DNA of 64,000 nucleotides from Cyrtodaria siliqua (lineage: Eukaryota; Mollusca; Bivalvia; Adapedonta; Hiatellidae), in assembly GCA_037043455.1 (NCBI GenBank), contig JAWPHD010008259.1:1-64000 (forward strand). The letters run 5' to 3'. The notes below the pieces were generated by a model. The model did not search any database. It was not told where the DNA came from and saw nothing but the letters and a program-made list of their open reading frames with translations. This document shows, one piece after another, positions 1 to 64,000 of the stretch. Each line of letters opens with the position of its first letter. Position 1 is the stretch's first letter. The position numbers and the translations under genes are program-made.

Positions 1-325
1 GATTTATAAAGGGCAAATCCTGTCCTCTTCAATTATTAGAAGTACTGGAAGATTGGTCTGATGCACTTGATAGTTGCTTGATGTAATATTCTATGACTTC
101 AGGAGAGCATTTGATACATTACTACATAACAAGCTGCTAACTAAATTAGAAGGTTATGACATTGTGGGGAAGGTTTTGGAATGGGTGAAAGACTTCCTAA
201 GGGACAGATCTCAAACGGTGGTTATAAATGGAAAACACTCAACATCTGAACAAGTATACGTCGGGATACCTCAGGGTAGTGTGTTAGGTCCTACCCTTTT
301 CCTTGTCTTTATTAATGATCTCCCC
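1..325 (+). pseudogene. LINE reverse transcriptase fragment (CR1/jockey-like), 5' side cut by window edge
   Basis: Conceptual translation gives the central RT block of a non-LTR retrotransposon: a YDFRRAFDT segment (usually YDF.KAFDT), then KVLEWVKDFLRDRSQ and IPQGSVLGPTLFLVFINDLP. The reading frame is broken by stops near base 85, and the conserved stretch starts again at 74. Homology ends abruptly after INDLP at about 325, where a long hairpin begins, so the FADD active-site region is missing. The same family occurs on the minus strand at 431-1130 and 3054-3395. The CR1/jockey group is inferred from motif style. This is dead LINE sequence, not a host gene. Confidence 0.85.
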
Positions 326-412
326 GCAGTAGACTCTCTCGACCGATAAACAACCAGAAGGGTTCTGGAGGCCCATCTCTTCGGTTGTTTATCGGGCGAG
401 AGTGTCTACTGC
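326..412. repeat. 30-bp inverted repeat (hairpin) at a LINE-LINE junction
   Basis: Arms 326-355 and 383-412 are complementary with about two mismatches (GCAGTAGAC...AAACAACC against GGTTGTTT...GTCTACTGC), with a 27-bp loop. It lies between a plus-strand LINE fragment and the 3' end of a minus-strand copy. The minus-strand LINE frame runs into it, so it may be that LINE's 3'-terminal stem-loop or the footprint of a fold-back rearrangement. Confidence 0.75.
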
Positions 413-430
413 GCAGGCTTGGGAAACAAC

Positions 431-1130
431 TAGCATCAAATTGTATTTGATTATTATGCCAATGTTTGTTTAGTCTGCTCTTAAAGGCATTTACACTCGG
501 TGCTTGGACAACACTTTCTGGTAGGGAATTCACGTCTTCCACTACCCTAATGCTAAAGGAATTTTTTCTGCGTTCTGTTTTGGCTTGTTTTTTGAAAGGT
601 TTTAGGGTATTCCCTCTCGTTCTGGTATATGTTGCTAAAGGGAATAAGTTTTGGATTGATGATATATCGAATCCTCTAAGGATCTTAAAGACCTGCAGCA
701 TGTCTGTGCGTAACCTCCGGTATTGAAGTGTAGGAATACCTAAGGATCTTAGCCGTTCATTATATTCTAGGTTGTTTAAAGACGATAACATTTTTGATGC
801 CCTACGCTGAACATTTATATAGCGATTTGGTGCTTTTTTAAGCACGGGGACCAAACTGTACTGGCATATTCTAAATGGGGTCTTACTAAAGCTTTGAATA
901 GTGTCAAAATATATTCTTGTCTAGATACGTAAAGGTTCTCATAATTATTCCTGGATTTCTATTCGCTAAGGCTAAATGATATGAGTGTTGAAGGTGAGAT
1001 TACTGTCAATTATCACCTCCAGATCCTTCTCCTCTGAAACATTTATAATCAAGTCCCTACGTTTCTCCCTGTCTTTCATAAAATAGTTATCAGTAGCCAT
1101 TGATTTGCCAATATGCATTCTTTTACATTT
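431..1130 (-). pseudogene. LINE 3' portion: C-terminal domain of RT polyprotein
   Basis: Read on the minus strand from 1130 to about 965, the frame continues the palm/thumb region (KCKRMHIGKS, then EEKDLEVIIDSNLTF). After stops, the C-terminal domain is open from 854 (RYINVQRRASKM, NERLRSLGIPTLQYRRLR, NSLPESVVQAPSVNAFK). This is the usual tail of CR1/jockey-type LINE ORF2. It is the distal half of the copy whose RT core lies at 3054-3395; a 1.9-kb element separates the two halves. Stops and frameshifts between 854 and 965 show that it is inactive. Confidence 0.85.
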
Positions 1131-3053
1131 TTAGCTCTACTGATCAGAGATCAGCAGAGCTTATGCCGTGGTGCGGCGTCCGTCGTCCGTCCGTCCGTCC
1201 GTCTGTCTGTCCGTCCGTCTGTCCGTTAACTTTTTTTTTGTAGCGACTACTCCTCTGAAACTACTGAATAGATTTTCATGAAACTTTACAGAAATGTTGC
1301 CCATTAAGTCTAGTTGATCCTAGCAAAAATTCATGTTGATGTGAAATCCAAGATGGCCGCCAAAGCTAAAAATAGATTTTTAAAATTCAAGTTTGTAGCG
1401 ACTACTTCTTGAAAACTATAAGTGATATTGATATGGGACTTTTTCTAAAATGATCAGCATGACATGATGTTGGTCCTTGTCGAAAATTGTTTTGATTTGA
1501 CGTTAAACATGGCTGCCAGCGGCCATCTTTGTTTACATAGAGTTATATAATGAAAACTTGTAGCGACTACTCCTCTGAAACTACTTGACGGATTTTCATA
1601 AAACTTCACAGGAATGTTGCTCTTGATGTATTATTGATCCTAGCAAAATTTCAGGTCGGCCGGAAATTCAAGATGGCCGCCACGGCTAAAAATAGATTTT
1701 TGAAAAATAAGTTTGTAGCGACTACTTCTTGAAAACTATAAGAGATAATGATATGGGACTTTTTCTAAAATGATCAGCATGACATGATGTTGGTCCTTGT
1801 CGAAAATCGTTTTGATTCGACGTTAAACATGGCTGCCAGCGGCCATCTTTGTTTACATAGAGTTATATAATGAAAACTTGTAGCGACTACTCCTCTGAAA
1901 CTACTTGACGGATTATCATGAAACTTCACAGGAATGTTGCTCTTGATGTCTAATTGATCCTAGCAAAATTTCAGGTCGGCCGGAAATTCAAGATGGCCGC
2001 CACGGCTAAAAATAGATTTTTAAAAAATAAGTTTGTAGCGACTACTTCTTGAAAACTATAAGAGATATTGATATGGGACTTTTTCTAAAATTATCAGCAT
2101 GACATGATGGTTATCCGAGTCGAACATTATTTTGATTCGACGTTAAACGTGGCTGCCAGTGGCCATCTTTGTTTACATAGATTTATATAATGATAACTTG
2201 TAGCGACTACTCCTCTGAAAATACTTGACGGATTTTCATGAAACTTCACAGAATATTGCTCTTGATGTCTAATTGATCCTTGCAAAATTTCAGGTCGGCT
2301 GGAAATTCAAGATGGCCGCCATGGCTAAAAATAGATTTTCAAAATACAAGTTTGTAGCGACTACTTCTTGAAAACTATAAGTGATATTGATATGGGACTT
2401 TTTCTAAAATGATCAGCATGACATGATGGTTATTGAAGTCGAACATTATTTTGATTCGACGTTAAACATGGCTGCCAGTGGCCATGTATGTTTACATAAG
2501 AGTTATATAATGATAACTTGTAGCGACTACTCCTCTGAAACTACTTGACGGATTTTCATGAAACTTCACACGAATGTTGCTCTTGATGTCTAATTGATCT
2601 TAGCAAAATTTCAGGTCGGCCGGAAATTCAAGATGGCCACCATGGCTAAAAATAGATTTTTAAAAAATAAGTTTGTAGCGACTACTTCTTGAAAACTATA
2701 AGAGATATTGATATGGGACTTTTTCTAAAATGATCAGCATGACATGATGGTTATCCGAGTCAAACATTATTTTGATTCAATGTTAAACATGGCTGTCAGT
2801 GGCCATCTTTGTTTACATAGAGTTTTATAATGAAAACTTGTAGCGACTACTCCTCTGAAACTACTTGACGGATTTTCATGAAACTTCACACGAATGTTGC
2901 TCTTGATGTCTAATTGATCCTAGCAAAATTTCAGGTCGGCCGGAAATTCAAGATGGCCACCAAGGCTAAAAATAGATTTTCAAAAAACCAGTTTGTAGCG
3001 ACTACTTCCTGAAATCAAAATCAATCAGTAGAGCTTCAAGGTCATTGACCTCT
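1131..3053 (-). mobile_element. Pearl-like / Helentron-associated non-autonomous element inserted in a LINE
   Basis: About 11-12 tandem monomers of ~160 bp, arranged as alternating A/B pairs of ~320 bp: TGTAGCGACTACTCCTC recurs near 1240, 1560, 1880, 2200, 2520 and 2840, and TGTAGCGACTACTTCTTG near 1395, 1714, 2034, 2354, 2674 and 2995. A (GTCC)n microsatellite lies at 1177-1226. At one end is a hairpin, AGCTCTACTGATC...GATCAGCAGAGCT, at 1133-1161. The 12-bp end AGCTCTACTGAT (1133-1144) reappears inverted at 3024-3035. The LINE reading frame resumes on both sides, so both edges are resolved to within a few bases. Tandem ~160-bp cores plus a (GGAC)n microsatellite match the described architecture of bivalve 'pearl' elements. 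No ORF is present, and orientation is taken from the terminal hairpin. Confidence 0.75.
1177..1226. repeat. (GTCC)n/(GTCT)n microsatellite inside pearl-like element
   Basis: Imperfect GTCC/GTCT tetranucleotide run, the counterpart of the (GGAC)n tracts at 7060-7100 and 37563-37575 and of the GTCC run at 57035-57055. All sit close to a terminal hairpin of similar elements. Confidence 0.9.
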
Positions 3054-3395
3054 TGTTTTGAATTAAATTCTAAATCCCAAGTTTTGGACCAGTCGCAAAA
3101 ATTGTCAGTAGTTCTCTGTAATTTATCTACGTCTTCTTGGGAATTTATAACTGAATATGTTTTGGTATCATCTGCAAATAGCTTGACTACTGTTTCCGCT
3201 ACCTCGGGGAGATCATTTATGAAGACAAGGAAAAGGGTAGGACCTAACACACTACCCTGAGGTACCTCACTGTATACTTGTTCAGATGTTGAGTGTTTTC
3301 CATTTATAACCACCGTTTGAGATCTGTCCCTTAGGAAGTCTTTCACCCATTCCAAAACCTTCCCCACAATGCCATAAACTTCTAATTTAACAATA
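3054..3395 (-). pseudogene. LINE RT core fragment with FADD motif
   Basis: Minus-strand translation reads KLEVYGIVGKVLEWVKDF, then VPQGSVLGPTLFLVFINDLP, then the catalytic FADD box (VKLFADDTKTYS) and QRTTDNFCDWSKTWDLEFN. It is the same family as 1-325. Homology is lost upstream of KLEVYG at about 3395, a truncation. Downstream, the frame resumes at 1130 beyond the inserted repeat element, so this and 431-1130 are one interrupted LINE copy. Confidence 0.87.
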
Positions 3396-5739
3396 TTGCG
3401 CGACTTTAGGAGCGTAATATGTATACGCTGAAGAACGAGTACATAGTTCATCCTCAGACCTAAATTAATAACATGTCTGTGTTGTGTGATATATCCCAAT
3501 ACAAATCTAATAACCTTTTTATTGCATACGTTTTTTTAATATAACAACGAATAATAAGAACAAAACAGTAGGTTTTAACATTTAATTTTCATCAATTTTT
3601 TTATTTGAATCAAACATATTGTCGTTAGATCGTGGGAATTTTGACATGAACAGAAAAGTGCACCAATCACGAACGAATATACATTACACACCCAATATGA
3701 CTTTACTGCACGTCAATATGAGCGAATATTGATGTTTCCTGTTACATTGCAAGTAAACGGATCTAACCGTTTTCTCCATGTAGACCTGATCCCATCAGAC
3801 TGTACAGTGTATGTTTAGATGTTTATATATTATCCTCAACTGCTAGTTGCTCTTGATTTGTTGTAGCTCTCTACTAAGTTGTTTAAAGCTTTTACATAAA
3901 ATACCACTGACTTGACAAACATTTGTTATGGTGAGGGTTTCGTATATACATATATCTAGTTGTGGCTGTGAACTCTACCAGTGAAAACTGGGTGTGCCTA
4001 TGAAGGCAGAATAGATTATCAAGAACAACAACAACAACAACAACAAGATGGCCGAATGTGATGAAAACAAAACTCTCTCGTGAAATTGTCGAAATTCACA
4101 GCTTCCACGACAACTTTTAGTTTAGTCGCTTCAGGTATCCGTTCGAGTTAATTATCCCATTATGTTTTAGTCGTTTTTAACGCATGCCACCATGTTAGAC
4201 CTATAGATTATATCTAGTAAGAGCCGTGCCATCTTCTTGTCATTGAACTCAAATTCGCTCAAGTTGGCATATTTGATTCTCTGTACGAGAGATTGAATGA
4301 CCGTTTATGTTTTATTGGTTATATGTATAATTCTACTTGTGACATGAGCAGGTTATGCTGCCCAGGCTATCGTACGTAACGAGAAATAACAATTAGTATA
4401 GAACTGTTGGTTGTTTTGGCCATTTTAGGAGTTCCATACCTTTAAGAATATAATATATATACATATATAAAACCATTTTTTGGGGGTCCAGAACTCAATT
4501 AATTAATATTTTAACCACTCAGATCCATCTTTTACTATCCTAGCTCTGTGCCGGGTGCCTGTGTCTAGATTATGCAGAAACGCCCCAGAGAGAGCTTCGC
4601 CTGTCGTTGACTTACACATGGCGAAGCCGATGAAGTCTTCACGGAGTGTTTTGGAACAGGAGTCCCAAAATCTAAAATAAATAGGTCAATAATTATATTA
4701 AGCAACTGAGTGGTTGTTTTCCTTAAAACGTCTTTCATTATAATTTAACTTAATATTTTAGTGTGCATACCATTCGGCCAAACTCTGTACTATAAACAGA
4801 TACACACACGGTATTATTATTATTGGCTTTGTTCAATATGTAGAGAAAATAAATTATTTTTATTTTTTGTGCAGTATTCATAAAAATAAAATCGACGTGG
4901 GTCAGCTTTTTTCCAAATTGTTGTTGCTTACGATTGTACAGTAACTGTATGCTAGATTAGCATTTGATATTTTGATTCAATAAAATCGAAATGATTAGAT
5001 ATACAGTACAATAGGCCTATTGAAATTGTGCTGAGGCTAAACAATTGTTTTGAACTTCTTCAAGTTCATGCTATATTGTAGATACCTGACTGGGAAGGGG
5101 TAATTTTGAACTTCGTGCCACTTTGAGTTTAACAATTTCAATCTGGTGTTATCGTCTGTAACCCGGTTCCGCCCGAAAACACGTCTGGAGATGGAGGTTC
5201 ATGACTTAAAGCTGAACTCGACGCCATTTCAAATATTCGCGCTTTGTAAACAAATCATTCGGATCGCAATATACCCCAACGATAAAGAGTATACATACAC
5301 TACTTTTAAACCGAGTATTGATTTTAAAATAAATACACGGTATACTACCCAAATTTATTAACGCGGCAACAAAATACCGCAAATATTTTTAGATTTTAGA
5401 CCTTTCCCCCTCATACCCCTTCAGTTTTTATTGCAGATTTCAACTTTTAAGCCTTTTCTTTTTTTTACCTTTTCAATTTCCATGTTACGCCATGGCGTAA
5501 TGGAGTATGCCACGCTACGCCGCTGGCTGTCGTTCCCGTGTCCTATGACGGCGTTCCCAACCTACGACCCCGTAGACCACGCTCTGACAATACGCTCTAC
5601 ATGCTCTATCTACGCTCCTAGCGTATACGGCCACAAAATCTATACCCAGTCTTACAATGTTATCACAACATGTATTTTATAATAGCACCATATCTAATAA
5701 CTGATTGCAAAGCAATCTTTATTCAGAATGAATAAACCC
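3396..5739. other. No recognisable gene; short microsatellite only
   Basis: AT-rich sequence with only short random ORFs (71 and 83 codons near 5146 and 5431) that show no recognisable motif. An (AAC)n run lies at 4024-4046. No splice-flanked coding segment or element end was recognised. Confidence 0.5.
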
Positions 5740-7146
5740 GAATTCTAAATCTTCTTCGAATAGTGTCCCTATACAAGTCTATGTAAAACATGTGACCCCT
5801 GGGTCGGGGCCAAATATGACCCCAGGGTCACCATTTGAACAAACTTGGTAAAGGACCATAAAAGTATAATCATTGCAAAATATTAAACCTCTGGCTCTTG
5901 TAGTTTTTCCTATATAAGTCTATGTAAAACTGTGACCCGCAGGGTGGGGCCAAATTTGACCCCAGGGTCACCATATGACCCCAGGTTCACCATTTGGAAA
6001 AACTTGGTAAAGGACCATAATCTTATAGTAAATGAAAATTTTTAAACCTCTGGCTCTTGCAGTTTCAGAGAAGATTTTTTTCCTATATGTCTATGTAAAA
6101 ATGTGATCCCCGGGGCGGGGCAAAATTTGACACCAGGGTCACCATTTGAACAAACTTGATAGAGGACCATAAGCTTATAGCAAATGCAAACTAGTAAACC
6201 TCTGGCTCTTTTAGTTCAGGAGAAGAACTTTTTTTCAGTTTTTCCCTATACAAGCTTATGTAAAATTGTGAAACCCCGGGGCGTGGCCAAACGTGACCCC
6301 AGTGTCATCATTTGAACATACTTGGTAAAGGACCATAATCTTATAGTAAATGCAAAATATTAAACCTCTGGCTCTTGTAGTTTCAGAGAAGAAGATTTGT
6401 TTCCCTATACAAATCTATGTAAATCTGTGACCCCCGGGGGCGGGGCCAAATTTGACGTCAGGGTCACTATTTGAACAAAGTTGATAGAGGAACATAAGCT
6501 TATAGCAAGTGTAAAATATTAAACAACTGGCTCTTGCAGTTTCAGAGAAGAAGATTTTTTTCCTATATAAGTCTATGTAAAACTGTGACGCCCGGGGCGG
6601 AACCAAATTAGACCCCAAGGTCACCATTTGAACAAACTTAGTAGAGGACAATAAGCTCATGCTACATGTCATACATGAAAACTCTGTGCCTTGTGGTTTC
6701 AGAGAAGATTTTTTCCTATATAAGTCTATGAAAAACATGCAAAATCTCAATATACAAACTTTGGATCCCCAGGGCATGGCAATTTCTGAACCCGGGGATT
6801 TCATTTGAACAAACTTGATAGTCTAGGCATTGGCGATCATTTTAAAAGAAAAACTGTTGAAATCTTTCCAGCGGTTCTTGAGAAGAAGATTTGTTAAGGT
6901 TTCAATTGTATATGGTAATGGCGGCCATCTTGGATGACGCGCTGACCTAATTTAAACAAATCTAAAAGTCATTTATCTAAGGATCATCCATGTGAAGTTT
7001 GGTTAACATTGGCCAAATGGTTTCTGCGGAGAAGTTGTTGAAGAAAAGTTAACGACGACGACGGACGACGGACGGACGGACGGACGACGGACGGACGAAG
7101 AGTGATCCCAATAGATAACATTGAGCCTTCGGCTCAGGTGATCTAA
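5740..7146 (+). mobile_element. Second pearl-like element (~160-bp tandem core, (GGAC)n, terminal hairpin)
   Basis: Six to seven diverged ~145-170-bp units, each with TGTGACCCC.GGG.CGGGGCCAAA, ATTTGAACAAACTTGGTA, GGACCATAA and CCTCTGGCTCTTG.AGTTTCAGAGAAG; unit starts lie near 5790, 5930, 6100, 6268, 6426 and 6582. They are followed by ATGGCGGCCATCTTGGATG, a (GGAC)n tract at 7063-7100 and a closing hairpin, TGAGCCTTCGGCTCAGG, ending GATCTAAA near 7146. The order is the same as in the 1131-3053 element, but the sequence family is unrelated. The 5' edge is uncertain. Confidence 0.65.
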
Positions 7147-9421
7147 AAAAAGACATTCACCAGTATATAACACACACAATTAAGATCATACGTAGTACAA
7201 CTTTGATAAATTGACATTAATAGAAACGATGCTCATTGCATACTTGAATTAAAACGTGTTTAAATATATCAATAAACCGTCATAAAACACCCAAAACTGA
7301 AGTATTATACATCTATTCAAACAAAACACAGTTATTGTCATTATAACTCACGTTATTCAGAATATAACATAATCACCAAATACACTATTATTGTTTATCA
7401 TAAATTCATCATACAAACTATTTTGTCCTAGCGACATTGTCGTGAACACATCGAAATATGACATTCCAAAACGGCCCCGATGTGAAAACGCACACAACCG
7501 AGTTTACAAACATAACAAGGTAGAACATTCAGACTTTACCAAAGTGTTGATTCATTATCCCTAATGTCCGTTCACTCTCTTAACACAAGCTTATCAAAAT
7601 GATGTACAATTGCATTGATGATTCTTCTTCCATGAACTGTAATATGCTTTTTCTTAATGCTAGGTACATATTTAGCTAAAATCTCTTCATTTTGTTTCCT
7701 TGCCTTTGATACAATATTTTCCTTTTTTCTGGTGTTAAACCTGCTAGAGGTGGAGGCCATTTTTAAGTCGTATGACGTCATACTCGTCTTAATCGTGTTC
7801 TACATGCAAACACTAACAACAAACATATTAAGATCTCGCCTATATACAAGGGCATACACTTATAAAATTTAAATGCATACTTTAATTATATTCTGCTTTC
7901 ATATTATGCATGCGTATATAATGTATAAATACTATTTGTATTACTCATATTAGTATTATATTGTAATGCATGTGTTATACACTTGTAGACACCTTTGAAA
8001 CCATACGTGGGTTGGATAGGCGAAACCGCTAGCTTTTGAAAAATCACGAACAACTCATTACTGCCTGTTTTCACGTACATATATTTAATCACATATATTT
8101 AATATGTTATATTTCAGTCAATGAAACTGAAGAATTGCTAAAAACCTTCAGCAATTTATGTTGAGTAACATGTACAGTCTATCTAGACGGTAACTATAAA
8201 TAATATACGCAGAGGTAATTATCACAAAATAATTGTTAATACATCACCAACATATACAATGTACCTTTAATACAAATACCGTCGACGTCAACGTTATTTT
8301 CATGACGCGACGTCTTTTTCGAAAGGGTATTATGGTTAGAAAAACAAGAATACAGAAAAAAAATATTCCGATGACCAGCAAATTTTATTTTATATTCCGA
8401 TAGGAAATTAAATTCCCTAAAACATATTAAAATTGTGCAGTTTTTTATGAAGCCGTTTAAAAGATTAAAGGCTTTAACTTTTATTTTCTTAAAATTTCAC
8501 TGTAAAAAATCGGTCTTATTGTAAATGAAATCATTTATATATCAGTTGAAAGGTCTCATCAAGACGAACAGTTTGATATAAAAAGTAATTTACATGTGAC
8601 TAGCCTCACACTCTAAAAATGTCAAAAACGTTGAAAAATGAGTACAACGGGACTTTTATGAAAAACGTCAAACATAGCCATATTTGAGACATTATTATTA
8701 AAAACATGTTTAATTAACGGAGCAATTTCCCTCCCTCGGGAAATATTTGCGGTATCTCAATAACACTGGTTATTAAGCTATATATTACATATTTTGTGAT
8801 GATTTAAACGAGAAAAAACCTGTATGTTTGTTGTTTTTCTTTTATTTCTTCTTTCGTTCTTAGTGCGCAGTGATACATAATATTGTGTGACGTGTGTGAC
8901 GTCATAAAGCGCGGACGCGAATGAAAACACATTTTAACGCGGCAGCCATTTTTTATTGAGTATCAGTTGAAAGTGTTTCATTTTGTGAACTTGGTTTTGA
9001 CAATGGACGCATGGAATGGATAATTATATTGGAATTATTGCAGTTATTGGATATATGTGTGTTGTTCAGCTGGTTAATTAATACTTGGTTACGAAATGAG
9101 GCCGAACATTTGCGCTAGAAATATCAGGACGAAAACATTGGCAATATTAAAATCGAAACTGATGAAAAGGGAAAGATAAACAAGATAAACTGTAACATGA
9201 AATGTATTTATTGAACAACGATAGTAAAATTATAGTGGGAACAATAATGTTAATCGCGATCTGCAAACTGATACTGTAGAGAAAGTTAATACTTCTTATC
9301 ATTATAGTTTGTCTCAATAAAGTAAAATAAACACTTTTTTTTAGAACAAAAGTTTGAGTGTCAGTGAGTCGGTGTGTGTGTGTATACACAACACGTGTCA
9401 TTTGTGTAATGGCTGACAAGT
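7147..9421. other. No recognisable gene; contains one arm of a long-range inverted 24-mer
   Basis: AT-rich, with no convincing ORF or element. Bases 8781-8804 are the exact reverse complement of 20841-20864 (24 bp), on the other side of the recombinase pseudogene and Gypsy insertion. A small palindrome, CCCTCCCTCGGGAAA, lies just upstream at 8728. The inverted pair may be remnants of an outer element's ends. Confidence 0.4.
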
Positions 9422-9568
9422 TTATCCTGAGTCCGAAGAACTTTCAATTCGATTTATGCGTCGAAACTTTTTCCTTGGGCATGGTGATATGGCATTCTGA
9501 TCTTCACTGGCTGAATGTGGCTGTGTATAAAAATTGAATGTCCCACCGTGTATTGTGGTACTTCCATG
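9422..9568 (-). pseudogene. C-terminal end of Crypton-type tyrosine recombinase (displaced by Gypsy insertion)
   Basis: The minus-strand frame immediately beyond the retrotransposon reads STTIHGGTFNFYTQP, then PRKKFRRINRIESSSDSG and a stop at 9422-9424. With one copy of the CATG target duplication removed, this frame is continuous with the recombinase frame at 19451. The 'GGTFNF...KR.RRI..IESDSD' style tail is typical of the Crypton-like/DUF3504 recombinase proteins that are abundant in invertebrate genomes. It is the last ~48 codons of the gene annotated at 19451-20510. Confidence 0.75.
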
Positions 9569-9775
9569 TGTTGTATTTCGACCACTGGTGGATCGACACC
9601 TGCGATCCAGTCTAATCCATTGCGCCTGCGCCGAAGCGGGTGACGTCACCATTCACCCGCTAGAAGCCAGTTCGAGCTCACACACCAACCTGTAAAGACA
9701 TCTGTAAATCCTACTTGCCAAAGTACTCCGTTCCGGAACCAATACTTGGTAATTATGTACAGATACTTTACAACA
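9569..9775 (+). repeat. 5' LTR, 207 bp
   Basis: Direct repeat of 19244-19450. It starts TGTTGTATTTCGACC and ends GATACTTTACAACA. The only differences seen against the 3' LTR are at GTCACCATT/GTCGACATT and GTAATTATG/GTAAGTATG. It is short for a Gypsy LTR, and no clear TATA box is seen. Confidence 0.95.
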
Positions 9776-10641
9776 ATGGCGCTGCGAGCAATTGAACTCC
9801 CAGCGGAGGAAGGTATTTATGCTTTTTGCCGCTGTGAAAGCGACTTGTTGCACCCCACACACTTCTGAGTGGGTGGGGTAATTTGCGTGTTTGGCGCCAC
9901 ATTTGGGCGCGAAATATCACGCCACGTCGGCAGTTTACAGCGCTTACAATATTATTTTTTAGTGTGGATTCTTTCCACACTCATTTTGTTATTAATAGGA
10001 ATTGAAAAAACTAAATTGGAATAGTTTTTATTTTTGAATTTTCCCGTTCACCGCCGGCTGGCCTGGCCACATGACCAGGTAACTGGCGGAATGAACCAGA
10101 AAGTACCAAAATGATAAATCTAATAGTTATTTAATTATCTATATATATTTTTTTTATTTTTTTTCCCATCAACTTTACAATTCTATCTATCATTCCAAGG
10201 TGGCATGTGAAATTCACAACCTTTCACACTTTATAGTGTGTAATGTGAAATCACAATTCCAGTCTAGGGAGAGTTACATTTTTTTAAAATAATTCATTCT
10301 ATTTCACATATATTGAATTTTGATTTTGAATAAAATATCAGTTATCTGTGTTGAATGTTTATTTACTAATCTATTTATTTATGCAATTGTTCAAATATCC
10401 AGCAAGTCCATATTGTACAGAGTTTCACAACACTATAGTGTGAAGCTGTACAATATATTATTTGTATTAATTTCTTTGTGGTATCAATTATTCACAACTA
10501 CGGTGTGAATTTGTTACAATACATTTATTATTTGTAGTCATTTGTCGATTGTATTAATTATTCACAACTACGGTGTGAAATTGATACAATACGCAATATT
10601 GAATAATCACAAATTCGTACTGTGTACTCAATATAAGAAAA
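9776..10641 (+). other. Gypsy 5' leader with TTCACA...TGTGAA palindromes
   Basis: An ~870-bp untranslated leader with no long ORF. It contains at least four inverted hexamer pairs: 10213-10249 (with a nested CACAC...GTGTG hairpin), 10424-10444, 10491-10509 and 10561-10579. The last two are near-identical (TTCACAACTACGGTGTGAA). The same motif recurs in the gag-protease spacer and the 3' region, so it is a property of this element. Confidence 0.7.
9777..9794 (+). promoter_or_regulatory. Putative tRNA primer-binding site
   Basis: One base after the 5' LTR the sequence reads TGGCGCTGCGAGCAATTG. TGG at this position is the expected complement of a tRNA 3' CCA. The matching host tRNA could not be identified by eye. 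Confidence 0.6.
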
Positions 10642-12327
10642 ATGACACAAAAAATTCAGATCAATTTTTGCATGGAGGCAGAGTTGAATGAACTGCCGGG
10701 TATTAGAGACAAGATGGCTGAAAGAATCATAGTGTTCAGGTCTACAATGGGTAACATTAGTAGACAAAACATCAGCTCCATCCCATATTTAAGGGTGACT
10801 GACGAGTTGCTGGACAGAATTGACTTTTCCAAAAATGGCAACCTGTCCGTCAATGTGCCAGCCGACACAATGGAAGCCCTATCCTCCATGCAAAATTTTA
10901 AAGAGGAAAGCGGGATGAGGATGACTTAGCTGCACCAGCACGTAATCCACATGTGGGTACGATGAGATGGGCAATGTCTCAGATAAACTGGACATTGAAA
11001 CCACCAACCCAGTGGACGAAGGGGCAAAAGCATTAAGCCCCATAAAGTCAAATCCAAAAGGTCAGCAGCAGGTTATCATTGACCAGGTCACCGAACAAAT
11101 TAAACATTTCGAGGCGGGAGGGGCTAAACCAAAAACGGGACCTAAGTTCAAACGTGAACCAGAAAAAGGTGAGATGCCCAAAATGGCCATGCCTAAGTTC
11201 ACGGAGTATAAACCATCCCGGGTACGACCACGTTTGAAATGCAAATGCATTAAATAAGAGAATCATGCCCGAATTGAGAATACGCAAACTGTACTGATTA
11301 AGCTATTAGCTAACACAGTAGAGATTCTGTCAGCTCAAAATCTTAAGAGCACCAGGGCACTAAAGACGCACAGGGTATTAAACTCCCGCGGAATTACGAA
11401 ATTCCCAAAACACTGAGGTTTGACGGAACCTCGGAATGGGAAATCTTCTTGCGGAAGTTTACTAGCTACACTGATGCGATGGGATGGACACCGGTTATGA
11501 AACGGGAGGCACTGACTTGGAGTTTGGAAGGGAAGGCAAGCAAGTACTTGACCAACCTTCTAAACAGGAACGAATCAATTAGTTACGCCGAAGTCATTCA
11601 GCGACTAACTAAAAGATTCGAAAATAAGGACTTAGTTCAGGCACTGATGGCCAAATTTATGTCCGAGGTCCAGAAACCAAAAGAGGACCTCGAGGACTGG
11701 GCAGACCGCATTTATGACTTGGCGTACCGCGCTTACAAAGGCCTGCCAGACGTACACATTGCCAAATTGGCAGTAGTGCGCCTCTGTCAGGGGTCTTAGA
11801 AAACAAAGCAGCGGGCCACCAGGTTATAAACTCGAGGCCTGAGACTGTTGAAGCCGCCGTAGACGCAATACGGTGGTATCAGCTAAACCAAACTGCCATC
11901 TATGGCTCTAAGACGGAGCCGGAACCCGTGAAGCCTGTGGACACAATATGCGAACAACCCAAAGTACAGGCAGTCACGAGTCCAGCTCTGTCCCGTAGAG
12001 ATTCCTCCCCAAAACCAGACCGAGGTTGGAGGACAGAGTCTCTATGTTAGAGACCAAGATGGACAAAGTCCTGACAATACTATCGGACGTCAGTATAACG
12101 CTCAAAGGCCTAACTGAACAGTCCAGGTTCGACCCAGGTCACCCTCCCCCACCCGAACCAGGTGCTTCATATGCAATGAAGCAGGACATTTCGCTAGGGA
12201 ATTTCCAAAAAACCGGAGGGGTGCAGCTCATAACCGGAAATCAGTTTCATTCGTCCAAGATGATGAACATGCTCAGGAAAAGTCCGACGATTCTTTAAAC
12301 GAGTCCGGGTCGGACCGAGAGGCCTAA
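10642..12327 (+). pseudogene. gag region, multiply frameshifted
   Basis: Several overlapping frames together look like one gag. 10642-10929 opens with ATG and encodes a helix-hairpin-helix-like stretch (ELNELPGIRDKMAERII, residues ~12-34 of that segment). 10967-11257 is a Lys/Pro-rich linker. From about 11385 comes a capsid-like segment (KTLRFDGTSEWEIFLRKF, EALTWSLEGKASKYL, LTKRFENKDL, PKEDLEDWADRIYDLA) to a stop at 11797-11799. After a frame change comes AAGHQVINSRPETVEAAVDA, as in Gypsy gags. At 12163-12207 a CCHC zinc knuckle is recognisable (CFICNEAGHFARE), but its last Cys is replaced by Phe. At least five frame changes mean no intact Gag is encoded here. Confidence 0.75.
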
Positions 12328-12397
12328 ATCCGACCCCTGACATCAAAGGCCACATAACCAAAGCTCAAGCATTCACAAATCAAGCCTAGGGCAGTGT

Positions 12398-13051
12398 GTG
12401 AATAGTAATAGTTCTCACATTTCCCAGGACAAGAGGTGTGATAATATGGAACTTTATAACGGGCCTATTCACAATCTTAAAGAGTGTGAAAAACAGCCAG
12501 AGGGGTCGCCTCTCAACCCTATTGACATGCTTAATCACAATCGTAAAGAGTGTGAAAAGCAGTCAGAGGGGTCGCCTGTCAACCCTATTGACACGCTTAA
12601 TCACAATCATAAAGAGTGTGAAAAGCAGTCAGAGGGATCGCCTCTCAACCCTATTGACATGCTTAATCACAATCATAAAGAGTGTGAAAAGCAGTCAGAG
12701 GGGTCGCCTCACAACCCTATTAACAGGCATAATCACAATCTTAAAGAGTGTGAAAACCAGCCAGAGGTTAATAACCAGGGGTGTGAAAACATGTTAAAGG
12801 AAGAGAAATTATCAGCTAAAGATTCTCAGAACACTTGGTCCCAAAGCCCTGACGACATAACTGTCTGTCAATTAAGGTCTGGGTCTATGTTCCGAGTAGC
12901 GGCTGTGGTCAATAGACAGCCTACACAAGCAGTTGTTGATACTGCAGCTGAAGTCACTATAATTTCGGATTCCTTATACAGACAACTAGAACCTAGACCA
13001 CCAGTGCTCAAGAACATCAGACTACACACAGCTGGTAAGAAGTTGAGTTGA
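12398..13051 (+). pseudogene. Repeat-rich spacer plus truncated aspartic protease
   Basis: This open frame has no ATG at its 5' end. Codons ~24-135 consist of five 22-residue repeats (consensus HNHKECEKQSEGSP followed by NPIDMLN), the translation of a 66-bp tandem repeat. The last ~50 codons hold the N-terminal half of a retropepsin-like fold: VAAVVNRQPTQAVVDTAAEVTIIS, with DTAA in place of the usual DTGA/DSGA. The frame stops at 13049-13051 just after LHTAGKKLS, so the flap and C-terminal part of the protease are absent. pol begins in the -1 frame within the same bases. An internal deletion between protease and RT is the simplest explanation. Confidence 0.7.
12468..12763 (+). repeat. Five tandem 66-bp units, each with a TCACA...TGTGA inverted motif
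   Basis: Units start with (A/T)TCACAATC.TAAAGAGTGTGAA at 12468, 12534, 12600, 12666 and 12732. Each unit holds one inverted pair spaced by 11 bases. The period is divisible by three, so the repeat keeps the frame and encodes a 22-residue repeat. Confidence 0.92.
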
Positions 13052-16000
13052 TAACTGAGTTTCAGGATGTGTTTGCCAAGGATGAATTTGACTTGGGTAA
13101 CTTTACTGAAATTCAGCATCATATTGATACTGGAGATGCCAGGCCGGTCAAACTTAAAAAGCGTAGAACCCCTGCCTGTTTTGTTTCGGAGGAAGAAAAT
13201 CATTTAGAAAAAATGTTGAATGCAGGGGTTATAGAACCATCAAATTCTGACTGGGCGGCTCCTCCAGTGTTAATAAGGAAAAGGGATGGAACTGTCAGAT
13301 GGTGTTTGGATTATCGGGCTCTCAACAATGTCACTATTAAGGACAGTTTCCCGTTACCCTTAATAGAAGATTGCATAGACACTTTGGCTGGTAACAAGTG
13401 GTTTTCCAAATTGGATGCAAACTCAGCTTATTGGCAAATACCTATAGCTGAGGAAGATAAAAAGAAAACAGCTTTTACCACCAAATTTGGCCTTTTCGAA
13501 TTCATAAAAATGGCCTTTGGTCTCTGCAACGCCCCAGCGACCTTCGCCCGAGTAATGAACCTGGTTCTGAGAGGGCTCACATGGAATATAGTCTTGGCAT
13601 TCTTAGACGACATAATGGTCTTAGGAAAAACCTTTAACGACCACTTAAACAACTTGAAACAAGTGTTCGAACGTCTGAGGCAATATAAATTAAAGCTAAA
13701 ACCAAAGAAATGTGAGTTCTTTCGGAGAAAGGTAGAGTTTCTGGGACGAATGGTCACAGGCGAGGGTATGGAACTGTCCGATAAAGACATTTCTGTGGTT
13801 CGGGAATGGCCTATTCCCAACTCTACGAAAGACGTAGAACGTTTCGTGGGATTGGCCAACTACCACAGAATATTTATCAAAGACTATGCAAAGTTAGCTG
13901 CACCTTTGTACGGGGTAACTGGGAAAAATGCATTTGTGTGGGGTAAGGACCAGGAGCAGGCATTTCAGAACATAAAACATGCCTTAACTCATGCTCCTGT
14001 TCTTGCCCTGCCGAATAGTACAGACCTGTTTATCCTAGACACGGATGCATCTAAATATGCAATAGGAGCAGAGCTTTCCCAAGTACAAAACGGTGAAGAA
14101 AAGGTGATCACCTATGGTAGTTATGCCTTATCACCGGAGCAACAGAGATATTGCACGACCAGACAGGAATTATTAGCTGTGGTACGATTCACTCGACAAT
14201 TCCGACACTATTTGTTGGGACTAAAATTCGTTGTTAGAACGGACCACAGCAGCCTGACCTGGTTACTAAACTATAAGAACCCTCAGGGTCAAATTGCCCG
14301 TTGGTTAGAGGAGTTACGTCAGTATGATATGGTTGTGCAACATCGTCCCGGTGCAAAACATGGTAATGCAGATGCCCTGTCAAGGTGTGTACCAATATCG
14401 GGAACTTGTAGACATTACATGTTGAGTCAAGACCCAAAGCTCTTGCCATGTGGAGGATGTACATATTGTCAAAGACTGCACAAAAATTGGTTCAATTTCA
14501 CCTCAGAAGTTGATGATGTACGTCCTCTATCAAAAGGCGCCTTGCACAAAAGCATATCACAAGCAAACACTTGCATGTGTTGCGAGTTATGCAAATCAAC
14601 CCAACCGGTTGAGGGCCTTATATCACCCCAGGAGCAAGAGCTAGATGACATGAGTTGGCCCTGGGACCCTGGTGGAGTGATAGTCTATGACCCACAACCC
14701 AACATTTGTGATGGACATTTGCCCAACCTTTGTGATGGACTTTTGCCCAACCATTGTGATGGGAGTAGGGTGAACATAGTCAGGGACCACCAAGGTGTGT
14801 ACTGGGGTCAGAAAAGAACGGAGCTAGTAACACTGCAAAATCAGGACCCAGATTTAACATTTCTGTTGGATTGGCTAAAAGACAAACAGGAACCCGAAAA
14901 GGGAGTACTGTTTGCAGCCAATCAAGCGGTAAAGTATTATTGGATTAATAAGGACTTATTCTTCCTAGTGGATGGAGTGCTATGGAAGCAAAGGGAGGAA
15001 AACAAAGATAAGGTCTTGGTCATTCCATCAGACCTAAAAAATGAAATCCTTGAAATGCACCATGACATTCCGTCCGCAGGCCATCAAGGTATAGACCGCA
15101 CAAAAAGTAAATTAAAAGAAAAATATTTTTGGTATAAAATGTCACAAGATATAAAAAATTTCATAAGTTCATGTGCGGTCTGTAACCAAAGCAAATCTAT
15201 CACGCGTAAAAGTCGAAGTCCAATGATACAATTCCATGCTGGGTCTCCAATGGAAAGGGTACACATCGACTTCCTAGGTCCACTTACCCCAACTGATCGG
15301 GGTAACAAATACATATTGATGATAGTGGACCAATTCACTAAATGGATAGACTGCGTACCACTTCCATCACAAACGGCAGATGTTACAGCTCACGCGTTAA
15401 TAAACGAGTTCTTCTCTCGTTTTGGCTATGCGCTAGAGATATTTAGTGATCAGGGTCGGAACTTCGAAAGCGACCTGTTCACTAAAATCTGTGAAATGAC
15501 CAGAATTCACAAAGCCAGAACTACACCCTTCAGACCTTCTGGGAATGGACAAGTGGAAAGGTATAATAGGACTCATATGGACGTCGTACGCTGTTATGTT
15601 CAGAAATCCTCCAAAGACTGGGACATATTTCTAGCACAAATTTCAAGTGTCATGCGATCTTGCGTCAACAGGCAAACGGGCTTCACACCTAATAAATTAA
15701 TGTTAGGTAGAGAGGTAAATCAACCCCCGGATCTTATGTACCCAAAAAGTCATGATAACTTAAGGGATTCTGATCCGGACAGCTATGTGCGTCTGTTAGA
15801 GAATGCCGTTTCACTGGCCCATAAAACAGCAAGGGACACCTTAAAAATGTCACAAAAGAGAATGAAAAGAGATTATGATTTACGGACACTGGAAAAATCA
15901 TACAAAATAGGCGATCTAGTTTATATCGAGAATAACGCCCCAAAAAAAGGGGTCAGTAAAAAACTACTCCCCCTTTGGAAAAGTCCCGGTATAATCATTG

Positions 16001-16326
16001 CAAAATTATCGGCAGCATTATACCGAGTCAAATTAAGGCACTCGATAATCACAACTCACCATGACAAAATGAAGCTGTGTATGGATCGCCAGATTCCCGA
16101 ATGGTTGCAAAATTATAAGAAAAATCTAAAATCCACAACTCAGAAGGGGAACGAACCATCAAAAGATGGTAAGGAACTTTTCTGTGTATGTAGGAAGCCA
16201 TATTCGGGAGAATTTATGATTCAGTGCGATAAGTGTGCCGGATGGTATCACGGAGCCTGTGTGAACATCACAGTACAAGAGGCCCGTGGTATCAAAGAGT
16301 ACCAATGCCCTATTTGCAAGGGCTAA
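13048..16326 (+). CDS. pol: Gypsy pol: RT-RNase H-integrase with C-terminal PHD finger
   Basis: An uninterrupted frame of ~1092 codons; its true start is unclear because it opens at a TTG overlapping the protease frame by 4 bases. Domains by residue: RT ~20-250, with WCLDYRALN, catalytic D123 (KLDANSAYWQIP) and FLDD at 185-188; RNase H ~325-445, with D331, E374, D399 and D442. A Cys-rich linker (468-516: CGGCTYC, CMCCELC) follows. Integrase has an HHCC zinc site (H672, H679, C709, C712) and a D741-D801-E837 catalytic triad with 35 residues between the last two. At 1046-1090 is a complete C4HC3 PHD finger (C1046, C1048, C1060, C1063, H1068, C1071, C1087, C1090), with the conserved aromatic pair WY before the His. 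It is predicted to copy the element RNA and integrate the cDNA in the nucleus. By analogy with chromodomain-bearing Gypsy integrases, the PHD finger may steer integration by reading histone tails; this is inference. All catalytic residues seen are intact. Confidence 0.95.
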   Translation: MITEFQDVFAKDEFDLGNFTEIQHHIDTGDARPVKLKKRRTPACFVSEEENHLEKMLNAGVIEPSNSDWAAPPVLIRKRDGTVRWCLDYRALNNVTIKDSFPLPLIEDCIDTLAGNKWFSKLDANSAYWQIPIAEEDKKKTAFTTKFGLFEFIKMAFGLCNAPATFARVMNLVLRGLTWNIVLAFLDDIMVLGKTFNDHLNNLKQVFERLRQYKLKLKPKKCEFFRRKVEFLGRMVTGEGMELSDKDISVVREWPIPNSTKDVERFVGLANYHRIFIKDYAKLAAPLYGVTGKNAFVWGKDQEQAFQNIKHALTHAPVLALPNSTDLFILDTDASKYAIGAELSQVQNGEEKVITYGSYALSPEQQRYCTTRQELLAVVRFTRQFRHYLLGLKFVVRTDHSSLTWLLNYKNPQGQIARWLEELRQYDMVVQHRPGAKHGNADALSRCVPISGTCRHYMLSQDPKLLPCGGCTYCQRLHKNWFNFTSEVDDVRPLSKGALHKSISQANTCMCCELCKSTQPVEGLISPQEQELDDMSWPWDPGGVIVYDPQPNICDGHLPNLCDGLLPNHCDGSRVNIVRDHQGVYWGQKRTELVTLQNQDPDLTFLLDWLKDKQEPEKGVLFAANQAVKYYWINKDLFFLVDGVLWKQREENKDKVLVIPSDLKNEILEMHHDIPSAGHQGIDRTKSKLKEKYFWYKMSQDIKNFISSCAVCNQSKSITRKSRSPMIQFHAGSPMERVHIDFLGPLTPTDRGNKYILMIVDQFTKWIDCVPLPSQTADVTAHALINEFFSRFGYALEIFSDQGRNFESDLFTKICEMTRIHKARTTPFRPSGNGQVERYNRTHMDVVRCYVQKSSKDWDIFLAQISSVMRSCVNRQTGFTPNKLMLGREVNQPPDLMYPKSHDNLRDSDPDSYVRLLENAVSLAHKTARDTLKMSQKRMKRDYDLRTLEKSYKIGDLVYIENNAPKKGVSKKLLPLWKSPGIIIAKLSAALYRVKLRHSIITTHHDKMKLCMDRQIPEWLQNYKKNLKSTTQKGNEPSKDGKELFCVCRKPYSGEFMIQCDKCAGWYHGACVNITVQEARGIKEYQCPICKG

Positions 16327-16408
16327 TCTCTGCTCAATCTCTTTCAGGAAAATGGCCTACACCAAAACTATAGAGCTGGTGTAGGGCCACCTGAGGACAG
16401 GGAAATTA

Positions 16409-18676
16409 ATGAATCCCCGGTGTCTTATCCGCGACACTTTAGGCATGGCTCATGGACTACACGGTGTGGAGTTCCAGAGATTGCTAATCTCTATGTACCA
16501 GCTGGCCGTAAAACAAAATAACTGGTCTTGGGTAGAAAAAGCTCAATTGGAATCCGTAACTTTCCTCTCGGAATCATGGATTTTACAAAATCTTCCGCAC
16601 AAATCCAAAAACAGGAACCGAGTATCTATACCCAAGATCAAGGAACAGGTTTATGAGCCATCATCCATCTGTAAGGACATTCACTTGGTGGATAATCCAT
16701 CACTCCCCAAGCAGACTACATCTCTGGTTGGGGGAGCGATTGTTCTCACAGGTGGAACTGGGCATGAGGAGGAGTTACCATCAGATCCTGAAGTGTATGT
16801 GGGTCCACCGGATGTGCATATGGAGGATCACAATACCGTTACGGGATGTGAAATTCATGCAGCATCAGGACCGGTTGTGGATGTTTGCCTTAATATTCAC
16901 AATACTCCTATCTCACCTGAGAGAAGTGAAGAATGTGTCAAAGGCGAACATCCAATTGTCATGGATACTGGCGCTGTTCCCAATGCTATACCAAGCGATG
17001 GGATAAGTAGTCAGCGTAAGCGTAGGAATCGGGGGGCAAAGAGGAAGGGTAGGGGTATCGGAGAAGGGAAACAGACCAAGCCTTTGCCCTTGATGAAGGT
17101 TACTATTCAGAATGTGTCAGATGTCCCTTGTCCGACTGCCTCGACCTTGCCTTCTCGTCCTAGTAATGACGTTGAAGTGGAGGATCGAGCTCAGGACGTT
17201 ATTATGGAAGTCCCGGAAAGGCCTCCCCGGGCAGCCTGGTTTAAATTTGCGAAGTACTCTGCCTGCCCAATAACTGGTTGCAACAGGAAAACCAAATCCA
17301 TGAAGCAGCATGTAACTTCCAGACATATGCCGGAGCTGTTTTGGGAGACTTGGCCGACAGAAACAGTGGCAGCCCCAGAGTTCCAGGCTAAAAGAATGGC
17401 GGCCCTGGGGCTCCTGAGCTCGTGGTTACTGGGAACTGGTGAACCCATAGATCAGCTGGTGCACGTAATAAATAATCGGGGTTTGGTCCCGTCTTTGTCT
17501 ACCATTACCAACAGATCTGCAGTGGCCATGCATGAGCTCTGTAGATTTAATGGGTGGAGAGTGCCAGTGGAGGGGTTCACCTTGGCTCCTTTAAATTCCC
17601 CCGCCACTTTAATTCATTGGCGTCCCCTGGCCAGCTTACTCAATCTGGTCTCGGTGAGCCTATACAAGGAGTTCCTGAAGACCTATAGTGAGGAATCAAC
17701 TTCCTTAAATCTGACGGAAACAGTGGCGGAGGGGTTATCGGAGACTAACCTCAGTATAAACCCTATCACAACTCAGTATGGAGTGGGGGATTTACCCCAA
17801 ACCTCAGAGTGTGAACCACTTGGGATACAGAACAGGGTACCCAACCCGATGGGTGTATTCGATGCCATTGACAGTCATATGCATCTGGACAGATCTAGAC
17901 GGGCATTGTGGGGGAAAGCGTCAAACGCCTCGGTAAGTGACCTTTTGTCCGCACAACTGGTCGTACAGCCTTCTTTCCAAGTCAATATCAAGGGTGTTGT
18001 GGCTGTTTATTGTGATCCTGAGGATTATCCTAAGTCTCTCTCAGAGGTGCCCGGCGTAAAGGTAGCAATAGGGGTTCACCCCCGTAAGGTACACCTCTTT
18101 TCAGAGGACAGAGAGAGAGAATTTATAGCTCTCTTGGGGAACCCCAATGTTACTGCCCTTGGAGAGGTGGGTCTGGACATGACTGAACCCTGTCACACCT
18201 GGCAGCATCAAGAGGATACCTTAAGGCGTATCCTACCCCAGAGTCGTGTAAGTTTACCACTTGTCCTCCATATAAGAGGGAACAATAGTAGGGAGGGATC
18301 AGACCTGTACCTAAAAGCATTCCATATAGTCCAAGAGTACTGTGGCTGGTCCCAACCTATACACTTGCATTGTTTTGGGGGTGGTGCGGACGATGTGAAC
18401 GGGTGGCTCAGTTACTACAGGAATTGCTTCTTCGGATTCACAGCCAATGTTAAGCACTTCTCGGGGGTTCAGCTGCTGGGCTTGGCGGCAGTCCCGGAGA
18501 ACCGTATATTGCTCGAGACTGACTCCCCTTACCTGTCTCCGGCCCCGCATCAAAAACCAAACAACCCTCTATTCATAGGAGATGTTGGCCGCTTGGTGGC
18601 TGAGAGGCGTGGTTGGGATCTGGCCGGCCTAATAGGTGCATCTCTTGAGAATGCGAAAGTTCTGTATGGGTTCTGA
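16409..18676 (+). CDS. Retrotransposon ORF3: zinc finger-TatD nuclease fusion protein
   Basis: A 755-codon ATG-initiated frame, 82 bases after the pol stop and in the env-like position, but with no signal peptide or membrane segment. Residues 1-270 are low-complexity and acidic, with a basic NLS-like run at 202-216 (QRKRRNRGAKRKGRG). At 286-306 is a C2H2-like finger (C286-x4-C291-x9-H301-x4-H306). Residues 484-755 are a TatD-family TIM-barrel metallo-hydrolase: IDSHMHLD (H490, H492), AIGVHP (H557), LGEVGLD (E586), LVLHIRG (H621), IHLHCFGGG (H652, H654) and LETDSPYL (D705). Every TatD metal ligand is present. TatD/TATDN proteins are 3'-5' nucleases, and human TATDN2 is reported to act on RNA and R-loops. 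In a retroelement such an enzyme could trim RNA:DNA intermediates or counter host nucleic-acid sensing (inference). The intact frame beside a broken gag suggests recent function. Confidence 0.9.
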   Translation: MNPRCLIRDTLGMAHGLHGVEFQRLLISMYQLAVKQNNWSWVEKAQLESVTFLSESWILQNLPHKSKNRNRVSIPKIKEQVYEPSSICKDIHLVDNPSLPKQTTSLVGGAIVLTGGTGHEEELPSDPEVYVGPPDVHMEDHNTVTGCEIHAASGPVVDVCLNIHNTPISPERSEECVKGEHPIVMDTGAVPNAIPSDGISSQRKRRNRGAKRKGRGIGEGKQTKPLPLMKVTIQNVSDVPCPTASTLPSRPSNDVEVEDRAQDVIMEVPERPPRAAWFKFAKYSACPITGCNRKTKSMKQHVTSRHMPELFWETWPTETVAAPEFQAKRMAALGLLSSWLLGTGEPIDQLVHVINNRGLVPSLSTITNRSAVAMHELCRFNGWRVPVEGFTLAPLNSPATLIHWRPLASLLNLVSVSLYKEFLKTYSEESTSLNLTETVAEGLSETNLSINPITTQYGVGDLPQTSECEPLGIQNRVPNPMGVFDAIDSHMHLDRSRRALWGKASNASVSDLLSAQLVVQPSFQVNIKGVVAVYCDPEDYPKSLSEVPGVKVAIGVHPRKVHLFSEDREREFIALLGNPNVTALGEVGLDMTEPCHTWQHQEDTLRRILPQSRVSLPLVLHIRGNNSREGSDLYLKAFHIVQEYCGWSQPIHLHCFGGGADDVNGWLSYYRNCFFGFTANVKHFSGVQLLGLAAVPENRILLETDSPYLSPAPHQKPNNPLFIGDVGRLVAERRGWDLAGLIGASLENAKVLYGF

Positions 18677-19243
18677 GAGGCAATTCGGATATCCGCAGTG
18701 CACCCACTGGGACGATACACGCATACGCCATACTGTCTCTATAACCGTCATTATAGAGCCATCAATACTATTACTAGAGACTTGTGATTCTTGCACTTTT
18801 AAGGTAAACTAGTCACAGTACTCTGTTGAGATGTGTGAACCTTTTTTATATATAACTTGCACCTTTGCAACTTCATCACTTGTAATGTAAATAATCACAG
18901 GACTCTATTGAGATGTGTGAAAGTTTTTTGTATATAAGTAACTTTTACTTTCACAACTCCATCGTTGAGAGGTGTGAATATTTTAACATAACTTTAAACT
19001 TTTATAGTAATACTTTATAATTCAACGTCTGTTGGTAACTCGCGACCTTACTCTAAACCCATACTATAGTGGGTATTGTAAATCTTCCTAATGACAATCT
19101 TCAGGCTAATGATTTATATGAAGTCTGGATTGTACCGCCACTGGTACACGGAGTGTACACTCTTGGTAAGAGTGAGCCATTGCTGACGGTGTCGGGGGAC
19201 CAGCAGGCATTGGGGGCTTTGCCCTTTTTAAAAGTGACAGGAG
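18677..19243 (+). other. Gypsy 3' untranslated region and polypurine stretch
   Basis: Non-coding stretch between ORF3 and the 3' LTR. It carries three more inverted pairs, TCACA...TGTGAA (18813-18839, 18895-18921, 18950-18978). The first two share GTACTCTGTTGAGATG/GGACTCTATTGAGATG between the halves. The LTR is preceded by AAAAGTGACAGGAG, a weak purine-rich tract that would serve as plus-strand primer. Confidence 0.7.
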
Positions 19244-19450
19244 TGTTGTATTTCGACCACTGGTGGATCGACACCTGCGATCCAGTCTAATCCATTGCGC
19301 CTGCGCCGAAGCGGGTGACGTCGACATTCACCCGCTAGAAGCCAGTTCGAGCTCACACACCAACCTGTAAAGACATCTGTAAATCCTACTTGCCAAAGTA
19401 CTCCGTTCCGGAACCAATACTTGGTAAGTATGTACAGATACTTTACAACA
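19244..19450 (+). repeat. 3' LTR, 207 bp
   Basis: Same length and about 98.5% identical to 9569-9775. It is followed directly by CATGG, giving a CATG target duplication with the 5' flank. Confidence 0.95.
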
Positions 19451-20510
19451 CATGGAAGACAGCTGACAGAGCATGTTTTGGCTGGTAAGTTAAATTTTTG
19501 GATTGTGTCAATATTGGTTGAACATCAGGTGACCTGCAGGTTTTGTTTTTAATTGTATCCATTGCAGTACATGTATTTTCTTTATTAGTGTCCAACAATT
19601 TAGATGATATTTCCTTCTGTTGCTTTACATTCATTTTTGAGTAGCTGTTGACGCTTTGCAGATTTTTATGTCCACTCATCTGTATTGTGCTTGTTGCTGC
19701 TATTCCCATATCGCCACACTTTTGTACTAGGTGCTTGCGGACGCTGTGGTTTGTTAATTTCCGGTCGTCATTAATTGCAGGGCATTGCTCCACCATTTTT
19801 TTTTATTAATTTGTAGATATGATTCCTTCCCATGGGTTGATTTTTATACCAACAGTGACTCGAGTTGGGGTTTCTTACCATGTTAACACTGAGAAAAAAT
19901 GGGCTCTCAGCATCCATCATTTCGACAGGACGTTGCTCCTTGTATATTTTATAGGCTCTAACCGGGCAACGATCGTGCTCTGCAGTGGCCTATGCCTTGG
20001 GTTTAAATTTGCGTGTGTTTTTAGGGTCTGTGCGGGTTCTTGTTTTGGTTTTCCATTCTCGTTTGTGACAGAGATATTCATCACCATCTTCATCTACAAG
20101 AATCTCCATGTCCCCCCCATTTTAAGTCTCTTTGTTCCTGCCCGCCACGCATTCCAAGTACTGGAGAAAAGGTAATGTGCAGGAGGTTTATCACTTGTTG
20201 AGGGGTTTCATGGCCTCACTCTCCACACGCAAACAGTTTTTCAATGTCATCATCAGTAAGCTCATCGCTCTCATTGGGTTTATTTTCATGTCCTTCAGCT
20301 TTTAAGTAAGTCATTTTAGCTTTAAGGGCCTGGTTACTTGAAGTTGATGGTTCATTAAATGTATTGTTATATACAAGGTTTCACCTGTTTCTGTACTTCA
20401 GATGGATGTTTATTCACTGGTAGATCAAACCCACTCATGTCAGGATATTCAGACCCCTTGATAAAGTCCAGAAAATCTTGTTCAGACACAAAGTCTAGAA
20501 AATCTGACAT
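19451..20510 (-). pseudogene. Crypton-type tyrosine recombinase, frameshifted and split by Gypsy
   Basis: The minus strand starts with ATG at 20508-20510 (MSDFLDFVSEQDFLDFI). Across several frame changes it shows the classic invertebrate Crypton/DUF3504 layout: a DDIEKLFACGE segment, box I arginine in LGMRGGQEQRDLKWGD, YKIYKEQRP..M and SPFFLSVN. The open C-terminal segment (19796->19451) contains HSVRK (H-x-x-R), LSGHKNLQSVNSYS (catalytic His and Tyr) and a Ser/Thr-rich tail. The catalytic R, H-x-x-R, H and Y are all visible, but in-frame stops (for example ACGE-stop near 20230 and another near 20370) make it non-functional. The last ~48 codons lie at 9422-9568, beyond the retrotransposon. 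Such genes mediate site-specific recombination of single-gene DNA transposons. Confidence 0.8.
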
Positions 20511-20673
20511 CTTGATGTAAACAGACAGCAGACGGTCAAACAATTGTTTTTATTTTTTTGGTTCTAAATAATGTTGTTTAATATTATTTATTTGTTTATT
20601 TATTTATAAATTTATTTATATTACTCAATATGTATCTGTTTATATTTTATATTTATTTATTGGTGTTTTTATG

Positions 20674-20700
20674 TTGTTGTTTTGTTGTTGTTGTTGTTGT
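20674..20700. repeat. (GTT)n microsatellite
   Basis: Short trinucleotide run in AT-rich sequence (TTTATTTATTTAT-rich) upstream of the recombinase start. Confidence 0.85.
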
Positions 20701-20840
20701 TTATGTTCGTTGTTTATCTATTTTTAGATATATCGGTTAAAAAAGTAGTTCCGGCTAGTGGGAAATATCTCCCAGTGGGAGATATTGCTCAGTAGATCTC
20801 TGAGTAGATATAGCTTTTCTGTTCACTGGATATCACTATG

Positions 20841-20866
20841 AATCATCACAAAATATGTAATATATA
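20841..20866. repeat. Right arm of long-range inverted 24-mer (partner 8781-8804)
   Basis: AATCATCACAAAATATG... is an exact reverse complement of 8781-8804. The pair brackets the recombinase gene. A palindrome, CTCCCAGTGGGAG, lies at 20770. Classic Cryptons lack terminal inverted repeats, so if these are element ends the recombinase rides on something larger. Confidence 0.6.
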
Positions 20867-21109
20867 TAGTTCATAGGCGTACCCTTAAAATTTCGAATAG
20901 GTCAATTCCCCCTTAACATAGTGACAAAATACGTTTATTTTATTAAAAAAGCCGCCAAATTTAACGACGTTAGAGCGATGACGTCACGAAAGTAAACAAC
21001 GTCTAGTTAGAGGCACGTTACGAGGTAATTGGCGCAATAAAAATGAAATCGTGTTTTTGGCTATTTTTTCTTAAATAAATGGTTACAACTTTGAAGTATG
21101 ACAAATTCG

Positions 21110-21248
21110 TTATTAGGATTCTTGACAGGGAACATGGGCTCACATTCCCTGCCTGGAAATATATATTCCCCCTCGCCTAACGGCTCGGATGAATATAATT
21201 TCCAGGCAGGGAATGTGAGCCCATGTCCCCTGTCAAGAATCCTAATAA
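21110..21248. repeat. ~57-bp near-perfect palindrome
   Basis: Arms 21110-21167 and 21192-21248 start and end at TTATTAGGATTCTTGACAGG. They have about two or three mismatches and a 24-base GC-rich loop. There is no ORF; this is a small fold-back/MITE. Confidence 0.85.
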
Positions 21249-21254
21249 CTAATA

Positions 21255-22010
21255 ATGCTACATGCAATATATGAGAGCACTGTTCCTTGTTAGTTTCAAA
21301 CAAGAAGATTTCTTGTTTAGGTTTTTCCCTATGTAAAATATGAAACATCTCTATATTTAAACTTTGGATCCCGGAGCAAGGCCATTTTGACCCTGTGGAC
21401 TTCATTTGAACAATCTTGATAGTATTGGGGTTGGCGATCATTAATAAAGAAAAACTGTCGACATGTTTTTAGTGCTTCTTTTTTTGTTTTAAAGATGTAG
21501 AACTTTTACGGTAATAATGGCCATCTTGGATGTAACGTTGACCTCATTTTAACAAATTTGAAAAACACTGACCTCAGAATCATCCGTCTGAGATTTGGTC
21601 AAAATTGACCACACGGTTACGGAGGAGATGTAGTTTGATGCAGTTGTTGACGGACAAGCGGACGGACGGACGAAAAGCGATCAAAATAACTCACTCGCGC
21701 TTTCGGCTCAGGCGAGCTAGGCATCTTCTTTTCTGAAACTACAAATGCTAGAGGTCTTATTTTTTGCAAGCACCACAAACTCATGGTCCTCTACCAAGTT
21801 TGTTCAAATGACGTCCATGTGGCCATATTTGGCCTTGCACTAGGGGTCACATATTTTGCATAGAATTAATAAAGGAATTAATTAAAAACTTCTTCTCCGA
21901 AACCAAAAGCCCGAAACTGTGATATATGTTACATGCATCATAAGCTTATAGTCAAGTTTGTTCAAATCATGGGTCTGGGGTCAAATCTGGTAAACTGACT
22001 GAAATAAGAA
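21255..22010. mobile_element. Decayed pearl-like element related to 5740-7146, two opposed parts
   Basis: 21255-21720 runs parallel to the 3' half of the 5.7-7.1-kb element: TTTTTCCCTATGTAAAATATGAAAC, TTGGATCCC, ATTTGAACAATCTTGATAGT, GGCCATCTTGGATG, GGACGGACGGACG, then CGGCTCAGGCGAGCTAGG. From 21725 related core units follow in the opposite orientation (CATGGTCCTCTACCAAGTTTG, GGGGTCACATATTTTGCATAG). This arrangement suggests a head-to-head pair. Confidence 0.55.
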
Positions 22011-22759
22011 ATCGTAATTTAGGTAAATGCGCGATACAAAGAGTAGATTTTTTTTACCTTAGTAGCTCATACTGCATAACAACACTCCACATGCATTGTT
22101 ATGTTGTCATTTAGATTCCAATGTGAGTATTTGCTATACACATTTCTTTTTACTTTAGTTGTTCATACTCAGGAATATTTTTCAGAAATAGGCAGGCCCG
22201 TCAATAGGGGGAAAACGCGCGGATTTTCGAGTTAAAGAGGAAAAAAACAATGCGATTTCGAGATATAGGGGGAACAGTGTATTTGGCAGAAATTGAAGAT
22301 TTGGGTGTCCAAATATGCAAAAGAGGTAAATTTTAGATAAACTGTATTCTATAAATGTATCCCAAACATTACAATGTCGAGACAGTTAGAGAGGGAAATA
22401 ATGTTAAGCAAAGAAAAAAAATCAGGGGAATTTTCTCAGCCAAAGGGGAAAAGTAGTTTGTTTTTCTTGGGGAAGGATATGGGGCCGATATTCGGGCCCT
22501 GTTTATGAAGGAAAAAAACCCCTGATACTGGATAACAAATCCACATACATTGTTATAGGGACACATGTCAACCTTAAAGTTTTTATCAAGCATTAACATT
22601 ATCGTCTCGATTTATTAATCCAGTATCATTTTGACTTTAAACCTGCTTGCATATGTAATATTTATATATAATACTTTTTCGAGTATATGCGATTTTTACT
22701 GCTTCATGACGAAACACGCACGGACGTGTTATCGATCGTTCAACACAATTTACTCCACC
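22011..22759. other. No recognisable gene
   Basis: AT-rich sequence; short minus-strand ORFs lack motifs and no repeat unit was recognised. Confidence 0.4.
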
Positions 22760-22899
22760 GACCAAGATGGCCGCTTTAAATAGACAAAGAAGGATGACCT
22801 AGATCTATAGAGCTGCGCTGTACTACTCCTCGGTGTGACAGTTGCCTCGGTTTGCCCCAGCGTAGCTACGGGCATGAGACCTGTTTGGGTTTATGAACA
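22760..22899 (+). promoter_or_regulatory. Possible host promoter / 5' exon with strong splice donor
   Basis: Relatively GC-rich compared with its surroundings. It contains CCAAGATGGCCGC, a YY1-like initiator often found at animal transcription starts, and ends in CAG|GTAAGT at 22899/22900. The ATG inside the YY1-like site opens only a short upstream frame. No downstream coding exon can be joined with certainty; candidates lie at 30706, 35450 and 36836. CCAAGATGGCCGCC also occurs in mobile elements of this window (31827), so a repeat origin is possible. Confidence 0.3.
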
Positions 22900-24157
22900 G
22901 GTAAGTTTCCCATTATCCTTACGCAGTTTGTATTTGTACAGATCATTTACATTACTGTTAAACATTAACATTTTATTATGAAACGAATAGGCGAAATATT
23001 AAAGTGTATTATGTTTCTTCCAATCCAGCGTGGTCTACATGGTTAGTGCATATCTCTGGTTCGCTGGCGCGTATTCGATGGAGCGAGTAGTATTGGGCAC
23101 CCTCTCATATGTGGAAAGTTCTCATCGGCTACACTGTTGTCACACATATATACTAAGCAAAATAAGTTTAGCACGACCTTTTAGGGACATAGATTAAACA
23201 TATGAACAATGATATAATTGTTTTGAAGCTTTTAGAAATGCTAGGTAAGGATGTGATTTTCAAAGAATTGTGTTATTTTCTAATAATTACTCCCTATATA
23301 ATAAAAAAAGTAATTTATTTCGTTATACAAAGGTATTGCTTTGAACAAATTTAATGTTGGAATTGACAATAACTGCCCAAATCCGTCATTGTTTAAAAAC
23401 CGCTAAAATGTGTTAATCTCAAACAAAAACGTTCAATTTTTATTTTTTATTTTTTAAAATTACCTCCCTTTCCATTGAAATGAGAACGATTTTCCATAAC
23501 TTATAAACGTATGTTCCCAACACATTTGCTTTATTTTTTATCACCGACTTTGTAGCATTCTTAATTGTCATGTATATGTCACTTTGTCAGTGACTCCGAA
23601 CATGCACTGCTTCGTATCTCGTCTATGGAATTGACATGCTTTTTATGTGCTGAATTTGTTTTGTTGAATATATTTCATCGGCGTGTCATAGGCTGGGAAT
23701 ATTCTTTAACCGCATCCGTCGGACGGGATGTAAACCGGACGGTCCATTGTATTGAAACTGTCCTTTGAAAACCATTGACATTTATTCGTTAGTAAGAGCA
23801 GGCCCGTAGCCAGCCTGTCAGTGCTAGATAATCATTACTTATCGGTATATGTAAAATTCTACCGAGGCGACTGTGTCGTTGTGCCTCGGGGTGCCTCTCG
23901 GGAGCGGCTCTGAATAGGCTATAATGTGTCGATGAGCGGCTAAACAATATTCAATTCGAGTAGAGACAGTGAGATACAATTTGCAGATAAAAAACTTTCA
24001 TCTTTTTTTCCTTTTTTCATTTTTTAATTTGTTTTTGTTTTTTGCAAGTTCAAACGTATAGTATAAGTGAACAGTATATGAAGTATGTATGTGTTAAAGT
24101 AGGCTGACTGCAGCTATCCAGTCAACAACAGTAACATATGTATACTGTTTCTAAACC
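22900..24157. other. No recognisable gene
   Basis: AT-rich, intron-like sequence. The one 67-codon ORF (23565) has no motif. Confidence 0.4.
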
Positions 24158-24515
24158 TTAGTGATGTACCGATTATGTCATCAGTTAGTTATGCATCCGA
24201 TTATGATGATCGATTATGAAAGTCTATAGTCAATCATGGGTTAAATGTAAAAATTCACTTTAATTAACGTTCAAAATAGAAATAAGCATGGTTATCCAGG
24301 AAAATAACAGTTAGAAAATTATTAATACTCTTGTGAAAATGAGCACATACACAAATAAACACATTTATAACAGTTATAATTATTTACTGATTAAAATGAC
24401 AATCAGAAAGTATTCAAATTCAAGGCCTCAGACTCATGCACATGTTATACTTCATACTGACTAACCGATTGTAACCGATGATCGATTGTAAATTTCAACC
24501 GATTGCCCATCACAC
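24158..24515. mobile_element. hAT-like MITE, diverged
   Basis: The left end AGTGATGTACCGATTATG and the right end (reverse complement) AGTGTGATGGGCAATCGG match the general style of hAT termini. Both flanks carry repeated CCGATTAT/ATCGATTAT motifs. It is about 350 bp with no ORF, and no clean 8-bp target duplication was found. Confidence 0.4.
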
Positions 24516-24940
24516 TGACGAGGTATATACTTACTTCACCTATTTTGAGAATCTAAACTCTAGAGACACAGTATAAACGCGGTAACCAGTCAGGACAAAC
24601 CCCAAAACTGGAGCTACCAACTCATAATTTATTTTACACATATTCAAAATCACGGGTATTTTAAAAATCCGTGAATAATAAATCTATACTTTTAATCGCC
24701 ACCTATACATTATTATATGAGCTGAACAGCTAGATAGAGATTTCATGAACGGTTTTGTAATGTAATGGTGTCGTTATTTGTTGGGTTCGTTTCTTTAATG
24801 GATAAGGCTAACACCGAATATAATGTGGTATGCACTTTATGAAATAGCGATAAAGCAGATAACTTTGAATTTGAAGTTTTAGATATTCTACAATGCACAT
24901 TTGGAGAATACCCAACACAATTATCCTTAATCATTCTCTG

Positions 24941-24942
<2 letters not shown>

Positions 24943-24979
<37 letters not shown>
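24943..24979. repeat. (CA)n microsatellite
   Basis: CACACA run of about 18 dinucleotides with one G interruption. Confidence 0.97.
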
Positions 24980-25114
24980 TTGTATGTCCTTCATCGCGTA
25001 TACCTGTATAACTTTATACAAATCAGAAAGCGAAATATTTACAATGCACAGGTTATAACACGTTCTTCACATAATCATAGATTGCGATAACTGACATATA
25101 TGTAACAAAAGCCT

Positions 25115-25495
25115 TAAGGATTGGCAGATATATATATATGTAACAAAATGATTGGCAGATATATATGTAACAAAAGGTATTGGCCGATATATATGTAACA
25201 TAAGGATTGGCCGATATATATGTAACATAAGGATTGGTCGATATATAATGTAAAAAATTATTGGCATATATATATATGTAACAAAAAGGATTGGTCGATA
25301 TATATGTAACATAAGGATTGGTAGATACATATGTAACAACATGATTGGCAGATATATATGTAACAGAATGGATTGGCCGATATATATGTAACATCAGGAT
25401 TGGCCGATATATGTAACATAAGGATTGGCCGATATGTATGTAACAAAAGGATTGACCGATATATATATAACAAGACGATTGCCGATATATAAATT
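25115..25495. repeat. ~27-30-bp minisatellite
   Basis: About 13-14 units of AAGGATTGGCCGATATATATG followed by TAACA(A/T). Units vary by single bases and by the length of the TA run. Frames on the minus strand are open only because the unit lacks stops (YISANPYVT repeats); no gene is implied. Confidence 0.92.
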
Positions 25496-25624
25496 ATATT
25501 GTATACTAGCATAAGTTAAAATGTTATATCTAAACCATTTATTAATTGAAATTACTTATAACTTTAAATATCGCCCATATGTCTCAAAATATTAAAAAAT
25601 AGCAAATTCAAACTATTTAACAGA

Positions 25625-25716
25625 TAATGTATGGTGCTGAGGTCCATATGCAAGTTTATGGACTGCCCAGTCCATAAGCCCAGTCCATAAACTTCATATG
25701 GACCGAAGTACCATAC
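25625..25716. repeat. ~40-bp palindrome
   Basis: Arms ATAATGTATGGT..GGTCCATATG.AAGTTTATGGACTG and their complement meet around a loop at 25661-25675. GGACCGGT/GTCCATAAACT motifs recur nearby at 25820. Confidence 0.8.
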
Positions 25717-25872
25717 ATTATTTGTTATATTATACCGAATCTGACCAACACATTAAATCAATACGTTTTATGATTTATTTTGACGTCGGTTTTTTCACAC
25801 GCCCGGTCAATATGCAACTTTATGGACCGGTTGACGTCACATTAAACAAAGTGTGGAATATGCAAATGAGGT

Positions 25873-25899
25873 ATAATATATATATATATATATATATAT
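25873..25899. repeat. (TA)n microsatellite
   Basis: Uninterrupted TA dinucleotide run. Confidence 0.95.
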
Positions 25900-25975
25900 C
25901 ACTTACCTGCAAATATATAGACCGGTCTCTATATAGGGCTAGTCAGCGCCTATCTAAGTAAAGGAGATAAGCTGA

Positions 25976-26093
25976 AAACTGTCCAATCTTTCAGAGAAAC
26001 ACATGGTCTCGGCACTTTCAGAGAAACATATGGTCGTGTATGTTTCTCTGAAAATGCCGAGACCATGTGTTTCTCTGAAAGATTGGACAGTTT
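25976..26093. repeat. 118-bp almost perfect palindrome
   Basis: Arms 25976-26030 and 26039-26093 are complementary over about 55 bases with a single mismatch. TTTCAGAGAAACA also occurs twice within each arm. The loop is only about 8 bases. Such palindromes are prone to deletion, so it is either young or actively maintained. Confidence 0.92.
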
Positions 26094-29000
26094 GAGGATT
26101 ATCTTTGACTTAAAACATGCATTCTATTGTATTATAATTAATAATGGACAGTCATGAAAAGATGAATAAGCCCATGTACACAGTCCGTGCATTTAGTGAG
26201 AGTTAAAGTGTAATACGTGTGTGTAAAGTATTTGAAACATAACGTCATAAGCTCCAACATCATGCTTATCATGACTTTTTTGAAGTCACATGCGTGCCCT
26301 CCTTTTTGCATTGAAATAAAAGATTTTGGACAGCTGACATGTGAACACTATGAATGGATTTAAATTGTGTTGATGCATTTTAAATTCGCAGCGGATTATG
26401 TTTGTGGATTAATTGGTACAACGCTTTGGTAAGCTTACTTCCGTTCGCCTTCCACTATAAAACATTGAATGTACCAGGTAGCATTTATCACTTTAAATAT
26501 TTAATGGCTCATCAATATATTGCATTTTAGTTCAATGTTTATAGTCGCCCAAGAGGTGTGGAGAAGATAGGAATCCGGTAACCGTGATATATTATTCTGT
26601 GAAAAATTACCTAGGTTAACTTACTTGTAATATTATGTCATGCTAATGTAAACCTTCAGGAACCACTTTACTTTGTGTATTAAATTGTCACCCCATTATG
26701 GTCATTGAAAAGTGATTTCGAGAATGTGTTCATGTACCATATTTGTAAAGTTTTAAGTGATTGGTATACACATTTAAAAAAAGGATTTTCAGCTGCCCTA
26801 GATACGACTTTGAAGATTACATTGCTATTGGTACTATTTAATTTGCTTCTCTGAATATTACTGTGCGGATGCAGGAAAATGGCAGTTTTTCAATTTAAAA
26901 TAATTACTAAACTAAATAATGAAAGTACTTGATTTAATGCCCTAACTTGTGCTTAAAATGCATATTGCATCGAAATGATGTTCATTGTCACAGGTTGGAT
27001 ATCACCAATTCAAATTGCTGAAGTACCTTAAGAAACGACTACGAAATCCACTTTTTCGAAACGGCAGTTTCTTTTTCCAAATAAATCCGTTTTAGAAAAC
27101 GTTAAATTTGTTGAAATAGCCACGGCCGATTTAGTAAAAAACAGGACTTTTACAATCATCAGTTTTAATTATGAGAATAGGTGAACGCAAATTGAATTTG
27201 CATATTAATAACTGTTATATTGCACCAATACTGTATTTAAACATATGACAGAATAATGAAGAACAAATGAAGTCGAAATAATACGGGGGAAATAAATCAA
27301 AGTTCTGATTAAAAGCTCGACAACAACTTCAAGAGTGCGCTGTGTATCCCTTTAAGGGAGATGATTAAACTGGAGATCGTATTGTTTAAAATTGTAATGT
27401 TTCTTGACGATGTATGGGGGACTAACAGCGATAACGCAGCCTGCAAGAACGATTCTGTTTTTTGTTAAGAATAGTCCAGAGAAAGCCGGTTTGTCCTAAT
27501 TAATAATAAATCATTATGGGATCCTGTAAACAGTCTGACATGGGTTGGTCTTTGCTGGGAAAGTAATGAATTTAGCATTTCCAATCCAGAGAAGAGTGTT
27601 CAAGACCTGCTACTGAATCTTGATTTGATAATTAATATGCTACATAATTCTAGCGCACGACAATTAGCGAAATGTACTGGCAAAGTAATTTCCATGATGC
27701 CATGTTTTTGGCAATATCGCGAGATTTATGACAAGATCATTATGTAACAATATGGCCTTCATGATATTGTTATTATCTCATTGTTTTACTAAAACACCAA
27801 GGCCGGAGTTATCTGATAAAAGTATGTATAAAAATCGAACTTTCACAGAACACACAAAAAGACAAACAAGAATGGCAATAAATCAGTAAAGGCATATGAC
27901 GTCACAAACACAAAAAGGATAACCGTATTATACATGTTCTCTATGACCTATAACTTTCAACATTTAGCAGAGTAAATATGAATCTTGATGCATTTTTATT
28001 ACACGTTTAATACCATTTAATAACAAAAGCGGAGTAGATCTGAATATCTACACTGGCCATACCTTTTGTGTTCGGAGGTGATCAGGCCATAAACCCAGAT
28101 CCGTTTTAGATAGAATATTTTGTGTTGTTAGACTGTTGGACAGTCAGTATTGGTCAAACTGTCGACTCCGTCGGATGTGGGAGTGTAGCTTGGGTCTCTG
28201 TATGAGACACATATTTGATTTAATAGCTTTCGACTCTGTCGGTTGTGTCAGCGTGTGGCTAGGGTCTCTGTATGAGACATTTATCGTGGATCCTGCTATT
28301 TAAGAGGACCACGGACCAGTATGTTTAATTAAACTACTGAGCGATGAAATACGGCACCTTAGGTTAAAGTGTAGGGCCGTATGTAATATTGGTTTAGTGA
28401 TGAACTCGTGTGAGCAAGCTGTGTGTTTGGACATCTTATAGTACTTATATATACGTTATTATATTTGTTTACATGCATGCATTGAAACCATGATTTGTAT
28501 GACGATGAGCTGTATATGCTTAAGTCGAAATAAAATATATGTTGTGTTCTGTCTGTATATAATGTGATCATATAATCATCACTTAAACTAAAAGGACTTG
28601 TGTTGTGTTGATAGCTGATACCGAACAATTACCACTATACGATCAAGGACAATATACTAAGTCCAGAGGTGTTACAATTATACGTAGCCATTGAACGTTG
28701 ATCTTCTTGGGACTACTTATTTAAATTAAACAGCGACGATCCCTGTATTGAGGAATTGTTAATTTGGTAGAATAACGTAGACAATCTGAACATCAGAACA
28801 CTGTGTAATGTTTCTTGCTGACAGACTATAGTTTATTCAGATGCTAGCAACAGAGCAAGCGGAGCGTCAATTCAATCTTCCACAACGCATGGTCAGAAGA
28901 AAACGCCGTAAATAGTGCTACTTTCAGAGAAATTTAAGCAGTAAACCTAGCAATTAATGCTTATGGTTCTTTGCTAAAGCACAAGTCAGTTTAATGGTTC

Positions 29001-30705
29001 ACATGTTTTCAAAACTGCGCCAGAATAATTACGGCGGGCAGTACTGAACCTGAATTACAATTGGAAGCACTGGGCATATTTTAACAATGCTTTAAATTCA
29101 ACATTCAATGAGATAATTAGTTTGCTCCGAGAGAAACGAATCAGATTGTCGACAATATCAGCAATTTCACAATCTCTACCCAGAGTTGTCGTTCCTTGCA
29201 TACACATACACCTCTGTCAACGTCTCATCAAATACCAAGAATCTTGGCAAAAGATCAAAAACGATAGAAATGCAAAATGTTTTGATTGCAATAATATTTT
29301 TCTGAATTAACTTTATATGAAATGCTTCAATTACAAAAGAAAACAATTTTTCGGCTTGAATGTTTTAAATATGCAGTACATTATGCGAAGAATTATACTG
29401 CGGTAAAATAAAGGTTTGCATTTTGGTATATCACTCCGCCGTCAAAACATTCAAAATACGCACCACCAAATCGTTCCCATAGGGTTCCAGTACAGCATTT
29501 TGCTTACCAGCACTTTCCAGTATCACATAGCTCTTAACAACATACCTTAAGTTAAATTACTAACTTAAAATATATATCAAAATGTAGGAAATAAGTCAGT
29601 TTTCTTATACTATTTACGTGTCCATCAGCAGCCGATGGTGTTGTCACGGTGTTGAAGTTCTGTTCGCCATTTTGATATTTTAGCTATGGTCATGTGACAA
29701 ATTATCATGTGATCGCAGGCTACTTTGAGTTCAATGTATTGGCCTCTGGGAGAGACTGCAAATTTCCAGACTTAAATGACTGGGCAGTCTGGATGATTTC
29801 CCCATTGTTTAATCAGTATATGGAGACGATACGACATTGATCGTTTTGCTAACGCAGAAAACAGTACTTGATCATGAGATTCAATTAAAAAATATATATT
29901 TACATGTATAAAACATTGATAAAATTGATAATATACCACATTTTTGTTAGATTTTTTAAAATTTATTTAAGTGGCTTTAAAATATTACATAAATAAATAT
30001 TATATAAAGTCGTCAACGGATAACGTCTCCAACCACTCACCTAACGATACCTGGGCGTATTCACTACACAACCGCCAACCACACGAATTATACTTTAAAG
30101 CGGTGTGTACAATCATCGATTACTTAAGGTGGTATAATATGTGTTTCTGTACCTTTTAAGACGTAATTGCATTAAAGGGAATATATCGACACAGTCCAAC
30201 AACCTTTATTATTGAGAGTTCTAAAAAACTTGGAAAAGGGTGAAAGAATTACCAAACTTGGATGATAAACAAAGAAGATATGATCGTTTGAAGGTTCTGT
30301 TGAAACGGATATGGATAAGAACAAAAAAACTGAAAAGTGGAAAGCCCTAATAGAAACAGCAGCAGAGAAACTCAATGACATCGTACGTCCGCACATGTAT
30401 TAGCTACTGAGCAAATTTAATTGTCAATGAATAGGAAATAAATTGTGGTGAAGACAAGGTAACCGAATTGGAACGGTAGGTAGAAAACGCATCTTACTGT
30501 CTGGCTCAAATCGACTTTTCCTGTCGCGCCCAAATTGATCAGATAGTGTAAATAAAAATACACATCTCATCAAAAGGATATCTCTAACAATAACAGCAGT
30601 TTTAATGATCCTTGTAAGTCCTTGAATGCTACATTTCCTGTTCCACGTTTGTATCTATACATGAAAGAGAAAAGATTTTATATTGGTATAGGTACTCGTC
30701 AACAG
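26094..30705. other. No recognisable gene; short tandem duplication and a retroelement tail
   Basis: AT-rich sequence without credible coding segments. 28160-28284 holds two ~67-bp direct copies (TCGACTC.GTCGG..GTG, GGTCTCTGTATGAGACA). 27830-27935 resembles the 3' tail family described at 63713-63908 (TATAAAAATCGAAC, GTCACAAACACAAAAAGG). 30440-30480 has the related block GAAGACAAGGTAACCGAATT. Confidence 0.45.
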
Positions 30706-30788
30706 ATGAAAGCGAAAGCTCGAGATTGGTTATCGACGATTCTTCGGATGCTGATAGTGGGGGAGAGTTGCAGGAGGCCGCTGAAGAG
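30706..30788 (+). other. Candidate host exon, 83 nt
   Basis: Bounded by CAG| at 30705 and |GTATGC at 30789. One frame reads ESESSRLVIDDSSDADSGG, then ELQEAAEE, an acidic Ser-rich composition that looks coding-like. Another frame, starting with ATG, is also open. Only the second frame would join in phase to the exon at 35450. The polypyrimidine tract is weak, so confidence is low. Confidence 0.25.
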
Positions 30789-31019
30789 GTATGCACATTT
30801 GCATATTGAAAAAACTTGATCCCGTTATTGATTACAATATATAAATTATTAAAAGTGTAATTGCCAACTCCTTTACATTTCCTATCGTTCGAGACTAATT
30901 GGGGACATATTGTTATATGATAATAAAAACTACAGTCAGCTCATAAGTGCAGTGTCATCGTAGGTTCGCACCAATTAAATAAAATGAGCCAATTTAATTA
31001 TCAATGAACAGGACAATAC

Positions 31020-31620
31020 ACATGATAAAGGGTGGTGAAGACAAGGTTACCGACCTGGAAGGGTAGTTAGGAAACATAAATAAACATAAATGGAGGCGGC
31101 CATCTTAGATCGCTGAGCCCGATACTTATATTTAGATATCGGTGGTACATTTTCAAATGTGTCTGTATTTTCACTTATATTTCGATTCGGTGGTTCCACT
31201 ACTCCGGCCGATAAAGGCTCTGGGTATTGTTTAACCCCCATAGGATATGTTGTCTGCTTTTTAATTTAGCCTTATGATGCGCAGGCTTCATAAACGTTGC
31301 TCCCAACTAAATTCCATTTTGTTTATTTTGCTCTTCGGGGCATTGAATTTTGTTGGATACTAGGACCATATGCTGCTGGACATGACATTATGACATTAAA
31401 AGGAGCATTTCCACCACCGTATGAATGCAATCGTCAGGATGGTTAAAATTCTATACTATTGATTTTATGAATATTGGGTTCTGCTCAACCCAGGGCTAGG
31501 GGGCGTGACGGTAGAACTACCGTCCATGAACAGTCTCAATCAACAGTCTCAATTCGTATTTATCATGTTCAGCTGTTTCCAAAGGTCCATTCTCATACTC
31601 TTTTGGAACGATGACGTCAT
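31020..31620 (-). repeat. Copy of the ~580-bp dispersed repeat (array at 48.8-50.1 kb), inverted
   Basis: Reverse-orientation copy of the tandem units at 48808-50060. It shares the frame LSAGVVEPPN...ENVPPISKYKYRAQRS (minus, 31241->31060) and the segment YENGPLETAEHDKYE (minus, ~31600->31560). The hairpin GACGGTAG/CTACCGTC is at 31507-31524. Divergence is moderate. Confidence 0.7.
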
Positions 31621-31827
31621 CGCGCCTTTTTACCATATATGGCATATTGACAAAATGTCTTTTTAATGTAACGAAAATCACTGCAAATGAAAAAATAAGC
31701 ATATAATTTATACATTTTACATCTGTATATTTATATGTAATCAATTTGCAGTGATTTTCTTTGCTTTAAAATGTATATTATCAGTATGCCATTATGGTAA
31801 AAAGGCGCGATGACGTCATCGTTCCAA
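31604..31827. repeat. ~224-bp fold-back element
   Basis: The ends GGAACGATGACGTCATCGCG...ACCATA are exact inverted copies. Similarity continues inward as GCATA.TGA and AAAATCACTGCAA in both arms. A CRE-like TGACGTCA lies in each arm. It is inserted beside or within the 31.0-31.6-kb repeat. Confidence 0.8.
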
Positions 31828-31954
31828 GATGGCCGCCTCCATTTATGTTTTTTGCAAGTTTTCAATAGGTCATATCTCCTTTAATTTTCATAGCATTTTG
31901 ATAATTCTTTCAACAGTTTTCAAGTTCTTCAGAGCCCTTTTAAATAAATCTTGT

Positions 31955-34900
31955 TTATATCCTGGTGGTGATTTCTATGGATATATCCTGGTGGTGATTT
32001 CTATGGATATATCCTGGTGGGGATTTCTATGGATATGTGGTGATTTCTATATCCTGGTTGTGATTTTCTGGATATATCCTAGTAGGGATTTCTATGGATA
32101 TATCCTGGTGGGGTGTCTATGGATATATCCTGGTTGTGATTTCTATGGATATATCCTAGTAGGGATTTCTATGGATATATCCTGGTGGGGATTTCTATGG
32201 ATATATCTTGGTAGGGATTTCTATGGATATATCCTGGTGGGGATTTCTCTGGATATATCCTGGTAGGGATTTCTATGGATATATCCTGGTGGGGATTTCT
32301 ATGGATATATCCTGGTGGGGATTCTATGGATATCCTGGTTGTGATTTCTATGGATATATCCTAGTAGGGATTTCTATGGATATATCCTGGTGGGGATTTC
32401 TATGGATATATCTTGGTAGGGATTTCTATGGATATATCCTGGTGAGGATTTCTCTGGATATATCCTGGTGGGGATTTCTATGGATATATCCTGGTGGGGA
32501 TTCTATGGATATATCGTGTTGGGGATTTCTATGGATATATCCTGGTAGGGATTTCTATGGATATATCATAGTGGGGATTTCTATGGATATATCCTGGTGG
32601 GGATTCTATGGATATATCTTGGTGGGGATTTCTAAGGATATATCCTGGTGGGGATTTCTATGGATATATCCTGGTGGGGATTCTATGGATATATCTTGGT
32701 GGGGATTTCTATGGATATATCCTGGTGGGGATTCTATGGATATATCCTGGTAGGGACTTCTATGGAGATATCCTGGTAGGGATTTCTATGGATATATCCT
32801 GGTGGGGATTCTATGGATATATCTTGGTGGGGATTTCTATGGATATATCCTGGTGGGGATTTCTATGGATATATCTTGGTGGGGATTTCTATGGATATAT
32901 CTTGGTAGGGTTTTCTATGGATATATCCTGGTGGGGATTTTTATGGATATATCCTGGTTGGGATTCTATGGATATATCTTGGTGGGGATTTCTATGGATA
33001 TATCCTGGTGGGGATTCTTTGGATATATCTTGGTGGGGATTTCTATGGATATATCCTGGTAGGGATTTCTATGGATATATCCTGGTGAGGATTTCTATGG
33101 ATATATCCTGGTGGGGATTCTATGGATATATCTTGGTGGGGATTTCTATGGATATATCTTGGTAGGGTTTTCTATGGATATATCCTGGTGGGGATTTCAA
33201 TGGATATATCCTGGTGGGGATTTCTATGGATATATCCTGGTGGGGATTCTATGGATATATCTTGGTGGGGATTTCTATGGATATATCCTGGTAGGGATTT
33301 CTATGGATATATCCTGGTGGGGATTCTATGGATATATCTTGGTGGGGATTTCTATGGATATATCTTGGTAGGGTTTTCTATGGATATATCCTGGTGGGGA
33401 TTTCTATGGATATATCCTGGTAGGGATTTCTATGTATATATCCTGGTGGGGATTTCTATGGATATATCTTGGTGGGGATTTCTATGGATATATCTTGGTA
33501 GGGTTTTCTATGGATATATCCTGGTGGGGATTTCTATGGATATAGCTTGGTGGGGATTTCTGTGGATATATCTTGGTAGGGATTTCTATGGATATATCCT
33601 GGTGGGGATTCTATGGATATATCTTGGTGGGGATTTCTATGTATATATCTTGGTAGGGATTTCTATGGATATCTCCTGGTGGGGATTTCTATGGATATAT
33701 CCTGGTGGGGATTTCTATGGATATATCCTGGTGGTGATTTCTATGGATATATCCTGGTGGGGATTTCTATGGATATGTGGTGATTTCTATGGATATATCC
33801 TGGTTGTGATTTTCTGGATATATCCTAGTAGGGATTTCTATGGATATATCCTGGTGGGGTGTCTATGGATATATCCTGGTTGTGATTTCTATGGATATAT
33901 CCTAGTAGGGATTTCTATGGATATATCCTGGTGGGGATTTCTATGGATATATCTTGGTAGGGATTTCTATGGATATATCCTGGTGGGGATTTCTCTGGAT
34001 ATATCCTGGTAGGTATTTCTATAGATATATCCTGGTGGGGATTCTATGGATATATCCTGTTGGGGATTTCTATTGATATATCCTGGTAGGGATTTCTATG
34101 GATATATCCTAGTGGGGATTTCTATGGATATATCCTGGTGGGGATTCTATGGATATATCTTGGTGGGGATTTCTATGGATATATCCTGGTGGGGATTTCT
34201 ATGGATATATCCTGGTGGGGATTCTATGGATATATCTTGGTGGGGATTTCTATGGATATATCCTGGTGGGGATTCTATGGATATATCTTGGTGGGGATTT
34301 CTATGGATATATCCTGGTAGGGACTTCTATGGATATATCCTGGTAGGGATTTCTATGGATATATCCTGGTGGGGATTCTATGGATATATCTTGGTGGGGA
34401 TTTCTATGGATATATCTTGGTAGGGTTTTCTATGGATATATCCTGGTGGGGATTTTTATGGATATATCCTGGTGGGGATTCTATGGATATATCTCGGTGG
34501 GGATTTCTATGGATATATCCTGGTGGGGATTCTATTGATATATCTTGGTGGGGATTTCTATGGATATATCCTGGTAGGGATTTCTATGGATATATCCTGG
34601 TGAGGATTTCTATGAATATATCCTGGTGGGGATTCTATGGATATATCTTGGTGGGGATTTCTATGGATATATCTTGGTATGGTTTTCTATGGATATATCC
34701 TGGTGGGGATTTCTATGGATATATCCTGGTGGGGATTTCTATGGATATATCCTGGTGGGGATTCTATGGATATATCTTGGTGGGGATTTCTATGGATATA
34801 TCCTGGTAGGGATTTCTATGGATATATCCTGGTTGGGATTTCTATGGATATATCCTGGTGGGGATTCTATGGATATATCTTGGTGGGGATTTCTATGGAT

Positions 34901-35337
34901 ATATCTTGGTAGGGTTTTCTATGGATATATCCTGGTGGGGATTTCTATGGATATATCCTGGTAGGGATTTCTATGGATATATCCTGGTGGGGATTTCTAT
35001 GGATATATCCTGGTGGGGATTCTATGGATATATCTTGGTGGGGATTTCTATGGATATATCTTGGTAGGGTTTTCTTTGGATATATCCTGGTGGGGATTTC
35101 TATGGATATATCCTGGTGGGGATTTCTATGGATATAGCTTGGTGGGGATTTCTGTGGATATATCTTGGTAGGGATTTCTATGGATATATCCTGGTGGGGA
35201 TTCTATGGATATATCTTGGTGGGGACTTCTATGTATATATCTTGGTAGGGATTTCTATGGATATCTCCTGGTGGGGATTTCTATGGATATATCCTGGTGG
35301 GGATTTCTATGAATATATCCTGGTGGTGATTTCTTTA
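31955..35337. repeat. 3.4-kb minisatellite of 25/26-bp units
   Basis: About 130 head-to-tail units built on GGATTTCTATGGATATATCC plus TGGT(G/A)G; the shorter 25-bp variant is GGATTCTATGG.... Common variants are C/T at ATC(C/T)TGG and GGTAGG/GGTGGG. A higher-order pattern exists: the distinctive run at 32020-32170 (GATATGTGGTG, GGTTGTGATTTTC, GGGTGTCTATGG) recurs at about 33760-33910, and the run at 33500-33740 recurs at 35070-35330. The 26-bp unit has no forward stop in any frame, so long pseudo-ORFs (DISWWGF, LWIYPGG, DFYGYILVG) run through it. These are by-products of the unit. Confidence 0.97.
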
Positions 35338-35449
35338 TTTACCTTGTCCTGTTTAATTGGTTTAATTGACCTTTAGGGTAAGAGTAATAATAACAAAGCG
35401 AAAATGTATTAACGGAAAATGTAAAACTAACAAGTTTGTTTATTTTCAG

Positions 35450-35501
35450 TCAAGAATACGAGTTACAGTTCCGGAAAATAAGGAGTGACAGGTTGATGGT
35501 G
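35450..35501 (+). other. Candidate host exon, 52 nt, consensus splice sites
   Basis: The acceptor TTTGTTTATTTTCAG| precedes 35450 and the donor |GTAAGTACT follows 35501; both are near consensus. One frame is open (QEYELQFRKIRSDRLMV), entered with one base and leaving in phase 0. That joins in frame to the candidate exon at 36836. No protein family is recognised. Confidence 0.35.
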
Positions 35502-35569
35502 GTAAGTACTTATTTATTTTAATCCATCTCCATTATTGAAAGAACTATCCTTATCAATTTATTCTGGTC

Positions 35570-36775
35570 AATAAAAAAATCTGGCGCGGTTCTCAACAAA
35601 CTACGTAATCTACCCCAAATGCCGTCATTATCTACTTATGACTTTTCTACACTTTACACTAATTTACCGCATAACCTTATAAAAGAAAAACTAATAGCTC
35701 TTATACAAAAATACTTTCGCCAGGGAATAAACTACTTTTCTTAATCTGGAACAAACTACTTGTTTAGCCTGTAACAACACTTTGGCTTTTTTTACCTACA
35801 GTGATCCCAACGGTTACACTTGATGATGATCAAGTCTGTGAATCACTATCATTCTTATTAGACAACATTTTTGTCAGGTTTGGACATACCGTTTATAGGC
35901 AATTCCTCCAACAGGGTTACCGTTACCATAAGTTACGTAAGTGTTTTTCTAAGTTTTTTTATCACAACACTGATCTGCTGGACAAATATAATAGCAATCT
36001 TAAAACACTTCTGCGACAAGGTTTATCACAATCCGTCTTTTATGGAGATGTGATTTACAAAGTTAGGAAGATTATCCGTCGTAATCATTTTTATGAGTTA
36101 TTCATTAAAATTATTAGACAATGTATAAACAGAGGTTACGACCGAAGTATTCTGCGGCGCACTACATGCTTAGTTGTGGACCCTTCTACAATTTGCAACT
36201 ATGCTTTCCTCTTCGATAGTGCAACGGCCGGATGGGCGGTGGACCCTATGACAACGTGTTTCTAATTCCTTTAAGACGGGAACCGTTTGATGAATGTCCT
36301 TCATTCCGTTTTTCGGTTTTCCCCTTGATGCTCTGACTTCGGCCAAGTCATCGAGTACATATGAGATTAGCTTCTTAGGTTTAACTATTTTTTTTTTATA
36401 TATTATATACATGAACATTTCTGTGTTTTTTCTTATAACACCTATCTACGCTTTCTCTAATGTAAGGGGTTAACCCGGCGGGCATTATTTTTATTTTACT
36501 GTCCTGTTGTTTAGGGATGATGACAGGGTAAGAGTGAGGTTTGGTGTACCCTTGAACCGGTTTAAACTGCCCGGTTGTCTCTTTTGCCACTGACCGTTCC
36601 AAGGGGTTCCCCCTGTTGTCAACCCTTATATGTTTGTGATGTGCTTTTTTACTGAAAGTGTTTGTGATGTACTTTCTGAATCACCTTTGCTTTGTAATAC
36701 TTGTTGGAGTGACTGTGTTCTGTGAATGCAACTCTTCCTGTTGGACTTATAACTTTTTCTTTAAATATGGACTGG
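35570..36775 (+). pseudogene. Broken reverse transcriptase element (Penelope-like or related), with 3' tail
   Basis: 35570-35715 encodes KSGAVLNKLRNLP, then STYDFSTLYTNLPHNLIKEKL, the palm A box of a divergent RT family common in molluscs. After stops, 35801-36265 encodes QVCESLSFLLDNIFVRFG.TVYRQ, then GLSQSVFYGDVIYKVRKI and CLVVDPSTICNYAFLFDSATAGWA. The B/C boxes with the catalytic YxDD are missing, an internal deletion. From about 36560 the non-coding tail (TGCCACTGACCGTTCC, GTCAACCCTT, GTTTGTGATGT) matches short dispersed copies elsewhere in the window. The Penelope assignment is uncertain. Confidence 0.6.
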
Positions 36776-36835
36776 CTTCCGAAATTGTTGATTCGTAATT
36801 GGAAACACGCATGTTATGTTGCTGTTTGTTTTCAG

Positions 36836-36901
36836 AAAAGACGCAGCAGACCATCTCCGGAGCCTAAACCATCTTGCCAAAATAAGGCCCTATCTTCTTA
36901 A
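36836..36901 (+). other. Candidate terminal host exon ending inside a repeat
   Basis: The acceptor GCTGTTTGTTTTCAG| precedes 36836. In phase 0 the frame reads KRRSRPSPEPKPSCQNKALSS and stops at 36899-36901. The last residues and the stop lie in the first unit of the 36.88-kb tandem repeat, so the repeat would supply the C-terminus. It is in frame with the 35450 exon. No EST evidence is available here. Confidence 0.3.
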
Positions 36902-37593
36902 TGAGGCAAAATACAGCATTTAAAACTAAATCAAGGGCCGTAACTCCGGTGTTACTAATCCGAATTGGCTGGTTTTTAAACTTGTCTGAGCTTTCATTGA
37001 TTCTAACAATCTGGTAAAGTCTGGTTAGATCGGATGAAAAATGAAAGCCCTATCATCTTAAGTAACGAGGCAAAATAAGCGTTTTTAACTAAATGAAGGG
37101 CCATAACTCTGATGTTACCGGTACGATCTGACCAGTTTACGAATAGTCCAAGCTTTCATTGGTATCAACAATCTGTTAAAGTTTGTAAACGATCCGACGA
37201 AAAATGAAGGCCCTATCATGTAACAAGACTAAATTATAGCATATTTCAGAAAATCAAGGACCATAACTCCGTGGTAAATAGTCCGACCTGGCTGATTTTC
37301 AACCCCGTCCAAGATTTCATTGCTATTCACGATCTGTGCAAGTTTGGTAAAAATCAAATAATAACTGAAGGTGCTAGAGTGTTCACAAGGCAGAATATGT
37401 TTTTTTTCAGAATAACAAAGGCCATAACTCTGCTGTTGCTAATTCGATTTGGCTGGTTTTTAAACTTGTCCGAGCTTTCATTGATATAAAGTCACTGGCA
37501 AAGATTCGTAAAGATTCGATTAATAATGATGTTCCTTTCGCGTAAACAAGACAAAAGTTAACGGGCGGACGACGGACAACTCGCCATCGCATA

Positions 37594-37622
37594 AGCTCTG
37601 CTGGCCTCTGGCCAGTAGAGCT
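37594..37622. repeat. Element-terminal hairpin followed by CTAA
   Basis: AGCTCTGCTGGCC/GGCCAGTAGAGCT, 13-bp stem with 3-base loop, then CTAAA. Nearly the same hairpin closes the 1131-3053 element (AGCTCTGCTGATC/GATCAGTAGAGCT), although the cores differ. A hairpin plus CTRR end is Helitron-like, which is inference. Confidence 0.8.
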
Positions 37623-38270
37623 AAATAGAGGCCAGCAGAGCTAAATATGAAGGTCCTATCGTGTTAACGACGCCAAATTATAGCATATTTCAGAAAATCA
37701 AGGGCCATAACTCTGGTGTAAATGGTTCAATCTGCCTGGTTTACGAACTTGTACGAGATTTCATTGATATCAACAATCTGGTAGTTTAGTAAAGATCGGA
37801 TGAAAAATGAAGGCCCTATCGTGTTAACGAAGCAAAATATAACAATATCAACGAAATCAAGGGACATAAGTCTAGTATTACTAATCCGAACCGGCTGGTT
37901 TTCGAACTCGTCTGAGCTTTCATGGATATTTACAATCTGGTACCGTTTGGTAAAGATCTGATGAAAAATAAAGGCCCTATCGTCTTAACGAGACAAAATA
38001 TAGCGTTTTTACCTAAATCAAGGGCCCTGTTACTGGTCCGATCTGGCTGGTATTCGGACTTGTCCGAAATCTTATTGATATCAAAATTCTGATAGTTTGA
38101 TAAAGATCGGATAAAAAATGAAGACCCTATCGTGTTAACGAAGCAAAATACAGCAATTTTAACTAAATAAAGGCCCATAACTCTAGTATTACTAGTCCGA
38201 ACTGGCTGGTTTTCTAATTCGTCCGAGCTTTCATTAATATTAACAATCTGGTAAAGTTTGGTAAAGATCA

Positions 38271-38513
38271 GGGCCCTGTTTTATGAAACAACCTACGATA
38301 AATTTGATCGTAAGTCAAAATTAAATACCTTCAGCCGTTTTCCTTGAAAGTATTTGAAGCAAGCAATGAAGGGTGGAAATATTGCATAAACAACATATGT
38401 ATTAGACAGTTTACAGAAATTTGTTTTATCTGTTTAAACTAACATATAGCAATACATTTAATAATTTGATTTACGATCAAAATTATCGTAAGATGTTTCA
38501 TAAAACGGGCCCC
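38271..38513. mobile_element. 243-bp MITE with ~43-bp terminal inverted repeats
   Basis: The left end GGGCCCTGTTTTATGAAACA...TTGATCGTAA and the right end (reverse complement) GGGGCCCGTTTTATGAAACA...TTGATCGTAA. The interrupted host unit is recognisable on both sides (AAAGATCA | AGATGAAAAATGAAGG). The superfamily cannot be assigned, because no clear target duplication longer than one or two bases is seen. Confidence 0.85.
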
Positions 38514-39055
38514 AGATGAAAAATGAAGGCCCTTTCGTCTTGATTTCATTCAAAATACTACAAATATAGTATTTTTAACTTAATCAAGGGCCATAACTCC
38601 GCTGTTACTGGTCCGATCTGGCTGGTAACATGCACATTTTAATACTCATTGACCTTCCAAATGTCGCTGCTGTCCGTGGTGTGTTGAATAAAGGGGATTA
38701 GTGGGGTTGGGGTCCTCCTCTGCAAAGTATGTCGGCCTCATCGTGGCGCAGGGGTGAACATCGATTTGAAATTGTTTTGAATCAATGGCTAACATATAGA
38801 CGTAAAGGGATAACCGTGGTGATAGTCTGGCAATCCTTGACCGCGCAGTGATACCGGATGCGGTTCCCCTTTGCTGTTCTCAAAGCGCTGTGATGAACCT
38901 CGTGACTCTCCGTCTGTGCGGCGACGAACTTGTCCAATCCTCTCTGGACCGCTCTGAGCTTCGTTGGGTCTCGTCAGTTCTCTCACTAATCCATTGCTTT
39001 ATGGTTGATACCTAACTTGTCTTACATGTTTATTGGTAGGGTTTTCTGACAAGCA

Positions 39056-39958
39056 GTTATTATTATTATTATTATTATACCATATTTATATAGCACTCTT
39101 TTCATATTTAACATACGTTCAAAAGTGCTTTACAAGTAAAACAATAATACATTCACATACAGTCAAAACTAAAAAAAGAACAATACATGTATTAACTCTA
39201 AGATATGAAGATATTAAGTGGTAAAATATAAAACAACATATAGATTATATTGCTAAGATAAAGTTAAGACATTATTATTATACTGACTAAAATTAAAATC
39301 CGTGTTTAAAAAATAGTACTGTCATAATAAGATGATAAAACAATGGTAATCATTTATGAAATAGTCCAGCTTAAAATACACATCAGCCACTATATATCAT
39401 TAAAAAGAAATGAGTTTTCAGTGATCTCTTAAAAGAGTCAAGTGTGTTGGAATTCCGGATTCCCACTGGAAGCGCGTTCCACAACTTTGGAGCAGCAGTT
39501 GCAAAGCTACGGTCACCGTATGTGACTGTACGAGATCTTGGTACTACAAGAGTCAGAGTGTCACTTTGGGATCTTAAGTCACGCTGTGGTCTATACACCT
39601 TTAGCATGTTTGTGATGTAGCTTGGAGATTGGTCATTTAAGGCTTTATAGACGTGACTCAATATTTTAAAGTCAATCCGGTATTGCACTGGGAGCCAGTG
39701 AAGCTCCTTTAACACTGGTGTGATGTGGTCGAAACGAGATTTCCTAGTAATGATACGAGCTGCTGTATTTTGAACTGTTTGAAGTTTGTTCAAAATTGTC
39801 TTAGGTAGACCGCTAAGTAGGGAGTTACAATAGTCAAGTCTGGATGTAACAAGGGAATTTACAAGGGTTTTGGTTGCATCAATGGTTAGATATTGTCTAA
39901 TGTGACCTATTTGTCGTAACTGGGCGTAACACGACCTACAAACAGCATTCACCTGTTA
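39056..39958 (-). pseudogene. 5'-truncated CR1/L2-type LINE, 3' end intact
   Basis: The minus strand, open from 39952 to 39383 (189 codons), encodes the C-terminal domain: TSRLDYCNSLLSGLPK, LQTVQNTAARIIT, HITPVLKELHWLPVQYRIDFK, TYGDRSFATAAPKLWNALP and SFKRSLKTHFF. The 3' UTR ends with GTAAAGCACTTTTGAACG..., AAAGAGTGCTATATAAATA and a (TAA)n tail at 39079->39056, which is characteristic of L2/CR1-like LINEs. The reading frame is still open, so the insertion is fairly young, but all of the RT is missing. Confidence 0.88.
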
Positions 39959-40327
39959 CGCAGTTATTTACCTTGTCATTTAGCAAACTGTTCCGCTAAA
40001 CTGTCTCGGAATAAATTCCAATTGTTTTTACTGGTCTTTTGATTGTTTAACTTCAGACAGTATTACGCAACGAATGTTTCCGAGAAAAAAATGTGTGCGA
40101 TGTAACTGAAGAAACCCAGAAATGCACGTGCATTTCATAACAACAATGTGGAATGCACTAAATCCAGATATGCATGTAGTAAATGTTAAATGCCGACTCG
40201 TTATATAATTATATCATGTTTTGTCCAAAATGCCTCAAATTCTAACTTTTAAAAGGATTTGTTTTGTGGTGCGTTTTCATAGACCGTGAGTATATATGTA
40301 TATATGTGGAGAACATTGTGTACAAAC

Positions 40328-40425
40328 CACTTACCAGCGGATTCGAACCCGCACCTAGGACACCAACTTCGACACAGCGCCTCGCACAATAGCCGACGCC
40401 TTAGACCCCTCGGCCACCTAGCCAA
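40328..40425 (-). mobile_element. tRNA-derived SINE head (tRNA-Leu/Ser-like)
   Basis: On the minus strand: box A TGGCCGAGGGGTCTAAGGC, a variable-arm-length spacer, and box B GGGTTCGAATCC. The long variable region suggests a class II (Leu/Ser) tRNA ancestor. The acceptor strands do not pair, so it is not a functional tRNA. The block GGTGCGTTTTCAT(A/T)GACCGT next to it (40268) recurs at 44690, suggesting a shared SINE body. Confidence 0.7.
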
Positions 40426-40567
40426 CCTAAAAAGATTGGTTTCGGTGGACGGGTGATACTAAGGTCGTACTACTGAACGTGTCGGATATCTTCGTGCTAT
40501 ATATATATATATAAATATTGTTCACTTTTTAAAACTCGAGAATGAATCCAAGTATACGATAGAGGCT

Positions 40568-40656
40568 ATGAAGAGAAATCTTTACCATTAAGAAACCGAA
40601 AGGGAGGGATCGCAGCGTCCGACCGCGGTTTCTTAATGGTGAAGATTTCTCTTCAT
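40568..40656. repeat. ~30-bp-arm palindrome
   Basis: ATGAAGAGAAATCTT.ACCATTAAGAAACC and its complement, with a GC-rich 29-base loop (GGATCGCAGCGTCCGACCGC). Confidence 0.85.
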
Positions 40657-41270
40657 ATACTGTATCCGGCTTAGTGTTTACCAAAGGTTTTATCGATAGT
40701 CTCTATACAGGTCACGCTCTTTACGGCAAAGACTGCGTGTAGTAAAATCTTCATGAATAAATGGTACAAGTATTTGAGAATCTGAGACAACTGATTGGTT
40801 GAAAAGTAGGGTAAACACTAATTTATTATTATAGTTCAGCCAAATCTTACAACCAATGAGCGTCGAGAGATTTTACCATTTTTGATTTCTTATTTCATAT
40901 CGGAACACAATTTGTGATCACAGTATTAAGTGATTTCAGTATTGGTTCAATTTACTATGGAGAATCTAATCGCCGTCTGACATTACTTGTGTATGTCACA
41001 GAGTCAAAATATACCATTTTGCATATTATCAAAATCCTATATTTTCCCTATATGTTGTGACCCTCCTGTTCAGTCCAATATACTAAGTGTCCGGTATTTG
41101 TCCATTGTTTGTATATGTAAGTCAGGTCAGTCCATGTTTTGTTATGTCCTATGCATGTATACGTCAGTGTGGTCGAATGATCTGATTGGATATGAATGAA
41201 CCGTAACCTCTTCTTTCTTTGAATTATGAATTCCCGCATAGTGGGGACACGCTCGCGCTATGCCATCTTG

Positions 41271-42030
41271 GACCACAGGGAGTCCAGAGCGCTTGACCAA
41301 AAAATCCTTTATAATAATATATAGACTAGGGTGAGAATGCCCGTGTAGTGTCAATAGCCATTTTTCACCATGTCTGTAGACTACAGCGTAAAAAAATTAC
41401 GTTTACTATTTTACCCGCTATTTCACTCCGTGTCGATAGTAGATGCACTTAAAACTATGTACCTGTTTAGCGCAAACACTAATGATGCTACCTGACTATA
41501 AGTGTACTCGTGATATCGCGTACACAAAGCACAAACCGAAAAAGAAATGTAGCACAAGAATCACTAATGTTGACATTGTCAGTAACAGCGGAAAAGGAAA
41601 TGGCTTGAAATTTCAAGTCAAAATAGATGACGCTTTCTGATTGGCCGAACAATGGTTGGTCGTTTATGTTCAGCCAATCAGAAAGCGTAATTTATTTTGC
41701 CTTGACATTTCTAGACTGCTACACAGCCGTCAATATTAACACTTGTTTTATTGAAACGGGAACATGCGCCGTAGAGCAGTCCATGAAATTTCAAGCAATT
41801 TCCTTTTCCGCTGTCAACTTTAGTGATTCTTGTGTTTGCGCTAAACAGGTACATAGTTTTAAGTGAATCTACTATCGACAGGGAGTAAAATAACGGGTAA
41901 AATAGTAAACGTAATATGTTTTCGCTGTAGTTGGTGAAAAATGGCTATTGTCACTACACAGGCGTTCTCATCCTAGTTTATATATTATTATAAAGGATCT
42001 TTTTGTCAAGTGCTCTGAACTCCCTGTGTC
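41271..42030. mobile_element. 760-bp fold-back element with ~300-bp arms
   Basis: GAC(C)ACAGGGAGT.CAGAGC.CTTGAC at 41271 is repeated inverted to 42030. Similarity continues through ATAATAATATATA, ATAGCCATTTTTCACCA, ACGTTTACTATTTTACCCG, GATAGTAGAT and TTTAGCGCAAACAC, with several indels between the arms. The centre is a second palindrome, CGCTTTCTGATTGGC...GCCAATCAGAAAGCG (41630-41688). No ORF; its arms are far longer than those of an ordinary MITE. Confidence 0.88.
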
Positions 42031-42189
42031 TTGGACAGTGGGCATTTTGTTGCTTTTACATGCATTATGATAGCATATTTTAATAAATCTCAAATATAAA
42101 TACATCCATGGTAAGTCATTGCTAAACTTGTTGTAATCATTTATCATGGACTTGATGCTAATTGTAATGTTAATGTGACGAAGTCGTTT

Positions 42190-44520
42190 ACGTAGGCCCG
42201 GTGTAACGGGAAATAACTGGACCGGGAAATTTCTGGATGGAAGCTACACTGCGCATGCGCGCATTACTTACGGCGAAAAATAACAAAACTCTATAGGGAG
42301 CATCTCAAAGGTTAAAGTCAATGTAAACGTACAATAAAGTGCAGAAGAATCAAAGCAATTGTACACCAGGAACTTCGCATACTTTCCCTTATTATTTTGT
42401 ATGATGCCTGCATTAATACAATAGTCTGGATGAACTCAAATTAAAGCTGGATTAGAGCTGGATAGTTAACCTTAATGTAGTTTTATACAAACTCATTATA
42501 TAATTAATTTTAGAGAAAAGAAATATGTCGAAAAATAAATTACAATTTTTTTTTATCTAATCGATTTTCATCAGTGTTGATGTACCACGCAACTTAACAA
42601 ACACAAATTATAAATACTATTTGAGGAAATCCGGTGTCGGGAAATAAGTGGACGGTGTCGGGAAATTAATGGACCAAGTTTATTCAGGATGAATGTATAT
42701 ATGTTTTTTTCATTTCGAGTCTGTTTTATCACATGCCTAATCAAATGTGCTGGGAAATAACTGGACACTGCCTGGAAACAACTGTAACATGATTTAATTA
42801 CAATGTTACCAATTTCTTCATTTTTGTTTAAGTTAGTTAATCGTAAAGCTAACGAATCAGCTACAGTATTGAAGCAGATAAATACTTAACAATAACATTA
42901 TGATGACTAACTGAAAACTAAATATGCCAGAAATTAACGACACAATTTTGAAAAATATTGCGACAATATTACTTTAGGATTACACTTTATTTGTTTTATG
43001 CTTTATATATTTCAAATCAAGGCTCTCTTATCAACCTATTGTTGCATACTAAACCGCTCTATAATCAAACCATTTTACATATTTTATGCCAGCCTCATTA
43101 ATGAGGCAATAGTATAACCAATAACACTCTATTAAATCATAGCGTCACCATTGTTAGAGGAAAATAACCGCTGGGAAATAACTGGAAACAGCCGGGGAAA
43201 AACTGGACCATATTGTGTATCTCAATAACATGTTGTCATGTCTCATCTTCAAGGCATTCCCGTTCATGAATGAGGTAATAGTATAACCAAATAACATTAT
43301 ATTAAATCAGAGCGGCACCATTGTTAGAGAAAAATAACCACTGGGAAATAACTGGACACATCCGGGAAAACACTGGATCACATTGCGTATCTCAATAATA
43401 TGTTATCATATCTCATCTCCAATATTTTCCCGCTCATCTCTCATGTCAACCTCATTAATGACTCAATGTAACCAATAACACTCTATTAAATCAGAGCGGA
43501 ACCATTGTTAGAGGATAATAACCACTGGGGAATAACTGGACCCAACCGGGGAAAAAACTGGACCATATTGTGTATCTCAATAATATGTTATCATATCTCA
43601 TCTTCAATGCTTTCCCGCTCATCTCTCATGTTAACCTCATTAATGAGGAATAGTATAACCAATAACATTCTGTTACATCAGAGCGGAATCATTGTTAGAG
43701 GATAATGACCGCTGGGGAATAACTGGACACAGCCGGGAAAAAAACTGGACCCTATTGTGTATCTCAATAATTTGCTATCATATCTAATATCCAATGTTTT
43801 CCCGCTCATCTCTCATGCCAACCTCATTAATGAGGCAATTCAATGCGTTAAATCAGAGCGGCACCAATGTTAGAGGATAATAACCGCTGGTGAATAACTA
43901 GAAACAACAGGGGATAACTGGACCATATTGTGTATCTCAGTAATATGTTATCATATCTCATCTCCAATATTTTCCCGCTCATCTCTCATTTCAACCTCAT
44001 TAATGAGGCAATAGTATAACCAATAACACTCTATTAAATCAGAGCGGCATCATTGTTAAAGCAAAATAACTGATGGGAAATAACTTATTAAAAAAGTGCA
44101 AAGTAATTTAATTTTACATGTAACTAAATATTGACAATATTTTACCAATAATATATTTAAACATTTTGTATAATAACGAAGAAAAATTGAAACGTCAAAA
44201 AAATTATTTATTTAATTATATGCCAACAATTTTAAAGTGAAACTGATATAGATTGATAAATGCTAATATAAATTCTTGATATGAACTCCAAGACTGCCGT
44301 GTGTCAGTTTGTTCAACTACTTTAAAACATTAAAACGCTCGATTAAATTCCTAGAAATGTCAATTTGTTTTCCTATAATATAATATATCGGTAAATTTGT
44401 TATACATATCGCATCTGAGCTGTGAGGAACATGTAGAAAACATCAGAAATGACAAATAATAATATAATATTACAATAACAACATATGGTCCAGTTATTTC
44501 CCAGTAAGGTGTAGTTATTG
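42190..44520. repeat. ~180-bp satellite with recurring GGGAAATAACTGGAC motif
   Basis: From 43040 to 44090, five to six units with anchors at 43163, 43341, 43517, 43703, 43878 and 44064: AATAACCGCTGGGAAATAAC, ACTGGACCATATTGTGTATC, CATTAATGAGGCAATAGTAT and TTAAATCAGAGCGGCACCA. Single motif copies outside the array occur at 42207, 42638, 42750 and, inverted, 44488. No ORF is supported. Confidence 0.85.
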
Positions 44521-44811
44521 CCTGGCACAATGGTCCTTTAATATTTGTCATGCAATAATATAATATAGTGTTGCAATGGTTATAAAATTCCTATCTCAGT
44601 AGTGGTGAAGATGTAGAAAACATCAGAAGTGAGAAATAATAACGCACTTATTATTATGAATTTCTTAAAATTTAACAACCATATAGTATACTGGTGCGTT
44701 TTCATTGACCGTCTGTATATATACATTGTAGCATGGTCACTGAAATTTCCTTTGTATTTGCACAGGTGTAAATCTTTTAATTGAAAATAACACTTGTCAG
44801 AATAAATGGTG

Positions 44812-44938
44812 TACTCTAACTACCAGTTATCGGAAGTTAGAGTATGACAGACAGCTGAAAAAGAGTATGGTCTCATCTCGTTGGTTGGTTTAAACACCTC
44901 GATCGGCTAAATCAACCAACTCGATGAGACGATACTCT
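44812..44938. repeat. Two adjacent hairpins (44812-44844 and 44862-44938)
   Basis: First: TACTCTAACT/AGTTAGAGTA. Second: AGAGTATGGTCTCATCTCG.. with TTGGTTG.TTTA and its complement around GATCG. The second arm sequence recurs singly at 57372-57400 (GAGTACGGTCTCATCGAG), so it belongs to a dispersed family. Confidence 0.8.
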
Positions 44939-45779
44939 ATCTATTAGGTAATTGCTGTCGTAAACATGTGTTTTGGGACGGCTTTTTCACGGAATGCTAC
45001 ACTTCCTATTCGAGTTTTATATCCATGGTTACATCTATTTCAGTTACGGATTGCATACGGGTATCTAAAGAAAGGAGGAGGACAAAGGGTGAATTTACGT
45101 CGGAACTTAAGGTATAAATATTAACATTGTACATGAGCAATTACAAACTGTTGTAAACATGAATAACTATAACAAGAATATATATTTAAACATTGAGTTA
45201 ACCCTGTATTTTAATGGGGCTTTATTCTTCCTATTGTAACACCGTTACACAATTGAATATAATAGTCTCGGTCACCCAAACGTCAATGAATGCGGCTGGT
45301 TCATCGAGACTTGCACTTCAACTTTATTACTGATGGAGTGTGGAACTGCACTGATTCAAGTTGTAAACAAACATTGTGGGATGCTCCCTAACTAGACAAC
45401 AACTGAACTTGTGCAGGTCAAATTAGAAAATAATGAGGCCATCCCATGGGGGTGGGGTCCTTGTACCCCATATCCCTTAAAGTAATGGCCATTGTTCCCC
45501 AGATCTCCAAAAGTATTTGCCAAAGTTCCCCAAATGTATTTTGTCCTTGTTCCCTAGATCCCTAAAAGTATTTACATTCTTCTCTAGATCCCCAAAAGTG
45601 TTGTACAGAGTTCCTTAAAAAGTACCAAATAGTGTTCAATAGTGATAGCACTCAATACAATACATACATAATTAGAGATTTTTCTTTACAAAATTTGAAA
45701 ATCTAGTCTGATTATATTGAAAAAATGAGATATAGCGTCCGTAGGTCCACATGGTATTGCAAACAAGGACTAGAAAATA

Positions 45780-45890
45780 CAATGAAAGAGACAAAAAACA
45801 ACAGAAAGGGTGGTGAAGACAAGGTTACCGACTTGGAACGGTCAGTAGGCAATAAGGCCTACTGGTTAGCTTGAATCGACACTGGCACCA
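45780..45890 (-). repeat. Short copy of the RT-element 3' tail family
   Basis: GGTGGTGAAGACAAGGTTAC, ACTTGGAACGGTCAGTAGGC and AATAAGGCC are shared with 31020-31075 and (less closely) with 63850-63900 and the reverse complement of 36575-36600. Confidence 0.6.
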
Positions 45891-46208
45891 GAGTCATGAA
45901 CACATATCTGTCTGTTATAACACTCTATTACTATCCATTTGATGAATATCTATAAGAAATCAACAAAATAAAACGATTTCTGAAATTGTCTCCAATCCAC
46001 TATATACTATCATTCACATGGTGTTTAACGGGGAGCAGGGTGACCCACTTTCAACGCTCGTACTTTTTACCACGGACAAAGCTCTGGGCAAACCCTGGCG
46101 GCGTTCAATAATGCTACAAAGGGTATTTAAGCTTACCTATTCATAAAGTTCAGAGACTACCTTGTCAACACAAAATTCGTAATTTTTCGCTTTTTCCCTG
46201 TAACAAGT

Positions 46209-46374
46209 AAATCTGCCTCACTCAAAAGATCCGGTTATTATTGTAATTGTTACACGCAGCGATCTGATTGGATGATTTTTATTCTATTCTATTTAATAGG
46301 AATTCAAATCATCCAATCAGATCATTGCGTGTAACAGTTACAACAACAACCGGATGTTTTGAGTGATGCAGATT
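46209..46374. repeat. ~165-bp fold-back element
   Basis: Arms AATCTGC.TCACTCAAAA, ATCCGGTT, GTTACACGCA.TGATCTGATTG-like and GATTGGATGAT with their complements at 46297-46374; an AT-rich loop at about 46285-46300. Confidence 0.82.
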
Positions 46375-47079
46375 AAAAAGAAGGTTTTATTCGGTCAACA
46401 ATTTCATGATAATAGTAGTGTTGCCAGTTCTAAATAGAAGTTTTATGATATGACTGTCCGATACACAAAGTGCGTCTGATACGTAATAAATGAGATTATT
46501 TTATCTTACACTGATGAGTACAATACTAAATTCAATCTCATTCAAATCAGACCCTTTATCACGCTACGATACTCTACACTACTAAGCGGATTTGAATTGA
46601 TACCAACTTATACTGGACCAATTTATTTCACATAGAAAACAAAACCACTCTGAGTAAACTTGTACCGAACTTTTCGAATACAAAGCGCACAATTTCCTGC
46701 CATATAACCATATAACGGGACCGAATATTTTGATTTCGGTGGGGCCTGGAATTTTTCCTGAAAAAATATTCCGGCCCTTGAATTGTTGGAAAAAAATATT
46801 TCCGGCTCTGACTTGAGGGGGATAAAAATAAACATGCCCTCAAATTGTTGAAAACAAATAATACAGCCTGATCTAATCTTGGAAAAAAATATCTGGCTGT
46901 GAGTCCAATTAGAGGAAAAGCTAATCTTACTCCCTCTTCAGTCTATGATAAATGTAGATCTACTTCATCAGCCACTGGATTCATCATGGAAATGTTTAAC
47001 CACAATCTGGCTGCATCCACAACTTCTGCTCAGAAGATTTTCTCCAGTTGTAATGAGTTTAGAAGACAGTGATAGTATT

Positions 47080-47290
47080 CATGGTTGGGTTGTAATACAT
47101 GTGGTATACATTAGTCATGGTAGTTATAAATGTGATACATTTAGTATAAATGTGTTGTATAAATATGTTATAAAGTGGTCATGGTAGTAATTTGGTATAC
47201 ATTGGTAATGGTAATAATGAATGTGATATTCATATAAAGTCATGGTTATAATTAATGTGGTATACATAAGTCATGGATGTAATAAGGCCA
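47080..47290. repeat. GGTCATGGTAGTAAT minisatellite
   Basis: Irregular ~30-bp units of AATGTGGTATACA.T.GTCATGGTAGTA. Related runs lie at 48240-48480 and, inverted, at 63540-63990 as part of the inverted duplication. Confidence 0.7.
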
Positions 47291-48239
47291 TTATGTTTTG
47301 ATAATGCGTGTTACGAACAAACTAAATTAGGTATTTTAGGGAATTTGATTATATTTGTTTATTGTTTGCATTTTTACCTCCTCCCAGATTTTAATAGAAC
47401 ATTTCATTCTCTTCATTTCAAATAAAATAATTGAATTATGCTTTACCAAATTATTATGTTTATTGTTTTCCCTTCCTCCTACAGCAATTCTCTGTCTTGA
47501 TGGTTCGTAAAACAAATAATAAAAAAGAATGGCCACAATGTGATATACTTTGATTATGGTAGTATGTACATATTGCAATCCTGTGAGGGTGACAGTGAAT
47601 ATGTGTCAGCCTTACATGTGAAAATAACATAAACACCATACAAACAAACAAAATCAACCTTCTGAGGCTATTTATTTTATTATACTGAAAAATATGTTTG
47701 AAAAAGATATTTGGTTCTGCTAAATACTCCTTTGAAATAGAACATGAGAAAATATTGTTACTCCTCTCTGTTCAAAAATGAGAAACCACAGCGTCCGAAC
47801 GCAATGTCATCGTAGGTCCGCACTGTACAAAACCACTATTCTCAGCACCTAGAAAATAAATTTCTGAGGATGGTCTTTTGTGTTCTTTCGGAATTTTCAG
47901 CCGTGAACTCATGAGAAAAAACGTTTCAAATCATCTTTAGAATGTTGTGTAAACTGTATCCGCCATTTTATTAAATGTTCACTGATTTTCATTTGCGCAT
48001 GTATACATACTCTGTTCAGCATAGGACATCCCAATACTTATAAACTTGCTTTGGTTTCACAATTAAAATTGCTTTGGCTTCACAATCATAAGACATTATA
48101 AATTATACTGTGTGACATTACAAAAAATACTACCATTCAGTGACTCACTCCATGGAGACATTACAAGCAATATGAGATATTACAAAAATGGGAAAATAAC
48201 ACTCTATGGAAATTTAACATGGGTGTTTGACATGAGGTA

Positions 48240-48698
48240 TATTATTAGAAAATATGGTATTCAGTGGTCATGGTAGTAATAAATGTCGTATTTAGTCTTA
48301 GTAGTGATGAAAGTATTAAATATGACATACAGTGGTCATGGTAGTAATTCTTGTGATATAGATTGGTCATGGTAGTAGAAAATGTGGTAAAGTGTAGCCA
48401 TGATAATTATACATGCTATATACTTTGGACATATTATTAATCAATGTGGTATGCAGTGGTCATGCTAGTATTAAAATACGTGTTCGATGGACTTTGTGAA
48501 TATCGTCAACAAGTAAGTGGACTTAAGAAGCAGCTTCAGCTACATGCAATGTCAGGTTACAGACAAAAGTGTTAATGATATGGAACATGGTAGACATTTC
48601 CCAGTACAAGACAATCTCCTTCACCACCAAACACAATATCCAATCAATACATAATTTAGAAGAGCAAAAAGGGGCTGACATAGAAGGCAGACAAGGAC
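48240..48698 (+). repeat. Inverted duplication, arm 1, proximal part
   Basis: Matches the reverse complement of 63473-64000 and 62430-62637: GGTCATGGTAGTAGAAAATG, GGACATATTATTAATCA, AACAAGTAAGTGGACTTAAG, AAGCAGCTTCAGCTACATGC and AGCAAAAAGGGGCTGACATA. It retains a single TTAA at 48523-48526 where arm 2 holds an 835-bp insert. A frame NISQYKTIS..TK.NIQSIHNL is open in both arms, but no family is recognised. Confidence 0.8.
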
Positions 48699-50096
48699 AA
48701 GCATATAAACTAAAAATTAAAACCAACACATGGAGTTCCATCCACCAAATATGGAAATATCCATATTAAACAAGAGCCGTCGAAAGGACAGCATGCTCCA
48801 CTGTATTGCAGTCTGGGTTTGATTGAGACTGTTCATGAGCGGTAGTGAAATATGCTAGCTACCGCTCACGCCCTCTAGTCCCGGGTTGAGCAGAACTCAA
48901 TATTCATAAAATCAATAGTACAACATTTTAACCATCCCGAAGATGGCATGCATATGGCGGTGGACATTGAGCGTACTTCTTCCCCATGTCGTACGGCGTA
49001 TGGTCCCAGTATCTAATAAAATTAAATGCCCCGAAGAGCGAAATAAACATAATGGAATTTAGTTGGGAGCAGCGGTTATGAAGCCTGCATATCAAAAAGC
49101 AGACAACATATCCTATGAGTGGTTAAACAATACCCAGAGCCTTTTATCGGCCGGAGTAGTGGAACCACCGAATCAAAAATTAGGTAAGAAAACAAAAGAA
49201 ATTGAAAATGTACCACCGATAACTAAATATAAGTATCGGGCTCAGCGATCTCCAAAGATCGAATGAATAACAGTACTGATTGTAAGCGCGGGGAGACGTT
49301 TTACTGCCGCCACACTGCACAAGCAACGCCACTGTGCTATACAAACGAGTATGATAATGGACCTTTGGAAACGGCCGAGCACGACACATACGAAATATTG
49401 CAGTCTCGGTATGACTGAGCCTGTTCATGAGCGGTAGTGAAATATGCTAGCTACCGCTCACGCCCTCTAGCCCCGGGTTAAGCAGAACTCAATATTCATA
49501 AAATCAATAGTACAACATTTTAACCATCCCGAAGATGGCATGCATATGGCGGTGGATATCCCCATGTCATATGGCGTATAGTCCCATTATCTAATAAAAC
49601 TAAATGCCCCGAAGAGCGAAATAAACATAATGGAATTTAGTTGGGAGCAGCGGTTATGAAGCCTGCATATTAAAAAGCAGACAACATATCCTATGAGTGG
49701 TTAAACAATACCCAGAGCCTTTTATCGGTCGGAGTAGTAGGACCACTGAATCAAAAATTAAGTAAGAAAACAGAAGAAATTGAAAATGTACCACCGATAA
49801 CTAAATATAAGTATCGGGCTCAGCGATCTCCAAAAATCGAATGAATAACAGTACTGATTGCAAGCGCGTGGAGACGTTTTACTGCCGCCACACTGCACAA
49901 GCAACGCCACTGTGCTATAAAAACGAATATGATAATGGACCTTTGGAAATGGCCGAGCACGACACATACGAAATATTGCAGTCTCGGTTTGATTGAGACT
50001 GTTCATGAGCGGTAGTGAAATATGCTAGCTACCGCTCACGCCCTCTAGCCCCGGGTTGAGCAGAACTCAAAACACGTCAATTTTAAACAAGGTGAT
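48699..50096 (+). repeat. Array of ~580-bp units inserted in arm 1
   Basis: Two full units and flanks (GCAGTCT anchors at 48808, 49400 and 49978). Each unit carries a double hairpin (CAGTCTC...GAGACTG, then GAGCGGTAG...CTACCGCTC), ATGCCCCGAAGAGCGAAATA, a plus-strand frame LLSAGVVEPPN...IENVPPITKYKYRAQRSPKIE (49150-49265; degenerate copy 49730-49840) and EYDNGPLETAEHDTYEILQS (49347-49410; 49923-49990). In arm 2 the sequence is continuous across this position (GGACACTTGTCTTACC), so the array is an insertion, with GACA at both edges as a possible target duplication. Confidence 0.82.
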
Positions 50097-50760
50097 TGAC
50101 ACTTCTGTCTCACCAACCATGGTGCCAGTTCATTCACTAGTTCAAGTCTTAATTCTGGAGGTTAGGTGGTGATGAGTGGAGGGGGTGCGGGGACGGGGAA
50201 ATCAGTAAACATGTAAACATAAATACCAAATATCAAAGCAAGACCTTCAATACCCCAGAAAGAATATGAACTTGAAGATTGTGGGGAGGGGAAGTGAAGT
50301 GTTACTGATTAGGAAAACCCCCAGAAATAATATAAAAATATTTTCATTCGAGGAGTCTAAGGTGGAGAGTGTGAGTGGGGAGGGGTGGAAGAGAACAGGA
50401 TGCAGACATGGTACCTGAAGATAAACCAAAAGGAATAGAACAATTTGTTCTGGGGTGATGGTGGTGGTGGTTTAGGAATGGGAAAGGTGTGTGGAGTATG
50501 ATGCTAATGGAATGTACAGGCTTGCCATTGTTATTGGATGTATGCTATGAGTTTCATTGAAATGTATGAAGCTGCTTAAAAAACTTTAATATGAAACTCG
50601 AAGTTGGAAAAAAATTATCATCTGGCTAAAATGAAATAAAAAGTTATGAAACATGTATCTGTAAGTAAGTGTTCTTAATGACTCTGATGACACTTGTCAA
50701 GCTTCTTTGACAGAGATATATGGCTAGTGGGTATTGGAATAAATGGACCATCAAATAAAA
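50097..50760 (+). repeat. Inverted duplication, arm 1, distal part
   Basis: Reverse complement of 61830-62430: CACCAACCATGGTGCCAGTT, GAGGTTAGGTGGTG, CTGTAAGTAAGTGTTCTTAA and GTCAAGCTTCTTTGACAGAG. No gene. Confidence 0.8.
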
Positions 50761-51924
50761 TAAAATAAATTCTAAGTCGGAAAGGGGCTACATCAACTTT
50801 TCAATATAACGCTCCCAATCATTGATGTTTGCCACATCAATCATTCGAAGGTAATAATTGGTATTGCAACTTATTAATTGGTACTTATATTTGATATCTC
50901 CTACAGGGGGATGATTACAAAGGCTAATTAGGTTATTGGTTGATCTCGTTTCTGTGTGAATAACCGATAGCTAAACTGTTTTTTTTTTCCAGTTTGATTT
51001 TCTGAAGAAAAATAATGGCGGTCGCTAATTGATCATAGAATCGGTCTTTTTGTATGAAAATATGCGGTCGTTGGTCGCGTTAGACAGGTGGTCGCTTAAT
51101 ACAGTATCAATTAATAACAAAACTCGTCTGGGGGAATTCAAAGTGGTAGCTTATGGAAGGTGGGCGCTTAAACCAGGTGGTCGGATGACCAGGTTTGACT
51201 GTATTTACATACTTTATTATAAATGGGACGATGACTTCAAGATCATTGGATGAAAAGTCAAGGTCACAGAGTGGTCAAAGGTCAAATGTATTTACATATA
51301 CTTTTAAAATATTTTCTTCAAATTTTCAACTTATAAAATTTGCATTATGTATCCTTTGAAATGGTTATCAAGAAATTACCTCCGTGTCATTACAGAACAA
51401 TTGTGGCCATTGATTTAATAAAAATTCCAGTGTTTTCCTCCATGACACCTCCAGCTCGCCCCTTTGTTTTCACTTTTTTTTCTAATGATATGCCGGGTGC
51501 ATCATTTCTTGTTCTCTGAAAATTCGAATATTCGAGCCCCGCTGTCCTCTGACAGCTCATGTTGGATTCTGCGTCGGACCGACGTAGAAAGTATTTATGC
51601 TTTAAATACCATTAATTTGGTATATAACGTGTCAGTTATCATAGTTTCAATATAAAAAAGGTTCTTGGGTCTTAATAGCGAGTTCACATAAAAGCACGTG
51701 TCCAGTCAAATACTTAGAAATGTATTTCGAACGTTTCAATCTCAATCATGAATCAGACGAATTTATTTTCAGAGAAATATTAATTTCAGAAAACATAACA
51801 ACAGTCATGTATTAAGGATAGGAAATCATATCTCTTACACAAGAGCTAGGACAATTTTACTAGAAAATTATGTCATCTAAATATATACGCATTTATTGGT
51901 AAAACAACGGTAATTAAAAAAGAG
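50761..51924. other. No recognisable gene
   Basis: AT-rich; ORFs near 51029 and 51464 show no motif. Confidence 0.4.
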
Positions 51925-52050
51925 TATGATAATGGACCTTTGGAAACGGCCGAGCACGACACATACGAAATAATGCAGTCTCGGTTTGATTGAGACAGTT
52001 CATGAGCGGTAGTGAATTATGCTAGCTACCGCTCACGCCCTCTAGCCACT
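51925..52050 (+). repeat. Partial copy of the ~580-bp repeat
   Basis: Contains the EYDNGPLETAEHDTYEIMQS frame, then CAGTCTCGGTTTGATTGAGACAG and GAGCGGTAG...CTACCGCTC, as in 49347-50050. Confidence 0.85.
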
Positions 52051-52059
52051 TGTTCTCCC

Positions 52060-52880
52060 GATAATTATCCAATGTTTAACTGTTCTGCCTGATCCTCCAG
52101 ATCATATATATAATGAAATTCAAAATATGATGTTCAACATTTTGTGGTGTGGAAAACCTGATAAATTGAAACGTTGTTATCAGCTCACAAGGAGGACTAG
52201 CATTTCCACACGTTAATTTGTTCAGTCAGTCTTTAAAAGTATCTTGGATTAAAAAGATTATAGATCCAGATAAGTTAGCTCCATGAAAAACGTTTATTTT
52301 AAATGAGCTGGAGAAAATAGGTGGATATAGGTTATGGCTTTTACATAGAGAAGGTATTTTAAAGGTACCAGAACATATGAACAGTTTTTGGAAGAGCGTA
52401 TTGAAGTCTTGGGCACTTATTGATAAGAAAAGTATTTCAACAGCGGAAGCAGTTTTTATTTTTTAATTCATATATTAAAATTAACAACGATATGATGTTT
52501 TATAAAGAATTTTGTAAAAAGGAATATCTTTTGTTAATGATATTGTCACAGGGTTTAGTGCGGGTTGAAAATGAAGTCGTCTAAATCTCTGTATCGAGGA
52601 CACGAAGAAGTTTAATTCTGTAAAACAGAAGTACATATTCAAGTTAAAGAATGAATAACTTGATACAAAGTATTACACGTCTGTTCTCTCAAGAACGAAA
52701 ATGGCAACTGGCTTTACATAACTTAAAATATAATTTACCCCATGGAATGATATATATGAATGTAATGGTAATTACAAATAAATACAGCAGAGTGTTTACA
52801 TGTTCTGGATCAATGAAACATTGGAATGTCTTCAGACTTCGAAACTATGGTGGTCTCACCTAATATTCTAACTCTAGAAC
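52060..52880 (+). pseudogene. L1/Tx1-type LINE C-terminal fragment
   Basis: With stops and frame changes, the plus strand reads CGVENLINWNVVISSQGGLA, then LFSQSLKVSWIKKIID, GGYRLWLLHREGILKVPEHM, NSFWKSVLKSWALI and FYKEFCKKEYLLL-type text. This is the post-RT region of L1/Tx1-like LINEs (K.L.ISWI..., FW..VL.AW). It is decayed. A ~135-bp part (CAGAAGTA.ATATTCAAGTT to GGAAATGGCAACTGG) is duplicated at 52900-53030. The C-terminal end of the family lies at 54150-54620. Confidence 0.65.
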
Positions 52881-53030
52881 AAATACATTACAGAAATACA
52901 AAGGAAATACCGTAATAAAACTACTGGGTCATTTACCTGTGAAGCAGAAGTATATATTCAAGTTAAAGAATGAATAAATTGATACAAAACTGTATACGTC
53001 TGTTCTCTCAGGAACGGAAATGGCAACTGG

Positions 53031-54149
53031 AGCATTTCCTTCCCATGACCCAATGACTTTAAAAGGAACTTCCGTTTCCTCTTATATGGCGGGAAATAAT
53101 ACCCTTAAGCTTAAGCAATCTACTTAAGGTACCAGTACACACATACCTGACATACACGCACTGGTGAAATTAATGTGCAATAAAATAGTAATAGATATTA
53201 ATCACCACAATGTACCGCTGCATTTTTTCTTACCATTGTCTCGGTTTAAAAACACAAAAAACAACAGAAAAAAAATAATTCACAACTGTTTAAGAAATGC
53301 ATTTTGCGCGCTGAAATTTTGACTGTATATACCAGGATGATTTTTTTATGACTGCAAGCCCAAATGAGCTGGATGTTCGAACGAGTTCGTTAATGTTAAA
53401 AAGCAATTTATTTTTTGCACAAAAAAATTATCTGTCAGTCGCTCTATTTCAAATAGTATACCTTCATATTTCACTTAAAATGGCATGCATGTTCTAAAAT
53501 GAATGTACATTAAACCTTTGTAGTTCTTTTAGACAATACTCCTCACACAGGGTCAAACTACTTGAAATACATTGCGTTCTGGACACTACCGACTGTATCA
53601 ATCGCTGCCAACTGCTTCATTCCCTGTCGGAATACTGGGGTGTTAACACATATCTCAAATACATAGACTACAATATGATATTTAAAACATGTAATGATAA
53701 TATACATAATAGGGCTAATATACTGTATAGGGCTGCAACATGACTTATGAATGTATGGACAAAGGGAAGTAACTGGAACTAAAAAGTTTACCTATTGGAA
53801 ACATATGGACTAAGGAAGTAATAGGATATAAAAGTGTACCGGCGACAATATAGTAAACGAAAACTGTATGTTCTTACCGCTTGACAACTTCTTATTTTAT
53901 ATAAATGTTCCATTTTTGACATATTTAGGATTAGTAAATCGTTTAGTGAATGCAATTGCAAGAAATTAGGAAACAATAATAAAACATAAAAATAGATACG
54001 AACAACCGATACATATCAACATAAACAACTAAAAATGCTTAACAGATAAATAAAATATTTTATCCAGACTTTTTAAATCTTATAATAGAAATACAAATTC
54101 ACAACACACATTGAATAAGGATATTAACAAAGTTGCGAGTATCGATAAC
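53031..54149. other. No recognisable gene; separates two parts of the L1/Tx1 remnant
   Basis: AT-rich sequence with no open coding segment; probably later insertions within the LINE copy. Confidence 0.4.
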
Positions 54150-54620
54150 TGGAAAACATTATAATATCAATCGTTCCGTATAGTTTATGACTCCAATCTT
54201 CCGTCTTCAATATAAAATATTCCATAGAATTGTATAGAATTGTCTTTACAAATGCGAGACTATATAAATGCGGATTGTCAGAAACAGAATTACGCACTTT
54301 TTTGTAATAACACAAAAGAAACAATTATTCCTTTATTTTATGCATGTGGTCAAAGAATGTATTAATACATTTATTTAACCAATTAAGAGACACTTTGACA
54401 TCTCAGTTGAAATGAAACTCGAAAATATTTTGGGCCCAGAATGCTCATCAATTTCAGAAATTATAATTTATACTTGTTTATTTATTTACAAAAAATATAT
54501 GAACGCATGCAGATTGAAAAAGTGTGTACCTAAGGTTGCAATCTTTATTGAAGAACTAAAATGTTTAAGAAATGTTGAAGTCAATCATATTAAAGCAATA
54601 TGGAATGTTGTTCAATAATG
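54150..54620 (+). pseudogene. L1/Tx1-type LINE C-terminal end
   Basis: Across two frames the plus strand gives LQYKIFHRIV, then FTNARLYKCGLSETELRTF, NNTKETIIPLFYACG, and finally NYNLYLFIYLQKIYERMQ/RLKKCVPKVAIFIEELKCL. The 'YRILHRI....L..CG.sete.C.fC...kETi.HLFw.C' block is the C-terminal zinc-binding-like domain of L1/Tx1 LINEs. It probably continues 52060-52880. Confidence 0.6.
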
Positions 54621-54884
54621 TTGACTAATAATTAAGGTATTCAAATTGTAAAATTGTTTATAATTTATACTTGTATAATGTTTGCGAGCGGTAAATTGTT
54701 AAACAAAGTAGATTTGTTTCCTCTAATTCTACCCTTTTCTCATACGCATTTGAACCCGCCTTGTAGGAACAAACATAACCAGCGGTTAGGTAATGCACTG
54801 AGTACCATTTTATATCGCTCGGCTGTCCAATTCAACAGTTATATAATGATGCACTTAGTGACCGTTTCATATCTCTCGACTTTA

Positions 54885-55300
54885 AGCAGGTGGTAGGAGG
54901 CGTGAAATTTGTTGCATCTTATAATTACCTCTCATGAACAGACTCAATATAACCGAGTCTGCTACTTTTCCCTCTTGTTTGTGTTTGTTGCTTCCAAGGG
55001 ATCATCTTTTCATTATTTACTGACATTCACACTAGCGTCTGTTTAGTGCTGTGTGGTGGCCTAAAAAGTCGCCCCGACTACAAATCAGTAATGTTATTAT
55101 TTACTGGTACTTTGTGATGATCAAGCCCAGTCAGTGTTACTTTAAAGTAGAATATCGCTTAAGCCGGTGCTAGGAGGCTTGAGAGGTGTTGCATCTTATG
55201 ATTACCTCTCATGAAAAGACTCAATAAAACCGAGTCTGCTACTTTTCTCTCTTGTTTGTGTTTGTTGCTTCCAAGGGATCACCTTTTCAGTATTTATTTC
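54885..55300. repeat. Direct repeat pair (~135 bp) with conserved hairpin
   Basis: 54885-55020 and 55160-55295 share AGGAGGC.TGA.A..TGTTGC, TCTTATAATTACCTCTCATG, CAGACTC(AAT.TAACC)GAGTCTG, GCTACTTTTC.CTCTTGTTTG and TTGCTTCCAAGGGATCA. The hairpin is the counterpart of the one in the 580-bp repeats, with the middle base pair swapped. Confidence 0.85.
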
Positions 55301-55334
55301 AAATTTATCACAAACGTATTGAAAACGTATAGAC

Positions 55335-55402
55335 ATACATTACAACATATATAACAACATACATTACAACATACATTACAACATACATTACAACATACAT
55401 TT
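55335..55402. repeat. (ACATACATTACA)n microsatellite
   Basis: About five units of ACATACATTACA. Confidence 0.9.
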
Positions 55403-56030
55403 TAATACATTTATGCACACTTTTAGAGTATCAGTTCAGTATCAGTTCCACTAAATATAAATTTCATCGTAATACTTTTGCTGTTACATATATATACCAC
55501 GTTATAAATTATAAAGAAATAACTACTTTTTTTCTATATCCGTTAGCTCCATCCGAATCATTTTTAAGGACGTACATGAACATGTTCTAAATTTTCAGCC
55601 AGATATATTTACAAAATGACGGTATGAAAACTGCATTAATAGTCAGGTTACGGTTTGGCTTCTAGAACAGCGAAAATCTCATTGAAAATATTTCAACCAT
55701 ATTTATATTTATATATTGACACAGGAAGATTTGTAGTTTTTTCTTGTTCACTCTTAGCCTGCTAAGGGCGACTACAACAGCCTTCGCAGCCACTGTCTGA
55801 CTGCTAATCAGTCATTTAACAAAAACACCATTTTCTAACATAAATGGAACGGACAGTCCATTATACATTCATAGCGGGCTAAGGGTCAATGAATGATAGT
55901 ATCAACTGCAACATATTTGTCAGTTATAAAATACACATTAACATGACGCAATATAACGTAATACGAGTACATAATTATATTCATTATGCTGTTTCACGGA
56001 GATATATACTAATATATTCCGTAACACACT

Positions 56031-56969
56031 TTACAACCTGTATATCGCAGCACACGCATATCCAGATCCTTCCAGTTTGTCCTTCGTTTCACACGTAGAT
56101 ACTTCCGGTATGTCCTTCATCTCACACGTAGGTCTTTCCAGTTTGTCCTTCGGGTCATACGTATATCTTTCCAGTGCGTCCTTCGGGTCATACGTAGATC
56201 CTTCCAGTGCGTCCTTCGGGTCATCTGTAGCTCCTTCCAGTGCGTCCTTCGGGTCGTATGTACATCCTTCCAGTGCGTCCTTCGGGTCATACGTAGATCC
56301 TTCCAGTGCGTCCTTCGGGTCATCTGTAGCTCCTTCCAGTGCCCCCTTCGGGTCATATGGAGAACCTTCCAGTGCGTCCTTCGGGTCATATGTAGCTCCT
56401 TCCAGTTTGTCCTTCGGGTCATATGTAGATCCTTCCAGTGTGTCCTTCGGGTCATACGTAGATCCTTCCAGTGCGTCCTTCGGATCATATGTAGCTCCTT
56501 CTTCCAGTGCGTCCTTAGGGTCACACGTAGCTTCTTCCAGTGCGTCCTTCGGGTCATACGACGTAGATCCTTCCAGTATGCCCTTCGGGTCATACGTAGA
56601 TCCTTCCAGTGCGCCCTTCGGGTCATATGTAGCTCCTTCCAGCGCGTCCTTCGGGTCATAATTAGATCCTTCCAGTGCGCCCTTCGGGTCATATGTAGAT
56701 CCTTCCCGTGTGTCCTTCCTATCATACGTAGCTCCGTCATCATCGTCTCTCGTATCACTGTATACACGGGATGCCTCTTCCCCTAGTGTAAATGTAGTGG
56801 TCCTGAGATCACAGTTGATACCCCGCGTGCCATTCGTATCACATTCAGATCTATCCAGCGTGTAGTTCGAGTCGCACTTAGATCCTTCATCATCGTCTCT
56901 CGTGACACAGGATGGCTCTTCCCTGTGTGTCAAGGTAGTGTTCTTGAACGCACCCGCGGCTAAACGATG
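56031..56969 (-). CDS. Acidic repeat protein, probable terminal exon (YDPKDALEG repeats)
   Basis: The minus-strand frame ends at a stop at 56031-56033. Upstream it stays open to 57026 without an ATG, but at 56970-56973 there is a strong 3' splice site (TTGTTGTTTTTTACAG|CATCG), so translation probably enters as an exon at 56969 in phase 0. If the upstream codons are used instead, they are hydrophobic (ALYVLIYVICNCCFL) and resemble a signal peptide. The N-terminal ~75 residues hold diverged repeats with Cys and Asp runs (DDDEGSKCDSN, DDDDGATYD). Then come about 20 units of 11 residues, consensus YDPKDALEG(A/S)T, encoded by 33-bp tandem repeats (56085-56720), then AAIYRL. It is highly acidic with regular Lys. 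A secreted, possibly biomineral- or mucus-associated protein is conceivable, but the family is not recognised. Confidence 0.55.
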   Translation of the reverse strand, partial: HRLAAGAFKNTTLTHREEPSCVTRDDDEGSKCDSNYTLDRSECDTNGTRGINCDLRTTTFTLGEEASRVYSDTRDDDDGATYDRKDTREGSTYDPKGALEGSNYDPKDALEGATYDPKGALEGSTYDPKGILEGSTSYDPKDALEEATCDPKDALEEGATYDPKDALEGSTYDPKDTLEGSTYDPKDKLEGATYDPKDALEGSPYDPKGALEGATDDPKDALEGSTYDPKDALEGCTYDPKDALEGATDDPKDALEGSTYDPKDALERYTYDPKDKLERPTCEMKDIPEVSTCETKDKLEGSGYACAAIYRL

Positions 56970-57029
56970 CTGTAAAAAACAACAATTGCAGATAACATAA
57001 ATAAGAACATACAACGCGCGTCGCAACAG

Positions 57030-57960
57030 GCGCCCCGTCGTCCGTCCGTCGTCTGTCCGCTAACCTTTGCCTCGTTCAGACAATAAGGACTACTTTTTCT
57101 TTTACATCTGCTCTTTACCAAATGCTACCAGCTTGTTAATATCAATAAAAGCTCAGCCAGGTCGGACTTGTAAAACCGGAGGTTTTATTTGATTTATTTA
57201 AATATGATATATGTTACAGTGTTAAGACGATATGGCCTACATATTTTATCCTATCTTTACTAAACTAAGCCATATTGTTTATATCAATAAAAGCTCGGAC
57301 AAGTTCGAAACCAGCTAAATGTGACTAGTGACAACGGAATCATGGCCCTTGATTTAGTTAAGTATGAGACAGAGTACGGTCTCATCGAGTTGGTTGATTC
57401 CAGTGCGCAACTAACTCTGTCTTCATTCAAATTGGAGTTAGTGCTCTTTGTCATTTTATACTTAGATTTTTGGTCAGTAGCATAACTCAAGAACTACTAA
57501 AGAGGCTGAAATGAAACTTCACACAACGATAAAAGGCAGTAAGAGGAAGTGCAGAGCACAATAACTATTTTTTAATTCAAATTAGAGTTATTGCCCTTTG
57601 TAATTTTATACTTGTAATTCTTGTCCGGCGCATACATCATAAACTACTTACGGAACTGCAAATTGAATGCTGCTGGGTGACACAAGGCCATATGGTGTTG
57701 AGGATACATTTTGGGGAGCATCCATCGGTTTCTTATTTGTTTTGTAACATGTCCATTTCATAAGTCTAACTTGGTGTTATTTTCAATTAAATGATATTCA
57801 GCTGTGCAAATACAAAGGAAATGTCAGCCACCATGCTACACATATGCTATTTTTGACCTCGTTAAGACAATAGGGCTTTCAGTTTTCATTTTATCATTAC
57901 CAAACTTTACAAGATTATTGATATTAATTCAAGCTCGGACAAGTCTGAAAACCAGTGCGT
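57030..57960 (-). mobile_element. Pearl-like element of the 37-kb family, inverted
   Basis: It begins with GTCGTCCGTCCGTCGTCTGTCC and CTTTGCCTCGTTCAGACAATAAGG. It then has TTTACCAAATGCTACCAG, ATCAATAAAAGCTC and GGACAAGTTCGAAACCAG, the reverse complement of the 36.9-38.6-kb units; a further unit lies at 57850-57960. Between them (57360-57840) sits a foreign block with two ~160-bp copies of AATT.GAGTTA.TGC.CTTTGT and the dispersed motif GAGTACGGTCTCATCGAG. Confidence 0.65.
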
Positions 57961-58741
57961 CAAAGGCATATAATTCAACGTATTTTTTGTATATTGATTA
58001 TAAAAAGGGGAACAGGACGTATATTACATTTATTGATAAAGTCAGACACACCAGTTCGAATGCACTTTTCAAACATGTAGCTTCCTCGAGCTCATACTAA
58101 TTATACTACAGAACCAGATATCATTTAGTCTGTTGATTTGATCATCCTTTAAATTACTATAATATAATATAGCGCTAACATTTTGTGTGAACTGATTTTA
58201 TATGCTTAATAACCTAGCCATGGTCAGTCAGAAAGCGGTCACAGTTGTCATTTGAATTGTGGGGACATGATGTTGCATTCTAGGGTGGCTATGGTGTTTT
58301 TAGGGACAAATGCTTCACGATAAAAGGATAATGTTATATAATTAAATTTCATAGACACCTTACCTATTTTAATTATGGTTCAAGGAAATTTCAGTCATTA
58401 TTTTGTTGATGAGTCTGCCATTTTTAAGGCACGTCATATTTGCGTGCATGGATAACATGTATACCAATAATATAGACTTAAAGATTGTCTAGGAGAACTT
58501 TGTCTGTAGAGCCGTATAATATAGAGCCCTGTCTGGCCAAAAAAAACTTGTTGCCATTTGCACCAGTACGTTTGTCAATTCATTATCCCACAACGGCGCA
58601 TAGGACCTGTTTTGTTACCGTGACCAGGATTTCGACCCTAGGAATTGTCGCGCACACAACAAGTACAAGGTTAGTAGTTTTACTTGCATATTTTAACTTC
58701 GTTCTAAATATTGGCAAAATTCGAAGTTTAAAAATTTCAAC
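57961..58741. other. No recognisable gene; possible LTR remnant upstream of a Gypsy fragment
   Basis: AT-rich. 58480-58700 directly precedes gag-like coding sequence and could include leader or LTR sequence, but no second LTR was found to confirm it. Confidence 0.35.
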
Positions 58742-59690
58742 ATGGCAGAGCAAAATATTGGTCAAATATTTATGGGGGTAGCACAACAGATGGCAATCTT
58801 AACAGATACAACTGAGACTCAAACGGCGGCTGTACATGAACATACGGGTGCATAGACAGAGGCTTTCGGGGAACAGGGTGTGTTTTATGCAATTAAAATG
58901 TTTGACGGCTCTTCCGCAAACGAGTATCAGATTACATTAAGAGCAGAGACAAGTATGCTTTCTTGTATATTTATGATGATCAAAAAAGAAGCTGCTAGCT
59001 TATCAAACTACTCGTCCGAGGGTGGCATTGGGTCAGTACTGTGTCAGGAAGACACATAATGACGATGGGGTGGTTGTTGAAAAACCAATTTACTTCCTCT
59101 CCTATAAATTATCACCAACCCAAGCCGTTGGCTCATCATTGAAAAAGAAATGTATAGTATAGTGTATAGCTTACAGAAGTTTGAGCACTACTTAAGAGGC
59201 AGTAGAATACAGATTTTCTCAGATCACCGCCCTCTACAGTATGTGTTAGATAAACAACCCTTTAACAATCGCAAAATATCAATGTGGGCACTAACAATCC
59301 AGTCATATGACTGTGAAATTACTTACATTAAAGGCAAGGATAACTTATTAAGTAGAGTATCCGAGGGAAGTGTACAATTTAATACGGGGAACGATTCTGA
59401 TATCGATGTTAGCGACAGGGCGTATTGTGTAAACATGATAAATACCTCACCAATTGACCCACTTAAGTATACGCAATATTCGGGGATATTGGAATACCTA
59501 CCCTCTAAGATTTTGATATGAAAGAAGAGCAATAAAAGGACGAAACAATAACGTCCATTAAGTCCCAATTTAATGACGGGAAGGCCAATAAAACTACGTC
59601 ACGGAGTTTCATAGTGCTAGACGAGATACTGTATTTTACATATCTCAGGTAGACGATGACCCAGTAGTGACTTAGACAGGGATACTAGTG
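58742..59690 (+). pseudogene. Internally deleted Gypsy copy (gag start joined to RNase H)
   Basis: 58742 begins MAEQNIGQIFMGVAQQM, then after a stop KMFDGSSANEYQI, a Gypsy gag N-terminus. By 59085 the frame is already at the RT/RNase H boundary (YKLSPTQAVGSS). The RNase H region runs SIVYSLQKFEHYLRG, then FSDHRPLQYVLDKQPFNNRK and ITYIKGKDNLLSRVS (usual NxxADaLSR decayed to NLLSRVS). 59540-59680 adds the pre-integrase linker (LDEILYFTSQVDDDPVV). Protease, all RT motifs and integrase are absent. It is a different family from the 9.6-19.4-kb element. Confidence 0.75.
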
Positions 59691-59903
59691 ATTTTGAGGG
59701 CGAACCCTAAACTAATTTGGCCCGGAAGTATCGTAGAGTTGATGGAGTTAGTGCGGCGTATAAAAACCCGAAATAATAGGTTAAAAACGGAAAATCGATC
59801 GATGAGTGATCCCTAGTGGGGGAAGGGGTTGGAAATTGAAATAGACCACGTAGTTACAGAGAAAATAGTATTAAAGAGGCAGACAGATTTCCAAAATTTG
59901 GTT

Positions 59904-59964
59904 GGGGGGGGTGTAGTTGGGGGGTGGGGGGGGCGGGGTAGGTGAAGGGGGGGGGGCCGGGGGT
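59904..59964 (+). repeat. G-rich tract with quadruplex potential, flanked by a direct repeat
   Basis: Seven or more runs of at least four G within 60 bases. The flanking ~60-bp sequences (GAAATTGAAATAGACCA.GTA, AAAGAGGCAGACAG, TTCCAAAATT) are direct repeats, near 59837 and 59967. Confidence 0.85.
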
Positions 59965-60239
59965 GGAAATTGAAATAGACCATGTAGTTAAAGAGAAAAA
60001 AGTATTAAAGAGGCAGACAGAGTTCCAAAATTAAAAGCTTTTTACTGGCAATCTCTGCAGTTTTAGATTAAATGAGTAATTGGTGGGTTATAATATCATG
60101 GAGAAGTAATGAAAAAAATGATAGTGATAGACAATTACCCTATAATTTCAGTAATTACCGAATTTGCTACTACGTTTCATACAGTCTAAGGTTATGCATG
60201 AATCTTCAGTAAAATGACGAATTACTCAGCCCAACCGAA

Positions 60240-60269
60240 ATGGAAGGGCCTCTTCCTGGGGACGACCAG
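60240..60269 (+). other. Candidate first coding exon (very short)
   Basis: CCGAAATGG, a good initiation context, opens MEGPLPGDDQ and ends exactly at CAG|GTAAGTATG. A second ATG...AAG|GTAAGTAAC occurs at 60528-60543. Short matches like these arise by chance, and no partner exon was found. Confidence 0.2.
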
Positions 60270-60599
60270 GTAAGTATGCTTAACACTGGTCAAAGTCAAT
60301 ACATATAGTCAATATCTTGAACAATCTTATGGTGTTTTTCGTAGTGCTTTAATTTGTTATTAAAGATAATCATAAATTGTTATTAATTTCTTCAATAAAT
60401 TCATTCAGTTTTCAGTTTTGATAGACATATGTTCTTTATATAAATACAATGACTACAATGTAAGCTAGACTGAATATATACATTGTTATTAAAACGAACT
60501 ATCTCCTTTGATATCGTTATACCGCATAATGGATTACAGCAAGGTAAGTAACTCTAGTTATCATGCTAATTTTAGCATATCTAAAAATAGAGTGTTACG

Positions 60600-61380
60600 G
60601 TACAGTTATCGAAATTAGCTCCCCTGAGCCGTATTTTCAACGTGAACTCTAACCACTGTTGTCCGTCCGCACGTCATCATAAACGCCTGACCAATTTCAC
60701 TGTATATAGTAGTCAACCTCTAACCCTTTTATACTAAACAGTCATAAGCGTAGGAGCCGGGAGGGGGAGGGGAATGTTTATAGTGGGCTAGGGGCCAGAA
60801 TATACCCCGCCATCCCCCACCCCAAATAATTTGAAAAAATAAATGGTTAGCGCTCCAAAAGTACTTTTTCCCCTATATAATGTTGTGTGTTTTGGTGTAA
60901 TTGAGCGTGGATAACTTTTTTTATTTTTTATTTTTTTTTTGCTTGTCAAATATTTTGTGAAAAAGTTTAACCCCCATTTAATTATTTGGCCCCTCCACCA
61001 CACTATAATTGAAACGTTCCTACGCCCATGACAGTATACATTGAAATTTTCAACCCTATATCCAATTATACATTGCAACTGGCCAAGCGTTTATGAGGCG
61101 ACTTCAACCATTACTATATACACGTACATTGACATTGGTCAAGCGTTGGCGAGAAGACTTCGTTACATCATTATTAAACTTTTATTTAGCGACGCCTCCT
61201 CATAAACGCTTGGCCAATTTCAAATTTCAAATTGAAATTTTCAAATTGAAATTGGCCAAGCGTTTATTACAACCCTTTACTATATACATTGAAATTGACC
61301 AAGCGTTTATGAAAAAACAACGTTTAATGACTATTGGTCGGCCATCTTTGACAAACGTCAAAAGAGAATTTGTCAACTAA
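60600..61380. repeat. Repeated GCCAAGCGTTTAT motif with a palindrome at 61202-61267
   Basis: ATAAACGCTTGGCCAATTTC and its complement form a ~30-bp-arm palindrome at 61202-61267. Further copies or variants (ATAAACGCCTGACCAATTTC at 60680; GGCCAAGCGTTTATGAGGCG at 61081; GGTCAAGCGTTGGCGAGAAG at 61138; GACCAAGCGTTTATGAAAAA at 61297) sit beside CTATATACA-GTACATTGA. Confidence 0.75.
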
Positions 61381-61829
61381 ATACGTATTTTAGGCATGAG
61401 AAATGTCAGTCATATACTAATATTACAACATAAAAGTAATTCAACACAATTAATAATATTTGAAAGAATACCATTTTGATTTCTTGTGGGGTGGGGCTGG
61501 ACTTTTCCTTTCAGCCGGAATAATTTATTTTTGCACTTCTTTAATTTATATATATTTTTTTATTTCGCCTAGTACACTGGCCAGATTATTTTTTTAAGTT
61601 TTACTATTTGTGGAATAAAAAGAGCTGTTTTTGAGCTACTCAACGTCTGCGGCGACGTTGGTTTTCAGTTGTTTGCCAAGTTCAATTATTTCAACAACCA
61701 CTGGTCAGTGAAACTTGAAATATGTCATCAGTACCATCAAGGACACTGGTAGACACATGTTCCATAACGCTGTATTGCACTTAAGCAAAAACATGGCCAT
61801 TTTCTTATTTTGAATTTCTGATTATTTAA

Positions 61830-62637
61830 ATATCCACTAGCCATATATCTCTGTCAAAGGAGCTTGACAAGTATCATCAGAGTCATTAAGAACACTTACT
61901 TACAGACACATTGTTTAATAACTTCTTATTTCATTTAGCCAGACGATAATCTTTTATTCAACTTCGAGTTTTTTAAGCTTCAGTGAAACTCATTGCATAC
62001 ATCCAATAACAATGGCAAGCCTGTACATTTTATTAGCGCCATACTCCACACGTTTCCCATCCCTACACCACCACCCCCATCACCCCGATAAATAAACGAA
62101 TATTTGTTCTATTCTTTTTGGTTTATCTTCAGTTACCATGTCTGCATTCTGTTTTCTTTCACTCGCACCCACCCACACTCTCCACCTTAGACTCGCCGAA
62201 TGAAAATATTGTATTATTTCTGTTTTTTTTTCATAATCAGTAACATTCCCCACCCTCTTCAAGTTCATATTCATTCTGGGGTATTGAAGGTCTGGCTTTG
62301 ATATTTGGTATATATCTTTACATGTTTACTTACTACCCACTCCCCGCACTCCCTGCACCCTCACCTCACCACCACCTAACCTCCACAATTAAGACTTAAA
62401 CTTGTGAATGAACTAGCACCATGGTTGGTAAGACAAGTGTCCTTGCCTGCCTTCTATGTGAGCCCCTTTTTGCTCTTCTAAATTATGTATTGATTGGATG
62501 TTTTGTTTGGTGGTGTAGGAGATTGTCTTGTACTGGGAAATGTTTACCATGTTCCATACCATTCTTATTAACACTGGCATATATCGTATAGTTTTGTCAG
62601 TAACCTGGCATTGCATGTGGCTGAAGCTGCTTCTTAA
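61830..62637 (-). repeat. Inverted duplication, arm 2, inner part
   Basis: Reverse complement of 50097-50760 and of 48527-48698, read continuously. There is no trace of the ~1.4-kb array found at the corresponding point of arm 1. Confidence 0.8.
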
Positions 62638-62839
62638 AGCTACAGATTCCCTATATCAATCGATTTCTTCTTTGTAGGCGTGTCTTTATTCGTAACTTCA
62701 TGTTCACCAGCTCATGTCGAAATCGGGTATTTAAGCGAGCAAATATAGCGCAAGTAATCATTTACTGTATATACATCGACCAGTGCACATCGTACCTATA
62801 CACAGGTAACAGTAATTTTTACAGAAAAAAAATTGTTTA

Positions 62840-62912
62840 GCTTCTTTCGGGGCTCGAACACACGATCTTCTGATTTCAAGTCCTGTGCTCTATCCACTGA
62901 ACTACAACGCTA
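62840..62912 (-). ncRNA. tRNA-like sequence, left half of the TTAA element
   Basis: Minus strand: box A TAGTTCAGTGGATAGAGCAC, box B GTGTTCGAGCCCC, tRNA length (about 73). It resembles tRNA-Arg in the D-arm, but the anticodon stem does not pair well, so it is a degenerate tRNA or SINE-type RNA polymerase III promoter. Confidence 0.6.
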
Positions 62913-63194
62913 CTTGAGAAAAATAGTATACTAACTACCATATATTATGAGGCAAAATAACTTAACATTTTTGAACGCAACTAAAGATGGATCAATAAAT
63001 ATGCAATCCATATTGTCGCACGTGTAAATTAACATTGCCTGGTGTAATACTGTACATTATCAATATGAAACTAATACTTCGCCTCAAATCAACCATATCT
63101 CGACTTGTTATTTAGCGCTTGATGAATTTGTGTGCGCTCTTGTTATTACGTAATGCCTATTTAGTGTTACAATTGCTACAAAATATCAATAAAG

Positions 63195-63272
63195 AGCAGT
63201 GGTCTAGGGGTTCAGCGTACATCTTTCGAATCTTACAAGTGCAAGGCTGTGGTTCAAATCCCGTTCCGGGCA
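63195..63272 (+). ncRNA. tRNA-like sequence, right half of the TTAA element
   Basis: Plus strand: box A TGGTCTAGGGGTTCAGCGTA, box B GTGGTTCAAATCCC, tRNA-like spacing. The arms do not all pair. It is oriented away from the left copy, toward the right end of the element. Confidence 0.55.
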
Positions 63273-63472
63273 ACTATTTTTTATCACAGGTATTCTGGAG
63301 CCGTATATTTATCGATGTTACCTGTACGGAGGCTAAATAAAAATGTGAAATTGTACGTATCGATTTCTCGTTATATACCGACTTTTGGGGTGTTTGCCGA
63401 TTTGAAACTACTTCACATGTGACTCATTCATATTCATGAGTTATTACCAGTTAAAATAGGGACTGTACAGCT

Positions 63473-64000
63473 TTAAGTCCACTTACTTGTTGATGATATT
63501 CACCAAGTCCATCGCACACGTATCGGGACCCTTGTATTGTAATACTACCATGACCACTGCATACCACATTGATTAATAATATGTCCAAAGTATATCACAT
63601 GTATAACTATCTTGGCTACTCTTTACCACATTTTCTACTACCATGACCACTCTATATCACAAGTATTACCACCGTCATGTGTGTCACATTTAATACTAGC
63701 ATGACTGCTAAATATAGATATAAAAATCGAACAGGAAAAGCAACATTCAAGGACGACAGTCAACCACAAACAGACACAGAAACAAAGAACAAATTTAAAG
63801 ATGAATAAAAGGCCAAATAAGACATCACAAACACAAAAGGGTTGACAATAGGGCTAGAGCCTCGGAACGGTCAGTGGCAAAAAAGGCCGCTGGGGGTTTA
63901 AGATTAAATACCACATGTATTACTACCATGACCACTGAATACCCCATTCATTATTACCATGACCACTGCATTCCATATGCATTAATATACTTAAAGGAAA
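63473..64000 (-). repeat. Inverted duplication, arm 2, outer part (continues past window)
   Basis: Reverse complement of 48240-48525, including the CATGACCACTGCATACCACA minisatellite. It is interrupted by a ~195-bp insert at 63713-63908 that is absent from arm 1. Confidence 0.78.
63713..63908 (-). mobile_element. 5'-truncated tail of the RT element at 35.6-36.8 kb
   Basis: Minus strand: TTTTGCCACTGACCGTTCC, GTCAACCCTT, TGTTTGTGATGT, CTTTTCCTGTTCGATTTTTA. These blocks appear in the same order on the plus strand at 36578-36760 downstream of the broken RT. Its absence from arm 1 shows it inserted after the duplication, or was lost from arm 1. Confidence 0.65.

Follow-up and report, generated by a model that had tools for sequence, protein, structure and literature searches.

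The retrotransposon and its gag and pol genes

The window, by which we mean the whole 64-kb stretch of DNA that was analysed, contains an LTR retrotransposon of the Ty3/gypsy type at positions 9569-19450. Its LTRs, located by a repeat search and by their exact TG...CA ends, lie on the plus strand at 9569-9775 (5′) and 19244-19450 (3′), each 207 bp long and identical to one another at 204 of 207 positions (three mismatches, 98.6%). They are bracketed by a target-site duplication, CATG, which was read directly from the sequence (9565-9568 and, as the second copy, 19451-19454; no strand assigned). One base past the 5′ LTR a plus-strand stretch with a TGG start (9777-9794) is by its position a candidate primer-binding site, and a polypurine-tract-like stretch (19230-19243, plus strand) stands directly before the 3′ LTR. 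The TG...CA LTRs with a short target duplication, and the order RT, RNase H, integrase within pol, are those of Ty3/gypsy elements (Metaviridae); the intact gag and protease of such elements are missing here, which is a trait of this copy and not of the family.

All coding parts of the element lie on the plus strand. The gag region (10643-12340) is split over several frames, with an N-terminal piece carrying a helix-hairpin-helix (10643-10929; HHH_3, Pfam E 6.7e-07, given as 10639-10929) and a core piece matching the Pfam PNMA / Retrotrans_gag families (11347-11796); the gag N-terminus is an unusual location for the DNA-binding HHH_3 motif. The following stretch (12398-13051, Pfam and repeat search) encodes 22-residue repeats, corresponding to a 66-bp tandem repeat of 4.5 copies at 12469-12767, and a partial aspartyl protease whose match spans positions 3-48 of the 92 in the profile, or about half. 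With its gag in several frames and its protease partial, the copy is probably non-autonomous. Decay is uneven, with gag in pieces and yet pol and the third ORF as listed (together 5.5 kb) open and the LTRs 98.6% identical, an unevenness for which we have no explanation. The pol ORF (13048-16326, Pfam) encodes RT, RNase H and integrase and, at its end, a PHD finger (16183-16317, or 16162-16323 when delimited more widely), found both by Pfam and by a search of solved structures, where its best PDB match is BPTF (E 2.2e-14), with PHF2 also matched. We predict this finger to be a histone-H3K4-methyl reader on the integrase, which could steer insertion.

Elsewhere in the window there is another RT fragment on the minus strand (3002-3499; RVT_1, E 7.2e-10), which adjoins a 320-bp tandem array at 1238-3014, as well as a 26-bp satellite of ∼128 copies (32048-35334) and a 33-bp array of 20 copies (56064-56735).

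ORF3 encodes a multi-module protein with a complete TatD domain

Between pol and the 3′ LTR lies a third ORF, ORF3, listed as 755 codons on the plus strand at 16409-18676. The chance of an equally long open run at its own base composition is ∼1.5e-17, so the open run is not a product of chance. The first-pass annotation had placed a 755-codon ORF between the integrase and the 3′ LTR, and the positions of ORF, pol and LTR bear this out. The protein consists of three globular modules, namely an N-terminal helical module (residues 1-75; 16409-16633), a C2H2 finger with a helical module (residues 280-432; 17246-17704) and a TatD metallo-nuclease domain (residues 484-755; 17858-18673), the last identified by Pfam, by a structure search and by a check of individual residues; a basic, NLS-like run read from the sequence (residues 203-216; 17015-17056) lies between the first two.

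The Pfam search that the annotation had proposed gave a full-length match to TatD_DNase (PF01026), with residues 487-754 covering profile positions 1-253 of 253 (E 1.4e-36; 126.6 bits, curated cut-off 27), which places the domain within the TatD family. The metal-binding and catalytic signature of the family (HxH, HP, E, H, H, D) is complete, as all eight residues that the annotation had listed are present (H490, H492, H557, E586, H621, H652, H654 and D705), and the enzyme domain has the TatD fold. Among solved structures its sequence is nearest to bacterial TatDs, E. coli TatD and YcfH among them, and matches human TATDN3 less strongly; a profile search also reached human TATDN1. The annotation's zinc finger and NLS-like run were likewise recovered, the finger being C286-C291-H301-H306. 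The C2H2-helical module was modelled with high confidence, and its model has no match in the PDB or BFVD. The annotation had also reported no envelope features. On a simple hydropathy scale ORF3 has no transmembrane segment, the highest 19-residue value being 1.16 (0.71 near the N-terminus), and by this hydropathy measure it does not have the signal peptide and transmembrane segment of an env-type ORF3.

The start of ORF3 and its predicted splicing

Although the annotation was right that ORF3 is separate from pol, its description as intact holds less well, as homology reaches upstream of the listed start and meets a stop there. The protein of relative P0002 can be aligned in frame with positions 16328-16708 of the window, beginning above the ATG at 16409, and this alignment puts the beginning of ORF3 homology at or near an ATG at 16352. 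The upstream N-terminal stretch that homology adds (16352-16408, plus strand) contains an in-frame TAG at 16382-16384, which is codon 11 of the homology-defined frame in this copy. Since homology extends to 16352 and the frame is interrupted there, the ORF3 of this copy, while open, is probably N-terminally incomplete.

The homology-defined start is 25 bases downstream of the pol stop, and directly before it is a splice-acceptor-like site (16326-16351, plus strand) with the top score of the 652 AGs in the element and rank 8 of 3166 on the plus strand of the window; these scores, like those of the donors below, come from approximate matrices applied to sequence only. A putative exon would begin at 16348. 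As the ATG at 16352 falls four bases into this exon, behind the best acceptor-like site of the element, a spliced subgenomic mRNA is the likely template for ORF3 translation. The donor is less certain: of the 565 donor-like sites in the element, the highest-scoring one (11168) falls within a gag piece, and the leader has its best candidate at 10078, ranked 7th. P0002 has an F/L/C-rich stretch ahead of the equivalent methionine, which would fit a translated pyrimidine tract.

ORF3 belongs to a family with a conserved active site

Searching with residues 481-755 returned 106 proteins, and five were found among longer proteins, four of them new, for a total of 110 relatives. All three modules occur together in 33 of these, the C2H2 module with TatD in 36, the N-terminal module with TatD in one and TatD only in 40, a group that includes bacterial-type TatDs. 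The N-terminal module is accordingly matched in 34 of 110 relatives and the C2H2-helical module, whole or in part, in 69 of 110 (the matches are partial in, for example, P0064, P0073 and P0087), counts that come from module profiles built from 32 rows and are biased toward this set. Of the 33 relatives with the full architecture, 29 contain a basic run by a loose and permissive pattern. The protein is therefore not limited to one copy. The idea of a host TatD captured as cargo is too simple for what is a separate family of multi-module proteins, in which the C2H2-helical module is conserved.

In a tree of 120 TatD domains (the window's, those of 108 of the 110 relatives, two short domains being omitted, and those of 11 bacterial loci), 67 of the 68 rows labelled C2H2-bearing, the window included, fall into one 76-row clade (100/97), the exception being P0073; all 11 bacterial rows are placed outside this clade. 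The window's ORF3 groups with P0001-P0003 (100/99). P0111, which combines a B-box, TatD and Schlafen AlbA domains, is outside the 76-row clade and has neither the N-terminal nor the C2H2 module; it is probably a host protein. Five other relatives (P0057, P0069, P0070, P0072 and P0084) carry TatD with CCHC zinc knuckles, checked by Pfam in P0057 and P0084, and are perhaps gag-like parts fused to TatD in other lineages.

Named relatives are almost all from marine invertebrates, with family members in Saccostrea, Ruditapes, Pinctada, Magallana, Crassostrea, Pecten, Strongylocentrotus, Lytechinus (TatD part only) and Lingula. One further relative, P0024, is labelled as a Sedimenticola MAG, and we infer that it is host contamination of that assembly. 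The annotation had suggested that such an element may explain the TATDN-like genes of invertebrates; the named relatives in six bivalve genera, two sea urchins and Lingula lend this partial support at the level of the proteins. Some clusters are large (P0008, 30 sequences; P0010, 26; P0068, 37) and some proteins nearly identical (P0030 and P0031, 98.7%; P0030-P0032, identical over the TatD part). Both features fit a mobile family, but repeated assemblies could also explain them.

Residue conservation was scored on 75 family rows, 35 of the 110 being left out as outgroup or short. H490, H492, E586, H621, H654 and D705 are all kept in each of the 72 rows that have letters at all six positions, as compared to a median column conservation of 41% in the same alignment, and this invariance argues for an enzyme that has been active over the long term. 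Of the 75 rows, 74 retain H557 and 67 retain H652, and the zinc ligands are kept in all 47 scorable rows of 48.

Linkage to retroelements beyond this copy

A search of viral contigs yielded no further copy of the complete element, and Pfam found no pol domain in the five TatD proteins of the longer size range. In P0025, a gene model of the oyster Magallana gigas, an N-terminal stretch runs into a C2H2-TatD protein. We take this stretch to resemble a Ty3 protease-RT linker; in Pfam it matches no retroelement model, and the similarity of P0025 to the window is confined to ORF3. The model hints that pol may stand beside an ORF3-like gene elsewhere. After its TatD domain, residues 512-682 of P0025 give a weak match to YqaJ / viral alkaline exonuclease, so the gene model may join parts of more than one mobile element.

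Comparison with known systems

The closest precedent is found in bdelloid rotifers, where the LTR retrotransposons Juno and Vesta carry a DEDDy-type exonuclease as ORF3 and the ORF3s of LTR elements are described as typically expressed from spliced messages (PMC5408684). LTR elements with a nuclease ORF3 as such are already known from these animals, and they share with the present element the replacement of env by an enzymatic nuclease. However, their enzyme as described there has an RNase D-like DEDD fold (with the motif altered to DEED), whereas the ORF3 enzyme domain here is a TatD and does not have the DEDD fold; the present protein also has the additional C2H2-helical module, with named members in several animal phyla. 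The term 'tatd' is absent from the accessible text of the bdelloid paper (PMC5408684). Among the matches listed from the open-licence PMC literature, no title or abstract beginning described a TatD ORF in a retroelement, and a conserved nuclease ORF of this kind in a retroelement is apparently undescribed.

E. coli TatD, YcfH and human TATDN1 and TATDN3 are stand-alone cellular enzymes of ∼250-300 residues, whereas in the multi-module protein of the element the TatD domain forms the C-terminal third. Human TATDN2 has ∼760 residues with its TatD domain at the C-terminus. It is alike in size and in the position of TatD, a likeness of layout; no TATDN2 sequence appeared in the PDB results or among the named relatives. 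In C. elegans the LTR retrotransposon Cer1 likewise codes for an additional functional protein, CERV, which is reported to be needed for export of the genomic RNA; the text available mentions RNA export and no nuclease (PMC10309623), in contrast to the TatD nuclease domain here.

Possible functions of ORF3

On the usual view, retroelements rely on enzymes of the host for cleaning and repairing their DNA. We propose, with the balance evenly poised, that the TatD ORF3 of this Ty3/gypsy-type element, probably expressed through a spliced subgenomic mRNA, trims RNA or DNA ends of the element's own replication or integration intermediates in the nucleus. After translation from the spliced message the protein would enter the nucleus by means of its basic stretch (residues 203-216), and its C2H2-helical module would bind nucleic acid and so bring TatD to the RNA:DNA hybrid or cDNA of the element. 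There TatD may act as a 3′-5′ exonuclease or as an RNA-strand cleaver, in the manner of the TatD of E. coli and of human TATDN2, and would tidy cDNA ends or remove leftover RNA ahead of integration or during it. A nuclear site of work is indicated by the basic run together with the PHD finger of pol. Given the in-frame TAG, the broken gag and the partial protease, this particular copy would rely on other copies, or its ORF3 translation would start at the later ATG.

The main rival to such self-processing is that ORF3 acts on the host, destroying R-loops, antisense or small-RNA precursors or defence nucleic acids and so shielding the element in the germ line. Human TATDN2 is an RNase by which R-loops are resolved, and in medaka the role of tatdn2 is in germ cells (PMC12709183); the basic run of the protein and the PHD finger, a nuclear domain type, on the pol of the same element are in keeping with this reading. 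However, it demands a specificity beyond anything seen here, and we consider it unlikely, if still to be taken seriously.

Capture of a host TATDN-like gene in this copy alone, with the widespread relatives being host genes, appears improbable. Only one copy is in view with its flanks, and some TatD relatives do look host-like, as P0111 does with its B-box and Schlafen AlbA domains, but P0111 is without the N-terminal and C2H2 modules and outside the family clade. The homology-defined start of ORF3, 25 bases past the pol stop and behind the best acceptor-like site of the element, also speaks against such a capture, as do the near-identical copies (e.g. P0030-P0032) and the long ORFs of relatives from metagenome sources, which suggest genes without introns. 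We give similarly little credence to a TatD fold that now serves binding or regulation without nuclease activity, for example in export or packaging of the element's RNA; CERV of Cer1, with its reported part in genomic RNA export (PMC10309623), offers a parallel, but the six catalytic and metal-binding residues would not be expected to stay invariant in all scorable rows against a median column of 41%. An accidental presence of ORF3 through nested insertion or misassembly, at which its higher G+C (0.49 versus 0.42 in pol) might hint, is highly improbable in view of its strand (the same as pol), its tight packing behind pol, its placement at the acceptor and a repeat search of 8000-22000 (at least 60 bases) that found no repeats flanking it.

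Building on the trimming of the element's own intermediates, a broader and more tentative reading, which we would call somewhat doubtful as a whole, is that an animal LTR retrotransposon lineage has swapped its envelope for a nuclear nuclease. In this lineage the C2H2-helical module, with a fold unlike solved structures, would deliver TatD to RNA:DNA intermediates, the BPTF-like PHD finger on the integrase would steer insertion to H3K4-methylated chromatin, and most of the TatD genes predicted as 'TATDN-like' or 'uncharacterized' in bivalves, echinoderms and brachiopods would stem from the lineage. An element lineage with its own TatD, the active site of which is kept across animal phyla, makes it a testable question why a nuclease is needed besides RNase H and integrase. 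The C2H2-helical module is itself a conserved domain whose fold found no counterpart in the PDB or BFVD. For annotators there is a warning that many TatD genes of marine invertebrates may belong to mobile elements. In the giant squid Hox cluster, according to the accessible text of PMC6962438, 'TATDN2' is listed among the non-Hox genes, along with ZMYM1 and a pogo-transposon-like gene.
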